64,000 nt of DNA, taken from NCBI GenBank assembly GCA_903813345.2, contig CAIIXF020000012.1:1343318-1407317 (forward strand), read 5' to 3'. A program made the position numbers and the translations under genes. Below, in pieces: positions 1 through 64,000 of this stretch. The stretch is from Owenia fusiformis (Eukaryota > Annelida > Polychaeta > Sabellida > Oweniidae). Numbering within the stretch: position 1 is the first letter of the stretch; the number at the start of each line of letters is the position of its first letter. The notes under the pieces are model-generated. The model made no database searches. It saw only the letters and a program-made list of their open reading frames with translations, and was not told the DNA's origin.

Positions 1-21
1 TCCCTTGGCCAATATGTAGGG

Positions 22-164
22 GTTATGCAATTGGAGGTTTTGGATACAGGGAATATCCCGAGGGATATACAATATATCTTCCCGAGGGACCAAAGGGACC
101 AAGGGAAGATGAATTATATATCCCTCGGGATATTCCCTGTATCCAAAACCTCCAACTGCATAAC
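22..164. repeat. Fold-back MITE (about 143 bp)
   Basis: The two halves are near-perfect inverted repeats of about 50 bp: the left arm starts GTTATGCAATTGGAGGTTTT and the right arm ends with its complement AAAACCTCCAACTGCATAAC. The loop contains the run ACCAAAGGGACCAAGGG. No coding potential; a non-autonomous DNA element or hairpin repeat. Family not recognised and no target duplication could be fixed. Confidence 0.75.
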
Positions 165-1720
165 TGTTGTATATAGTTTAGCATGATATGTACTTCTTTC
201 TGTAACTGGAATACGATTCTAATATACAAGCAGCACATACGTATTCCCGGGGAACCATAAATATTTTGTGTAGGGTGTGGACATTTTTCTTTTCATTTCT
301 CTAAAATCAGATTATTCTCATAAAATTCATACAAAGTTGGGCCTAAGCCTCCATTTTCGTATTCTGCATGTTAAGATATTTATAATGTAAAACCTAAGAG
401 ATAAATTCAATGTCTTCAGTTGAGAATAAGTATAAGGTAAATGTGTGAATTCTGCTTGTTGTTGCACTATTTTTATAATAAACAAGGTTCGATACGCAAC
501 ACTGAATAGACTGCAGTCATAGCTTAGTTGTAAAGAAAACAAAAGAAGTTGGGACGTGGTCATGCTTGAATACGATTTTAAATATATCGCCCTTTACATT
601 TGTTGAAATCGGCCTGTATTAATTTCAACAGGTGATCGGTGTACAAGGGCATATATTTGAGTTATTGGTTTAACGATAAGTATGACCTATGAGTGGGTAA
701 TGTTTTACAAATGCATGAAACAAATACTCCAATGGCCTAATCTCAATTTTCCTGCATAAACTATTACATTGAAATGATGGTCATTTGCTCTCTAACTTCC
801 GCACCGCATACGTAACTTCGTAACAATTCAATAAGCCAAGACAGGGCCGCTATAATCGCTACATGCCAGTGTGAATAGGGCCTAGTGAAAACATAATTGT
901 GACGAAAATTTGATCATAAACTATTTTGTCAGATTGTCAAATAAAATTGGAAAAAAATGCGCCTACAGCTTATAGATTTGCCACTAGTATATAATTTTTT
1001 ACACGAAACTAGTTTATACCTAACTCTATAACTAATTGTATGTTGAACTTCAATGTGAATTAAATGTGGTGACCTCAATTCTTCAAACCCAAGTTAGAGG
1101 GAGTGAACATGCGTTGAATTAAAGAGAATACAATAATCAAAGTAAATGCTTAAAGATTCAAATCAAATGATTCATACTAATTTCTTTTAATATTTATAAT
1201 TCTTTGATTCAGTATTTCTAATAATTTCTTTACAAAAAAATGTAATCAAAAATTTGTTTTGAAAAAAATATTTTTGTCATGCAAACAGAACAATAGAAGC
1301 TGCACTTGAGGAAATACGAATTAAGGTTGTTCCTTCATTTACAAATAAATGTAAGCCTTTTTTGAATCGCTTGATTGACTTTTTTCTCAATCGCTTGATT
1401 TAAACACTTCGTAGAAACGAATACTAATGATTGAATGTAGAGACCAAGATATTAAAATCGCATTTTATAGATCAATGAGAAAATGGTCGATTATAACGAA
1501 CAGGTCGATCGAACACTTGAAGAGCATATGATAATAAATAACCAAGTATAAACTAAGTATACCTGATGTTAGGTCTTCAGATACAGCGATACATTGGATA
1601 TTCTTCTTGGTTATTTGATAATATTAGAAACTAAATTTCATACACACTCTTTGTACTTTTAAACATTCAGCTCAAATCCCAGTCGTATGATTTTAACACT
1701 GCGTAAAAAGCGGATACAAA
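165..1720. other. Non-coding 5' flank of the ankyrin gene
   Basis: AT-rich sequence without a convincing exon. It should hold the promoter and 5' UTR of the ankyrin gene starting at 1721, but I see no clear TATA or initiator motif that I would defend. Short ORFs here are not supported by splice sites or recognisable protein sequence. Confidence 0.5.
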
Positions 1721-4700
1721 ATGGCTGAAAGTACGGATCAGTTAGATCAAGAGATTAAAGACGCATTTGAAAGGAACGATGAACCCCAGCTGAGGTTGAT
1801 CCTTCAAAGAGAATCCAAGTGCCATAAAGATGCTCTGCAGTGGGCATTAGAGAGGGATGCAAAACTAAGTAAAGAAACTTTGGATTTATTTTATGAACTA
1901 GGCGCAGATGTTAATGCAAGAGACTGCCATGGTTTGACTGTATTGATGCATGCTTGCAGGTATGGCACACTGGAATGTGCAAAGTGGTTAACAGAGCATG
2001 GTGCTGATGTCAATGCTAGGGACAATGATGGTTGTACAGCATTGATGCTTGCTTGTAAGGCTGGCTCTCTAGAATGTACACAGTGGTTGACAGAGCATGG
2101 TGCTGATGTCAATGCTAGGGACAATGATGGTTGTACAGCATTGATGCTTGCTTGTAAGGCTGGCTCTCTAGAATGTACACAGTGGTTGACAGAGCATGGT
2201 GCAGATGTCAATGCTGGGGACAAAGATGGTTTGACTGCATTGATGTGGGCTTGTAAGTCTGGCTCTCTGGAATGTACACGGCGTTTAACAGAGCATGGTG
2301 CAGATGTCAATGCTAGGGACAATACTGGTTGGACTGCATTGATGCATGCGTGTAAGTGTGGCTCTCTGAAATGTACACAGTGGTTAACAGAGCATGGTGC
2401 TGATGTCAATGCTAGGGACAATGATGGTTGTACAGCATTGATGCTTGCTTGTAAGGCTGGCTCTCTAGAATGTACACAGTGGTTGACAGAGCATGGTGCT
2501 GATGTCAATGCTAGGGACAATGATGGTTGTACAGCATTGATGCTTGCTTGTAAGGCTGGCTCTCTAGAATGTACACAGTGGTTGACAGAGCACGGTGCAG
2601 ATGTCAATGCTGGGGACAAAGATGGTTTGACTGCATTGATGTGGGCTTGTAAGTCTGGCTCTCTGGAATGTACACGGCGTTTAACAGAGCATGGTGCAGA
2701 TGTCAATGCTAGGGACAATACTGGTTGGACTGCATTGATGCATGCGTGTAAGTGTGGCTCTCTGAAATGTACACAGTGGTTAACAGAGCATGGTGCTGAT
2801 GTCAATGCTAGGGACAGTGATGGTTGTACAGCATTGATGCTTGCTTGTAAGGCTGGCTCTCTAGAATGTACACAGTGGTTGACAGAGCATGGTGCAGATG
2901 TCAATGCCAAGGACTATGAGGGTTGGACTGGACTGTTGTTCAATCCCGTGGACAATTTTGGTCGGACAGCTTTAATGCTTGCTTGTGAGGTTGGCTCTCT
3001 AGAATGTACTCGGTGGTTAACAGGCCATGGTGCTGATGTCAATGCCGTGGGTAATTTTGATCGGACAGCTTTAATGCTTGCTTGTAAGGCTGGCTCTCTG
3101 GAATGTACTCTATGGTTAACAGGCCATGGCGCTGATGTCAATACCGTGGACAATACTGGTCGGACTGCATTGATGCTTGCTTGTCAGTCTGGCTTTCTGG
3201 AATGTACTCGGTGGTTAACAAATCATGGTGCAGATGTCAATTCTAGGGACATTCATGATTGGACTGCATTGATGTGGGCTTGTATGTCTGGCTCTCTGGA
3301 ATGTACCCAGTGGTTAGCAAATCATGGTGCTGATGTCAATGCCGTGGAAAATACTGGTCGAACTGCATTGATGCTTGCTTGTGGTGCTGGCTCTCTGGAA
3401 TGTACTAAGTGGTTAACAAATCATGGTGCAGATGTCAATTCTAGGGACAGTAATGGTTGGACTGCATTGATGCATGCTTGTAAGTCTGGCTCTCTTGAAT
3501 GTACTCAGTGGTTAAAGGGCCATGGTGCTGACGTCAATGCCGTGGAAAATACTGGTCGGACTGCATTGATGCTTGCTTGTAAGGCCGGGTCTCTGGAATG
3601 TACTCAGTGGTTAACAAATCATGGTGCTGATTTCAATGATAGGGACAGTGATGGTTGTACTGCATTAATGCTTGCTTGTGAGGCTGGTTCTCTGGAATGT
3701 AGTCAGTGGTTAACAGAGCATGGAATAGATGTCAATGCTGGGAACAAGCATGGTTGGACTGCATTGATGCAGGCTTGTCAGTCTGGCTCTCTGGAATGTG
3801 CTCAGTGGTTAGCTGACCATGGGGCTGATGTCAATGCAAGAACCAAAACTGGCTGGACTTCATTGATGAGTGCTTGTAGGTCTGGTTCTCTGAAAAGTAC
3901 ACAATGGTTAATAGACCATGGTGCTGATGTAAATGCCAGGACCAAGCATGGTTGGACTGCATTGAGGAGTGCGTGTTCGTCTCGCTCTTTTGAATTAACA
4001 CAGTTGTTAGCAAACCATGGTGCTGATGTCAATGTGGTGGACATGTATGGTTGTACTGCATTTATTCGTTTGAAGGGCCACCCAGAATTATCACAGGTGT
4101 TATTAAACAAAGGTGCACATGTTAATGGAGTGGACAATACTGGTCGGACTGCATTGATGTATGCGTGTAGAGCTAAGTTGCTGGAACGTACACGGTGGTT
4201 AACAGACCATGGCGCTGATATCAATGCTGTCAACAATGTTGGTCAGACTGCATTGATGCATGCCTGTATGTCTGGCTCTCTGGAATGTACACAATGGTTA
4301 TTTGACCATGGTGCTGATGTCAATGCCAAAGACAACGGCGGAAAAACTTCACTGATGATTGTTATTCAGAATCCCCTGGAATGGGTACAGGTGTTTACAG
4401 AAGAATATGCTACTCAAATCGATCCCGGTAGATATACAGAATCATTGCCGGTTCTGGAAAATGAATCCAAAATTCTAGAAGTGGCACAGTGGTTAACAGA
4501 CCATGGTGCTGATGTAAATGCCAGAGACAATGATGGTTGGACTGCATTGATGCAAGTTTGTGAAGCTAGGTCTCTGAAATGTACACAGTGGTTAACAGAC
4601 CATGGTGCTGATGTTAATGCCAAGGACAATACTGATAAGACTGCATTGATGCATGCTTGTGAGGCTAGGTCTCTGGAATGCACACAGTGGTTAACAGACC

Positions 4701-6040
4701 ATGGTGCTGATGTCAATGCCTTGGACAATACTGGTCGAACTGCATTGATGCTTGCTTGTGGTGCTGGCTCTCTGGAATGTACTCAGTGGTTAACGGACCA
4801 TGGTGCTGATGTCAATGCCAAGGACAATACTGATAAGACTGCATTGATGTATGCTTGTAGATCTTGTAGATCTGGCTCTCTGGAATGTGCACAGTGGTTA
4901 ACAGACCATGGTGCTGATGTTAATGCCAAGGACAATACTGATAAGACTGCATTGATGCATGCTTGTGAGGCTAGGTCTCTGGAATGCACACAGTGGTTAA
5001 CAGACCATGGTGCTAATGTCAATGCCTTGGACAATACTGGTCGAACTGCATTGATGCTTGCTTGTGGTGCTGGCTCTCTGGAATGTACTCAGTGGTTAAC
5101 GGACCATGGTGCTGATGTCAATGCCAAGGACAATACTGATAAGACTGCATTGATGTATGCTTGTAGATCTTGTAGATCTGGCTCTCTGGAATGTGCACAG
5201 TGGTTAACAGACCATGGTGCTGATGTTAATGCCAAGGACAATACTGATAAGACTGCATTGATGCTTGCTTGTGGTGCTGGCTCTCTGGAATGTACTCAGT
5301 GGTTAACGGACCATGGTGCTGATGTCAATGCCAAGGACAATACTGATAAGACTGCATTGATGTATGCTTGTAGATCTGGCTCTCTGGAATGTGCACAGTG
5401 GTTAGCAGACCATTGTGCTGATGTCAATGTGAGACATGATGACGGTAAAACTGAATTGATGATAGCTGTTGAGAAGAGATCTGTGGAATGGGTATATATG
5501 TTTACAGATCATGGCGCCGATGTCAATGCTATTGCAAAGTCGGGCCATACAGCTCTGACTTGCATAAATGGCTTTACACCTGATCACAGAGAAATATACA
5601 GCCATCTGACCATACTAGGTGCCAAAGATGAGGATTACAAACATCTTCTGTCACTAAACAGCAATGCGACTGATGACCAACAGCATTTAACTAAAACAAA
5701 TCTGGATAAAATGAAAAACCGATGGAAGCTGAGTTTGGGATATCAGGCGAGGCGGTCTCTGTATCAAGCTAGTGCGACAAACACATTTTCTTACAGAAAT
5801 GCGATGAAAAGTTTGATCCGAAAAGGACAGATTCCTGAAACCTTAAAGACATTCATGTTATTTGAAGAGTCACGTGACATGCGAGCGATGATGGCTATCC
5901 TACGACAACTATATTCTAGTTACGAGGTTGGAAGACAACTATTGGAATACAGACGTGAACAAAAGATCACTGTCGAAAAAGAAGTAAAGGAACCATTCGA
6001 GAAGCTGGAACCACGCCAAAGAAAATTATTGCAATGGTAA
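1721..6040 (+). CDS. Giant single-exon ankyrin-repeat protein (1439 aa)
   Basis: Uninterrupted ORF of 1439 codons. Residues 1-50 are a non-repetitive helical N-terminus (MAESTDQLDQEIKDAF). From about residue 50 to 1290 the protein is a continuous stack of roughly 36 ankyrin repeats of 33 residues, with the consensus TALMLAC.aGSLECTqWL followed by HGADVNA.DN. The repeats are unusually uniform, with a Cys in the first helix and another in LEC of most units. A few units are longer: one near residue 405 inserts YEGWTGLLFNPVDN-like sequence, one near 900 has a 20-residue insertion, and two carry a 3-residue RSC insertion. The last 150 residues (from about 1290) are a charged helical domain I do not recognise. 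No signal peptide or membrane segment, so probably intracellular. Ankyrin stacks bind proteins; the partner is unknown. The start is the first ATG of the frame. The antisense ORFs across it are shadows of the repeat. Lack of introns is notable and may reflect retroposition or repeat-driven growth. Confidence 0.9.
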   Translation: MAESTDQLDQEIKDAFERNDEPQLRLILQRESKCHKDALQWALERDAKLSKETLDLFYELGADVNARDCHGLTVLMHACRYGTLECAKWLTEHGADVNARDNDGCTALMLACKAGSLECTQWLTEHGADVNARDNDGCTALMLACKAGSLECTQWLTEHGADVNAGDKDGLTALMWACKSGSLECTRRLTEHGADVNARDNTGWTALMHACKCGSLKCTQWLTEHGADVNARDNDGCTALMLACKAGSLECTQWLTEHGADVNARDNDGCTALMLACKAGSLECTQWLTEHGADVNAGDKDGLTALMWACKSGSLECTRRLTEHGADVNARDNTGWTALMHACKCGSLKCTQWLTEHGADVNARDSDGCTALMLACKAGSLECTQWLTEHGADVNAKDYEGWTGLLFNPVDNFGRTALMLACEVGSLECTRWLTGHGADVNAVGNFDRTALMLACKAGSLECTLWLTGHGADVNTVDNTGRTALMLACQSGFLECTRWLTNHGADVNSRDIHDWTALMWACMSGSLECTQWLANHGADVNAVENTGRTALMLACGAGSLECTKWLTNHGADVNSRDSNGWTALMHACKSGSLECTQWLKGHGADVNAVENTGRTALMLACKAGSLECTQWLTNHGADFNDRDSDGCTALMLACEAGSLECSQWLTEHGIDVNAGNKHGWTALMQACQSGSLECAQWLADHGADVNARTKTGWTSLMSACRSGSLKSTQWLIDHGADVNARTKHGWTALRSACSSRSFELTQLLANHGADVNVVDMYGCTAFIRLKGHPELSQVLLNKGAHVNGVDNTGRTALMYACRAKLLERTRWLTDHGADINAVNNVGQTALMHACMSGSLECTQWLFDHGADVNAKDNGGKTSLMIVIQNPLEWVQVFTEEYATQIDPGRYTESLPVLENESKILEVAQWLTDHGADVNARDNDGWTALMQVCEARSLKCTQWLTDHGADVNAKDNTDKTALMHACEARSLECTQWLTDHGADVNALDNTGRTALMLACGAGSLECTQWLTDHGADVNAKDNTDKTALMYACRSCRSGSLECAQWLTDHGADVNAKDNTDKTALMHACEARSLECTQWLTDHGANVNALDNTGRTALMLACGAGSLECTQWLTDHGADVNAKDNTDKTALMYACRSCRSGSLECAQWLTDHGADVNAKDNTDKTALMLACGAGSLECTQWLTDHGADVNAKDNTDKTALMYACRSGSLECAQWLADHCADVNVRHDDGKTELMIAVEKRSVEWVYMFTDHGADVNAIAKSGHTALTCINGFTPDHREIYSHLTILGAKDEDYKHLLSLNSNATDDQQHLTKTNLDKMKNRWKLSLGYQARRSLYQASATNTFSYRNAMKSLIRKGQIPETLKTFMLFEESRDMRAMMAILRQLYSSYEVGRQLLEYRREQKITVEKEVKEPFEKLEPRQRKLLQW
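2021..2812 (+). repeat. 396-bp higher-order repeat in the ankyrin gene
   Basis: A block of four 99-bp ankyrin units is present twice in tandem (2021-2416 and 2417-2812) with almost no nucleotide difference, including synonymous sites; a third partial copy begins at 2813. This indicates a recent unequal exchange of four repeats at a time. Confidence 0.9.
4621..5400 (+). repeat. 306-bp higher-order repeat in the ankyrin gene
   Basis: A second amplification, independent of the one at 2021. The unit is three ankyrin repeats (297 bp) plus a 9-bp insertion that duplicates AGATCTTGT and adds residues RSC in the first helix. Copies start at 4621, 4927 and, partially, 5233. The frame is preserved throughout, so expansion is tolerated by the protein. 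Confidence 0.88.
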
Positions 6041-6176
6041 ATATAATCATACATTCAGAAAGTGCATATGCTCTATTGATATGTCTATACGTTCAAGTAA
6101 AACAGTAGTATTAGTATGTAACACCAGGGGCTTAGCATATGGCACCCATCGACACCCCCCCCCCTACACCACCAAT

Positions 6177-6463
6177 GCTTTTTCAATTTTTATTGCATCA
6201 ATATGTTGCGTTTGAAAATGTTGCGTATGAAACACAGTTAACCCATCTAAAGGAATAAGTTATTCCTTTTAGATAAAGTGGAAAACAATATTTCCTATGT
6301 TATTTTCCCATAGGGAAAACTCAAGCAATCCATTGCTTTCAGCTTAATTTTGGTCACCCATGATGGATATCTTTAGAACCCCTGAAGGAATTACTTATTC
6401 CTTGAAAGGGGTTAACTGTGTATCGAAACGCAACATAGGGATGCAACAAGAATTGAAAAAGCA
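6177..6463. repeat. Fold-back MITE downstream of the ankyrin gene
   Basis: Inverted arms: the left starts TGCTTTTTCAATTTTTATTG and the right ends CAAGAATTGAAAAAGCA; further in, AACACAGTTAACCC pairs with GGGGTTAACTGTGT, and GGAATAAGTTATTCC recurs. About 287 bp, non-coding. Likely a non-autonomous DNA transposon. Confidence 0.75.
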
Positions 6464-6731
6464 GGGATGCAAGAGGTTGAAAATCAGGACAACATTTCAG
6501 AAAAAAAACATGTAGGTGGGTTGTTTGAATCTTCCCTGTCTCAATGTCGAAATTATTTTAGATAGCACCATATTTTTTTATTCAGCAGTAATATTACATG
6601 CATTTAATACAATATTCTAATCAGATTGATATCCTTTGGGATATATAAAGCATTTAATAATAATATTTTATTATAAAATAATGGCTTGTTCACTACACTA
6701 CTTCTTGCCAAATCTTATAATTTGAAAAAAC

Positions 6732-6785
6732 ACTAAAGGATTGGTATCGATATGGAGAACTGAATTCAACAATGTTTTTTTCTTA
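6732..6785. repeat. Dispersed repeat, copy 1 (about 50 bp)
   Basis: Nearly the same sequence occurs at 10706-10755: both contain GGTATCGATATGGAGAACTG followed by AATTCAACAATG. Both copies lie a few hundred bases downstream of a long coding exon. Origin unknown; possibly a fragment of an interspersed element. Confidence 0.7.
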
Positions 6786-6884
6786 ACCCAATTATTGAAA
6801 ACATTTTGTAAAAAACAAAGTCCTTCATGCAATGTTGACTGATTGACAACAATTTAATGCGAAAATAATTTATATATATTTATA

Positions 6885-7977
6885 CGAGGGGTGATCAATA
6901 AGTAATGGACGCTTTTTTACACAGATACTTTTTATGGACCAATCCCTTTGATTTTTCTACCAGTGATACATCATTCAATTATCTATCATTTCTAAGGATT
7001 TGGAGACAAAATATAAAATACATGTTGATATATCTTTATTTACTTGAAGGAGGTACAGGTACCCCGGGACCGACATTTACGTCACATATTCAGTTTTCAG
7101 CCAGTTTGGCAAATTTCAGTTAGATTTAAACATTTTATATGCAACATGTGTTGTGTTGTTTGAAATACTTTGCTGACTGGTCAACACATAAACAGAAAGT
7201 ATTGTGATGTCAGGGTGTTGTATGGAAGGGGTTTGCAGGTCAATTTGAGAAAGCATTGTGGAAGAAGCGGTGGTGAGAGAAGGGAACACCCTACTCCATA
7301 TGGACATTGCACCTGCCCACAGATCTCAAAATGTTCAGAAAACAATATCCCTTGACCTCAAAATTGAGCCCTTGGCCAATGCACCATATTGTCTAGATCG
7401 GCTCACATGTGACTTATTTATTTCTATACTACTCGTACTTATTTCTATAGAGAAAGGATGCATGTTTATTGATATTGATGAAATAAAACAACCCGTGCAA
7501 CTACATGTTGCTACCATGTCAGAGAATGGATTCAGCCTTGTCTCACAATCTTGAATTAAGAGGATGAGGAATTGTGTACATGTAGCACTTGATGGAACCT
7601 ATGTAGAGGGCTCTGTGGAATGAATGTGGCATGAATACCACATAATGATGATAAAATATTCAAAATCAACTATGACATTACAAAATGGGGTAATTCATGA
7701 CCATAATGGTTTGTTTTGTTCAGCCTGCATTCAACTGCATTGCATGTTAAAAAAGCTAAAATAGCTTCAGAATGTTTGACGTAAATGTCGGTCCCGGGGT
7801 ACCCATACATCCTTCACGGAAATACAGATATATCAAAAGATATTACATGTTTTGTTTTCAAATCTTCAGAGTTGATAAATAATTAAATGATGTATCACTG
7901 GTAAGAAAACCGAAGGGATTGGTCAATAAAAAGCATCTGCGTAAAAAAAGCGTCCATTACTTATTGATCACCCCTCG
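6885..7977 (+). mobile_element. Decayed mariner-like transposon with about 200-bp TIRs
   Basis: The ends are CGAGGGGTGATCAATAAGTA and its complement, each next to a TA dinucleotide (6883-6884 and 7978-7979), the target duplication of Tc1/mariner elements. The inverted repeats run about 200 bp inward, to a shared GGTACCCCGGGACCGACATT segment. At 1093 bp it is short for an autonomous mariner, and only the C-terminal part of the transposase remains inside. Confidence 0.9.
7258..7434 (+). pseudogene. Mariner transposase fragment
   Basis: The translation contains HMDIAPAHRSQNVQ, matching the family motif HxDNAPAH around the second catalytic Asp, then APYCLDRLTCDLF, a decayed form of the YSPDLAPCDFFLF block containing the third. 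The N-terminal helix-turn-helix half and the first catalytic Asp are missing, so it cannot be active. Fossil of the element at 6885-7977. Confidence 0.8.
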
Positions 7978-9395
7978 TATAACTGTTTTTGTTAACATTT
8001 TTTTGTTTTTTAGTGTAATTGTTTTTTGTTTCCTTTTTATCATTTCTTGAGAATGAAATAAAACATCTTTCAGAAGCTTGAACTAACTTGCATATACGAG
8101 TAAGTATAAAATAGCAAATAAGTATAAAACATTTTCTTAGACTTCCCAATATCATAGTTGTACAAAGGAAATTTTGGTTGATTTAACAAAAAATATATTC
8201 AAAAAAATAAAACAAAAACCCCCGAAATAGATAAAAACTAAGATAAACCTTTTATTTCATTAACAAGATACTTTTTTGAATCAACCAATTCCTTTGTATA
8301 ATTAAAATATTGAGAGATATAAACACGTTTTGTTTATATCATTTTGTTCTAATGAGGTTCGGATAGATGTTTCATTTCATTCCGAACATATGATACCAAG
8401 AACAAAAGAAGTGTCCGATGTGTTTTCTAAAACAATATAGAGAAAAGTATATATATATATTTAAGATTATATTGTAACATTCAAAAGATGACTATTAAAT
8501 TGTGCAAAATTTTTAGAATTTTTTATGACTGGTTTAAGAGAAATGTGTGTTCAAAAAGTTCGCCAAATCGGTACCCATCCTTTGAATAAGAAAGAAAATG
8601 GAAATAATGAGAAATGCAGCTATTATATATAATGCAAATTCCGGGTGAACCCCCGTACTTCCCTTTTTGGGTCTCGCTTCGCTTGCAATGATGCAAACCA
8701 AAAATCGCACTTCTCTCGACATTTGATGGTCATATGTCCCTGAACCGGGCCCTGAACACCTAAAATGACCAACGTGATCTACACTGTATATTAACCTTTA
8801 CATTAGACCGAATTAAGCATTCATCATTGAGTTAATGTGAATGACAAATCAGATTTCTTCTAGAATTATTACAGAGTTTCAATCATTGATGCCTGGTGAG
8901 ATTGCTGAGATTTTGTTGATCTTTTGCAAAGTCTTGCATAGTTTGACCTATTGGCATTTTGACCTGCAGGAGCAAGAAAACCTTACTGGCTTACTATTCA
9001 TTATAGTCCAGGGGCGCCAATTTCTTTCGGTTTTTAGTCAGGGGGGGGGGGGTGCGATCGTGGCATAAGCAAGGCAAAAAATTCAAGATTTGTTTTGAAT
9101 TTTACAAAAATTGATGCAACTTCATCCTTCAAAATTGAACTAGAAGCTTTAAATAAAAAGCATTTTAAAGCTTTTTTCTTCTCTATAATGGTTCTATTCT
9201 TATTGGTTATAGGGTGGGAGGTGCGACGCCTATCGTAGTTTTTTACTCAACTTCCATCCAACTTAAAATTATAATAGCGATGAGGGTTATCAATTTCACT
9301 GAATCCAAAATGGTCATCACTCTGAGTATAAATATCCGACTAGACAGTGGTATTAGAAGAGCTGTAAAATGAAAAATACAAGCTGATATTTTCAG
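7978..9395. other. Non-coding interval with a decayed GGGCGTAGCC-type element
   Basis: No supported exon. The stretch 9011-9240 resembles, in reverse orientation, the element at 43692-43970: it has a G-run, GTGCGATCG, and the AACTTCATCCTTCAAAATTG core followed by AGAAGCTTTAAATAAAAAGC. The upstream exons of the gene whose exon starts at 9396 should lie here or further 5' but were not recognised. Confidence 0.5.
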
Positions 9396-10498
9396 GATTC
9401 CTGTGGTGAAGTTCTATGGTATGGGAGAAGATGGTCTCTACTCCATACACATAGTTGATGGATGTGTCAAGAAGACATCAAGTTACATAGAGAATAGAAT
9501 ACGTGGGTACCAATTCCGTTTCGTTCCCTGGAAGAAGGATGAAACTATCAAATTGCTTGACCATGCAGGCAGAGGGTCTCTGTACTACAAGGAACGTGAC
9601 ACAAAGATTGACTTAGACAACGTAGTGGAATACTCCAATGTCAACATCCGAAATTTCGTTGCTCTGGTTGACTCAAACGACAAAAGCAAACATGATCCGT
9701 TTGCTCTAGCAGCAAATCATGTGATTGAACAATACAAACCTGAAACTGCTGATCAAAGCTACAACCGTGGGATTGGCAAAATTCCATATCGCATAGCTTT
9801 GAGAATGGACCAAGATAATAGCGATGATGATGTTTACAATGATGATTGTTTGCAACAAAATGTTTGGGATGGGGAAAACGAAAATGATGGAAAGTCTATG
9901 GAGGACCCCTGGAAAGATAATAATAACTCCGATACTGATGAGGCTTTGGACAGGCAGTTCTTACATGCGACGTTTGAGAAAGATAATCAAAAACAATATG
10001 ATATTGCCTGTATTAAATTGGATAATCGAAAAGATGAATACTACCCTTGTTCTGATTGCTGTACCAATGTGGAAACTAAACCCGTAGTTGGTTCTGAGGT
10101 ACTAAAGCTGGGACCTTCCGAAAAGATGAGAAGCAGAATCGTAAAACAAGATGCAGCAGGTGAAATACAAGTGGGAGAGAAGACAGTATGGGTCAGTGGC
10201 ATGATAGCTATCAGTAAAGATGTTCAAGATTCCGATTCTAGATTCAGACAGCCAGGTGTCATCGTTTGTGGACCAGAAGAAAGGGGTCATTATCCAGATT
10301 GTTGGATGATATTTGCTAGATGGGACAACACTGATGATAAATTGAAACGACCGGTGTCATTAGCTTTCTCTTTACCAAGCGCATTGGAGACGTTAACTAA
10401 GCAAGTTGGCGGAGGGAAAGAATTTAAATTGCCATGTTGTAAAAAAGTTTTTCAACAAATTGAGGAGAAAAAATCAAAAGGAACATGTCTAGGCGTAG
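9396..10498 (+). CDS. Tandem trypsin-like gene, exon A: degenerate serine-protease-like domain
   Basis: Long open exon preceded by a good acceptor (TGATATTTTCAG, ending 9395) and ended by a possible donor (GTAGGA at 10499) a few codons before an in-frame stop at 10513. The first codons are IPVVKFYGMG, so the gene continues upstream. Counting the GTG at 9403 as residue 1, I see ALAANHVIE at 102-110 (candidate His106), an acidic low-complexity insert at about 135-185, YDIACIKL (candidate Asp200), GSEVLKLGPSE near 230, and FRQPGVIVCG at 281-290 followed by SLAFSLPSALETL. The last blocks align with the GDSG region and C-terminal helix of trypsin-like folds, but GDSG reads GVIV, so the nucleophile is absent. 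The layout parallels the intact triad of exon C (16421-17408) in the same gene. Domain assignment is inference from motif order; a pseudoprotease is the best reading. Confidence 0.6.
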
Positions 10499-10770
10499 GT
10501 AGGAATATTTTTTAAAAATTTGCTTATGAGCAATAATACACGTTCAGACTGTAATCATATAAAAGTATGCTGTTCTAGTTAGTGATTGGGTAAACCTCTC
10601 TATCCTCTGAAAGGTATGACTTTTAATAGAATTTCAAGCATTGTTCTTTAAAATTAAACCAACATTAGGTCTAATTGCTAAGTTATTACTTGATATTTTC
10701 TTCGACTAAAGGATAGGTATCGATATGGAGAACTGAATTCAACAATGTTTTTCTCTTTTTCTCTATTTAA
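10499..10770. other. Start of the long intron; dispersed repeat copy 2
   Basis: Intron 10499-16138 of the tandem trypsin-like gene begins here if the splice model is right. Bases 10706-10755 repeat the sequence at 6732-6785. Otherwise AT-rich and featureless. Confidence 0.45.
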
Positions 10771-11310
10771 AACCTTATATTTACAATTTTCCAAATTTTG
10801 GACTTGTTTAAAACCTTTAACTTCATTATAACCTCTTAATCATGTTTTACATCTTAGTCCCACACTACAAAACCATAAATATCATCAAAGGGGGATGGAT
10901 CTAGAAACTATAGGGGTCAGCCATGGCTATACCTGAAATTCGTAAATTTGAAACCTTATATGTACAATTTTTCAAATTTTGGACTTGTTTAAAACCTTTA
11001 ACTTCATTATAACCTCTTAATCATGTTTTACATCTTAGTCCCACACTACAAAACCATAAATATCATCAAAGGGGGATGGATCTAGAAACTATAGGGGCCA
11101 GCCATGGCTATACCTGAAATTCGTAAATTTGAAACCTTATATGTACAATTTTTCAAATTTTGGACTTGTTTAAAACCTTTAGCTTCCTTAAAACCCATCT
11201 AAATTATGTTTTACATCTTAGATCCACACTATAAAACCATAAATATCCTCATAGAGGGATAGATCTAGAAACTATAGGGGTAAGCTATAGTCATACACAA
11301 AATCCAGCTG
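10771..11310. repeat. Tandem array, period about 181 bp, three copies
   Basis: Copies begin at AAACCTTATATNTACAATTT at 10771, 10951 and 11132; the first two are nearly identical and the third is more diverged. Each contains AACTATAGGGGTCAGCCATG or a variant. Intronic, non-coding, satellite-like. Confidence 0.9.
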
Positions 11311-11668
11311 TCAAAAATGTCAAACTTTTCGAAAAATCAGCTCCTACCTCTTCAATGGTTTTGCATCTTTCAGGGTTACTAACCCTGCTATTGCGCATTT
11401 CACATGAACTTTTTCAACCTCTTACAGTGTCTAATTGAAAAGTTAGGATCAAAATAGTAAGAAAATGGGTCACGAATTTTCCCCCTGGGATAGGCTTTCG
11501 GACAACTCATCCCCTAGACAACTCATCCCTGGACATCTCATCCCCTAGACAACTCATCCCCTGGACATCTCATCCCCTAGACAACTCATCCCATGGACAA
11601 CTCATCCCCTAGACAACTCATCCCCTGGACAACTCATCCTTCATCACATGAAGCTAAACTGTAAAGGG

Positions 11669-12332
11669 TGACAGGTCATCTCAACCCCAAGTCATCTCAA
11701 CCCAGTCCAACTCAACCCCAAGTCAAGTCAACCCCAAGCAAAGTCAACCCCAGTAAAACTTTACCACAAGTCAGCTCAACCCTGTAAAACTCAACCTCAG
11801 TAAAACTCAACCCTATTCATTTGTGCAATGTCTAATTTAATTTTATGATGAGTAATTTTAGTAATCTATTTCTGAAAATTTAGCATTTTGCATGATACTT
11901 TGAATGGAAAGTTGTTATAATATTAAAAAAACAGTTAAGCTCAGGGATAATTCATCAAGTTGTCACTATTATATAACGTAAGACATCTTTTGAAATCAAA
12001 TTTTAGATAATTTAGAAATAATTAACAATATAATATAATTTTTTGTCAACCTCAGAGCAATTGCAACAAAATAAATGTATTAGCAAGATTAATAAAATGA
12101 CCCATATTTTAATCCTATTAGTACCATGTTGACATTTTGGAGATAAACTCAGATCAACAGATATCAACATATAAAAAAAATAGGGGTTGAGCTTTACTGG
12201 GGTTGAGTTTTACAGGGTTGAGCTAACTTGGGGTTGAGTTTTACTGGGGTTGACTTGACTTGGGGTTGAGTTGACTTGGGGTTGAATTTTACTGGGCTGA
12301 GTTGACTTGGGGTTGAGATGAGAAGGAAGCAT
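11669..12332. mobile_element. Nested MITE with CTCAACCCC-array termini
   Basis: Left end: about ten copies of a CTCAACCCCAAGT-like unit; right end: the same unit inverted (TTGGGGTTGAGNT). It interrupts sequence that is continuous in the related MULE at 26640. Flanks TGTAAAGGG (11660-11668) and TGTAAAGTG (12333-12341) form a 9-bp duplication with one mismatch, and the uninterrupted copy carries a single similar site (TTGAAAAGTG near 26836). It has the same design as its host element, short tandem units acting as inverted termini, but with an unrelated unit. No coding capacity. Confidence 0.8.
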
Positions 12333-12684
12333 TGTAAAGTGTTTCTTGAAAAAGAAATACTTAGTAAATACATCTTGGATCATTCAAAATATTATTTTTC
12401 ACTTTATTGACACAACTAATCAGTCAAACGATGCCATTAAAACCCTCATCTCTTATTCTTATGTTACATGACTCAATATTTCCTGACCAAACAAATAAAG
12501 TTCTCTTTGTGCATAATTTAAACATGAACTTCATTAAATTCATCTGTGAATGATGTGAAAAAATAATCTTTGGATTAAAGAATATTTGAGCTACAACAAA
12601 CATATTATAACATCAAAGGGACTTCTTCAATCAATGTTAATATTAATCAAAATTAAAAGTAAATATTTACAAAACAAATCATAG

Positions 12685-13142
12685 ATTAATAGACTAGATG
12701 CGAGTAGAAATGATCTTGATTTACGTCATTAAATATTCAAAATTCAGTAAAAGTGATGTCATATTTGAAATCTGCATGTAAAAATACATCTAAAAATATG
12801 GTTTCGAAAATTGTTTATCAACTTTGAAAATTTAATCTTTTTTGAAAATGTAACTTCTAGTTCGGGTTGATTCCCCATAGACCCCATATTACAAAATCAC
12901 AAAAAGTGAAATATCTTTTCTTTTATTGGACATATAATATTTTCTTTTACTGGACATACTTTAATTTGCATAACTATTCGATACATAAGGGCTATATGAA
13001 AATTTAACCACTAAAACAGATGTAATTTAAGTTAAAAGGAACTTTCTACTATACCCGCCATGCTATCTGACCCGAGCGAGCCACCTGGTGGTGAAACTGG
13101 TAACTACCTACTCGCATTTGCGTTATTGGTTGATTATCTCTG
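12685..13142. mobile_element. Dispersed element (about 450 bp), copy 1
   Basis: Flanked by the 11-bp direct repeat ACAAATCATAG (12674-12684 and 13143-13153). It is about 85 percent alike, by eye, to 50715-51155 and has a short inverted end around ATGCGAGTAG / CTACTCGCAT. Contains TTCGGGTTGATTCCCCATAG and GAGCCACCTGGTGGTGAAAC. A third, partial and inverted, copy lies at 17610-17700. Non-autonomous; superfamily not determined. Confidence 0.75.
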
Positions 13143-13192
13143 ACAAATCATAGTTTTTTAACAATTTTCCCCTCCAGAAAGTTTTTGTTTAT

Positions 13193-13627
13193 CACTGGTA
13201 CTCCACTAGATTATGCTGGTTACCGAAACGGATCGTAACAAAATGTCGGAACCTCAAAGATACGATCGATTTTTATTTTTACCTAATTCCGGTGTAGCAG
13301 GCAGAATTCCCACAACATTTTTATCACAAACGTTTGTCGGTATCATATGTTTAAGAAAATGTACATGTTTGCAAACAACAGAATACAACAGAATCGTTGA
13401 TTTAATATCTCACTATTGTTACATAAATGGAACAGGTTATCAGTGCAGGTCTTACCCGTTTTAGAAGTTCTGTTTAGGCAAAGTAACAAAAGCGAGATAT
13501 AGGATGTCATGGGAATTCTGCCTACAACTCCTGAAATAAGTAAGAAAGAAAAATTTTATATACCTTCGAGGCTCCAACATTTTGTTACCCAAATGGATCA
13601 ATAGCGTAATTGAGTGGAGTACCAGTG
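13193..13627. mobile_element. Nested fold-back MITE (435 bp, about 110-bp TIRs)
   Basis: Ends CACTGGTACTCCACT and AGTGGAGTACCAGTG. The inverted repeats continue inward through CAAAATGTCGGAACCTCAAAG and its complement, to AGGCAGAATTCC. Compared with the MULE at 26640, where CTTTGTTCATGTATTATATG is continuous (near 30820), it sits between TTTTTGTTTAT and TTCATGTAATATATG, so that copy is its empty site. Confidence 0.82.
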
Positions 13628-14529
13628 TTCATGTAATATATGTTTTTTGAAACTTAAAGCTAACCATAATCACAACCAAAACATTTAAAAATCATTTGAA
13701 TATCAAATATGAATTGGTAATATCATATTAATTTACTATACTCAAACATGCCAAACGATTAGTCGTCCAGGGGATGAGTTGTCCAGGGGATGAGTTGTCT
13801 AGGGGATGAAATGTCTAGGGGATGAGTTGTTAGGGGATGAGTTGTCCAGGGGATGAGTTGTCTAGGGGGTGAGTTGTCCAGGGATGAGTCGTCTAGGGGG
13901 TGAGTTGTCCGGTTACCATGGGATACACACTTTGTACTAATATACAAATTCTTTAGGAGTGATCAGCATCAATTATACTGCAAATGATTCGTATATATAA
14001 TATCTATATATGTCACTTACAAACATCAAAATATCAGTGTGAAAAAATTTTCCCCCAGAGTGGGGTGTATTTTTTTTTTGGGGAGGGGGGTGCTAACCCC
14101 TCAAAAAAGAACTTCCTACCACTCGGTGAAGCTATCACCTACGTGGAAGTTTTATCCAGGACTCTCCCCTAACTAAACACAATTTATTGAGAATTTTCCT
14201 CCTCACTCCTAATGTAAGTAAAGAAAACATTGATGGTGAACATTATTTTATTGAATGGGTGTTATCTATTGTGAGGTAGTGCAGTGCCAAATATTTCAGG
14301 ATCTTTAGACTATTGTCGCGTTCTAGACTTTTGCTGATGGTCTGGAAGTGATGAGTAATTCTCTACTTAATTATTCTTTGTGGGCCCAGTCCTGGTTTGG
14401 TGGACTGGATGAAACTACAGATACAAATGGCTTCTAATTAAACACATATGTTTCAACACACACTATTTATACAAGAAAATAACATGTTTCAACACCCATA
14501 GATTAAAATGTCACTTAGAACTCTCTTTT

Positions 14530-15590
14530 TAAGCTCGGTATTGGCCGTTACTGTGGCTCCTATGGCTCTTTAGCTCTTTGCTCGACTCTTCTGGCTCTTT
14601 AGCCTGGCTCAGCTTCTATGGCTCTTTGATTGGCTCCCCTGGCTCTTTAGCCTGGCTTAGCTCCTTTGGCTCATTAGCTAGGCTCCTTTGGCTCTTTATG
14701 GCTCCCATGGCTCGTAAACTTGGCTCAGCTCCTATGGCTCGTTAGCTATTTTACAATGGCTCTTTACAACTGATATGGCTCGTTAGCTCTTTCCTCGGCC
14801 CCTCTGGCTCGTTATCTCTTTCCTCGGTTTCCCTGGCTCTTTAACCGGCTCGGCTCCTTGGGCTCTTCAGCCTGGCTCCTTTGGCTCTTTACCTTGATTC
14901 GGCTCCTTGGGCTCTTTAGCCTGGCTCCTCTTGCTCTTGAGCTTGGCTTCTCTGGCTCTTTACCCGACTCTTCGGGTTCTTTGCTTATTGTGAAGGCTCC
15001 TAGCTGCTCGATGCTATTGAAGTCTTCCTGGAACTATCTGTCATCAGTGGTGAAACCGAACTGACACAATAGTTCACAATGGCTCTTTGCTCAGCTCCTT
15101 TGGCTCTTTGTCCGGCTCCTCGGGCTCTTTGCCTAGTTCCTATAGCTCTTTATGCAGCCCCTCTGGCTCTTAAGCTCGTTTAAGCTCCTTTGGGCTCGTT
15201 ATCCGGCTCCTTGCTTAGCTCCTATAGCTCTTGGTTCAGTCCCCCTGGCTCTAAAGCTTTACTCAGCTCCTGTGGCTCTTTACTTTGGTTCGGCTCCTTG
15301 GGCTCTTTAGCCTGGCTCCTCTTGCTCTTGAACTTGGCTCCTCTGGCTCTTTACTTTGGTTCGGCTCCTTACGCTTTTTAGCCTGGCACCTCTTGCTCTT
15401 GAGCTTGGCTCCTCTGACTCTTTACCCGGCTCCTCGGGTTCTTTGCTTATTGTGAAGGCTCTTGGCTGCTCGATACTATTGAAGTCTTCCTGGAACTATC
15501 TGTCGTCAGTGGTGAAACCGAACTGACACAATAGCTCACGATGGCTCTTTACGTGACTCTTCTGGCTCTTTAGCTAGCCATAAAATCAAA
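14530..15590. repeat. GGCTC-rich degenerate tandem repeat (about 1 kb)
   Basis: Dominated by units like GGCTCCTTTGGCTCTTTAGC about 18-24 bp long. A longer block including GAAGTCTTCCTGGAACTATC and GTGGTGAAACCGAACTGACA occurs twice, at about 14990-15075 and 15455-15540, showing segmental duplication inside the array. ORFs here are artefacts of the repeat. It lies in the presumed long intron of the trypsin-like gene. Confidence 0.85.
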
Positions 15591-16138
15591 CAAACAAAAA
15601 GGAAAAACCTCACCCAAATAAGTGTTGCTTTCTCTAAGATCCAAAAATTCGAGTATCCTATCCTGTTTCTCCTTCTAATACTTCCTGGTGTGTCTACCCG
15701 CTATATCCTTGCTAACTATTCCCAAATCGCTGGCTGATGGCTACTCCAAAGCACGATAATTGTAGATTTTCTTCCAAACATCTAAGCACACTGCTTCATT
15801 CAAGAGGGCGACCTACATTCTCATCTCCTCATGGCATGAGTCACACAGGCACAGGTTATCACTATTTGAAATCAGGGGCACTGCATTGCACCAAATTGGG
15901 GGATTCCCCTTCCTATCTAGGAATACCAAGGAATTCCCTCTAGTAAACAGGGCTTTCCCTAACTGCACAAATGGGAAAATTTAAAAGGCTAAACATAAAA
16001 ATGAAATTTCCCCACACTATATTCATATTATTTTACCAATAAAGATCTTATTTCATGGATAAAGTCTAAGGATTAAATATTTGTCACAAATGTATTGAAA
16101 GACAAAGAGCTTCGTTTCAAAACTTTCTTTCATTTTAG

Positions 16139-17408
16139 AGGAAATCAGTGACAAAGGTACCTGCAAAGTCTGCAAGAATAAATTTCCTTCGAATGAGATA
16201 TGCACTTTGAACAGCCAGGAAGAATCAGATTTACTCAAGTAAGCCATTCTTTTATACCTTGTCGACTTGGAAGACTATTTTGCTGCATTGACAAGTGTTC
16301 AGAAAAACCTTTATCTATTAATTCCATTGCAACACATCTATGCTGCAAACATGACAATGATCTTGCTAACAAAACCTTTACGTTTTATATATTATTAAGT
16401 TTATTAGTTTCTATTTTTAGAATGGAGGGTGTCCAATCTGTATCACTGAGCTTCAAAACCGGAAGATATATAATTAGGTTATATAGAGTACTAGATCATG
16501 AAACCAGAAGAAAAATAGAAGAAAACAGTGAATTGCAAATCCATAAATTTGATTTTGAAACAGTTGATCAAGATAAAATTGGTTCCGTGAACACTGGAGA
16601 TAATTTGTTGGACAGGGGTGTCTTTTCAGTCTCTAGTGGTACTGTCGGAGGATATCTGTCAACAGATGGGAAGCAGTGGTATGCTGCTACATGTAAACAT
16701 GTTTTCCCAAATGATATTGGAGCTGAGGCATATCAAATGAACACAAAAGAAATCGTCGAAAAAGTTGGCACTATTCAGTTTCCTATCAACATGTATGAGA
16801 TCATTAAAATCGAAAATGGTAGGGGTATGCATGATCAATATACTTGTGATATTGTATTGGTATCATTGGATGAAAATCCAAAAGTTGTTCGTCAAAATCA
16901 GCTCTGTAAATGTTACCATCAATCAATAAAGAGTAAAGGGGAGCTTTACGCTAAATTAAAGGGGAAAACAGTGTACAAGCAAGGCAATCGATCACAGAAA
17001 ACGCAAGGGAAAATTGCTGATCTGTACAGTGGAAAAGACCCATATATGATTGGTGGTGTGAAAACAGAACTCCGTGTGCTCAACTCGTTCCTTATAGAAG
17101 GAGAAAACAATAAACCATTCACACAGCAGGGAGATAGTGGGGCATTTCTATATTATGAAGAGGAAAACACCAACCAAATAGTCGGTATGTGTTATCTGAC
17201 ATTAAAGGGTAACAGTCTAGCATTTCCATTAGCTCATGCTCTCCATGGAATTACACAGATCTATGGCACCAATTTTAGCCAAAACACTGAGATCAATTGT
17301 GGAGGAAAACTTTGCGTACAGTCTTATCATGTACCTCATTCTTCCGCTGTGTCAAAACCTTATCAAAGGCCTCAGAAAACAAAAAGCATGAACCTCAATT
17401 GTCACTGA
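16139..17408 (+). CDS. Tandem trypsin-like gene, exons B and C: intact serine-protease-like domain
   Basis: Exon B is 16139-16238 (acceptor CTTTCATTTTAG, donor GTAAGC) and encodes EISDKGTCKVCKNKF..., with one CxxC pair. Exon C is 16421-17408 (acceptor TCTATTTTTAG), joined in phase so that AA plus A restores Lys before the Met codon at 16422. Numbering that Met as 1, exon C has 328 residues with WYAATCKHVF (His93), YTCDIVLVSL (Asp143) and FTQQGDSGAFLY (Ser239): a complete His-Asp-Ser triad in trypsin-like order and spacing, then an AFPLAHALHGIT helix. GKTVYKQGNRSQKTQGKI at about 181-198 parallels GSEVLKLGPSE of exon A. Exon A ends with one base (G) and exon B starts with two (AG), so they can join as GAG, giving one gene with two protease-like domains. 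No signal peptide is seen in the known part, suggesting an intracellular protein. Substrate unknown. The first exons are not identified. Confidence 0.75.
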
Positions 17409-19127
17409 ATTTGGTGTATGGTTGATTGAAAGTAGAGCAATTAAAAATGTTTTAAAAGAGAACCGAATGTGCTGACTAATTAACCATTGCACTATGTAAG
17501 AGAGAGAGCAAAACTCTTGATTTTCGTGGAATATTTTTGTTGAAATTTTTTCGACATGAACTGGTGAGATGTTTTGCTGTATTTCACTGTAGTTCTACCA
17601 ATAACCTAGATGCAAGATGTTGATTACTTGTTTCACCACCAGGTGGCTCATTCGGGTCAGATAACATGGCATGCTTACCCAGCTAATTCACGGTGCTATA
17701 GCATGACGGTTACGTCAAGGCGATTTGCAAAATTTTGCGGTAACGATAACAAAAAATGGCGGATGGTAAAGACAGCATGTCCTCTTTCTCGCCAGTAGGC
17801 AAGATTCACAGATAAGATTTCCTTTTCAACTACATGTAGTTCCATTCGGTGACCTATATATGGATGGTTATAAAGACTGGGTCAAATCTACCAGGTGGTT
17901 TACAAGAAGCAGAATATAAGCTGTAAACTTACCGACTGAGATATCCAAGTTCATAATTTTTAGTCCGTTCTCGTGTTTTCTCAGTATATGTGCCTCAGAG
18001 CCATTCAAACTATTAACTATACCTGTATACGTAAACTGTGTATAAACAGGCCATAACATGACAAATCCAGAACAGGAACGTGGTGTATATTGTAAATAAT
18101 AAGGTTTCAAACGCAATGTAGTTAGACGACTGCGTATGAATTCTATGGATGGTGACGTATTGTATAGTTGTACATTAGATATTTAGCGGACGGTTACGTG
18201 CATGTACACCTTTCAAGTCAAGGTTTCTAGTTCTGATAGCCTCTTACCATGTCATTGTTATAATGGGTAAGAAATGGAATATTGAATTGCTTATATCTGT
18301 TTTCAGGACTCGAAAGAGACGCTCTTGTTTGAGCCTCTATAGAGCAAGGAACAAATTGTGTTTTGCTTTATTTATGAAACCAATGAAAGTCAAAACGATA
18401 GCAATGAAGATACAAAAGAAGAACTAGCATAAAGTACTGATGAATATGACAAAATTAATAACAATGAATCAGGGATACATATTTGAACGAGGTTCGCGTA
18501 ACTGGCCATCAATTTTTTTGCGTAACCGCAAATTCAAAATACTGTGACGAAATTGTGATTTTCATGTTTCTTAAGTTTTGCCATTTTTTTATGTGGAGTC
18601 AGTCGACTCACTCATAGAGTTCAATGGCTTATGTGTGTACCATGTAGAGGTGTATTTGCTCTGTTGCCGAGGGAACCCCTGGAGTAGAATGGTTCAACCT
18701 GTATGAATGGAATGTTAGCCAGACAGAAGAAGGAAGGTCAGCAGGATGTCTGGATTATGGCTCATGAATATTACCCAGAATGCAACACCAAATGGGATAA
18801 ACAAAGCAATCCAGCCAATCAGAGGGTTTCCCGCTGCATATGATTAGTGAAGTGAGATAGGACAGAGTGTGGCCTGATGTGCGCAGTCTAGCTTTTTGTG
18901 TCGAAGTATCAAGAGCTGTACAGTGATTTTAGTGATGATATAGCCGGAAGGTGATGGAACAAACTGTTTTATGATGGAATATTGAAGCATTCGAAGGCAT
19001 TGAAGAAGCTGAAGGATTCCAAAGTGGAGAAAGGACATTTTTGGAGTATATTTGCGTGTTGCACTGTTTTGTAGGACGTATACAAACAGTGATTTATTGG
19101 ATTATAAGCTGCTTGTGTGTTGGCGAC
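17409..19127. other. 3' flank of the trypsin-like gene, non-coding
   Basis: No convincing exon. Bases about 17610-17700 are an inverted, diverged fragment of the element at 12685 (CACCACCAGGTGGCTCATTC, GGGTCAGATAACATGGCATG). No polyadenylation signal is singled out. Confidence 0.5.
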
Positions 19128-19755
19128 CTGAGGCCTCATTATCATCTGGTCGCAACGCAAAATCGCATGCGAATCGCATCTCAAGACATCGCAACGCAAC
19201 TATTTCCCAAAAATGTTATTATCATTCCATCGCATCGCAAGTCTGACGCAAAGTTATCGATTTTCTGATCGCAACTAAACAAAAAGTTGCGACATTTACC
19301 CTGTCGCAAATCAAATCGCAAATCTAGTTCATCTTTGAGCGTTATTTTATCTATGTTAATGGATATTTTGTGGTGTTTTATATCGGTCATTTCATTACCT
19401 GTTAAGTATTAATCAATAGTATCGAAGAAATTGTTCAATTTTATTTATTTAATATGATTAAAATATACATTTAATTGTTCCTGTAAATCCTTTAAAATCA
19501 CGTTTGTTTCTAAATATTGCGAACGCATCACATACTGTATACGTCTTAGATTGGTGCCTGCAATATTTCGTGCTCTTTGTAGCATAGGATTTTCGCCAAT
19601 TAAATATTTATCTAGCTAATAAAGCTTGTTTGGTGAATTAATCTTGCCACTACTACACTAATGTTCTGAGTATTCCTAGTGTGTTTATACTTTCCCACAA
19701 AAATGATTGTACTGTTTGATAGAACAGACTTCTTTCATAAATAAAACAGCTTTTA

Positions 19756-20110
19756 TATTGATATAAACAGGGGCAAAAGGCACTAAAATAGGGTTACGCA
19801 TTGCATTCTGAAGACAACTTTTCACTGTTTCTTTATTTTATACCACATAAGTGCATATTTCGTGTATGGTATCAAATTATTTTTAAAATTTCGATATATT
19901 GATAGAAACAGGGGGGAAGGCACTCATAAAGTGAGGTTACACAAGGTGGTGTTCTAAAGACAACGTTTACTATGCTTCTGTAATAATTTGACATAAATGC
20001 ATATCGTGTATGATATAATCTTCTATATTAATAGAAACATGGGCAACTGCCGCTTCAATGGGGTAACACAAGGTGATATTCTAAAATATAACCTTTTAGC
20101 TTTTTAGCAC
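19756..20110. repeat. Three degenerate repeats of about 130-140 bp inside the Harbinger-type element
   Basis: Copies begin near 19756, 19897 and 20023 with TATTGATATAAACAGGGGC-like sequence, followed by GGCACT.. and GGGTTACNCA. Diverged and non-coding; probably structural sequence of the transposon. Confidence 0.6.
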
Positions 20111-20176
20111 ATTAGTTAATGATATCATACACATGTACCTCACCTACATCGTCTGCAAAAGTACAAGAACACCAAG

Positions 20177-20368
20177 ATGTTTCATTTCATTCTGGATCAC
20201 CACAATCGTATTGGCCGAAGAGTATTTCGAGATAGGTTTAACCCACTCGATTCACTAAATGACATCGAGATGCTCCAGAGATACAGAATGCCGAGAGCAT
20301 TGTTAATAGAGGTTATAAACCTTTTTGAAGACATCGTGTCTTTGCCATTTAAACCAATTTCTCGGTAG
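20177..20368 (+). pseudogene. HARBI1-like transposase N-terminal fragment
   Basis: 63 codons including RRVFRDRFNPLDSLNDIEML and QRYRMPRALLIEVINLFEDI, the conserved N-terminal block of PIF/Harbinger transposases, upstream of the DDE nuclease. The ORF stops at 20366-20368 and no DDE domain follows before the LINE or after it, so this is a remnant. Confidence 0.75.
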
Positions 20369-20749
20369 ATTTTCTCTATAATTGTTTGCTTTCAACACAA
20401 AACACGATTTTGTTTAATCAATGATACATTGACAACAACGTGCTAGAGCAAAGTAGTATGGCACTTCATGAAATGCATAATTGTCCCATTATTGTTGCAA
20501 TGGTGCATATCCTGGTAAGTTTTCATAAACAACACTATCTATATTTATTATTGGTATATCAAACTATAAAATAGCTCAGATACACCCTCAGGATACACCC
20601 CTTGTATACCAAGGGTGTGATAATACTTATAAGCACTCATAGAATTTAAAGAGTCTTACACAGTTAAAGAGTCTTACACCAACGTGGAACATATTGGATT
20701 TCTCGATCTGTTGATGGTATACAATAAAGTCTTTATATTTTGGTTGAAA

Positions 20750-21685
20750 ATGGAATTAGGTAAAAACAGAATCAAAGAACTTGAGTTAGCCAAGAAACTG
20801 TACAGGGAGATCCCAAACATAAAAAGTGAACTGAATCATATCGTAGGTGTCCAAATGCTTTGGTCTGATGGCCAAAACCTAGCACTCATTTACTGTGCTG
20901 ATTTATAAGTGAAGGCAACCATACTATCAGTTGGTCAAGTCAACATTAATGGACAGTTTGTGTTAATAACAAACTACACCAAGCAGTCTGTCATGAAACC
21001 CGAGAGGGTATCAATACATGGTATCCCTTTTCACATCTCCAATGATGAAGTTGCACAATGGATAGATGAGAGAGTCGAAGTTACCACACCTGTCCAGTAC
21101 GCAATAAAGCAGAGTGGTGGAGTGACCATTAACACCGGTAACCGTTTCTGCTATGGTCATGTGAGACCTGATGTAATATTCCCACGCTACAACACATTTC
21201 AGACATCAAACCCATTTGACAGAGAGATGCTTATCACAATAGATGTAACAGTGTATATTAACTCCCAGCCAATAAACTGCACCAGATGCAAGGATATCTC
21301 ACATACAAGCAGAGAGTGTCCTGGTAGAACTCCAACCTGTAGGAGATGTTTCGGAATTGGTCATTTTGCTCGAGAATGCCCTGAAAATGAGGACACTCAG
21401 CCAATTGATCAAGCAACACCACAGAGTGCTCCTAATCTAAAGGACACTAAGATCGTGAATGATAAAAATGGGAATGGTACTACAGAAAATGAAGATGAAG
21501 ATGAGAACACAGTAATAGAAGCACCACAAACATTAAAAACTAAGCAAGTTGAAAAAACAGTAGAAACACCAAGTAAGACAGAACGGTCAAAGCGGCAACA
21601 AAACTTTACCCCTACAAGTGCAGAAAAACCACCGAAAAAAGACAAATATGTAAAAACCAACATCAAAAGAAAAAATGAATTATAG
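20750..21685 (+). pseudogene. LINE ORF1 (nucleic-acid-binding, CCHC knuckles)
   Basis: One reading frame broken by a TAA at 20906-20908. Before it: MELGKNRIKELELAKKL and QMLWSDGQNLALIYCADL; after it an RRM-like stretch (RVSIHGIPFHISNDEVAQWI), then two zinc knuckles CTRCKDISHTSREC and CRRCFGIGHFAREC (C-x2-C-x4-H-x4-C), then a Glu/Lys-rich tail. In the family ORF1 coats the LINE RNA. The single in-frame stop in otherwise conserved sequence suggests modest age, or less likely a readthrough codon. Confidence 0.82.
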
Positions 21686-21711
21686 TGTCACCTCCACAAA
21701 ATAGAACTCTA

Positions 21712-24700
21712 TGAAGGTCTGCTCTATTAATGTTAGAGGTCTGAAAAATACACGAAAAAAGAAAAGCAATTTTTAATTGGATAAAACAGAACAAGATTGA
21801 CATAGCATATTTACAGGAAACTTACTATAACGAAAATTTATATAATTCATGGAGGTCTCAATGGGGAGGTGACATTTGTGGTATCGCTGGTAAAGGCGAC
21901 AAAAGTAAAGGTCAATTGATCTTACTAAATGAAAAAGCAGATATTAGTATAGAAAACATTGAAGCTCCAAGATGTGATGGACGGGTACAAATTGTTAATG
22001 TCAGAATGAACGATAGTATTGTTACATTAATTAATGTGTATGCTCCTAACAAAGACATTGAAAAAATATAATTTTTTAATAAGTTAGTTGAAATATATGA
22101 GGGCTATGAAGATAATGATTGTATAATAGCAGGTGATATGAACTGTGTTTTAAATAATGATCATGACATAATCTCAGGAAATCCACATAATATTAAAGTA
22201 ATAGAATCGTTTAATCATTTGGTTAACGTGCATGGATTAATTGATGCTTGGAGATTTTTTAACCCAGATACCACAGAATATACCTGGAGTAGAAACAGTC
22301 CCTTCATAGCAAGGAGACTAGACTATGTATTCTTAAGTAATAATCTATCAGGTAAAGCAATAGGATCTGAAATTTTACCAAGTTATAGCAGTGACCATAG
22401 ATCTGTTATAGTAGAAATCAGTACGAGGGAACATAAAAGGGGCAAAGGTTACTGGAAAATGAACAATGGACTTTTAAAAAACATGGAGTACATAACAAAG
22501 ATTAATACATTAATTAGCCAAACAATAGAAACATATCAAAATGCTGTTAATCCGCAGGTGTTATGGGATATGTGTAAATGTCTTATTAGGGAAGCAACAA
22601 TTAGTTTTAGTAAAGAACATGCAGCAAAGGTAAAATCAAAATATAAAGCAACTGAATATGAACTAAAAATAGCACAGTCAAGGCTCTCATGTGAGACTAA
22701 CCATGATAATATAGAGCGTGTTAATAAACTTCAAATGCAATATGATTTAGAAACACAAAAAAAGACAGCTGGGGCACAAATCAGATCAAAGGTAAAATGG
22801 ATAGAGCAGGGGGAAAAGAATTCAAAGTATTTTTTGGCATTAGAAAAGGTTAGGGGTAAAATGAAATCAATTGATGAATTGGTAGTTAATGATAGAAGGT
22901 CAAACTCAACAGAAGATGTAATGTCCATGTTATATGAGTATTATTCTGAAATGTATGAAGAAAATGAAGAGGTAATATATACTCTAGATGATTTTTCAAA
23001 TGATTTACAAATTCCCATGTTAAATGAGAATGAGCAAATGACATGTGAAGGGATGATTTTAGAAACAGAGTGTACAAAGGCCCTGAAAAACATGAAAAAT
23101 GATACTAGTCCGGGAATAGATGGGCTTACGCCTGCCTTCTATAAAGTGTTTTGGTTAAAGGTAAAAGCTCTTATCATTAACTCATTGAATTTCGGCTTTG
23201 AAAGTGGACAATGGTCAAGTAGCCAAAGACAAGGCATTATAATTTTATTAATTAAGGGACAAAACCTACCTAGAAACAATTTAAAGAATTTTAGACCAAT
23301 TTCCTTGACATGTATAGACTATAAGCTTGGGGCATCAGTTTTAGCAAATCGAATACAGCAAGTCATTCAAATCTTAGTAAACTCAGATCAAAACTCTTAT
23401 ATGAAAGAACGGGGAATTCATTTAAATTTAAGATTAATAGATGATGTCATGAATTATATCAATAATGATAATTTACAAGGAATAATGGTTGCTTTTGATT
23501 ATTCTAAGGCTTTTGATTCAATGTCTAAAAAGTATGTTTTTGATGTAATAAAAAAGTTTAATTTTGGTCCACAACTTCTCAAATGGATAAAGGTCTTTAA
23601 CAAAAACACAACATCTACAGTTACAAATAATGGTTATTTCACAAAAGATTTTGTATTAAAAAGAGGTTTAAGACAAGGCTGTCCTCTCAGTGCTCTACTT
23701 TTCATACTTGGAACTGAAATATTTGCAAACAGAATCAGACAAAATCAAAATATAAAGGGAATTAAAATACATAATACTGGAAAAGAAGTAAAAATCACTA
23801 GCTACGCTGATGATACAACTGCATTCTTAGATTCAACTGAATCACTAAGAAATTATCTTTTAGAGGCAGAACACTTTTATAAAACATCTGGTTTGAAATT
23901 AAATAAAGAAAAAACGAAAGCTATGTGGCTAGGTAAGGAAAGGGATAATAATGATAAACCTCTGGGAATAAAATGGGAACTTGGAAAAAATGCTGAGATA
24001 AAGATTTTAGGGGTTTACAATAAACAAGCTTGTTTAATTAATGAAAATTGGAGTGAAAAAATTGACAAAATGGAAAACATAATCAGAAATTGGAGTAAAA
24101 GAAATTTGTCTTTTTTGGTTAAAGTATGTGTAGCTAAAAGTCTTATATCATCCCAAATCAATCACATGCTGATGGTATTCAAAGCACCAGACAACTACCT
24201 TAAAAGATCAACACACTATTGTATAAAATTTGGCAAAAAGCTGGAAAGGGAATAGAAAAGATTCAAAGAAAAATTTTATCTCAGGATACTGCACTTGGTG
24301 GAATTAAAATGGTAGATATATTTTGTGTCAGGAGTCATTAGTCCTATCCTGGATTAAAAGATTTTTAAGTAAAGAGGAATCTCATTGGAAGGAATTAAGT
24401 AAGTTATTTTTTCATAAAGTTGGTCATAATTTTGATATATTCTTATACAACACTACTTTAGGCTCTATAAAACCTCAAATCAAAATTGAAAAATTGCCAG
24501 ATTTTTACCAGTACTTACTTAAAACATGGTTTAATAGAAAAGTTCCAAGTAGTCATATCTATGAAAACGATATTTTATGGAATAATAAAAATATAACATA
24601 CAAAAGTAACTGTATATTCTTTAATTTATGGAAAACAACAGGGATTAACTCAGTATCTGATGTGTTAGACGATCAACTAAAATTAAAAAATATTGAGTAT

Positions 24701-25976
24701 TTCTTAGGTATTATGCCAAATAACCCTGGTGTTATGCTTGAATTTAATATTGTAAATAATGCTTTGAAAAATAGGGTGATATATAAAATGATGAAAAATA
24801 AACATGGAATTAAGCAGATGGATATACAGGGTGTCAAATAAGTCCCGTCCCCCCCTCTACAGCCAAAACCAAGATATGTGGTACCAAGTGTTATATATCA
24901 TTGGAAAGATTGTCCAAAGTTAAGTTGATTGGCACATATCTGATACCTGTCAATCATTGTCACAAATTGCTACATTGTATCAAATGAGGTGACCAAAGAC
25001 CTAAAAACAAGGCAATTTGGCTTATTTGGCAGGATTTTTAGAATCGGGCATTAGAGAAATCAAATGAGCTCAAGATGACAATTAAGTATATGGTGGTGAA
25101 TTTAACCCATTTCTGGATTGGGTAAGATGTGTAGAAAATAGAGGGGCAAGGATAGTGGTGGAAACTTGTTTGTAACAAGTGGAATGTGAAAAATATTAAC
25201 TTTTTGACACATTTTTGAGGCCATTTCCTTCTCATTTTTACGCAATAAATGCTGCTGTAGGAGGGCTCACTCACTATTAAAGACATCATAAAAATAAAGG
25301 TAAATTTTATCCAAAATACTTGAGAGTATGTGAGTTAACGTAACTTTGGATGATCTTTCCAATGGTATATCACACTAGGTACCATCTATTAAGGGTTTAG
25401 CTGTAGAGGGGGGGGACAGGACTTATTTGACACCCTGTACACAATGCAAGAGCAAGGGACTTTAAGAATATGATTCTTAAAACAACATCTGTTACACCAA
25501 AATGTGTGGAAATTTGGAATACTGAATTTAATGATTTGAATTGGGGAAAAATTTGGGAAATGGTGAAAAATATCAAAGATACGAGAATTAAAAGTTTAGT
25601 TTATAAAATTATTCACCGTGTATATCCAACTCAAATACATTTATATAATTGGAAAATAAATACGGTATCAAGAAACTGTAAAAGTTGCTTAGATGAAAAT
25701 GATACATATGAACACTTTTTCGTAAAATATAAGAAAGTCAAAAATTTGTGGAAAGAAATAGAAACAAGATTAAAGATTAAGTTTGGTAAATGTATTAGAA
25801 TAAATGAGAGACATATATTGTTGATGTATGAACACAAAAATAAATTTGAAGAATATTATTGTAACTTAGTCATTCAAATAGCGAAACTGTGCATCTCCAA
25901 ATTTAAATATGGTGAACATCCCAATTTGCTAACGCTATTTGAATTTGAAATAAGATTACGAAATGTAATGGTATGA
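21712..25976 (+). pseudogene. LINE ORF2: AP-like endonuclease, reverse transcriptase, C-terminal Cys domain
   Basis: Starts MKVCSINVRGLKN at 21712, changes frame at about 21765 and has a stop at 22069-22071. Endonuclease motifs are seen in order: YLQETYY, INVYAPN, IIAGDMNC, RRLDYVFLS and YSSDHRSV. Reverse transcriptase motifs: FRPISLT, VAFDYSKAFDSM, GLRQGCPLSALLF and SYADDTTAF (the catalytic YADD). A further frame break lies near 24255. The distal part is cut by a 611-bp MITE at 24827-25437. The C-terminus resumes at 25470 with CKSCLDENDTYEHFF, the zinc-ribbon-like end typical of this clade. Mobility is lost through several independent lesions. Confidence 0.88.
24827..25437. mobile_element. 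MITE (611 bp) inserted in LINE ORF2
   Basis: Ends CAGGGTGTCAAATAAGTCC and its complement GGACTTATTTGACACCCTG, each next to TA (24825-24826 and 25438-25439). The inverted repeats extend imperfectly for about 100 bp (CCCCCTCTACAGC, then TTGGAAAGAT...CCAAAGTTA). TA duplication and long TIRs suggest a non-autonomous Tc1/mariner-class element. A lone end of the same family is at 61303-61330. Confidence 0.88.
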
Positions 25977-26127
25977 GAAATGTTTGTTAAAATTATATTA
26001 TGTATGTATGAAATAAGTTGAAATAAAAAAAATAAAAAAATAAAAAAAAATAAATAAAAAAAAATAAAAAAAGTCTTTATATTTCAAAATGCGTATGCTA
26101 TAATTGCCAGAGTTTTATACATAAGAA

Positions 26128-26320
26128 ATAGTAAAACCTGTGTACAGTGAACACCAATATGGAGCCACAAAAATTTGTTCATTGTAGGTAATTATTTACT
26201 ACATAGAGGCGATCTTACAGAAGTCAATGGAGTATGTGCTGAGAAGGGGTATTCACTAGACACAGGTGTCCACTTGAGAGAGTTGTTCTCTAAGACAGGT
26301 TTCACTGACTGTAGTTTGAT
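26128..26320. repeat. Degenerate AAAACCTGT-type fold-back MITE
   Basis: Left AGTAAAACCTGTGTACAGTG and right AAGACAGGTTTCACTGA are inverted, with GTGAACACC/GGTGTCCAC inside. It resembles the cleaner copy at 44147-44320 and the CAGTAAAACCTGT ends of pogo/Tigger-like MITEs. It lies in the right arm of the Harbinger-type element. Confidence 0.6.
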
Positions 26321-26639
26321 TGTGTTTCTAGAAAAATAATATGGGATAAAAGCTTACTTATGTATTGCACAAGTGTAATGCATGCGCAACCAATCAAATC
26401 ATATCAATTATTGGATTTCTATCAATTTCAGTCAATCAATGTCAAAAACTAGCGCCAGTGTCCTTTTAAATTTCGCACCAAAATACACTCTAGACTTGCG
26501 ATCGCAACTTACGTTTTAATTGTTTTGCGATTGCTTTGCATCTGCGATTGCGCTTAATTGATAATATCACGCATCGCAGACGCAACGCAACTATTTGCGA
26601 CCAGATGATAATGAGGCCTCAGATCTAGGATTGGGTACC

Positions 26640-26822
26640 GGCTTACGGACAACTCATCCCCTAGACAACTCATCCCTGGACAACTCATCCCCTAGACAAC
26701 TCATCCCCTAGACGACTCATCCCCTGGACGACTCATCCCCTAGACAACTCATCCCCTGGACAACTCATCCCCTAGACAACTCATCCCCTGGGCAACTCAT
26801 CCCCTGGACAACTCATCCTTTA
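26640..26822 (+). repeat. Left terminal array of the MULE
   Basis: About eleven units of GACAACTCATCCCCTA or GGACAACTCATCCCCT. Units alternate CTAGAC and CTGGAC between the CATCCCC cores, some with GACGACTC variants. It is the inverse of 30935-31142. Confidence 0.9.
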
Positions 26823-27474
26823 TCACATTTAGCTAAATTGAAAAGTGTTTCTGGAAAAGAAATATTGAATAGATACACTTTGGATCATTCAAAATTTTAT
26901 TTTTCCCTTTATTGACACAAAATTATGAAAGTACCTATTCGTTACCAGTAAAACTCATCTCTACTTATATTACATGACCCAATTTCATGACAAAAATATA
27001 GTTTTCATTTTCTATAACTTGGCAACGTGGACTTCATCTGTGAATGCTGTGAAAAGATAATCTTTGGATTAAAGAATATTTAAGCCACAAACAGCAAACA
27101 TAATATTATGACATCAAATGAGCTTCTTTAACCAATTTTAATGTAATTAAAAGTAAATATTTACAAAACAAATTCACAGATGTACCATAATTTTTTTTAA
27201 TAATTTTATATGTTTATGCAGTGCCAGTGTCCCATGTCAGGATAATTACAAGGTTTTAGAAATAATTCAGATGACTTGCATCGGATATACTGTATGTTGC
27301 GGGAAAATTTAAAAAATACTTTGCAGTAAATCTTTCAATGCATATTATTTAGAATACGCACAAAGCTAGTTTATTATGAAATGAAGGGATAAGCAATATA
27401 CCAAATGACATATATTTGAGTGAGATATAATCCAGATGTTTGTTATGCTTATTAATAAAAACACTGACATATAT

Positions 27475-27755
27475 TTAGACATTTTGAGCAAATTTAGGAA
27501 AGGATTAAACATTTTGAAAAAGATTAAGGAAAGCACTAGACATTTTGAGCAAGATTAGGGAAGGCATTAGACATTTTGAGCAAGATTTAGGAAGGCATTA
27601 GAAATTTTGAGCAAGATTTAGGAAAACATTAGACATTTTGAGCAAGATAAGGGAAGGCATTAGACATTTTGAGCAAGATTTAGGAAGGCATTAGAAATTT
27701 TGAGCAAGATTTAGGAAAACATTAGACATTTTGAGCAAGATTAGGGAAGGCAGAA
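27475..27755 (+). repeat. Minisatellite inside the MULE (about 31-35 bp, eight units)
   Basis: Units read ATTAGACATTTTGAGCAAGA followed by TTTAGGAAGGC or TTAGGGAAGGC. Two-unit higher-order copying is visible (AGAAATTTTG and AGACATTTTG alternate). It lies 130 bp upstream of the transposase ORF and may belong to its promoter or leader. Confidence 0.85.
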
Positions 27756-27888
27756 TGACTGGCATTTGAGAACAGGATTAACAGAAACTGCTATTTAAGG
27801 CAGGAAGAATGTTTCCAAGTCAGTTTCGACTTCAATTATTATAGCAACAATACATATAGTAATCTACTTCTACTACTAAAGAGGCCAA

Positions 27889-29772
27889 GTGATCCAGATA
27901 GTCAACAACAGGATGCCGGCGCCATCCAGGCCATGTATAGAGTGCAAGAGGACAGTTCGTCCAAAGCAAGACTCTCTGACCTGTGCAGTATGCTCTGGAA
28001 GACAACACAGAACTTGCAGTCCTCTATTTTCAAGAGAAGAGTATTGGTCCATGAAGCGTAATGGGGACCTTATCATGTGGAGATGCAACAATTGTCAACA
28101 CCGCAACCTAGAGGACCTGCTTAATAGTGCCAGTGAAATTTCACAGGGGACAAATTCATCAATAGGAGTTCCTGCCGCAGAGAGCACTGCGATTCAACAT
28201 GAATTGGGTGAGACCCATGTCACACCACCATCCCTGCAAGAATATAGCGTACAAATCCGGAACATTACAGAGCCAATGGAAGCCTCGTTTAATGTTGACA
28301 GACCATTTGATGTGCCGGATAGGGATCAAGCTGATACGTTAATGGAGGATCAGCTGCCTGATAATGTCGCCCCTGTCGAACCAGTTGCAGTGACATATGA
28401 AGTCATCTGCCAAGCTTCACAGCGGGGCAATCAAAAGCTTGTGGATTCTACAGGATATACATACACCGTTAAAGCCAAGACTGACTCTCGTATTTCCTGG
28501 CGATGCAGTATTCGTAACAAGATTACCCTTTGTCCAGCTAGGGTCACCCAGCGTGGGTCATCATTTACCAGAGGCCCACAGCTTCACATCCATGAGCCGA
28601 ATATGGATGCTGTAAGTCGCATCAAGGTTGTTCTTGATGTGAAAAAGACAGCTAAGGAATCTATGTACAGATCTGCTTCAAACATCGTGGAGGATGTACT
28701 CGTGAGGGATGAAAGGGATATTCCAGCCAACAACCAACTTATCCCTGATAATCTTGTCAGGATGGCCAATCGGGCCCGACACAGCTTCGACCAACTGAGC
28801 CAACAGATCTCAACTTTGAAGTTGCTGAACACTTCCTACCCCCTGGATTCCTCCAGCAGGATATTGCAATGGTCGATGGCGCATGTCATCTCATCTTTGC
28901 GAAAGAAAATCAGCTGGATCTCTTGGCTAAGGCCAAGGTTTGGTATATGGATGGTACCTTCAAGATCGTAAGTGACCCCTTCAGCCAACTCTTCTCAATC
29001 CATGCCTTCATCAAGGGGGAAGATGGTGACATCAAGCAGGAACCTCTTGTTTGTGTCCTGATGTCTCGACGTAGGAAACGGGATTACAAGGCAGTTTTGA
29101 GGGCGGTCATCGATCTGATCCCTAGTCTTGGATTAGTAAAGGCAGTTGCGGACTTCGAGGCTGGTCTTTGGGGAGCAATGCGCAGGGAATTCCCTGACGA
29201 TGTACAGCTCTCTGGCTGTGTGTTCCACTGGGCACAGGCTGTTTGGAGGAAGATCCAGGAACATGGCCTGCAGGTAGCATACACATCTGATAGCCATCCA
29301 CAAGTTCATCAGACAACTGTTTGCCTTGCCATACCTACCATATGAGCACATCCCAACAGCGTTTGCCAACCTTGCTGAGAGAGCGACACCTCTTCTTCAG
29401 CCCATCATGGATTACATCGATGATACATGGATTACTTCAACCATCTGGCCACCTTCAACATGGAGCGTATTCAATCAAGTGATCCGGACAAATAATGATG
29501 TTGAGGGGTGGCATCGCAGGATCAACGGGAGAGCAGGTCGATCACAGTTGCCAATGTACGTGCTGATACCCCTTCTGCACGATGAAGCAAGGCTTGTTGA
29601 CCTACACACCAAATTAGTGAAGGAAGGCAAACTCCGCCGTTTCCAACGCCGTCGTTACAAAAACATTCAAGGACGACTTGACAGGATCTGGGAGAGATAC
29701 CAAGAGGGGGAAATAACAACGGAACACCTGTTGAAGTCTTGCGGTAAGATCGCTGCCCCAACTGCTTCATAG
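27889..29772 (+). pseudogene. FLYWCH/PHD-type MULE transposase, two frameshifts
   Basis: Order of domains: a PHD-like finger (CIECKRTV, CAVCSGRQHRTC, WRCNNC; first 70 residues), an acidic linker, a FLYWCH-type finger (YTYTVKAKTDSRISWRC, then CPAR and HIHEP), then a MULE DDE domain. The frame shifts near 28800, after which FEVAEHFLPPGF, KVWYMDGTFKIV (first Asp), VKAVADFEAGLWG (second Asp) and CVFHWAQAVW (CxxH) are read. A second shift near 29295 leads to KFIRQLFALPYLPYEHIPTA and NNDVEGWHRRIN (catalytic Glu). The catalytic DDE and CxxH residues all survive, so the copy decayed recently. The start is chosen before the PHD-like finger; an upstream short exon is possible. Confidence 0.88.
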
Positions 29773-30934
29773 AATATATGGAATAATCTGTGTAACACTG
29801 AGTGAACATTGACTACAATTCTGGTGAATTATAAACAGTGGTTCTAATGATACTGTGAAACTGGTGTAGAATGAACTGTATACTTTATGTTGTACATTAC
29901 AACTTAAAAAAAACTATTAGAACATTCAATTTTTCAATATTATATACTGTAGGGGTATATAATGTAATGTATATATTGTAACTCTTACATAGCTGTTAAT
30001 AAGTTGTATAAACAATAGAAATACAACATTTTTGAACCTTCACTTTATTTTATGTTTGCTTTTTTCAAAGTAAAGTTGATCAAGTTTAGCTTAAACAAAT
30101 GGCATTTCTGATTGCAATCAATCAATCTCCTATAAATCTCCTATGAAGCTATCTCTGATCATTAAAGGGTTCCGATTAGCATCCCGTATAAAAACAATAT
30201 GGCGGCTCCAGGCGAATCAACTGGATCAGTCCATTTTTAAGAAATAAGGGGAGTTCTGTAAAATCCAGTTTATTGAAATTGTCTTTGAGATAAAGAAATC
30301 CGTTTATAATGATTTTGAAAACGTTATCCAAAGAGTGATTGCGTTCAAAGAATAGATGTACAACAGCCAATATAAATCCTTAGAAACCGGTTTGTCTTGC
30401 TTTGTTTCATTTGTAGGATATTTCATATGCCAAGCTGTGTGCTATTACGTTATGGGGAAATTTAGATGCCAATTTTTCCTTATTATACACAAATAGAAGA
30501 TCCTGAAACTTCACCCATAAATGTGGAATTGATTTGTCAAAATAAAAATCACCCTTTTATAAATGTGTGACGATCTATAATATACTTATGCTATATAACA
30601 GTTAGAGGTGTTGACACAACGACCTCGAACCTGTGAACCCTTGAGTATTATTCCGGGATCGGGCCTTTTATACTAAACGGTGAGCAACACTAGAAACGAG
30701 CGTTCGATTTGCTAAACGATATGCGTCACCCTTTAAAACACTGCTAAAACAGATTATATAATAATTAGGGTATTATCTAAAACATTAAGTATAATTTCCA
30801 GATTACCCCTCTAGAAAGCCTTTGTTCATGTATTATATGTTTTTGACACTTGAAATATTAAACGTGAAAAAATCATTTCAATATCAAATATGAATTGATA
30901 ATATAATATTTAATTTCTCAAACATGACAAAGGA

Positions 30935-31142
30935 TGAGTTGTCCAGGGGATGAGTAGTCCAGGGGATGAGTTGTCTAGGGGATGAGTTGTCCAGGGGATG
31001 AGTTGTCCAGGGGATGAGTTGTCTAGGGGATGAGTTGTCCAGGGGATGAGTTGTCTAGGGGATGAGTTGTCCAGGGGATGAGTTGTCTAGGGAATGAGTT
31101 GTCCAGGGATGAGTTGTCTAGGGGATGAGTTGTCCGGTTACC
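30935..31142 (-). repeat. Right terminal array of the MULE
   Basis: About thirteen inverted units of GGGGATGAGTTGTCYA ending in GTTGTCCGGTTACC. Mirror of the left array. The same right end closes the non-autonomous copy at 13917. Confidence 0.9.
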
Positions 31143-32660
31143 GGCACAGAAATATACGTGGATTATATTAGTTGCAGTCTAGAGGCGCCTTGGAGACACC
31201 TTGCAGAGTTGCAGTTTGTGAGTGTTTATCGATTTATGTTGATCCTTTCTCTGATAGATTTGATGTATTGATCCATCAATTCAGCGTAGCCATTTTGTGA
31301 CTTCATTTCTTCTTCTTCGTCTTCTTTCCATAATTCATTGCGTGTCCGCCATCTTGGATGACTTCAGGGAGGCGTGTCACTCTGGTCTAATCTCAGTTTA
31401 CTGATTGACATTCCTGAGTTATCTCGCCCAGAGCTGTTGTGATCTTGTTGAGAGACGTACTTACTCCCACATATATGTGTGAGTTGGGTCTAATCTTATC
31501 CTTGATTGATATTCCCGACTCATCTCACCAGAGTGGTGATCCGGAGCAAGAGGAGCTCCCATTGACGTGTGTTGACTGCTCCCAGGAGAGGGACAACTCT
31601 GAGAGAGAGTGTGTTCCTATTGATGAGAGTTGGCTACTTCTGAGAGGTGACGACTTAGAGCAAGCGTTCTTCTATTGAGGTAGTTATCTGTGTCAAGGGA
31701 GAGAGAGTGACAACCAGGAGCAAGAGTGCTTCCCCTCGCATGAGCTGATTAGTCTCAGTAGAGAGACGACTTCGACCAAGAGGTGACTGACCATTGAGGT
31801 GGCTGACCTGCTAGCACAGAGGCAGAAATCTCGGGTCTAATCTCATCTTTGATTGACATTCCTGACTTCTTCTGTCCGGAGCTAGAATTCTCCCATTGAA
31901 GGTGATTTCCACTCCTACAGCAGAGCAGGTAGAGCCGAGTAGAGCTGCCAGACAGAGTCGAGCAGAGCCGACAAGCAGAGCCGAGTAAAGAAGACAGCTG
32001 TCGCAGAGCAGAGCTGACAATGTAGAGCAGAGCAGACCGGCAGAGTAGAGAGCAGTGCAGACAGACAGAGCAGAGTAGACAGACAGTGTAGAGAGCAGAG
32101 CAGAAAGCCAGAGTAGAGATAGACAACTCAGAGTGTTGATTCTCAGTGTATCAAAGAGACATTTATTGAGTTGTTGAGCCATAAAGGCATTTGAGGACAT
32201 TTTGTTATTTTATTGTTATATTATAGTGTTCAATAGATTATTAAAATCCGGTAATTGATTGTTTTGTACATTCCTGTGTTCTCCATCTCCTAGCTCAGTG
32301 GCAGCCGAAGCACCAAACCAGCTCGGCGCCCGTGAGAAACACCTCCGAATCCCTTATCATCGCCACCAGACCTTCTCCGAGGGAGTACGGGTACTCGGCG
32401 GGAGTCTGGCGCGGGACAATACATTATTATGGCTTGAGTAAAACATATTAGGTGTTTTCCAATGCTCAATTGGCTTTTTATGATCGTATGTAGGTTACAT
32501 CTATATACCCCGAGGTCGATAGGCAATGTAGACCATGCCCTAACGACAAAAATAAACAAATTACTAAATATTGTGTAGTTTTGAATTTCAAACTCAACAG
32601 TTTTTCGCTTATTTCATGTTATTACCGGGCATCAACTTGCAAAGACCACGTTCAAAATAT
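31143..32660. other. Unclassified repeat-containing region
   Basis: Contains three diverged direct repeats, near 31386, 31480 and 31832, of TCTAATCTCA followed by TTGATTGACATTCCTGA, each followed by a CAGAGC- or CCGGAGC-like box. A purine-rich CAGAGCAGAG/GTAGAG zone lies at 31915-32125, and a GC-rich segment (CAGCTCGGCGCCCGTGAG) near 32318. No protein I recognise. It could be a degenerate LTR or part of another transposon; I cannot decide. Confidence 0.35.
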
Positions 32661-33173
32661 ACATTACTGGAGAGGTTAAGCAAATACGGTTTTTCAAAAC
32701 GTATACGTAAACGCAAAGTACATTGAATCAACATAGGATTGTATCGCTTTAGTCTACTTCAGATACCCGTTCAACTTCAAAGTTGCGTGTTTAGAACGGG
32801 AGATTTTAAAATTTCACGTTGCTATCAACGGGAATCATTATACTCATGTCTGTTGAATACTAATAGTATTCATTGCAATTTTGATTTCGATGCAGAGTAT
32901 AATTCTTTCTGAAGAAGATGATGTATGTTACGCATGATTTAACTCCAATAATCTTACGAAACGAGCTCGTTTAAAATATGTATTATAAAACCAGCTATTG
33001 AACTTCATCAATGGGATACTATGTAATCATTACAAGCTATGGTGTAGTCTAAACAAACACTAGAGCTGAACGGGTATTTATGTGTGAACTCTACATGTAT
33101 TTGTATAGGGCCGATTGATACGTTTAAGTTGCGTTTTTGATTTTATACGGTAGCTTAACCTCTCCAGTAAATG
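32661..33173. repeat. Fold-back element (about 510 bp)
   Basis: Left ATTACTGGAGAGGTTAAGC and right GCTTAACCTCTCCAGTAAAT are inverted; inner boxes TACCCGTTCAAC and GCTGAACGGGTA also pair. Non-coding, family unknown. Confidence 0.65.
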
Positions 33174-33348
33174 CATCACCGAATGCGATGCTTACATAAA
33201 TCGTTCATTCTTTTATGTAGAAAATAATGCACCAACCTTAGTTTTCTGTTTCATCGCGGCCATTTTATTGGATAAATCATTGAACGTCATGCTATAGCAG
33301 GGTGTAATTACGATGTAACAAACTTGTCGGGTAATGCCTTGGTCACAT

Positions 33349-33461
33349 TTGCTCCGATTTTCACTACGGCGCCCGGCCGATTGAGTTTTTTGTTCAAAAT
33401 TGAATACGATTTTGAACAAAACACTCAATCGGCCGGGCGCCAGTCGATGGATCGGAGCAGC
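33349..33461. repeat. Strong GC-rich hairpin
   Basis: The core arms GGCGCCCGGCCGATTGAG and CTCAATCGGCCGGGCGCC are perfect complements, continuing through TTTTGTTCAAAAT on each side of a short loop, with TGCTCCGATT/GATCGGAGCA further out. It is a very stable cruciform in an AT-rich setting. Confidence 0.85.
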
Positions 33462-34740
33462 TACCCTTCTTCCAAAAGCCATTAGTATACAGGGAGTACA
33501 GTGCCCAGAGCAGCTACCTAGCTATGGCATCGCATGATTGGCCGCTCAACTCTCATCTTATTTAGTTAAACGAATATTAGACATTCTAGCACTTAGACTA
33601 ATTTCACAATTGAATTTACGCATCAAGAATCTAACGAAAGGTGTATTTTACATCACATAATAGTTGGTAAAGGCTGTTGTTTTCGGCAAACGAATGACTG
33701 GGTTGAAGCCAAATGTATATATTTAATGATTATATTGTAATAAGGGAAACTTGTAGTTAATATATCTATAGTAACATCTCTTATCATGTCTTATATACAT
33801 ATTGCTCCCCCCTCCGTCCCCTCCCCCTCCCCTCCATCCCATTTCAATTATTTTCGATTATTTTTTATATAATGTTTGGAAACTTATTCTGTAAAGTCAG
33901 CAATTAAATGACATTAATTTAGTTATGATAATCATATGAAGATCTGCACGAAGATTTGTATTTTTATGAACAATTTAAACAGGTACATTTTATTATGATG
34001 GTATGATTGCATGAGTACAAGGAATAGAGACCGGATAGGTTAAAGAATGATGTAAATTTCAAAAAGATAAAAATTGTAATATTGTACATGTATGTAAAGT
34101 GACTTTAGATGTTGTGTTTTCTTAGGTTGTATGCTTATACACATATGCTAGCTGGAGATTGGTTAATGTTATCAAAGATTAGTTTGAAATAGTTCTTGAT
34201 CCGAAATTTATATGCGAAACCTTTTTGATGTCAAAAAATATTTTTAAATGACTTTAATTATGTCGACAAAAATTGTAACAATGCTTAACAATTCAAGATA
34301 AGAATGGAAAATTAAATTAAATGTTGAAACAACTTGGGTTGGGACATTATTCAATTTTACATGGAATGATTTTAAATTTTGCACGGGGCCTTTTAAAAGA
34401 CGAAATACGTTTGTCTTTATATATTTGAAATTTAAATAAATACTTATGATTTTGTGTGACTAGACATTACATTTAGTTCTGTGAACTTGATTACAGTTGT
34501 GTATAAGGATATGACAACCAGCCTGGTGTTTTGATTCATTCGGGCATTAAAATACAGACCCATTTCATTGACCTCAGTTTGGCAAAATCCGTCAACTTTG
34601 CCATACGAGCTGCAGAATGATGAAGCATTTGTATGACAACTTTTGCCAATCGTCAACTACATTATCCTACACTTCGTGTGCTAAATGTATAATGACATTA
34701 AAATATAAATTTGATCTATTGGCAAAATGAATAACTGGAG
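33462..34740. other. Non-coding interval
   Basis: AT-rich. The only distinct feature is a polypyrimidine tract of CCCCTCCC units at about 33804-33841. No supported gene. Confidence 0.5.
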
Positions 34741-34815
34741 GATATCGCCACGATGTACTCCGGAAAACCAATATGCGGAGGATATCGTGACGATAAACTC
34801 CGGAAACCCCAATAT

Positions 34816-36839
34816 CATACCTGCCAACCTAAGACCAAAAAATGTGCGGTAGTTTTTATTGAATTGCGGCATTTTTGCGGTAGAGTTTTTCAAAATGCGG
34901 TAGTTTTTGCGGTATTTTTCGACAAACATGCGGTAGCTTTACGGTAGATTTTGAAAAAATTCGGTAGTTTTATGGTAGATTTTGAAAAATGCGGTAGATT
35001 TACGGTAGATTTTGAAAAATGCGATAGATTTTTGAAAAACTGTGTTTTTGCGGATAATTTTGTAAAATGCGGTAGATTTCCAGTAGATTTTGAAAAAATA
35101 CGGTAGTATTTGGTGTAGAATTTTGAAGAAAACGGTAGTTTTGCGGAATATTTTGAAAAATCCGGTAGTTTTACGGTAGAGATTGAAAAAATGCGGTAGT
35201 TTTTGTAGAACATTCTTGAAAAAAACTGTAGTTTTGCGGAAGATTCTGAAAAATGCGGTAGTTTTACGGTAGATTTTAAAAAATGCGGGAGTTTTTGCAG
35301 AAGATTTCGAAAAACTGCGGTCGTTTTGGCGGTATTTTTCGACAAAAATGCAGTAGTTTTACGGTGGGTTTTGAAAACATTCGGTAGTTTTTGCAGAAGA
35401 TTTTTGAAAAAACGGTACTTTTTCGGAAGTTTTTGAAAAATGCGCTAATTTAACGGTGGATTTTGAAAAATTGCGGCAGTTTTGCAGTTTGGCTGGAAAC
35501 TGTAGTTTTGCGGAAGATTTTGTAAAATGCGGTAGATTTCCAGTAGATTTTGAAAGAATATGGTAGTTTTAGCGGTAGATTTTTGAAAAAACGGTAGTTT
35601 TGCGGAAGATTTTGAAAAATGCGGTAGTTTTACGGTAGATTTTGAAAAAATGCGGTAGTTTTTGTGGTAGATTTTTGAAAAAATGCGGTAGGTTTTGTGG
35701 TAGATTTTCGAAAAAACTAGTTTTGCAGGAGTTTTTGGGGAAGATTTTGAAAAAATGCGGTTGTTTTGGCGATATTTTTCGACAAAAATGCGGTAGTTTT
35801 ACGGTAGGTTTTGAAAAAATTCGGTAGTTTTTGCGGTAGATTTTTGAAAAACGGTACTCTTTCGGAAGTTTTTGAAAAAGGCGCTAATTTAACGGTAGAT
35901 TTTGAAAAAAATACGGTAGTTTTGCGGTAGATTTTTGAAAAACTGTAGTTTTGCGGAAAATTTTGTAAAATGCGGTAGTTTTCCAGTAGAATTTGAAAGA
36001 ATACGGTAGTTTTTGCGGTAGATTTTTGAAAAAACTGTAGTTTTGCGGAAGATTTTGAAAAATGCGGTAGTTTTACGGTAGATTTTGAAATAATGCGGTA
36101 GTTTTTGTGGTAGATTTTTGAAAAAATGTAGTTTTGCGGAAGGTTTTGAAAAATGCGGTAGTTTTACGGTAGCTTTAAAAAAATAGCGGTAGTTTTTGTG
36201 GAAGACTTTGAAAAAATGCAGTAGTTTGTGCGGTAGATTTTGACACACTTCAATGATTAAATAATAAAGTATATTTTTACAACACAGCATGCATGGAACT
36301 CTTTCATAAACAGACTAACAATTTGAACATTTCAGTGTTTTTATAACTACAGTAGAACCTGTGGTAGTTGAACACTGTGTTTTTGCATCACGATACCCCC
36401 CAGTGTGTTGAATGATTACACACACGCCAGCTTACTTATTTACTCATAGGCAATAACCACTGTCGCAGACCTGCCGACACCTATTTATTTTCGAGTTGGT
36501 AATGGAATATTACAAAGGCAATACGGAAAGATTTCAATTTTTCAGAATTTCCAAATAATATCGGTAGATTTTACGGTAGTTTGAACAAGAATACTGTTAA
36601 TTTCAGCAGAAATACGGTAGATTTCCAAATATTTCCGGTATATTTTACGGCCGTTCTTATAGAAAAAATCGAATTATAAAATATTTTACAGTAGATTTCG
36701 GTGAAATTACGGTAGATTTTTTACGCTCGTTTTTAGGGGACAAAATGGTAGTTTTTTAACGGTAGTTTGTCATTTTTTTACGGAAAAACAAAAATTTTAC
36801 GGTAGATTCCCGTAAAAATACGGTAGGTTGGCAGGTATG
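34816..36839. mobile_element. Two-kb GCGGTAG array bounded by inverted repeats
   Basis: Outer ends CATACCTGCCAACCTA and TAGGTTGGCAGGTATG are inverted. The whole interior is a degenerate tandem array of units around 28-35 bp such as GCGGTAGTTTTACGGTAGAT followed by TTTGAAAAA, with larger blocks copied (for example 35010-35120 against 35515-35620 against 35930-36040). It sits inside a host repeat containing ATATGCGGAGGATAT, copies of which lie on both sides (34772 and 36840), with AATAT at both junctions. Numerous ORFs on both strands are repeat artefacts. Confidence 0.75.
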
Positions 36840-36969
36840 AATATGCGGAGGATATTGTGACGATATACTCCGCTTGTTGATTTTCCGCCAAATTAACTCT
36901 ATTTGACATGAAATTCATTTTGCAATGATATTATACATTTAGTTGACTCCTTGTAAGTGTAGGAAAATA

Positions 36970-37115
36970 AGAACATCCTATGATTTTTTTCAGAATATCA
37001 TTTTAATCTACTCGGTGATATTGATATATGCACTCGTTCGCTTTGCTCTCTCGTGCAGATATCAATATCACCTCGTAGATAAAAATGATATTCCTCAAAA
37101 TCGTAGGATATCCTA
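36970..37115. repeat. Fold-back MITE (about 145 bp)
   Basis: Left CATCCTATGATTTTTTTCAG and AATATCATTTTAATCTAC pair with the right GTAGATAAAAATGATATTCC and AAAATCGTAGGATATCC. CGGTGATATTGATAT and ATATCAATATCACC form the inner stem. Confidence 0.75.
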
Positions 37116-40100
37116 TAAGTACTAATCCGTGGGTACCATGGACCTATATCTCTCCTTGACGATGATTGAGGTCCATGGAGTAATAAGACGAACTGTAGTG
37201 TTTGACATCTACGGCTGTTAAAGTGTTAAAATGCAGGATTTGATCAACAATTGTTAAACCAATAGCAGAATGCATCCTTGGTCCAAGGGTACTTCACTTA
37301 TCTCCATAGCCTTGATTAACAGCTTTTTTAGTATTGTGTAAACAAACTTTCTCATAGCTTTTAAATCATCAGCCAACCAAAACCATGTACAATCAACCCT
37401 GGCAATCTTATTCAAAACTAACAAAGATTCTCCAAAGATAGTTTACAGTGATTAACGGGCATTATATGTTCACGAATGAATTTTTGCCCCAGTCAGGATG
37501 AAAATCTGTATGTTCTTGTTCACAATTCAATTCATAAGTAAAGTACATCTCATCATTACGGCCGGAATCATAAACTGGACAAAACATGCCCAGTGAATTT
37601 AGTATAGGGCATTGTGATTGGAGAAAGCATTTTTTGCTAATTCAGCTAAAAAACATGACATTTAACAAGAGACAATGAAAGGGAGGGGGGTGAGTGAGAA
37701 GATATTTAAAAAACTCTCTCTTACGTTTTCTTAAATCAATTTGAGCTATCTTGTTTATCAAGCTAGCAAAATAATAGTAAACTATATGCTAATACCCTGA
37801 AAATTTGCAATTTACCATTACATAACAGTGCCTCAAATTAAACATGTTTTGTTCCTCTCAGTCTTATATTTGTATAGTCAAACAGCTTTATGTTAATGTA
37901 GCATGGCACTTCGAGGCCATTGTTTTTTCCGTGGTCAAAGTTTACCATAAATATACTGTAACCATATTATTTAATTGCAAGAAGGTAGAATCAATTGTTT
38001 AAATCCACCATAAGATGCAAATACCATGATTGGCCATAGTGTATGATGATCTATCTGTGGGCATGAAATACCTTAGAAGATCATGGTCTGTAATGGTAAA
38101 AAAAAGTTAAATTGAACATTTCTCGAGGGACCCCACCCCGCAAGGATCAGTTTTTAAATGAACAACATGTTAATAGACATACTTAATAATAGTAATAGAA
38201 ATCTCATGGTTGATGCAATACAGTAGGTAATGCATGTGCATGTATGAATCATTATTAAATTCCCCATTGACACCGGTTTGATGAGGGTAGAGTAATGTTT
38301 ATGAACTTATATGTTCATATTATTTAGATACAATGTATGTATATGTATGAATCATTATAAATCCCCCCATTGCACAAACTAAATTATTCCAGTTATCATG
38401 GTTATAACATATAAATGTATTCATAGCAGATATAAAAACATTAAATAATTGATTACAAATGAGCACATGGTAGCATATTTCAACACAGACACCTCATTCT
38501 ATACTATAACAGCTATACTCATACTTATACTGAATTTAATTAATAGTTAGTAAGTAATAACCTATAACTTATTTTCATTATGCTTATTCATCACTTATTT
38601 ATTAGAACTTTTTTATTAATTAATTGCTCACATTCAAATTGTATTTATAATATACAGTTTTTTTTAATATATAAATGTAAGTTTAAATGAATTTATGATC
38701 TTATACAAATTATATTTAAAAATCTATAAATAAATGACTTAAAGAATGAGATATTATATTTAATTTGTAATACCTCGATAATTATTACATGTACAAGGCT
38801 CGACAATCAGTGTAATTTATTAGTTAAAAGTGTGTATATAGCCTTGCCCAAGTCGATATTTTTTATTTATCCCACGATTAATGTGTTATCTGTACAATAA
38901 CAGCTATTGATATTTCTGATATTATTGAAATCCGTGTGATTTTCCAGAAAATCGTTTATCAAACTCATATGCGTGTGATATCGATTATCTCACGCATATC
39001 CGTGTGATATCACATTTGCAATTCGCGCCACAATATTGTTGGAAATTAGGTCAGATAATTTATTCTCTTTTAAGAAAATAGGGTCTGCCAGTGTCCTGGA
39101 AATTGGATCAGAACATCACAAGGTGATTGTAATTATGTGTGAACCTATAATGCTATCCTTCCATAGCGATTGGTCACTTATATCAGAAACTATTTGTACT
39201 TGTATATAATGAAATAAAACAGATTATAAAAAAAAAAATTGTAATTATGGGATAAACCCAATATCTTCGCTCACTCGTGTTGATATTTGATATCAACTCG
39301 GTGATAAAATTGATTTCACTCAAAATGATGTGATATTCTGTATTTATCTGATCTTGAAGATATTAAATAAAAAATAAAAAGACACCGAGTTGGGCAAGAC
39401 TAGTTTGCATACAAATCTCTCAGAAACTACATAGAAACTAAAATTTTCTCTTCAGTATGGTTGACTATTAGCACCTTTGGCTGATTATGTGAGTTCAGCA
39501 TAGAAATCCTTAACTTTAAATTTTATTGATACGCTTGCCCATAGCCAACTTTTGCCAAGGGGGGAAGCTTTTTGATAGTTTTGACTAAAAAGTCATGCAA
39601 AAAGTGCTCAGAATGGTGAAAAACTGCTTGATTTTAAAATATTTTTTTAGCCTGTTCCCCAGCTCTCCCCTGGCTATGGGCCTGTGAATGCAGCATAACA
39701 TTGCAACTTGTCATTCCTCCTCCATCATGTTACAGTGTTATTTGCCTCTCCCATATCATTACAATTTCAATTTAATTATTTTATATCATTGCATATGCAG
39801 AATTACAGTGTAACTTGTCATTGTACCCTCATGGAAACACAGATACGGGTCTGTGGCTCATCATACTGGCTCTTCTGAGATGTGCAATGTATAATAATTA
39901 ACATCTTAATAATATAGATCACTAATCATACATTAGTGCTGAACATACGATCCCATAATGAAACTTCAATGTACAATATGCAATATCATCAATTCTTTCA
40001 AATAAAGGAGTCATTATGTCCAGAAATGGTAATTTGGAACAGGTTTTGCATAATGGTACATTCAGTTTCAAGTCTCTTGAACGAGTATATAATTTGGCTC

Positions 40101-40164
40101 AAACATCCAGATTCCATTACCATCCCCTCCACTATGTCCTTAATATTGGTAAAATTGTCTAGCA
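37116..40164. other. Non-coding 3' flank of the GH63 gene with a possible larger element
   Basis: AT-rich. Between about 38841 and 39400 the inverted ends CTTGCCCAAGTCG and CGAGTTGGGCAAG enclose TCACACGCATATC-like palindromes, suggesting another DNA element. A degenerate CCCATAGCC...GGCTATGGGCCTG element lies at 39546-39690, related to 51491-51694. No exon supported. Confidence 0.45.
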
Positions 40165-43100
40165 TTATACTGGGCCTGCTTTCTCCAGGATCTTTGTAAT
40201 TAGGGCTGTCCAACCTGTCTGGTGACTGGAAAACAGGACAATTGGTAACTTTAACCTTTGGTCAACTCAACCTTTTAACAAGGCATTAACATGCAAAAGT
40301 CACCACCAGCCATTTGTTACAGACGCCAACGCCGAACACCATCCACAAAATGTTGGAGACTATAACAATACATGTATGTAACCACTTTGGGTTGTGACAT
40401 AATAATGTAAACCTTAGTCAACTGCATCCTTAGTAAACTTGAGACTTTTCATTAGAGGATTGTAAGATGAGCATGTAAATCAAAGTATTGAAACAAAATT
40501 GTTCCCTGGTCAGCTAAACCTTTGGTCAACTCAACCTTAGGTCAGATCAACCTTTGGTCAACTCAACCCTTATGGTCAACTAATAGTCTATAAATTAAGT
40601 CAACTCAAAACTATGTCTTAAAGAGGTTCAGCTGCTCATACCTGGCTCCAAGCCCCTGCCCCGAGTCCCCATGGAAATATTCATTGAATAGCACCAGATC
40701 TCGCCAATAGGGGTCAGCAGCATATTTGTCATTATTTCCTAAAAACAAACCTGTGCTTATGATCACTGAATAAAGTTAAATGTTCTATAATAATGAAAAT
40801 TTTAAGTATGTGATATCATATCATTTACTATTATGTTTAAGTTTTGTGAAAATTGTACTATTGAACATAATATGTATTTATGTAGCCTGCCTGACATCTG
40901 TTTGCTAATTCTAAACTAGAAGAGAACCTATCAATATAGAAATACAAGAACACACAATTGTATTTCTCACCGTGACATGGTCTAGCTCCTTTGGCATTAG
41001 GTAGAAATATTTTGCTAATTCGCCGACATAATTCTTTAGCGACATCTCGCAATCTCAGCTTTTGTTTTGAGCGGGTAGGAAATGCTACTTTCAGGTCATC
41101 ACCATAGAAACTATCAAACTTCTCAAGAGACTCAATTATGAGGTAGTTCACTAAAAGTAAAATTGTAAGAATGTGATAATCATGATGTTCATCCTTCAAT
41201 TGCTACATTTATCAAAACTACCACATATTCAACATTGGGAAGGAAACATATCAATATATCAAGTAGTATCTGTATTTTACAATTATCTTGTTTTTTAATT
41301 TTACATTTGATGATGTTGTAATTAAAATTGTATTTTACACTTACTACATATCCAGACTGGTCCCCTCCAGTTACTGTTTCCTCCAAACATATCAGTATTA
41401 GATTCCCCTGGAGCATATGACACACTGTATTCTTTCTCCCCCATATCCATGTGGAATATTGGACCACCACTATGTACCTAAATACAAACATATCAGTATT
41501 AGATTCCCCTGGAGCATATGACACACTGTATTCTTTCTCCCCCATATCCATGTGGAATATTGGACCACCACTATGTACCTAAATACAAACATATCAGTAT
41601 TAGATTCCCCTGGAGCATATGACACACTGTATTCTTTCTCCCCCATATCCATGTGGAATATTGGACCACCACTATGTACCTAAATACAAACATATCAGTA
41701 TTAGATTCCCCTGGAGCATATGACACACTGTATTCTTTCTCCTCCATATCCATGTGGAATATTGGACCACCACTATGTACCTAAATACAAACATATCAGT
41801 ATTAGATTCCCCTGGAGCATATGACACACTGTATTCTTTCTCTTCCATATCCATATGGAATATTGGACCACCACTATGTACCTAAATACATAACAGCATT
41901 TATCAATATGTTTTTTCAGTCTTGTAAAAATACATGGAATTCACCAACAGAATTTCAACAAAGTGGCATGAATTTTCAACTGCATTCAGGCACATGGTTG
42001 CTTTAATATCAGGAGGTCAAAACTTGTTACCTCACCCCAAAATTTCTACAAATAATACTTTAAACAATACTAAGTGCAGTATTTGATAAAATTGATTCTT
42101 AAAGTTCAGCAACTGTGCAAAATTTCATCAATTTGTTTCTCATCCTGAAAACTGAAGATTTAACAATAATTCAACTGCAGGATTTGAGAATACTTTATAA
42201 ACAGAACACTACAATGACATTTGCTGAACACTACAATAATATTTGCTGAGATCTTGATTACATAAGCCAAATTGTTGAAACATGAAAGTACTGACCTGAA
42301 CATTGAAGATAATGCTGTAAGGGTTCTCCTTATGTACCTAAAAGAAAACAAAAATATTTAGGTTAAATAGACGGGAATAAATACAGATTAGCCTCTTGAA
42401 TACTAGCCTCTAAAAATGGTTTAAAACCAGAGCATTTTTCATTTTTGCCAGTTTTTGGACATCTACCATCTAAATACAGTTTAAAATCCTGTGACAGATA
42501 TATCCGTCACTCAGAGCTTCCATGGAATTTTATTGGGAACAGAAATATCTGCCATTCTGGGTATTCAAGGGGTTAAAGAGGCACAGTACGATTTTCTCAA
42601 ATCAAATCTACTCATAAATAACAATCACCTCAAATAATTACCTTGAGACAATACCATTGGTATCATTCCCCCTGTTAGCATCGTAAGAAACACTTTGAGC
42701 AAAATATCCTTTACTGCCCCTTTAAGATGATATAGTTGAATCATTACAAGGAGTAACATACCTTTGACAAAGATCGTATTCCATATGGAGACAAAAATTC
42801 ATCTTCATCTAAGAGGTAGGAAAGTATGCTTTCTAGTTTGTCTTTCCGAGGAATTGACAGAAATTGAACGGAGTCTCTTTGTGAGACCTGCAACAAAATT
42901 AATCAGGTATTTCAAAATCACAATTTTTATTTACTGATTCAACTACTGCAAAACTAGTCTTATAAGTAAATTGATGCTTTGTAAAACTCATTGTATTGTG
43001 ACAATTTAATAAATTTTTGTCCATTTTCTTAATTTACCTTTTCTTTTAAATCCACTCGTCTCTCAAGCAATGCATCAAGACGCTTTGTTAACTCGGGTAA

Positions 43101-46100
43101 ATCACCGACCTTTGACATATCAAAAGTCAAGGTTGCAAACAAAGGCACTATACCAGATAGGGAACGGGTATGAAGGCGTTTGAACTCATCTTCAATTTGG
43201 AAGCAATCATAGTAGAACTTATGATCTGGACACCAAAGACCTAAAAGATAAGTATTATGAGATACTACAAATAAGGTACATCCTCTTCATATAATACAGC
43301 ATAAAATCATCAGAATTCAAAACATCTAAATCCCTAATTACATATGAGAAACTTTAGGTAATAACTTATCAAAGCGTTTTTATAGTGTAGCTAGAATTAA
43401 CTATGTAGCAAGATTAAAAGGAAGATATGTTATGTTTATTTGACAGATGATCTGTGCTCTGGTGCAACTTATTCTAATCATCAAATATACTCAAATATGC
43501 GCATAAATTATGCAAATTAGGTGAGTTACCTGGATGAGTGACCCAATTTAGTTCACCCAACTTGCATTCTGAGGGTTTGAAGGGCACTAAAATTCAAATA
43601 CAAGTAAGTACAAATCAAACAAGGCATTAACATGCAAAATGTCACCACCTACCATTTGTTACAGATGCTGAACACAACTACCAACCATCCATGGGCGTAG
43701 CCAGGGGGGGGGGGGGTGCGATGGGTGCGATCGCACCCCCCATAACCTTTGAAAATGTGACCATTGGATAGAGGAAGAACAGAGCTTTAAAATGCTTTTT
43801 ATTTGAAGCTTCTAGCTCAATTTTGAAGGAAGTTGCATAAATTTTTGTAAAATTCAAAAGAAATCTTAATTTTTTGTGTTGCTTATGCCAAAATCGCACC
43901 CCCCCTGACCGAAAACTGACATTTTTTCGGCGATCGCACCCCCCCTGACTGAAAGCTGGCTACGCCCCTGCCACCATACACAAAAACATTGGAGACTATG
44001 ACAATAATATGTCACCATTTCTGGTGGTGACATAAAAACTGTCTGAGATACATGGGTCAAAGACAATGCATGGAGCTCCACTGCTGCAGCACTTTCCTTA
44101 CTACATTTCTTAAATAATAGAGAAAATCAAAAGTGGGGAATAATTGCAGTAAAACCTGTATATCTAAATACCTCTCTAATCTGAACATCCTTTGATGTGA
44201 ACACTTTCTTGGCCCACAACTTAAATCTGCCATGGACATTATGTTACAAAATCTCAAAATGTGATCACCTGCCATTATGAACACTTTAGGTTTGACATTC
44301 AGATGAGACAGGTTTTACTGTATGTAATAAAAGGAAGTATGTGAAGAGCAATGGCATTATGTAAATTGTGTTTGGTACAAGGAAATGCTGACCTATTTTA
44401 TCTAATTTTATTACATAATAATATTGGTGGTGTATAAAATTCAAGCATTTAAGTAAATGTGAACACTATACTAATGATGCCGTTAATTACACCAAGCATG
44501 GGATTCTTAAACAAATGTAATCTGATACTTAAATAAATACTATAGCCTTTTTAAATTTGTAATTTTGTCACCCCCTATAGATCAGATTCTGCCTTTAATC
44601 TGATACTTAAATAAATACTATAGCTTTTTAAGTTTCAGAATTTTAGCACTAGCACTCAGGCATCTATCTAAATGTACCTTCAATTAATAGACCCCACCTA
44701 AAAGGTAATACAACTCAGGCCCTAGCCAGGGGGGGGTGGTTCGGGGGTTCGGGCGAACCCCCTTGGCCAAATATGCCAAAGTGAACCCCCCCTAGAATTT
44801 TCGGGAAAAGTGAACCCCCCTTGAAAAATTCTGGCTACGGGCCTGCAACTTACAAACTAAAGGTTTAACAATTAATACTCATACATATGCATAATATTAC
44901 CTTGGTGATCCTCCGTCCCATTGATGGCCTTCACAATACAGAGATAATGTTCATAAAACTTGACAGCTTGGTCAATGTATGCCACGTCATGATGACTCAA
45001 CTCTACTGACATCTCAAACAATGTCAGGGCAAAGAATGCCATCCAACCTGTGCCATCAGCCTGAAAGAGAGACCACATGAAATGTTTTTGACATGTTGCC
45101 TTATAAGGTGTGGGTGGGGGGGGGTAAGGGAGTACAACACAGGTAGTAATAAATAATTCATAATCCAATTTTTTCCCTTATATTTGTTGGACAGTCTTTT
45201 TTATATTCAATATTTCATTCTATGCTGCAGTCTGCCCTATTTACTACCTTTATAATAAGTTATACCAAAGAATTCTGTTATGATTCCCAAAAATTTCATA
45301 TGGTATTTAGTACTGAAATGAAAGCTTTTATCATTTTACAAAAAATCAGTGAAATTTCACAGTTCAGTAAGCCTTAATGAATTAAACACCAGGGTGGAAG
45401 TAAACAATTTATCCAGTCCAACTCTGAAAAGGTCAACAGTTGTCAGATGGCAATATAATATGTACACCTGTATGTATAATATGTATACCTGGAATAGGTT
45501 TCCTTCATGAAATGGAGGGTCAGATCTATCAAAAGCTGCCACATTGTCCATGCCTAGGAATCCCCCTGAGAACAAATGTTTGCCTGTTGGGTCTTTCTTG
45601 TTCACCCACCTAAATATAAATGCAATATAAATATATATGCAATATAACCTTAATATAAATGCAATATAACATATCAAAGGCTGCCACATTGTCCATGCCT
45701 AGGAATCCCCCTGAGAACAAATGTTTTCCTGTTGGGTCTTTCTTGTTCACTTACCTGAATATAAATGCAATACAAATATATATGCAATGTAACCTAAATA
45801 TAAATGCAATATAAATATAAATATATATGCAATATAACCTGAATAAGAATGCAATGTTGCCTGAATATAAGTGCAATATAACCTTAATAGGAATGCAATG
45901 TAGCCTCAATATAAATGCAATATAACCTGAATGTAAATGCAACGTAACTTGAATATTAAATGCATAACATAATTATGTATGCAATAGAACCTGAATATAA
46001 AGTACATGTATTAATGAAATAAACCTTGAGTAAAAGACAATTTAACATGATTATCATACAAAGTACCCTTTATATTTTTCTGAAGCGCCTTCATAATTTG

Positions 46101-49100
46101 GACAACTTCAAGTATTAGTTCAATATTCATTTTCAAAATTAAAGGCAGTGACAGGTGTTATATCTAGCCTCCAAAGTTAGAAACACAAAAAGTTAGAAAA
46201 TGACTGAAATTCTTACCAAGCAAAATTGAGCAGAAGTTTATTGAAGCACCTCTTCAAGAAGACAACATCAGTGCTGCCCTCTTTCTGGCCATCTCTGTAC
46301 ACGTTCAGGCAAGCCCAGGCATGCACAGGAGGGTTGACATCACTGAAGTTATTCTCATAGGCCGGCAACTGGTAGGAATGAGAGAAATTAGAATAGTTAG
46401 CAAAATATCCAAGAAGACTTAGGATTGGTGTCCAATTACCAGCAGTTGTGGAAAAATGAAGTAAATTTTGTTTGGGGGTGTTATAATGATGATTTTGTTT
46501 TTCCATAATTGATGGTTATTGGACATCATCCGGATTTAATTTGTATGTTAATCTTAATCCCCCTTCATCCTGTTTTTATTTAATTCTTAATATGAAATCA
46601 ATTATAATACATAAAACATAGGATTATGTAGGAATTCAAAGCCATTGCTTTCATCAGGGTAGCCACATGTTTTTCAACAAATACATCAATTATTGCATTA
46701 TACTAATGTCTGTGAATCTACAGTGCTCTCTTTGACTTGATTTGCTTGGATGACTGAATTTCCGATTAGCATAGTAATTTCCATTTTCTCACCTGCCCAT
46801 TAGGATGCATATAGCCCTCATTCAGAAAGAGTAAAAGTTGTTTCTTGGTGAATTCCCTATCAATGTCTGAGAATGGAATCATGTGGAAGGCCAAGTCCCA
46901 AACTGCATACTACAAAAACAACATTCAAGATACATGTACATGCATATTAATTACTCTGAATTTTGTCCCAAACTACATACTACAAAAACAACATTCAAGA
47001 TACATGTACATGCATATTATTACTCTGAATTTTGTCCCAAACTACATACTACAAAAACAACATTCAAGATACATGTACATGCATATTAATTACTCTGAAT
47101 TTTGTCCCAAACTACATACTACAAAAACAACATTCAAGATACATGTACATGCATATTAATTACTCTGAATTTTGTCCCAAACTACATACTACAAAAACAA
47201 CATTCAAGATACATGTACATGCATATTAATTACTCTGAATTTTGTCCCAAACTACAACAGTATTCATGATCCAGTAATACATGTATATTATAGTCTTTGA
47301 ATTGTGTAATTTGTCAAAAACATCTATATCTCTATTTTTGGGGGAAAGTGTTCAGCTTTTGGCGATTGGTGCTCAGTGGTTGGCATTTGTTGTCTGTAAC
47401 AAATGGCAGGTAGTGATATTTTGCATTTTAATGCCTTGTCTTCCCTGTGATTGTTTCCAAGGACTTTAAGTCCAACAGCATTTACATTATTTACATACCC
47501 AAGGGAATTCCCATTTATCGGGCATAGATATGACATCACAATTGTACAAATGCTTCCACTCGTGATTGGTTCCAGTCTTCCTGCTTTCGGGAAGTTCAAC
47601 TGCGACATCATCCCCTGAAAATGAAATATGTTCTAAAATAAACATGACTTCTAAATATTTCACATAGCCTTCTACAGCAAATAACATGTAGAGCTTTGGG
47701 AGGGGCATGAATATCTATTTGACTTTTTCACATCAGATTCTGCCATTTCTTCAAAATGTTTAATTTACAAATACCCACTAAAAATGACACTATGGGGTGT
47801 GAGGGTCATTAATGATCTGTCATTGGTGTTAATATCACAATTTGGGTTTTCCTTGGTATTCTCAGTCTCAATAATGTTGTCATTATTTATATTATTGTTG
47901 TTTTTAGTGCTATCATGTCGTTGCTGTTATTGAGAGTGTGACCCTAAAGGTTTTTAAGGTTTACACATGATACCTGTCAGTAGTAATGCAATAAACATTT
48001 CTATTTCAACTTTCAACTATCATATAAAACTTTTTACCATTTATCCATTTTCTGACATCAAAGTGATAGAACATCTTAGTCCAGAGCAGACCAGCATAAG
48101 CTTGTCTTGAGACCTTTCTCTGCTCACTGGATAGTGTGGGAGGTAATACCTTTAACATACAATGAAAATGAAATAAGACACCCTCCGAAACATAGCGCTC
48201 CAGAATGGAAAAGAAATAAGATATTCTGGATCTTGGAGTCATGTGACCTGAGGATGGAAATTGGATTGATCTTGGAGTCATGTGACCTGAGGATGGAAAT
48301 TGGATTGATCTTGGAGTCATGTGACCTGAGGATGGAAATGAATCCAATGATATTAATTGATTAGTATGAATATTCTTTTAAATTCACATAAACATTGTCA
48401 AATATATTACCTTTTGGTAAAATGCATCAGTTTTCTGGGATTCAGTTTCAAATCCTTTCTCAAACTGTCTTCCAAACACATTGCCATGGTTACCAGTTGT
48501 GTCTCCTGCTGAGATGATGAACCTTACAGTACTTTCACCACCAGGTGGCACTAGCAACTTATGGCAAACAGCAGCTTTAGTGCCAGTGGCTCCATCTTTA
48601 GTTAAAGCAGCAGATTTGTCGCCTAAGAAGATATCATGAATGATGGAGATAATGGGCAATATATCAGAAGTCAACTCATAAGACTCTTAAAGACCCACTC
48701 AAGGTACAGTAAAGGTAAACTAAGACAAGGCATTAACATGCAAAATGTCGCCATTTGTTAGAGATGCCGAATGCCAACTGCCAACCACCAACCGCTGAAT
48801 GCCAAATACAAAAAAAGTTGGACAAATGAAACATTGTGTCACCACTTTTGGTGGTAACATAATTAACTTATAAGACTAAACTACATTTATAACATCAAAG
48901 TAAGGTATTTACAGTATACGTACATCCAAATACTTACAACAACATAAAGACTTTAATTGCACCTCTCGTCCTCTTATAATCTTTAAAATTAAGGTGATTT
49001 ATTTACTTGCTCACCACATATCTTTTTCAAACTACTAGTATAGCAAATAAGAAAATCCCCATCTGTTGATAGCATTTTTTTCTAATTTAGGTGTACTACA

Positions 49101-52100
49101 GGATCAGAGATAGACTGAGATCCTTTAACATCCAATATAAGTATATTTTAACTATTTATATACAATTACAGTTTAAGCTAAAATCACAGGTCAGCAAACA
49201 TACCATCAACTATGTATTTATGAAAGCCATCTTTAAAAGGTCCTTCATTCTCTCCACTGTTTGTTATATTATTGGTCAACATAAAATCTCCTTCATTTCC
49301 AGAATAAGACTTTTCTGACATCAATGTGAAACTACCTAAAAATTATTTTATGTTGATTATGCAAAGGACTTCCAATATTTTCTTGTTATGGGAAATATGC
49401 GTACTATTGAAAATATCAGGCAAAGGAGGAGTTACATTACTACTACGTTACTACATTTACAAAATTCAATGATTAGTATGCAATGTTTTTTTTTTGGGGG
49501 GGGGGAATCAAGCTAAAATGAGTTCAAATGGACTAGGTTTTGTATATGTATATAATGCTAAAAAATGTCTAAAAGATTACAGAAGGAGTGTACCTTACCC
49601 ATATCTTCATGGTCACAGAGAAAGTCACCATCCTTGAGCTGAATAGATGGCACCTCTGTTGTTCTACCTGGGTGACCTTCACCCCATGACCATGTGTTTC
49701 TATAGCAACATTACAGTGCATACATTCAGGAATTATATAGCAATATAATGTACGCAATGTAAAAAACTACAAGCAAGTGCCTAGCAGTGGTCGAGCAGTA
49801 ATAATTACAATGAGTGTTTCTTTGACAGAATGATCTATGTTTAGTATTTCTATGATAACATTCTGCTTTTCTATGATTATGGTCTACATTCTAAGTTTCT
49901 ATGACAACATGATTTACATATTCTGTGTTTCTATGACAATATGATCTACAGGTTGTGTTTCTGGTAACAACAACAGTATGTTCCTAGTTCCTACCTGAAC
50001 CATATCTGAGGTATAACATGTACCTCTGCCTCTTTATTCCCTCTGTTGTGTACAGTAACTCTGCACTGTATGGATCCATCAGTAGTCTTAGCATACTCCA
50101 TGAAAACATCCCAGTACTTGTCATTCTCAAATACACCTAAAATCAGATATGTTTAGAAACAAGTTCAGTATATTGGCATGCATCAGCATTCAGCAAAGTT
50201 ATTGTTTTGGGGGAAGGGGTAAAGGGATTGCAAGTATTGGTGTGCATCAGCAGATGTTATTATTTGGTAGAAAGGGTAAAACATCCCAGTACTTATCATT
50301 CTCAAATACACCTAAAAACAGACATGTTTTGAAACAAGTTAAGTATATTGGTATGCATCAGCAAAGTAATTGTTTTTGGGAAGGGGTAAAAAAATTGCAA
50401 GTATGATTTGTTATAGTTTGTAATAAAACCCATATAACATAGAGAGCACAACCAGACATGAGCAAAACAAACCCAAACTATGATCTAACCCACATAGAAA
50501 TTATGTCTAACACTCCCCACCGCAATTCAGGAATCATAATCACAATAAAAAAGATATATCAATCCTGAAATCATTTCAATACATGTTGGAAACATTTTCA
50601 TTTTTCTTGACATCAAAAATTGTTTTAATGTAGATACTAGTAAGTATTCATTCTAATGTTTGGTGATGATTACTGGTAATGAAATGTGTTATTATTATAG
50701 ACTCATACTTGCTAATAGACTAGCTGCGAGTAGAAATAATCTTGATTTACATCATTATTAATATTCAAAATTCAGTCAAATTGATGTCATATTTGAAATC
50801 TACAAGTAAAAGTACATCTAGAAATATGGTTTCGAAAATTGTTTATCAATTTTGAAAATTAAGTTTTTTTTTGAAAATATGACTTCTAGTTCGGGTTGAT
50901 TCCCCATAGACCCAATGTTACAAAATCACAAAAAGTGAAATATCTTTTCTTGTATTGGACAGTTAACATTTTCTTTTACTGGACATATTTTAATTTGCAT
51001 AACTATAAGATACATACGGGTAATATGAAAAGTGAACCACTAAAACAGATGTAATTTCAGTTAAAGGGAACTTTCTACCATACCTGCCATGCTATCTGAC
51101 CCGAACGAGCCACCTGGTGGTGAAACTGGTAACAACTTACTCGTATTTGCGTTATTAACTGAAGGGTTTAATGAGACTTACCTGATTTTAATGTCACTTA
51201 CCTGTATCTATCAGTTCATATTCAGGATCGTTTAATCCTCTACTTGCATTTTCCTCAACTAAATTCTCATATGGGAATAGTTCTTGGGGGTACTTATAGA
51301 GGGCCTTCATGTAACTATGTTGTGGATTGCTGTCAAGGTAATAGTAGCATTCCTTTACATCTTCACCATGGTTTCCCTGCAATAAGAGCAATGATGATTT
51401 AGGAAAACAGGTTATACCTGCATTCGTGTCAGTTTATAGAATTGGCAACATCCAGGGTGAAAGATTGCCTTTTCCTTTGAACAGATATATCAGGCCCGTA
51501 GCCAGGGGGTGTTCGCAGGGTTCGGGCAAACCCCCCCTGGCCAAAAATTCTTTCAAAATCATGCAGTTTTTCACCATTTTGAGCACTTTTCTAGTGACTT
51601 TAGCCATATTTGGGCCAAAATTGTCAAATGTGAACCCCCCTGGAAATTTTTGAAAACTGAACCCCCCCCTTGGCAAATCCTGGCTACGGGCCTGTATATT
51701 ATATAGGGACATGTTCACATCTAGAAAAAATGTGTTGATTTGCTCATCTATTTGCTTGCAAGACAAACGAGCCTTTCTTTGATATGAGGGTCCTTCCCAT
51801 TCCAGAAACTAAGAAAAAAGCAAAGACGAGACTTGCTTACTTGTTTGCCTCCAAGACCAAAGAACCTCTCTTTGATATGAGGGTCCTTCCCATTCCAGAG
51901 CCCAAGGGACAAGCAGAGACGAGACTTATCATCACATATTCCCATGATTCCATCTTCACCCCAGCGATAAGCACGGCCTCTGGCGTCATCATATGTAAAA
52001 CTGGCCCAGCTGAAAATACAAACAGGAAAGCAAGAAATAAATAGAAGATTTTTACTATAGCCACATTTTTAATTCCTCTAAGTCTGAAGTCTGAAGCCCA

Positions 52101-52700
52101 TATCATGGGCTTTCAAGAAGAGCCCCATGCCCATGAAGGCAATCATCAAATATGCTGTGCAAGCAACGATAAATCATAAAATGAAGGTACTGGAATATAC
52201 TGTGAGGATTACACATACAGGAATTCTGTCAATGTCATTTGAAGGGCATCTCAATCCAGGTGGACATACAGTCAATTCTGTTGGCAATAATTTATCAAAA
52301 TCATGACCAGATTACGTAGTTCAATACAAAAACACAAATAAAGGCTAAGGTACATGAATGATTGTCTGAGGACATACAGCGTAGACTCTTTATAGGGCTT
52401 CAGTCCTTGGTCCCGAATAAAAAATACTGGAGTAATAAATCAGAGAAGTTGAAGTACAAAGAAGTCTATCAAAATGAATCAAACATACTAATCTCCATCC
52501 TTGGAGTAATCCTCTCTCACAGTGCCCCACTGTCTATCAGCAAGAAAGGGTCCCCAACTAACGAATGTACTTGGTTCCCTATTATCGCCCACTGAGGGGA
52601 AACGCCCACTTTTTCTTGTTGATTTATCACTTGTTTCACCTTGCGTGCGCTTAGGAGATGGTTCTATTGAACTTCTACTACTAGAACGTCGTTTCGGCAT
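40165..52700 (-). CDS. GH63-type glycoside hydrolase (920 aa, 20 exons)
   Basis: A complete gene model from the sequence. Exons, in transcript order: 52700-52489, 52009-51841, 51376-51202, 50136-49995, 49699-49599, 49335-49204, 48622-48411, 48149-48038, 47614-47499, 46909-46793, 46368-46217, 45609-45489, 45060-44901, 43240-43038, 42887-42762, 42337-42296, 41477-41345, 41150-40971, 40738-40642 and 40225-40165. Every intron is GT-AG, phases agree and the total is 2763 nt including TAA. Motifs: [18 protein letters not shown] and [13 protein letters not shown] (N-terminus), [70 protein letters not shown] (Asp506, likely general acid), [19 protein letters not shown], and [20 protein letters not shown] (Glu888, likely base). 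These define the (alpha/alpha)6-barrel family with yeast YMR196W and many bacterial homologues, usually annotated as glucosidase; the substrate is unsettled. No signal peptide, so probably cytosolic. Exon 16 is only 42 nt. Confidence 0.93.
40277..40402. repeat. CAAGGCATTAACATGCAAAA repeat, copy 1
   Basis: Shares the consensus (CAAGGCATTAACATGCAAAA, CACCACC, CATTTGTTACAGA, GTTGGAGACTA, GTGACATAAT) with 43618-44036 and 48725-48862. TGTCACCACC-like and GGTGGTGACA-like boxes near the ends hint at short inverted termini. It lies in the last intron of the GH63 gene. Next to it (40230-40276 and 40498-40590) are short repeats of TTTGGTCAACTCAACC. Confidence 0.7.
41386..41887 (-). repeat. 101-bp tandem array duplicating the 5' part of GH63 exon 17
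   Basis: Five nearly identical copies. Each contains, on the minus strand, the splice acceptor GTATTTAG, then 93 nt of exon encoding [19 protein letters not shown] and [11 protein letters not shown]. Only the copy at 41386-41477 continues into GGNSNWRGP and a real donor. The four others lie upstream in intron 16 and present decoy acceptors. Confidence 0.92.
43618..44036. repeat. CAAGGCATTAACATGCAAAA repeat, copy 2, interrupted
   Basis: Same family as 40277-40402, split at about 43691 by the GGGCGTAGCC element (43692-43970); the second half (TTGGAGACTATGACAATAAT... GGTGGTGACATAA) resumes after it. This gives the relative age of the two elements. Intronic in the GH63 gene. Confidence 0.78.
43692..43970. 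repeat. GGGCGTAGCCAG fold-back MITE
   Basis: Ends GGGCGTAGCCAG and CTGGCTACGCCC are inverted. Inside are GGGTGCGATCGCACCCCCC blocks on both sides. It inserted into the repeat at 43618-44036. A decayed relative in reverse orientation is at 9011-9240. Confidence 0.8.
44147..44320. repeat. CAGTAAAACCTGT fold-back MITE
   Basis: Ends CAGTAAAACCTGTATATCTA and ACAGGTTTTACTG are inverted; GTGAACACTTT and its partial complement lie inside. The ends look like those of pogo/Tigger-class MITEs. Related degenerate copies are at 26128-26320 and possibly 36350 and 61340. Confidence 0.72.
44716..44845. repeat. CAGGCCCGTAGCC fold-back MITE, copy 1
   Basis: Ends CAGGCCCTAGCCAGG and CTGGCTACGGGCCTG are inverted, with CAACT on both sides as a probable 5-bp target duplication. 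Contains GTGAACCCCCCC blocks. Same family as 51491-51694 and 63112-63319. Intronic in GH63. Confidence 0.78.
45528..45762 (-). repeat. 145-bp-offset duplication of GH63 exon 12
   Basis: The 5' two thirds of exon 12 with its acceptor (45528-45609) recurs at about 45672-45755. In the upstream copy the acceptor is followed by GTAAGTGAACAAG, so splicing there would give an immediate TAA in frame; the downstream copy is the functional exon. Confidence 0.85.
45611..45990 (-). repeat. Intronic minisatellite (AATATAAATGCAATATAACCT)
   Basis: Degenerate units of about 18-24 bp built from ATAAATGCAATATAACCTGA, surrounding and following the duplicated piece of exon 12. The short ORFs here are artefacts. 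Confidence 0.75.
46900..47257 (-). repeat. 70-bp tandem array carrying the GH63 exon 10 acceptor
   Basis: Five copies with period 69-70 bp. Each contains, on the minus strand, TGTTTTTGTAG followed by TATGTAGTTTGGGAC, i.e. the acceptor and first codons of exon 10. Only the copy at 46900 runs into the exon ([15 protein letters not shown]). In the decoys the second codon differs (TAT GTA). Confidence 0.9.
48228..48340 (-). repeat. 39-bp tandem repeat in GH63 intron 7
   Basis: Three copies of TCTTGGAGTCATGTGACCTG followed by AGGATGGAAATTGGATTGA. Unlike the other arrays in the gene it does not include exon sequence. CATGTGAC is an E-box-like word repeated three times. Confidence 0.85.
48725..48862. 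repeat. CAAGGCATTAACATGCAAAA repeat, copy 3
   Basis: Third copy of the family at 40277 and 43618, intact in length but diverged. It ends CACCACTTTTGGTGGTAACATAA. Intronic. Confidence 0.7.
50103..50400 (-). repeat. Duplication of the 5' edge of GH63 exon 4
   Basis: ACATCCCAGTACTTGTCATT... with the acceptor and about 85 bp of intron (50105-50222) recurs at about 50281-50399 as ACATCCCAGTACTTATCATT. The upstream copy therefore carries a second acceptor and the codons for FENDKYWDV. Confidence 0.85.
50715..51155. mobile_element. Dispersed element (about 440 bp), copy 2
   Basis: Aligns along its whole length with 12685-13142, including TCGGGTTGATTCCCCATAGA and GAGCCACCTGGTGGTGAAAC. It sits in GH63 intron 3. 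That the same element is in two host genes and a MULE shows it has moved. Confidence 0.78.
51491..51694. repeat. CAGGCCCGTAGCC fold-back MITE, copy 2 (best copy)
   Basis: Ends CAGGCCCGTAGCCAGG and CCTGGCTACGGGCCTG; interior GCAAACCCCCCCTGGCC and TGAACCCCCCTGGAAATTTT. Flanks ATATAT and TATATT suggest a short target duplication. Lies in GH63 intron 2. Confidence 0.85.
51766..51928 (-). repeat. Duplication of the 3' part of GH63 exon 2
   Basis: TTTGATATGAGGGTCCTTCC and surrounding sequence occurs at about 51778-51838 and again in exon 2 at about 51872-51928. The intronic copy encodes [20 protein letters not shown], parallel to the exon's [17 protein letters not shown], and the two are joined in one open frame across the exon 2 donor, so retention would insert rather than truncate for some 30 residues. 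Confidence 0.85.
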
Positions 52701-54000
52701 AGTTATATCACAAAGTTAAAGTCAATTAGTCAAGTCATAAGCCAGTAAACTAGTCAAATATGACTTTTTTCAAAAAGTTTGAAAATTTGACCTACTGTCA
52801 AGATAGTCTCGAACCAAACTTTTATTCTTCTAATTCTACGATGAGTTCTATGGCGCGAAATTTGAACAATCACATTTCAAATTCTTCTGACACCATGCTA
52901 TTAACGGGCACGATTATAAGATTTTTTGATTTTATATGCTGAAACATGAGATAAAGATCATCATTCCGTTTTTCCAGTGGGCCTATTACAAACTTGTGTG
53001 TGTGTGTGGGGGGGGTAATTAAACTCTTTTTCAATTAATTCGGCCATGGGATTCTGTGTAACAGTATATGTATATTTTAGAAAAGAATTAAATCATGCGA
53101 CCAGGTAAAATGATTTTTATCTGAAAATGGGTCCATAGTATCAAACAGTGAACATATTGGAGGTTGAAAGGTGTGTCGGGGGGGGGGGGGTTCTTCATTA
53201 TATTGGCTATACGGGGACGTACTTTAGTGGGTCGCTTTTTCAGCCCGGCTCCTTTTTGAATAAAAAACCTAAATGTGGGGCGATGATTTTTTCCTTAAGT
53301 CCCTTGGTGTGGTTGACAATTTTTATGACAGCCCAGGTTGACGATATTTTGCTTCAACAATCTCCGAATTTAGAAAAAAAGATCCCTAGAATGAAGTGGG
53401 TCTTTATTTGAAAGAAAACCCCTAGATTTTATTTATCATTTTGCGGACAAGCATTTTGAAAGTCTACATTTCCTCGAACAAACTCTGAACATTGTGAATG
53501 ACACAAAAATTTTCAAACAAGGCCGATTTTTGTGAAAATTTGATTTCTAGATCTGGCGCTGTTAAAAACACTTAGTTATTAAAAAATACACTCTCTCTCT
53601 AGCTGGATGTGGAATCATTATTATTATTTTATTCAACTTTGATGATACGGGTAACTTGAAAGGACATCACTGAACCAGCACGCTGGTTTTCTCTTCGACA
53701 TTTGTCATGCATGATCTGATGATTACTTGTCAAATGATAGATTAAGTATTAATTCTGTTCATCGAAGTTCTAAGCTATGGCGCCATTTAGAATTTTAGAG
53801 AAATAAAATTGACAGGTGTTATTCCTAAGAAATCTTAAAACATAAAGTTCATATTTTGTATTCTTATTCTAAGCGATGTTGGAAATCATTAATTTAAATT
53901 ACGGTATATTTCAGGATTTTCTGACCAGGCTACTATCTTAGTTTTGTTAATCAATTATAGATGGCGGGGCGTTAATTGATGCCTCGTTTTCAATTGGACC
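52701..54000. other. Presumed promoter side of the GH63 gene; otherwise non-coding
   Basis: Sequence upstream of the GH63 start codon. Contains G-runs and a TG microsatellite (about 52996-53017 and 53177-53191). No TATA box near 52725 that I would defend, and no supported plus-strand exon. Confidence 0.4.
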
Positions 54001-54305
54001 CAAGGAGGATTGGCTCCCAGGATCGAAACTCGATATTTTCCAACAATGAAAACGTCGAAATGTCGTTATTTTCTGAAATTAAAACCGACTATAAATTCAA
54101 AATAAACAGTTCAAAAGATTCGAACCAATATCTCGATCATTTCTTGTGAGTTTTGGAATTTTTCGTTTGGAAATAAGACCAAAATTCACGATTTAAATGT
54201 TGAAGTGAACAAAATGGCGGCTGTTTGAATTCGAATTTTGTATTACGACATACCCATATATGGGACAGAATATCGGTGGTGCACTCTGGGAGCCAATCCT
54301 CCTTG
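54001..54305. mobile_element. MITE (305 bp) with perfect 20-bp TIRs and 9-bp target duplication
   Basis: Ends CAAGGAGGATTGGCTCCCAG and CTGGGAGCCAATCCTCCTTG are perfect complements. AATTGGACC precedes (53992-54000) and follows (54306-54314) exactly. The 9-bp duplication points to a MULE-type transposase for mobilisation. The pristine ends suggest a recent insertion. Confidence 0.9.
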
Positions 54306-54341
54306 AATTGGACCCTTGACCTCTAAACCGGCGACGATTAA

Positions 54342-54396
54342 ATGCTGATCAACATGCATTCAGGATTTGTAGCAGTTTTCTCCCTTTTTGTGGCAT
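54342..54396 (+). CDS. Candidate first exon with signal peptide
   Basis: ATG at 54342 (alternative 54354) gives MLINMHSGFVAVFSLFVA, a hydrophobic signal-peptide-like stretch, followed directly by the strong donor GTAAGT at 54397. No downstream exon could be tied to it, and the preceding MITE leaves only about 30 bp of ordinary upstream sequence. It could be the start of a secreted-protein gene or chance. Confidence 0.3.
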
Positions 54397-54713
54397 GTAA
54401 GTTATTCTTTTGTATTGCATTTTGTAGGATTTCATTCCAGGATTATTTTGGTATATGTTACAGGGAAATCAATGAAAAATAGACAAAGTTATTGTCATAT
54501 GAAAGTTATCAATTTTACAACCACCTGCCAAGTGCCAACTGGATTTGCATTCATTTATTTACACAGTGCACGTTGACGGGATAGATTTTCAAAATCTCCC
54601 TAACTTGTCCGATTTTGTCTGTTATCTAGTTTTAGCACTGTTTTGATGTCATAAATGTTTGTTAAAGTTATAGATTTAACAATTGAATACGGGTGACCCT
54701 TAGTATGTATCCA

Positions 54714-54740
54714 ACAGACCGAATATAATATTCGGTCTGT
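54714..54740. repeat. Perfect short palindrome
   Basis: ACAGACCGAATAT, then A, then its complement TATTCGGTCTGT: 13-bp arms around one base or a 4-base loop. It may be a residual fold-back footprint or a binding site. Confidence 0.7.
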
Positions 54741-55183
54741 TATGATTGATATATTTCCGGTGGAAATCTCGGTGAAATTTTTTGCACATAAATTTCTCGT
54801 TTATTACAAGAATGTTCACCTTGAAAATTGGTGAATATGTTGAAGAGATGTTCATCTTAAACTAGAAGCAAAAATATTTGTATAAGGCGGGTACAAGTTG
54901 ATATAAAATAATGAAATGTTCAGACTCACCAAAACTTCAGGATGTGTTTATAAGTACATCGCGAAATCAATGTCAAGGACGTTTGAGTTCACGAGATCCA
55001 AACGAGATATGCAAATTTTGAACTTTGACAACACATGACCACTTGATTACCTCGGCCTTCTTCATGAATATTTCCGCTCTATTTACTATAAATGAAGAAA
55101 ATTAATCGGGATAATGATAATAAATGACTAGATCTAATAAATTCCCGCACAAATGGAATTTATCAACACGCTTCCGTCCGCTC

Positions 55184-55217
55184 CACGTGTTATTTGTTTA
55201 CAAATAGACTGACGTCA
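55184..55217. promoter_or_regulatory. Possible promoter: CACGTG E-box and full CRE
   Basis: CACGTG at 55184-55189 and the complete CRE palindrome TGACGTCA at 55210-55217, 60-90 bp ahead of an ATG exon at 55276 that ends at a consensus donor. This co-occurrence near a candidate first exon is the only reason to call it; transcription is not shown. Confidence 0.35.
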
Positions 55218-55275
55218 CTGGCTAAATCTCGTTTATCGTGAGAATTGGCATTGCCAAAATGGCTTGACCTAATCA

Positions 55276-55321
55276 ATGGCTTCGCTACAAGAAGCGTCTG
55301 TACATTTTATGAATATCTTCA
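55276..55321 (+). CDS. Candidate first coding exon
   Basis: ATG at 55276 opens MASLQEASVHFMNIF, followed by donor GTAAGA at 55322. Upstream lie CACGTG and TGACGTCA motifs. Fifteen codons cannot identify a family and no second exon was recognised in the following 8.7 kb. Confidence 0.3.
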
Positions 55322-57680
55322 GTAAGAGGACAATATACGAAAAAATAATATTGTCAGTACTTTATAAGGTAATCATTTTATCATTTAACAAACTTATTTG
55401 TAACATTTATACAACACCACATTTTACAATAGGTGACTTACAGTCTGAATATTTATTCAGACGAAGGATACAGTCTAGGGTGACCCTGTGACGTGTTGCA
55501 AATTACAGGTAAAACTTACAGGTGTCAATTACAGGTAAAATACCACAGGTTGATGCAGGTGAACACATGTAGGCAAATGGTTGTGTAAGGTAGCATATTG
55601 TTTAGCTTGTGGAATCCAATATAAAAATTTGATGCTTCACATTTTGAATGAGTTTTTCCATTTATTGCAATCAAATTATAATACTGTTAGTATGTTTACG
55701 TTCAGTCAGCCCGCCTGATTGCAAAATACACGATGTTTATTTTGTATTTTAGGAGATTATAATGATATTGGCATATTGCCTAATCCATATGTCACCAAAC
55801 TTAATCCAGTATATTCTTTCAGACATGTGTACATCAATGAATCAAGATGTCATGTATATTAGATCTTAACTAATTTTATGGCAATTTGTATAATAACATT
55901 GTTAATGGGGTCATAACAAGGCACTAATTAGGCTATCATGTATTATCTTAAGGTGTGATACACCCATCTGGTGATTTTACATTGGGCTGCCTCAGTAGCA
56001 TATTTAGCAGTACCACTTTCAAGTAGGGCCAGAGATTGTCCACTCGATATTTATATAGTTGGCTTACTTATGTCTTACCTGTAATTATTACAGGTACTTA
56101 CCTACCACATACTCAGGTATGCAATTTCAAATAATTCATAATTATATATTTTTGGCAGCAAATCAGAATTATACACATACTAACATGTATGAATACTTTG
56201 TATTGTTGCAATAAAATATAATTAATATGTAACTTTGATATCAAAGTGTGGGAGAAGTTATTAGTTAAAACAGTTTAAAAACGGTTATATCTTATCAGGA
56301 ATTTAAACTTCATTTCAAACGGTTAATATACTTTAAGTGCTCAGTTAAAAAGGTTGTTTGCATATAATGTCCTAAGTTGCATATACATATAGCACTCTTG
56401 CGACTAATCTTGTTAATATCCAATTTATTTTCAAATTTAATTCTGTCAAATGGTGCAACTTCAAGCCTAAATCTATCAGCTATCAAAACTTGTTAAGAAA
56501 TAAGGCGAATGTGCATATATTGAACCACTTATAACTTATTGGATCAAATCATATTCTAATTCTATGGTCTGAATAATGGTCATCAATAATTCACTATTCT
56601 ACGATGTTCCAATTTGAGGGATGTATGATTTGTTTTTATTTCAACATGGCTTTTAGCTAGACGGTTCAAGCCCCTTGGTCGAAATTCTTTCAAATCCATA
56701 CAATTCTCAATCATGAGTACTTTTTAAGTGATTTTGGGCGAAAACTGTCAAATTTGAATCCCCTAGAGTTTCTTAAAAGCTGGCTACAGACCTGTTCTAA
56801 TATGTATATTTTCTACTTAGGCTTGGCCTGATACTGCTTTCATTAAAGATCTCTTGTACATAAAAACAGTATTTTTTATGTCCCTTGACTATATCAAGTT
56901 TACTTAAAGCTAACATGTGAAACTCCTCATGGTAATTGGACTTGATGTTGCAAAGTTTTTAAGTAGGTGTGAATGAAGATTGAGTGATGAATAAAAAAGT
57001 TGACCACATGTTTTGATATCCTGGTAGTAACATAGTAAGACATTAAAGGTGCAACAATTAGTGCAGAGGGGCCATTCAACGATCATGGACCAGTGTCAAA
57101 AAATATTTAAGTTTGGATATTTCATCAAGACTAACATCTATTTTTATTATCCACAAAAAAAACCACTAGATAAACATTATTTCAGCATATATTCCTCTTA
57201 AAACATGGTGGATCTTAAAAATATAAAAGCGGATTTCCCCTTTTTGAAGCTTTGAACTGAATTTACACTTCTTAATGCTGAAATTGATAGTTTATACATA
57301 CATTTTAAGAAAATAGGTCTGTCAAAGAAGATGTTAAGCCAAATGTTGCCTTGATAGCTCATAAAAAGTTAAAATTTTCCTATTTTCTCTCTACAGGCCT
57401 TGTTGCCCCTTTAATATGCTAAAACAGTCATGCAGAGGGTAGAGTCATTTTTTTATATTAAATAGGGGACATTTAGGTTGGTTGTTTAGGGTAGGGTAAA
57501 TTTATCATATTGGGAGGGGTAATTTAAGGAGGGGTTTAGTATAGGGGAGAGATTATTACAAGTTATCTTAAAAGTTCACTATTATATAATCTATCTTGTT
57601 TACTGCTTGAACATCTATGATCCCGTGTCAATTTAAAGCAAGCTTTTTAGAAACAGTCTAGTCAGGTAGATGGAAGCTTA
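55322..57680. other. Non-coding, AT-rich; one decayed MITE
   Basis: No supported exon. About 56650-56796 is a degraded copy of the CAGGCCCGTAGCC family (GCCCCTTGGTCGAAATTCTT, then CTGGCTACAGACCTG). Short ACAGGTAAAA repeats lie at 55505-55555. Confidence 0.5.
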
Positions 57681-57689
57681 TTTTCAAAA

Positions 57690-57765
57690 TATCAGCGTCT
57701 CAGAAAGGCAGGGGCCTGTTTTCTAAATATCAGTGTCTCAGAAAGGCAGGGGCCTGTTTTCAAAA
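57690..57765. repeat. Two-copy tandem repeat (about 37 bp)
   Basis: GTCTCAGAAAGGCAGGGGCC followed by TGTTTTCNAAAT occurs twice in direct succession. Non-coding. Confidence 0.75.
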
Positions 57766-59320
57766 TCACAGGTAGGTACATCACCTACAAGTAGCCTAGC
57801 CACTAGCGACCATGCTGCTATATATATTGTTGACTTCCAAAACAGGTAATAAATAGTGTCTAATTGTAGCGGACACTGATGTGCTACAAGCAGTGTACCA
57901 TGTATTCTTATCTCTACCAGAGTCTGCCAAATATCAACTTATCTTTTTGTTCCACTTTTTTCTGGCATCAAGATTGATGGACCTGTCACATACAATATAT
58001 ATGAAGCTCTAGCTTAGTCTTGCTTGAGACTCTGGACCCCCATCCCACTCTATCTACTTCACCAACACATGTGGGGAGGGAGATATATAGTAGAGGGGAG
58101 GGGGCACAAGGCTTGTAGCTAGACAAGCTCTCTCTATTTTTCTCTACTATTTTTTTCTGAAAGATACCAGACCATTGAACTAAAGATAGCAAGTAAAAAG
58201 CAAAAACTGATAAAAGAAATGTTTTTAGCATTGTTATCTTTGCTCAACATGTGTAGACTTATTTTAGAAGGCAACGTGCACATGTTATGTTACACAATTT
58301 TTACTTCTATTCTTTCTTCATTTATGGCCCCATTTCCAACCCTCTCTTACTAAATATGGAGAAAAACAGATACCAGAATAATTAAGTACCAAAAAAACTA
58401 GTTTTATTATAGTTTATATTTTGGAAATCATCCCATTTATAGGTTTTATTGTATAGCACATATTTAGGTCCAGGTATATCTAGTAAATCAGCTGTCTCAG
58501 ATATTACAAAGTTTTACATAAACAAAGTTATTTTATGATTTCATAGTATGTTATTTTGATGAATTAGACAGGTAAACACAGACTTGTCCACTTGATAGCA
58601 TCATGAGTGATCTATATCATATAATAAGTAAATATTCAGCCTAGATTATTTGCCAAAATGTACTTTTCCTTTGCTATGTAAAATCTGGAATGTATGCAAA
58701 AATGTCATTGTATGAACATGAAATGAATTACAAATTAATTTTGGTCACTGAAAAAATAATAAAAACAGATTTTAAATATGAATCAGGGGGGGGGATCCAT
58801 GTCAGCTCTCAATTAACCTCTTAACTACCTGGAGTGACAAGATTTCTCGTCACCTCAGAAATGACCTTGAAACCTAGAGTGTCGAGAAAATCTGTCACAA
58901 AAACTTTTATTAAAATTGCTCCATTTTAACAATTTTCATCCAATTTACACAAAAATTGTTTTGAAACGTGTAGAAATGATCTCTGCTGTCTAATTCTACT
59001 AAGTTGAGCATCTAACTTTGATATCAAAAGGTGGCAAAAATGAAAAATTCTCTGGTTTCAATCGATTTTAGAGCTTGGGATTCAAGAGGTTAAGGGACTT
59101 TTTAGTGTGAAGGTCAGTGTGCCAATATTGTTCTCATTGCTTGAAATATGCAATGCCAAAAACCAACTGTTTCACCTACTGTGATGTAAAATTTAATATG
59201 AAATGCATAAACATGTATATTATGGTACATATTAGTATGGGTATTAATATATGATTTTAATACAATCAAAAATATAATTATGCCTAAGTCTAATCAGAAT
59301 TCAAATGAAAAAAAGATAAT
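57766..59320. other. Non-coding interval
   Basis: No exon or named repeat I can support apart from a G-run at about 58786. Contains a low-complexity purine/pyrimidine patch near 58070-58110. Confidence 0.45.
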
Positions 59321-59326
59321 AATATA

Positions 59327-59405
59327 TGAGGGTTGTCCCAGAAGAAGAAGAAGAATATTAAATAAATTTAGAGCATATAGTGCATTACTTCTGGGACAAC
59401 CCTCG
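59327..59405. mobile_element. Minimal mariner-type MITE (79 bp)
   Basis: Ends TGAGGGTTGTCCCAGAAG and CTTCTGGGACAACCCTCG with TA on each side (59325-59326 and 59406-59407). The arms take up almost half of its length, separated by a purine-rich and AT-rich core. The TAYGAGGG end is of mariner type; no coding. Confidence 0.85.
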
Positions 59406-59860
59406 TAGAACTCTGTGAATGCTCTACTTGTGGTCATTAAGATCTTAGAGGCACCAAAACTGCCAAAATCATCTGTTGTAATCAGAGTTTCTATTATTCA
59501 AAGTCAGAGTTTAATATGGCAGATGTGGAACCAGGGTAAAAAATCCTTTGTGTTTCAAATCTTAATTTCACATAAGGTGAATTATTGGTCAGATTCTAAT
59601 GTTACCCATTTGGGATTAGAATCCACTTTGACAGATGGTCATCAGATTAACTGCCAGGTTTCATTTCACCATGACACATCATCGCCATAACATCATCCTC
59701 ATTACCTTGACAACAACACCATCATTACCTTGACAACCACATAAATCAGAGTGTAAATAGCTCACTGGTATCATTTTGAAGTTGAGTTATATGCAGGGTC
59801 AGGAACAGACTCCCATCTTGACCTTGTTTGGTTGGAAAGGCCACCAATGCAGGGGACAAC

Positions 59861-60053
59861 ATGGGCGTAGCGCCTGGTACGTTGGGTACGCACAGGCGTA
59901 CCAGATGGTTGCAATTTTGCTCCAAATACAACCAGATTTCAAAATTTTCCTGGGGGAGAACCCCCAGACCCCCTGAATGCTCGATTTTTGATTCACTCAA
60001 CTCTTGTCTATGTGGTGGTGGTGTACTTCTTAGACAAATAGTGCTACGCCCAT
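59861..60053. mobile_element. ATGGGCGTAGC MITE (193 bp) with 7-bp target duplication
   Basis: Ends ATGGGCGTAGCG and GTGCTACGCCCAT are inverted; GGACAAC flanks both sides (59854-59860 and 60054-60060). The inside has GGGTACGCACAGGCGTACCA and a CCCCCAGACCCCC tract. Its ends resemble, but its interior differs from, the GGGCGTAGCC element at 43692. Confidence 0.85.
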
Positions 60054-60060
60054 GGACAAC

Positions 60061-62440
60061 ATATTGCTAACATTGAGATATGATGAGGATGCAGGTAAAC
60101 TTGACTGAAATGCAGGTATATTTACCTGAGTTGACAACGATTAACTTCTACCTAAAATTATTAGGTGAATCCTATTTACTCATCTGGTTCATGTATCTTA
60201 TTGAAATAAACGTAAGTGCAATATTTTTTAAATCATAAAATATAAATATTATATTCTGTGTATTCAATTTTTATTTTATTTGACACTTTGATAAAACAGG
60301 CTAACATTAGGCCATGTATCTTAGATGATGATTGTAATAAGTTGCCCAAGTTCATTAAAAAGTTGGTTATTTTGTAAAGTTTGATTGATGTTGTAAAAAG
60401 ATACATATGGAGATAGTCACAGTGTTGAAGTGGTAAATAATCTACCTGGTGTTGTTGGGAAAATAAACTGAGGTTTTTGTGTTATATGACATGCTTGATT
60501 TGAATAAATAGTGACTTTTCACCTGGGATACCTGAGTAGACATTATTTATGTGATATTCTTCAATTTTCCCATCATGCGAGATTGTTTGATGGAATCAGG
60601 AAGCATTTAACCAAGTTGTAATGTCTAGAACCAGACTCATTAATAAAGGTAAATACAAATGAAATTGCTTTCCTGTATTCGATCCTGGGTTAATATGACC
60701 TATGGAACTGTTGAAAATGACAAAATTTATCAAAAATGGTAAGTGGCATCATTTGAAATTGACGCATTATCACACAAATCTATCAAATACAGGGTGACCC
60801 AAAAAACGCAACCCTATAAAATTTCAGGATTACTAAAGAGTAGCCTAGAGGGTTGTAATTTTGTGTCACTCTGTATTATATGTATAAAAACGTGCCTTGT
60901 TTATTTACATGCATTAAGTTTGATCCATCATGTTTTTTAAAGATATTTAATGTACCTCAGTTCAAGTGGCTTAATATATCAAAACGAATTAAAAAGAATA
61001 AACCACACAGTTTGAAAAACTTGATCTTGGCGACCTATCATTCATAAGATTTTATCAATTAATTAAGCTTAAAATAAACTTAATAACTTTAGATGTATGT
61101 TAATGTAAGGTCATATCCTACTTGGCAAATATGTTGGCTAAAGATATACAGTTCAAAAATGTAGTAATACAGGTTTTGAGTTGAAAATGATTTTTTAGTT
61201 ATTTGATAAATTCTTAAGTGATTAATAAAATGTTATTTATTTGCTTTTATGTTCAGCATCATGGTGATCTCAGTCAGAGATGACAGTGATAAAAACAAAA
61301 GTACAGGGCGTCAAATAAGTCTGTTCTCCCCCAGTACAGTACAGTAAAACCCATCAAGTGGTACATATTGCCGATTTAATGTTAAATTATATATGAAAAC
61401 CTCCCATGTTGAACACTATCACAACTAAAGGAATTCTATTTGATTAGTTTAACTGTGTATTACATAACAAAAAAAGATTCAGATGCCATGGCAACATCAA
61501 CAATGCCCCTTTGAGGGAACTGCCTTATAAAAGAACCTCAGGTTGACCCTAAGACTAAAAGAATAGTTAGTGTTATGTAGACCCCTTGTAAGTCCCCCTA
61601 TCCTATAGGAAGTGAAGTAGATGAAGGTGTTCAAGAGACATAAAGCAGAAGTAGATTAGGGTGTTCGAGATTCATGACGCAAGACTACTGCAATCAATCC
61701 TGCTATATCTTAACTTAATCATACAAAACACTTGTTTTACCACACTCATTGATTTCTAATATTATATTGTAGAAAAGTGTGAAAGACTAGGTTAGAGAGT
61801 GAATCAAGCTATTGGTATTCTATCCTTATATTTAGACCACAAATGTTCATTCCTTCAATAAATTCTATCGATCTATACTCTACTCATAAAAAACTATGTT
61901 ATATAGTTCCATATTGTGATTCATCTATATATCTCAGGTGATCTATATATAATTCTATGAAAAAAACATGTACATAATCAATATTACGAAAGCAAAACTG
62001 TACAGTACTCTCTACCAGAGCTTGACTACCAGGTCTTGACTCTCTACCAGGATTTGACTCTCGACCAGAGACTACCTAACTTATAAGCCTCTTTAAAATC
62101 AAGATTAGTTTTCATTATGACAAAAGCTATTTAGGTAGGCCAAGTAGAATAGGTAATCTGTCTCTACACTAATAAATCTTTCACAGGTTTGCATCAGTAT
62201 AAGTAGGCCTACCTTAAGCCATTTACTCATCCCTGATTATTTCTCCAACCTTAATGAGCATTGTGATAATGCAACCTTCATTTGGACGTGATGTTGAGGC
62301 AGAGATGATGCTTAGTGTTTGATAGAGAGTCATTATAGGAAGTGATTGATCAATGTGAAAATTACTAGTGATAGCAATTTCTTATTGTTGTTTTATCTTC
62401 TATCGTGCGCTTGTTTTACTGAATTAAATCAAGCAAATTA
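60061..62440. other. Non-coding interval with short MITE remnants
   Basis: 60789-60875 has ACAGGGTGACCCAAAAAACG at the left and GTGTCACTCTGTA at the right, a possible 87-bp mariner-type remnant. 61303-61330 (ACAGGGCGTCAAATAAGTCT) is a lone end of the family at 24827. 61990-62065 has three or four copies of a CTCTACCAGRNNTTGACT unit. No exon supported. Confidence 0.5.
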
Positions 62441-62519
62441 ATTTCATGGAAAAATGCATTTGTCCCCCACCCCTAATTATTTTTCATTCCCAAATATCAA
62501 GCAAACATGGAAACAGGCA

Positions 62520-62625
62520 GGGAAACAGTTTGGCGGTTTGCCATGGCAACAGTTTGGTGGTTTGCCATGGCAACAGCTTGGCGGTTTGCCATAGCAACAG
62601 TTTGACGGTTTGCCATGGCAACAGT
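62520..62625. repeat. 26-bp tandem array of X-box-like palindromes
   Basis: Four units of GCGGTTTGCCATGGCAACAG followed by TTTGG, with small changes (one has CCATAGCAAC). The core TTTGCCATGGCAAC matches the palindromic RFX X-box GTTGCCATGGCAAC at 13 of 14 positions. It may be regulatory or a chance minisatellite. Confidence 0.7.
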
Positions 62626-62827
62626 CAGTAAATCACTACACACTTGGTACATACAGTATATATGTACATGTGTATCATGTCAGCTATACATTACAGTATA
62701 TCACTATGTAATGATTCAACTGTAATGAGCAGATAATAATGCATTGTCAGCACACTTTAGGAGATGCATTATAATGAGCAAAGGAGCTAGCTTAGATGTA
62801 TCAAATTGCATCCTTGTAATGCAATAC

Positions 62828-62883
62828 CTCCTTTGGATGGTGGTCCTCTTCATCAGTTTACTCATAGCATCTTTCTGTTTCAC
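62828..62883 (-). CDS. Candidate internal exon
   Basis: On the minus strand a good acceptor (ATGTTTCAG) precedes 56 nt reading VKQKDAMSKLMKRTTIQR and then a possible donor GTATTG. The basic, helical peptide looks protein-like and the frame is open, but no neighbouring exon was found. Low confidence. Confidence 0.25.
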
Positions 62884-63111
62884 CTGAAACATCTCAGGGA
62901 TTAGAAGAAATGAGACGTCATGGTTTAGCATGATCTCAGTTTGGTGAGTGACTGTTGGTATCTCAATTATCTTGTCTTTCTAAACAAGCTGCTCGATAGA
63001 TTTATCTGAAATTTTCAGGGATGTTTTGGTTATGAATCAAATTCCAAAATCAGTTTTGATTTTGTTCAGTAAAGTATAGACATCCATTTTTGATTTTTAG
63101 GTATGTTAGAT

Positions 63112-63319
63112 CAGGCTCGTAGCCAGAATTTGTCAAGGGTTCACTTTTTTCACTTTTCAAAAATTCCAGAGGGGGGTTACTTATGACTATTTTGGTCCAA
63201 AAATGGCCAAAATCACTTAAAAAGTGCTCAGAATGGTGAAAAACTGCATGATTTTGAAAGATTGTTTGGCCAGGGGTGGCTCCGTTCGAACCCATCAACC
63301 CCCCCTGGCTACGGGCCTG
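63112..63319. repeat. CAGGCCCGTAGCC fold-back MITE, copy 3
   Basis: Left CAGGCTCGTAGCCAG and right CTGGCTACGGGCCTG are inverted. The interior matches 51491-51694 in reverse orientation (AGTGCTCAGAATGGTGAAAA, ACTGCATGATTTTGAAAGA). Confidence 0.8.
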
Positions 63320-64000
63320 TTAAATTGTTCATACATTGCTCATTCCCCAGACATGCATTCAAGATTTTCGAGTTGTATATATACCAATCATGCACAACCA
63401 TTATGTTGCGTACACATATGTTACCTAATTGAATTATTCAATCAGGCACAGCAAAGCAACATCAAAGTTCACCACACAATCAGACTATGATATTTTATTG
63501 ATTCTTGTAAACGTTACACAATGAGATTATGCAGCATTCACTTTAATCAAAACTGTGAGCAGAATTGGATTAATGGCTGACTTTAATAATTCATGCTAGA
63601 CGTGTTCTTGTACCATCTGACCATATTGTTCCAGACATCCCTTGTATGTGATCTATTGCATCCTTTTAATTTTTGGGTTCTTATTGTCTAAACGGGAGTG
63701 GGGGAGAATCTAATACAAGTCAGTTATCTCACATGGTATGCTGAATGTCAGAGTCTAGAAAAGAAACTCTCTTTAAAAGAAGCAAAATTAAACTACATGG
63801 CCAATGGGAAAGAGTACATGTACTAACAGAGACTTGGTTCAAAAATAAGAGGTAGATATGATCCTAATGGCTTAGCAGTTTATAGGTGACCATCTGGCTG
63901 TGGTACCACTGGCCTCTTAGAGGTATTAATCACCATGTTTAATCACCATGCTTGTTAGATGTTATACAACATCAAACATTTCCTTAACAAAATATTGCAT
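63320..64000. other. Non-coding end of window
   Basis: No supported gene, RNA or repeat. Short ORFs lack splice sites and recognisable sequence. Confidence 0.4.

What the first reader, a model, noticed from the sequence alone, without database searches (positions are those of the whole stretch)
40165..52700. Exon edges repeatedly duplicated into introns of the GH63 gene
Five separate exons (2, 4, 10, 12, 17) have a local tandem copy of one boundary in the adjacent intron, up to five copies. In four of five the acceptor side is copied. One gene with so many independent events suggests a shared mechanism (replication slippage or template switching at acceptors) or selection for splice variation.
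Basis: seen in the sequence. Interest (0 to 1): 0.75.

Follow-up and report, generated by a model that had tools for sequence, protein, structure and literature searches.

The report
Exon edges copied into neighbouring introns
In a probable worm's sugar-cutting enzyme gene, five exon edges have been copied like a stutter into the next intron; the same stutter turns up in many other genes of this genome, a habit so far described mainly in lancelets.

Summary
The minus-strand gene (19 exons, 910 aa, MGH1-like/GH63 hydrolase) carries tandem copies of one boundary of exons 2, 4, 10, 12 and 17 in the adjacent intron: four acceptor sides, one donor side, about 2 to 5 copies, units of 70-175 bp. A short donor duplication at exon 3 may be a sixth.

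It is not peculiar to this gene. In 189 introns of CCT, dynein, myosin and kinesin genes of the same genome, 12 of 41 tandem arrays span an exon edge (6 donors, 6 acceptors; 10 of 48 loci). Uniform placement predicts 6.1, p = 0.004, though the sample was enlarged in steps. Per base, arrays cover edges less than intron interiors, so most minisatellites here have nothing to do with exons.

The structures match the "mirages" published for lancelet genes. This genome is probably an annelid, perhaps Owenia. Use of any tested copy site would truncate the protein, so selection for splice variation is unsupported. Best reading: local tandem duplication and minisatellite expansion, tolerated because one boundary stays intact. 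The kind is known; its abundance in a probable annelid and the edge preference look new.

The parts
40611..52700 (-). MGH1-like/GH63 glycoside hydrolase gene, 19 coding exons, 910 aa
   Evidence: spliced model with GT-AG introns and open frame; Pfam PF22422 and PF03200; bacterial homologues, 45-51% in the best segment, aligned
51841..52009 (-). exon 2 (native donor at 51841/51840)
51737..51922 (-). donor-side array of exon 2, unit 93 bp, 1.9 copies; the extra copy 51737-51829 lies in intron 2, its donor is no longer GT
51167..51204 (-). 20-bp tandem copy of the exon 3 donor; probable case only
   Evidence: TRF; canonical copy donor
49995..50136 (-). exon 4
50103..50404 (-). acceptor-side duplication of exon 4, unit about 175 bp (34 bp exon plus intron), two diverged copies
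   Evidence: families D8 and D13
46793..46909 (-). exon 10
46895..47256 (-). acceptor-side array of exon 10, unit 70 bp (15 bp exon + 55 bp intron), 5.2 copies
45489..45609 (-). exon 12
45527..45818 (-). acceptor-side array of exon 12, unit 145 bp (83 bp exon + 62 bp intron), 2 copies
41345..41477 (-). exon 17
41384..41895 (-). acceptor-side array of exon 17, unit 101 bp (94 bp of the exon lies in the array, about 7 bp of intron per unit), 5.1 copies, 99%
48229..48345 (.). intron-interior 39-bp array, not at an exon edge (contrast case)
49888..49962 (.). 32-bp array in intron 4; resembles but does not adjoin the exon 5 acceptor
   Evidence: TRF; resemblance by eye only

Best explanation
These are 'mirages': minisatellite-like tandem duplications that span an exon-intron boundary. 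A short stretch (here 70-175 bp) that happens to straddle a boundary is duplicated head to tail. The duplication is harmless because the copy contiguous with the rest of the exon still carries a complete exon, while the other copies come to lie in the intron. Slippage or unequal exchange then expands some pairs to many copies and keeps copies alike. This runs through the genome, on donor and acceptor sides alike, against a high background of minisatellites, with about a twofold preference for segments that include an exon edge. Shown: the arrays, their position, the coherent native gene, the occurrence in other genes, the edge excess in the sample, the absence of frame-keeping copies in this gene. 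Inferred: the duplication chemistry (template switching or end joining with little homology), the expansion step, harmlessness, and why edges are preferred.
For: Arrays and gene model. Native gene coherent: 17 of 18 junctions have no gap at the junction itself against bacterial homologues, the exception being a 15-aa insertion at exon 16/17. Other genes: CCT, dynein, myosin and kinesin loci show edge-spanning arrays, most with intact copied GT or AG sites. Edge excess: 12 of 41 arrays against 6.1 expected after length correction, p = 0.0038; identity 90% or more, 8 of 19 against 3.61, p = 0.0053; periods 30-240 bp, 10 of 18 against 2.68, p = 3e-5; locus bootstrap of observed/expected 1.28-3.53. 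The last-collected family alone: kinesin 4 of 11 against 1.60, p = 0.03. Both sides: 6 donors, 6 acceptors. Units are multiples of three in 6 of 16 edge arrays, as chance predicts. Published precedent in lancelets: PMC3087553, PMC3902484 (passages).
Against: Per position, edges are not enriched: 4 of 71 CCT edges have a copy versus 682 of 5209 intron-interior positions, and in this gene 4 of 36 versus 152 of 952; in introns of 320 bp or more, 6 of 112 donors and 7 of 112 acceptors lie in an array versus 15.7% of mid-intron positions. The enrichment appears only when arrays are counted as events with unit-length placement. The sample was enlarged after each look: 92 introns 4 of 21 against 2.39, p = 0.18; 124 introns 8 of 30 against 4.12, p = 0.022; 189 introns p = 0.0022, so the p values are optimistic. 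Long strong arrays alone (period 50+, score 120+): 7 of 11 against 4.65, p = 0.11. No RNA, second haplotype or second species was available.
Confidence: 0.7

Rival explanations
1. No edge preference at all: this genome is simply rich in minisatellites, some fall on exon edges by chance, and the reader noticed a gene in the upper tail.
For: 29 of 41 arrays in the sample do not span an edge by 8 bp or more; per-position measures are lower at edges than in intron interiors; the first 92 introns showed no significant excess and long strong arrays alone show none.
Against: Event-level excess of about twofold in the full sample, p = 0.004, kept in arrays of 90% identity or more and of three copies or more; bootstrap interval excludes 1. 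Older edge copies might be easier to detect because one copy is constrained, but the high-identity arrays show the same excess.
Confidence: 0.22
2. Selection keeps the copies because they provide alternative splice sites.
For: Many copies keep canonical AG or GT sites, e.g. all 4 extra copies at exon 17.
Against: Every copy position tested in the gene leads to a premature stop (14 of 14 positions, 11 canonical). Sites may be intact merely because copies are nearly identical. Units are multiples of three in only 6 of 16 edge arrays. Use for nonsense-mediated down-regulation is not excluded.
Confidence: 0.04
3. A mechanism acting specifically at acceptors (such as template switching at the 3' splice site).
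For: Four of five cases in this gene are acceptor-side.
Against: The wider sample is 6 donors to 6 acceptors; units reach 15-97 bp into the exon (16 of 16 edge arrays) and 6-62 bp into the intron (14 of 16), so breakpoints are not at the splice site.
Confidence: 0.03
4. Assembly artefact.
For: Copy counts in long near-identical arrays can be wrong; the globin paper reports an aberrantly assembled mirage in the lancelet draft.
Against: Copies within arrays differ by substitutions and indels (TRF matches 76-99%), and edge arrays occur in ten separate loci of the sample.
Confidence: 0.01

Closest known systems
'Mirages' in lancelet genes (Adh3, globins BflGb6 and BflGb9, troponin C, PGBD5)
   Same: Tandem minisatellite-like units spanning a 5' or 3' exon boundary, copied AG/GT sites often preserved; published units of 10-72 bp (Adh3) and 150-160 bp (globins) are of the same order as the 70-175 bp here (PMC3087553, passages; PMC3902484, passage).
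   Different: This genome is probably an annelid, not a lancelet. Regular splicing and length polymorphism, reported in lancelets, are untested here. The passages seen describe single genes, not a rate or an enrichment test.
Intron gain by tandem duplication (Rogers' proposal and the mirage model, both as told in PMC3087553)
   Same: The same substrate: duplicated boundaries with splice signals.
   Different: No new intron is shown. Exon 16/17 acceptors are the most alike of 153 pairs over one window and flank a 15-aa insertion: a weak lead only.
Exon 4 duplications in an earthworm metallothionein locus (PMC12783039, passages)
   Same: Annelid gene with exon copies said to be absent from the final transcript; a related clone has intronic minisatellites.
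   Different: In the passages seen they are not described as boundary-spanning minisatellites.
Mutually exclusive or tandemly duplicated exons
   Same: Local copies of exon sequence in introns.
   Different: Here only part of an exon plus one boundary is copied, with stops; what look like whole-exon arrays occur elsewhere in this genome.

Membership tests
Mirage (exon-intron boundary minisatellite) | Tandem repeat unit spans an exon-intron boundary | tested here: met
   Five cases in the gene; 12 of 41 arrays in the sample
Mirage (exon-intron boundary minisatellite) | Occurs at both 5' and 3' boundaries | tested here: met
   Gene 4 acceptor, 1 donor; sample 6 and 6
Mirage (exon-intron boundary minisatellite) | Native exon and reading frame intact beside the array | tested here: met
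   910-aa frame; no gap at 17 of 18 junctions against four printed bacterial homologues
Mirage (exon-intron boundary minisatellite) | Regular splicing despite copied sites | not testable with these tools
   no RNA data
Mirage (exon-intron boundary minisatellite) | Length instability between haplotypes or somatic | tested here: inconclusive
   only one match of the exon-17 array region in the assembly
Mutually exclusive exons | Whole, frame-compatible exon copies with both splice sites | tested here: not met
   copies are partial exons; using a copied site runs into stops
GH63 / MGH1-like glycoside hydrolase | Pfam domain over curated cut-off | tested here: met
   PF22422 66.3 bits (cut-off 27), PF03200 43.4 bits (cut-off 22.4); both are partial matches
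Host genome = annelid, perhaps Owenia | Linker-globin domain (that it is annelid-specific is recalled); 12 chromosomes, about 500 Mb | tested here: inconclusive
   PF16915 3 matches over cut-off, none in the control genomes, which are prokaryotes; 12 contigs of 32-62 Mb; Owenia assembly 505.8 Mb in 12 scaffolds (PMC9977687). Species not proven

The most novel reading that the evidence does not exclude
Exon edges are true hot spots of tandem duplication in this probable annelid genome: about 6% of introns (11 of 189 here, one with an array at both ends) carry a boundary-spanning array, so the genome would hold thousands of mirages, a standing supply of duplicated splice sites from which new introns could arise, evolved or kept independently of lancelets.
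Probability: 0.5. Interest if true: 0.7.

Novelty: new member of a known kind. Interest (0 to 1): 0.5.

Why it matters
Boundary duplications have been reported gene by gene in lancelets and proposed as a route to new introns. Finding them at a measurable rate in a distant animal, on both exon sides and above uniform expectation, makes the question testable: one annotated genome with RNA-seq would show how splicing copes with up to 20 near-identical splice sites in a row and whether any have become introns.

Tried and rejected
The position-level copy test and coverage profile show no edge excess; both are kept as evidence against, but they count expanded arrays base by base, so the event-level test was preferred. 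That test was run as the sample grew (92, 124, 189 introns; p = 0.18, 0.022, 0.0022), so its p values are optimistic. Intron-length inflation by the arrays was then corrected (expectation 5.76 to 6.1).

GC richness as the driver: interior arrays 34.6% GC, their introns 33.9%, all introns 32.3%, edge arrays 36.7%: a small difference. Junction homology: of 15 arrays examined, five gave a clear value (2, 2, 4, 14, 15 bp) and ten were unresolved, so the duplication chemistry is not settled. Second haplotype: none found. Lancelet identity: no GFP-family match, in a search that rang in no control genome (that lancelets have many is recalled); 12 chromosomes against 19 (recalled); linker-globin domain. 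No COX1 match was found for a mitochondrial test. A paper search for the assembly's size gave nothing.

Sample and dropped rows. The CCT arrays had been seen before the other families were chosen; loci were taken from hit tables, before their sequence was read. CCT: hits on C222, C12, C8:24.99 Mb, C3 and C7:13.37 Mb and part of the CCT beta gene were not fetched; HSP60 locus L007 was fetched but not modelled. Dynein: loci L029 and L026/L027 dropped (poor models), L028 used for its first four exons only. Myosin and kinesin: compact hit clusters picked by eye, 8 and 18 loci; others not fetched, at least one eligible kinesin cluster (C8:1.05 Mb) left out, and the kinesin locus with the visible 159-bp array kept out on purpose. 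Introns beside modelled exons under 40 bp were dropped; secondary myosin loci needed two agreeing references, kinesins a third of theirs; two conflicting kinesin introns were removed. Fragment ends hid further edge arrays (L008 9 copies, L010 20 copies), not counted.

Papers. Boundary duplications. Annelid or Owenia precedents: 7 papers; passages of 2 seen, PMC9977687 and PMC12153100, nothing relevant; 5 not opened; 2 papers; passages of PMC12783039 seen, PMC12130307 not opened.
Full report
THE OBSERVATION. The window is G000:C12:1343318-1407317, on a genome of 498 Mb. I rebuilt the gene by hand from the minus strand: 19 exons, 18 GT-AG introns, 52700 down to 40611, 910 aa. Pfam gives PF22422 (MGH1-like glycoside hydrolase) and PF03200 (GH63 C-terminal) over their cut-offs. 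Bacterial genomes encode relatives of nearly full length, 45-51% identical in the best segment (80 loci listed of 483). I aligned ten of the 80 with the window protein and printed four: 17 of 18 exon junctions have no gap at the junction itself, though some have gaps a few residues away; at exon 16/17 the window protein has 15 extra residues. So the exons that carry the arrays are credibly bounded and the native gene is coherent.

A 20-bp copy of the exon 3 donor is a probable sixth. The gene also holds repeats that touch no edge.

IS IT A HABIT OF THE GENOME? Genes were chosen through Pfam hits: CCT chaperonins, dynein, myosin and kinesin. Exons were placed by spliced alignment to reference proteins. 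After dropping weak models, 189 introns in 48 loci (98.0 kb) remained. TRF arrays of period 18 or more and score 50 or more: 41, of which 12 span an exon edge by at least 8 bp on each side (6 donors, 6 acceptors) and 29 do not. They lie in 10 of 48 loci and in 11 introns, one of which has an array at both ends. No array lies wholly inside the 39.4 kb of modelled exon. Examples: CCT alpha donor 154 bp x 2, CCT beta acceptor 96 bp x 4.2, a myosin acceptor 91 bp x 11.8, a dynein donor 30 bp x 7.1. Not counted, because the edge fell at a fragment end: CCT theta acceptor 83 bp x 9 and CCT beta donor 53 bp x 20. A kinesin gene outside the sample has an array of 159 bp x 17.9 over motor-domain coding sequence; its exon edge was not modelled.

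MORE THAN CHANCE? If each array began as a duplicated segment of unit length placed uniformly over introns and their edges, 5.76 of 41 should span an edge; 12 do, p = 0.0022. Correcting intron lengths for array growth: 6.1, p = 0.0038. Other cuts, length-corrected: period 30+ and score 100+, 12 of 23 against 5.71, p = 0.0012; the same with period up to 240, 10 of 18 against 2.68, p = 3e-5; identity 90%+, 8 of 19 against 3.61, p = 0.0053; three copies or more, 9 of 22 against 3.15, p = 0.0005; period 50+ and score 120+, 7 of 11 against 4.65, p = 0.11 (not significant). Observed/expected is 2.08, locus bootstrap 1.28-3.53.

Three things speak against reading too much into this. First, the sample was enlarged after looking: 4 of 21 against 2.39, p = 0.18 at 92 introns; 8 of 30 against 4.12, p = 0.022 at 124; then 189. 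The families added last, taken alone, give 4 of 9 against 1.82, p = 0.05 (myosin) and 4 of 11 against 1.60, p = 0.03 (kinesin). Second, position-level views show no edge excess: 4 of 71 CCT edges with a copy against 682 of 5209 interior positions; 6 of 112 donors and 7 of 112 acceptors covered against 15.7% of mid-intron positions. These count every base of expanded arrays, so I trust the event count more. Third, the thresholds are several. I call the preference moderate and probable.

IS THIS GENE SPECIAL? By the same TRF criterion it has 4 spanning arrays at 36 edges against 12 at 378, Fisher p = 0.04, in a gene chosen because it was noticed. Among its own 9 arrays, 4 span an edge against 1.47 expected, p = 0.03. 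The CCT beta gene looks similar: three edge arrays in the 10 kb held, one of them diverged. So it is in the upper tail, not a class of its own.

WHAT THE COPIES COULD DO. At exon 17 all four extra copies keep an intact AG, at exon 10 four do, exons 4 and 12 keep one each; the exon 2 copy has lost its GT. If any were used, the reading frame would stop early: 14 of 14 positions tested, 11 of them canonical sites. This speaks against selection for protein variants; use for nonsense-mediated decay is open. Units reach 15-97 bp into the exon in 16 of 16 edge arrays and 6-62 bp into the intron in 14 of 16 (168 and 200 bp in the other two), so breakpoints are not at the splice site. Of 15 arrays examined, five gave a clear junction homology of 2, 2, 4, 14 and 15 bp, and ten were unresolved: compatible with low-homology template switching or end joining, not proof.

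COMPARISON WITH WHAT IS KNOWN. Passages of PMC3087553 describe this in lancelet globins and cite Adh3: minisatellite-like duplications of intron-exon boundaries called mirages, at 5' and 3' edges, 6 and 3 units in two haplotypes, no interference with regular splicing by RT-PCR, somatic instability at Adh3, and a model for intron gain. A passage of PMC3902484 adds PGBD5 and troponin C. The defining anatomy is met here; splicing and instability could not be tested.

WHICH ANIMAL? Contig lengths fit twelve chromosomes of 32-62 Mb. The erythrocruorin-linker domain PF16915, annelid-specific as I recall, has three matches over cut-off within 15 kb. No GFP-family match was found, but that search rang in no control genome. 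PMC9977687 (passages) reports Owenia fusiformis at 505.8 Mb in 12 chromosome-scale scaffolds. I infer an annelid, perhaps Owenia; the species is not proven. In the held library I found no report of boundary minisatellites in annelids (not all listed papers were opened); the nearest is an earthworm metallothionein locus with exon 4 copies said to be absent from the transcript (PMC12783039, passages).

A WEAK LEAD. The acceptors of exons 16 and 17 are the most alike of 153 acceptor pairs over -12..+8 (16 of 20; mean 9.1, sd 2.1), and the protein's only junction insertion lies exactly there. Intron 16 might be a boundary copy turned intron. Over -8..+12 another pair scores higher and over -20..+20 another ties, so this is only a lead.

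VERDICT. Confirmed observation; a habit of the genome and of a published kind; edge preference moderate and probable; acceptor specificity and splice-variation selection not supported.

Noticed in passing
L138 146-2989 (G000:C2:23266200-23269900): Kinesin gene with an array of 159 bp x 17.9 copies at 97%; 18 Pfam hits to the last 38 motor-domain positions at that spacing. It looks like an edge array; the edge was not modelled.
   Followed up: partly
G000:C9:37977014-37994334 (minus), outside the window: Myosin heavy chain gene with 12 consecutive places matching the same stretch of the motor domain (profile about 25-84): looks like an array of alternative exons.
   Followed up: no
L014 (G000:C9:7081000-7089200): Dynein gene in which the stretch for AAA_6 positions 56-164 occurs three times (7082562, 7083728, 7087077).
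   Followed up: no
window 42296-42337 and 41345-41477: Exons 16 and 17 begin with the same 7 bases after similar acceptors and flank the protein's only junction insertion against bacterial homologues; possible relic of an intron born from a boundary copy.
   Followed up: partly
window 1697-6040: Open frame of 1447 codons with repeats of 99-bp and 297-bp period; ankyrin-like by eye, not tested.
   Followed up: no
window 20909-25976 and 27880-29772: Transposable elements: a LINE-like element with endonuclease and reverse transcriptase (PF03372, PF00078), and a MULE-like element with FLYWCH finger (PF04500) and transposase domain (PF10551) in overlapping frames.
   Followed up: partly
window 11501-11639, 13757-13910, 26648-26818, 30932-31135: A 16-bp unit (GACAACTCATCCCCTA and its reverse complement) recurs as separate arrays; a unit that looks related by eye lies in the CCT beta gene (L010, sense-strand 3940-4032).
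   Followed up: no
G000:C5:40221465-40222940 (L001): The only PF03200 match reported for the genome is a separate, uninterrupted 564-codon frame covering the model from 2 to 492; the window gene's short exons were not picked up by that search.
   Followed up: no
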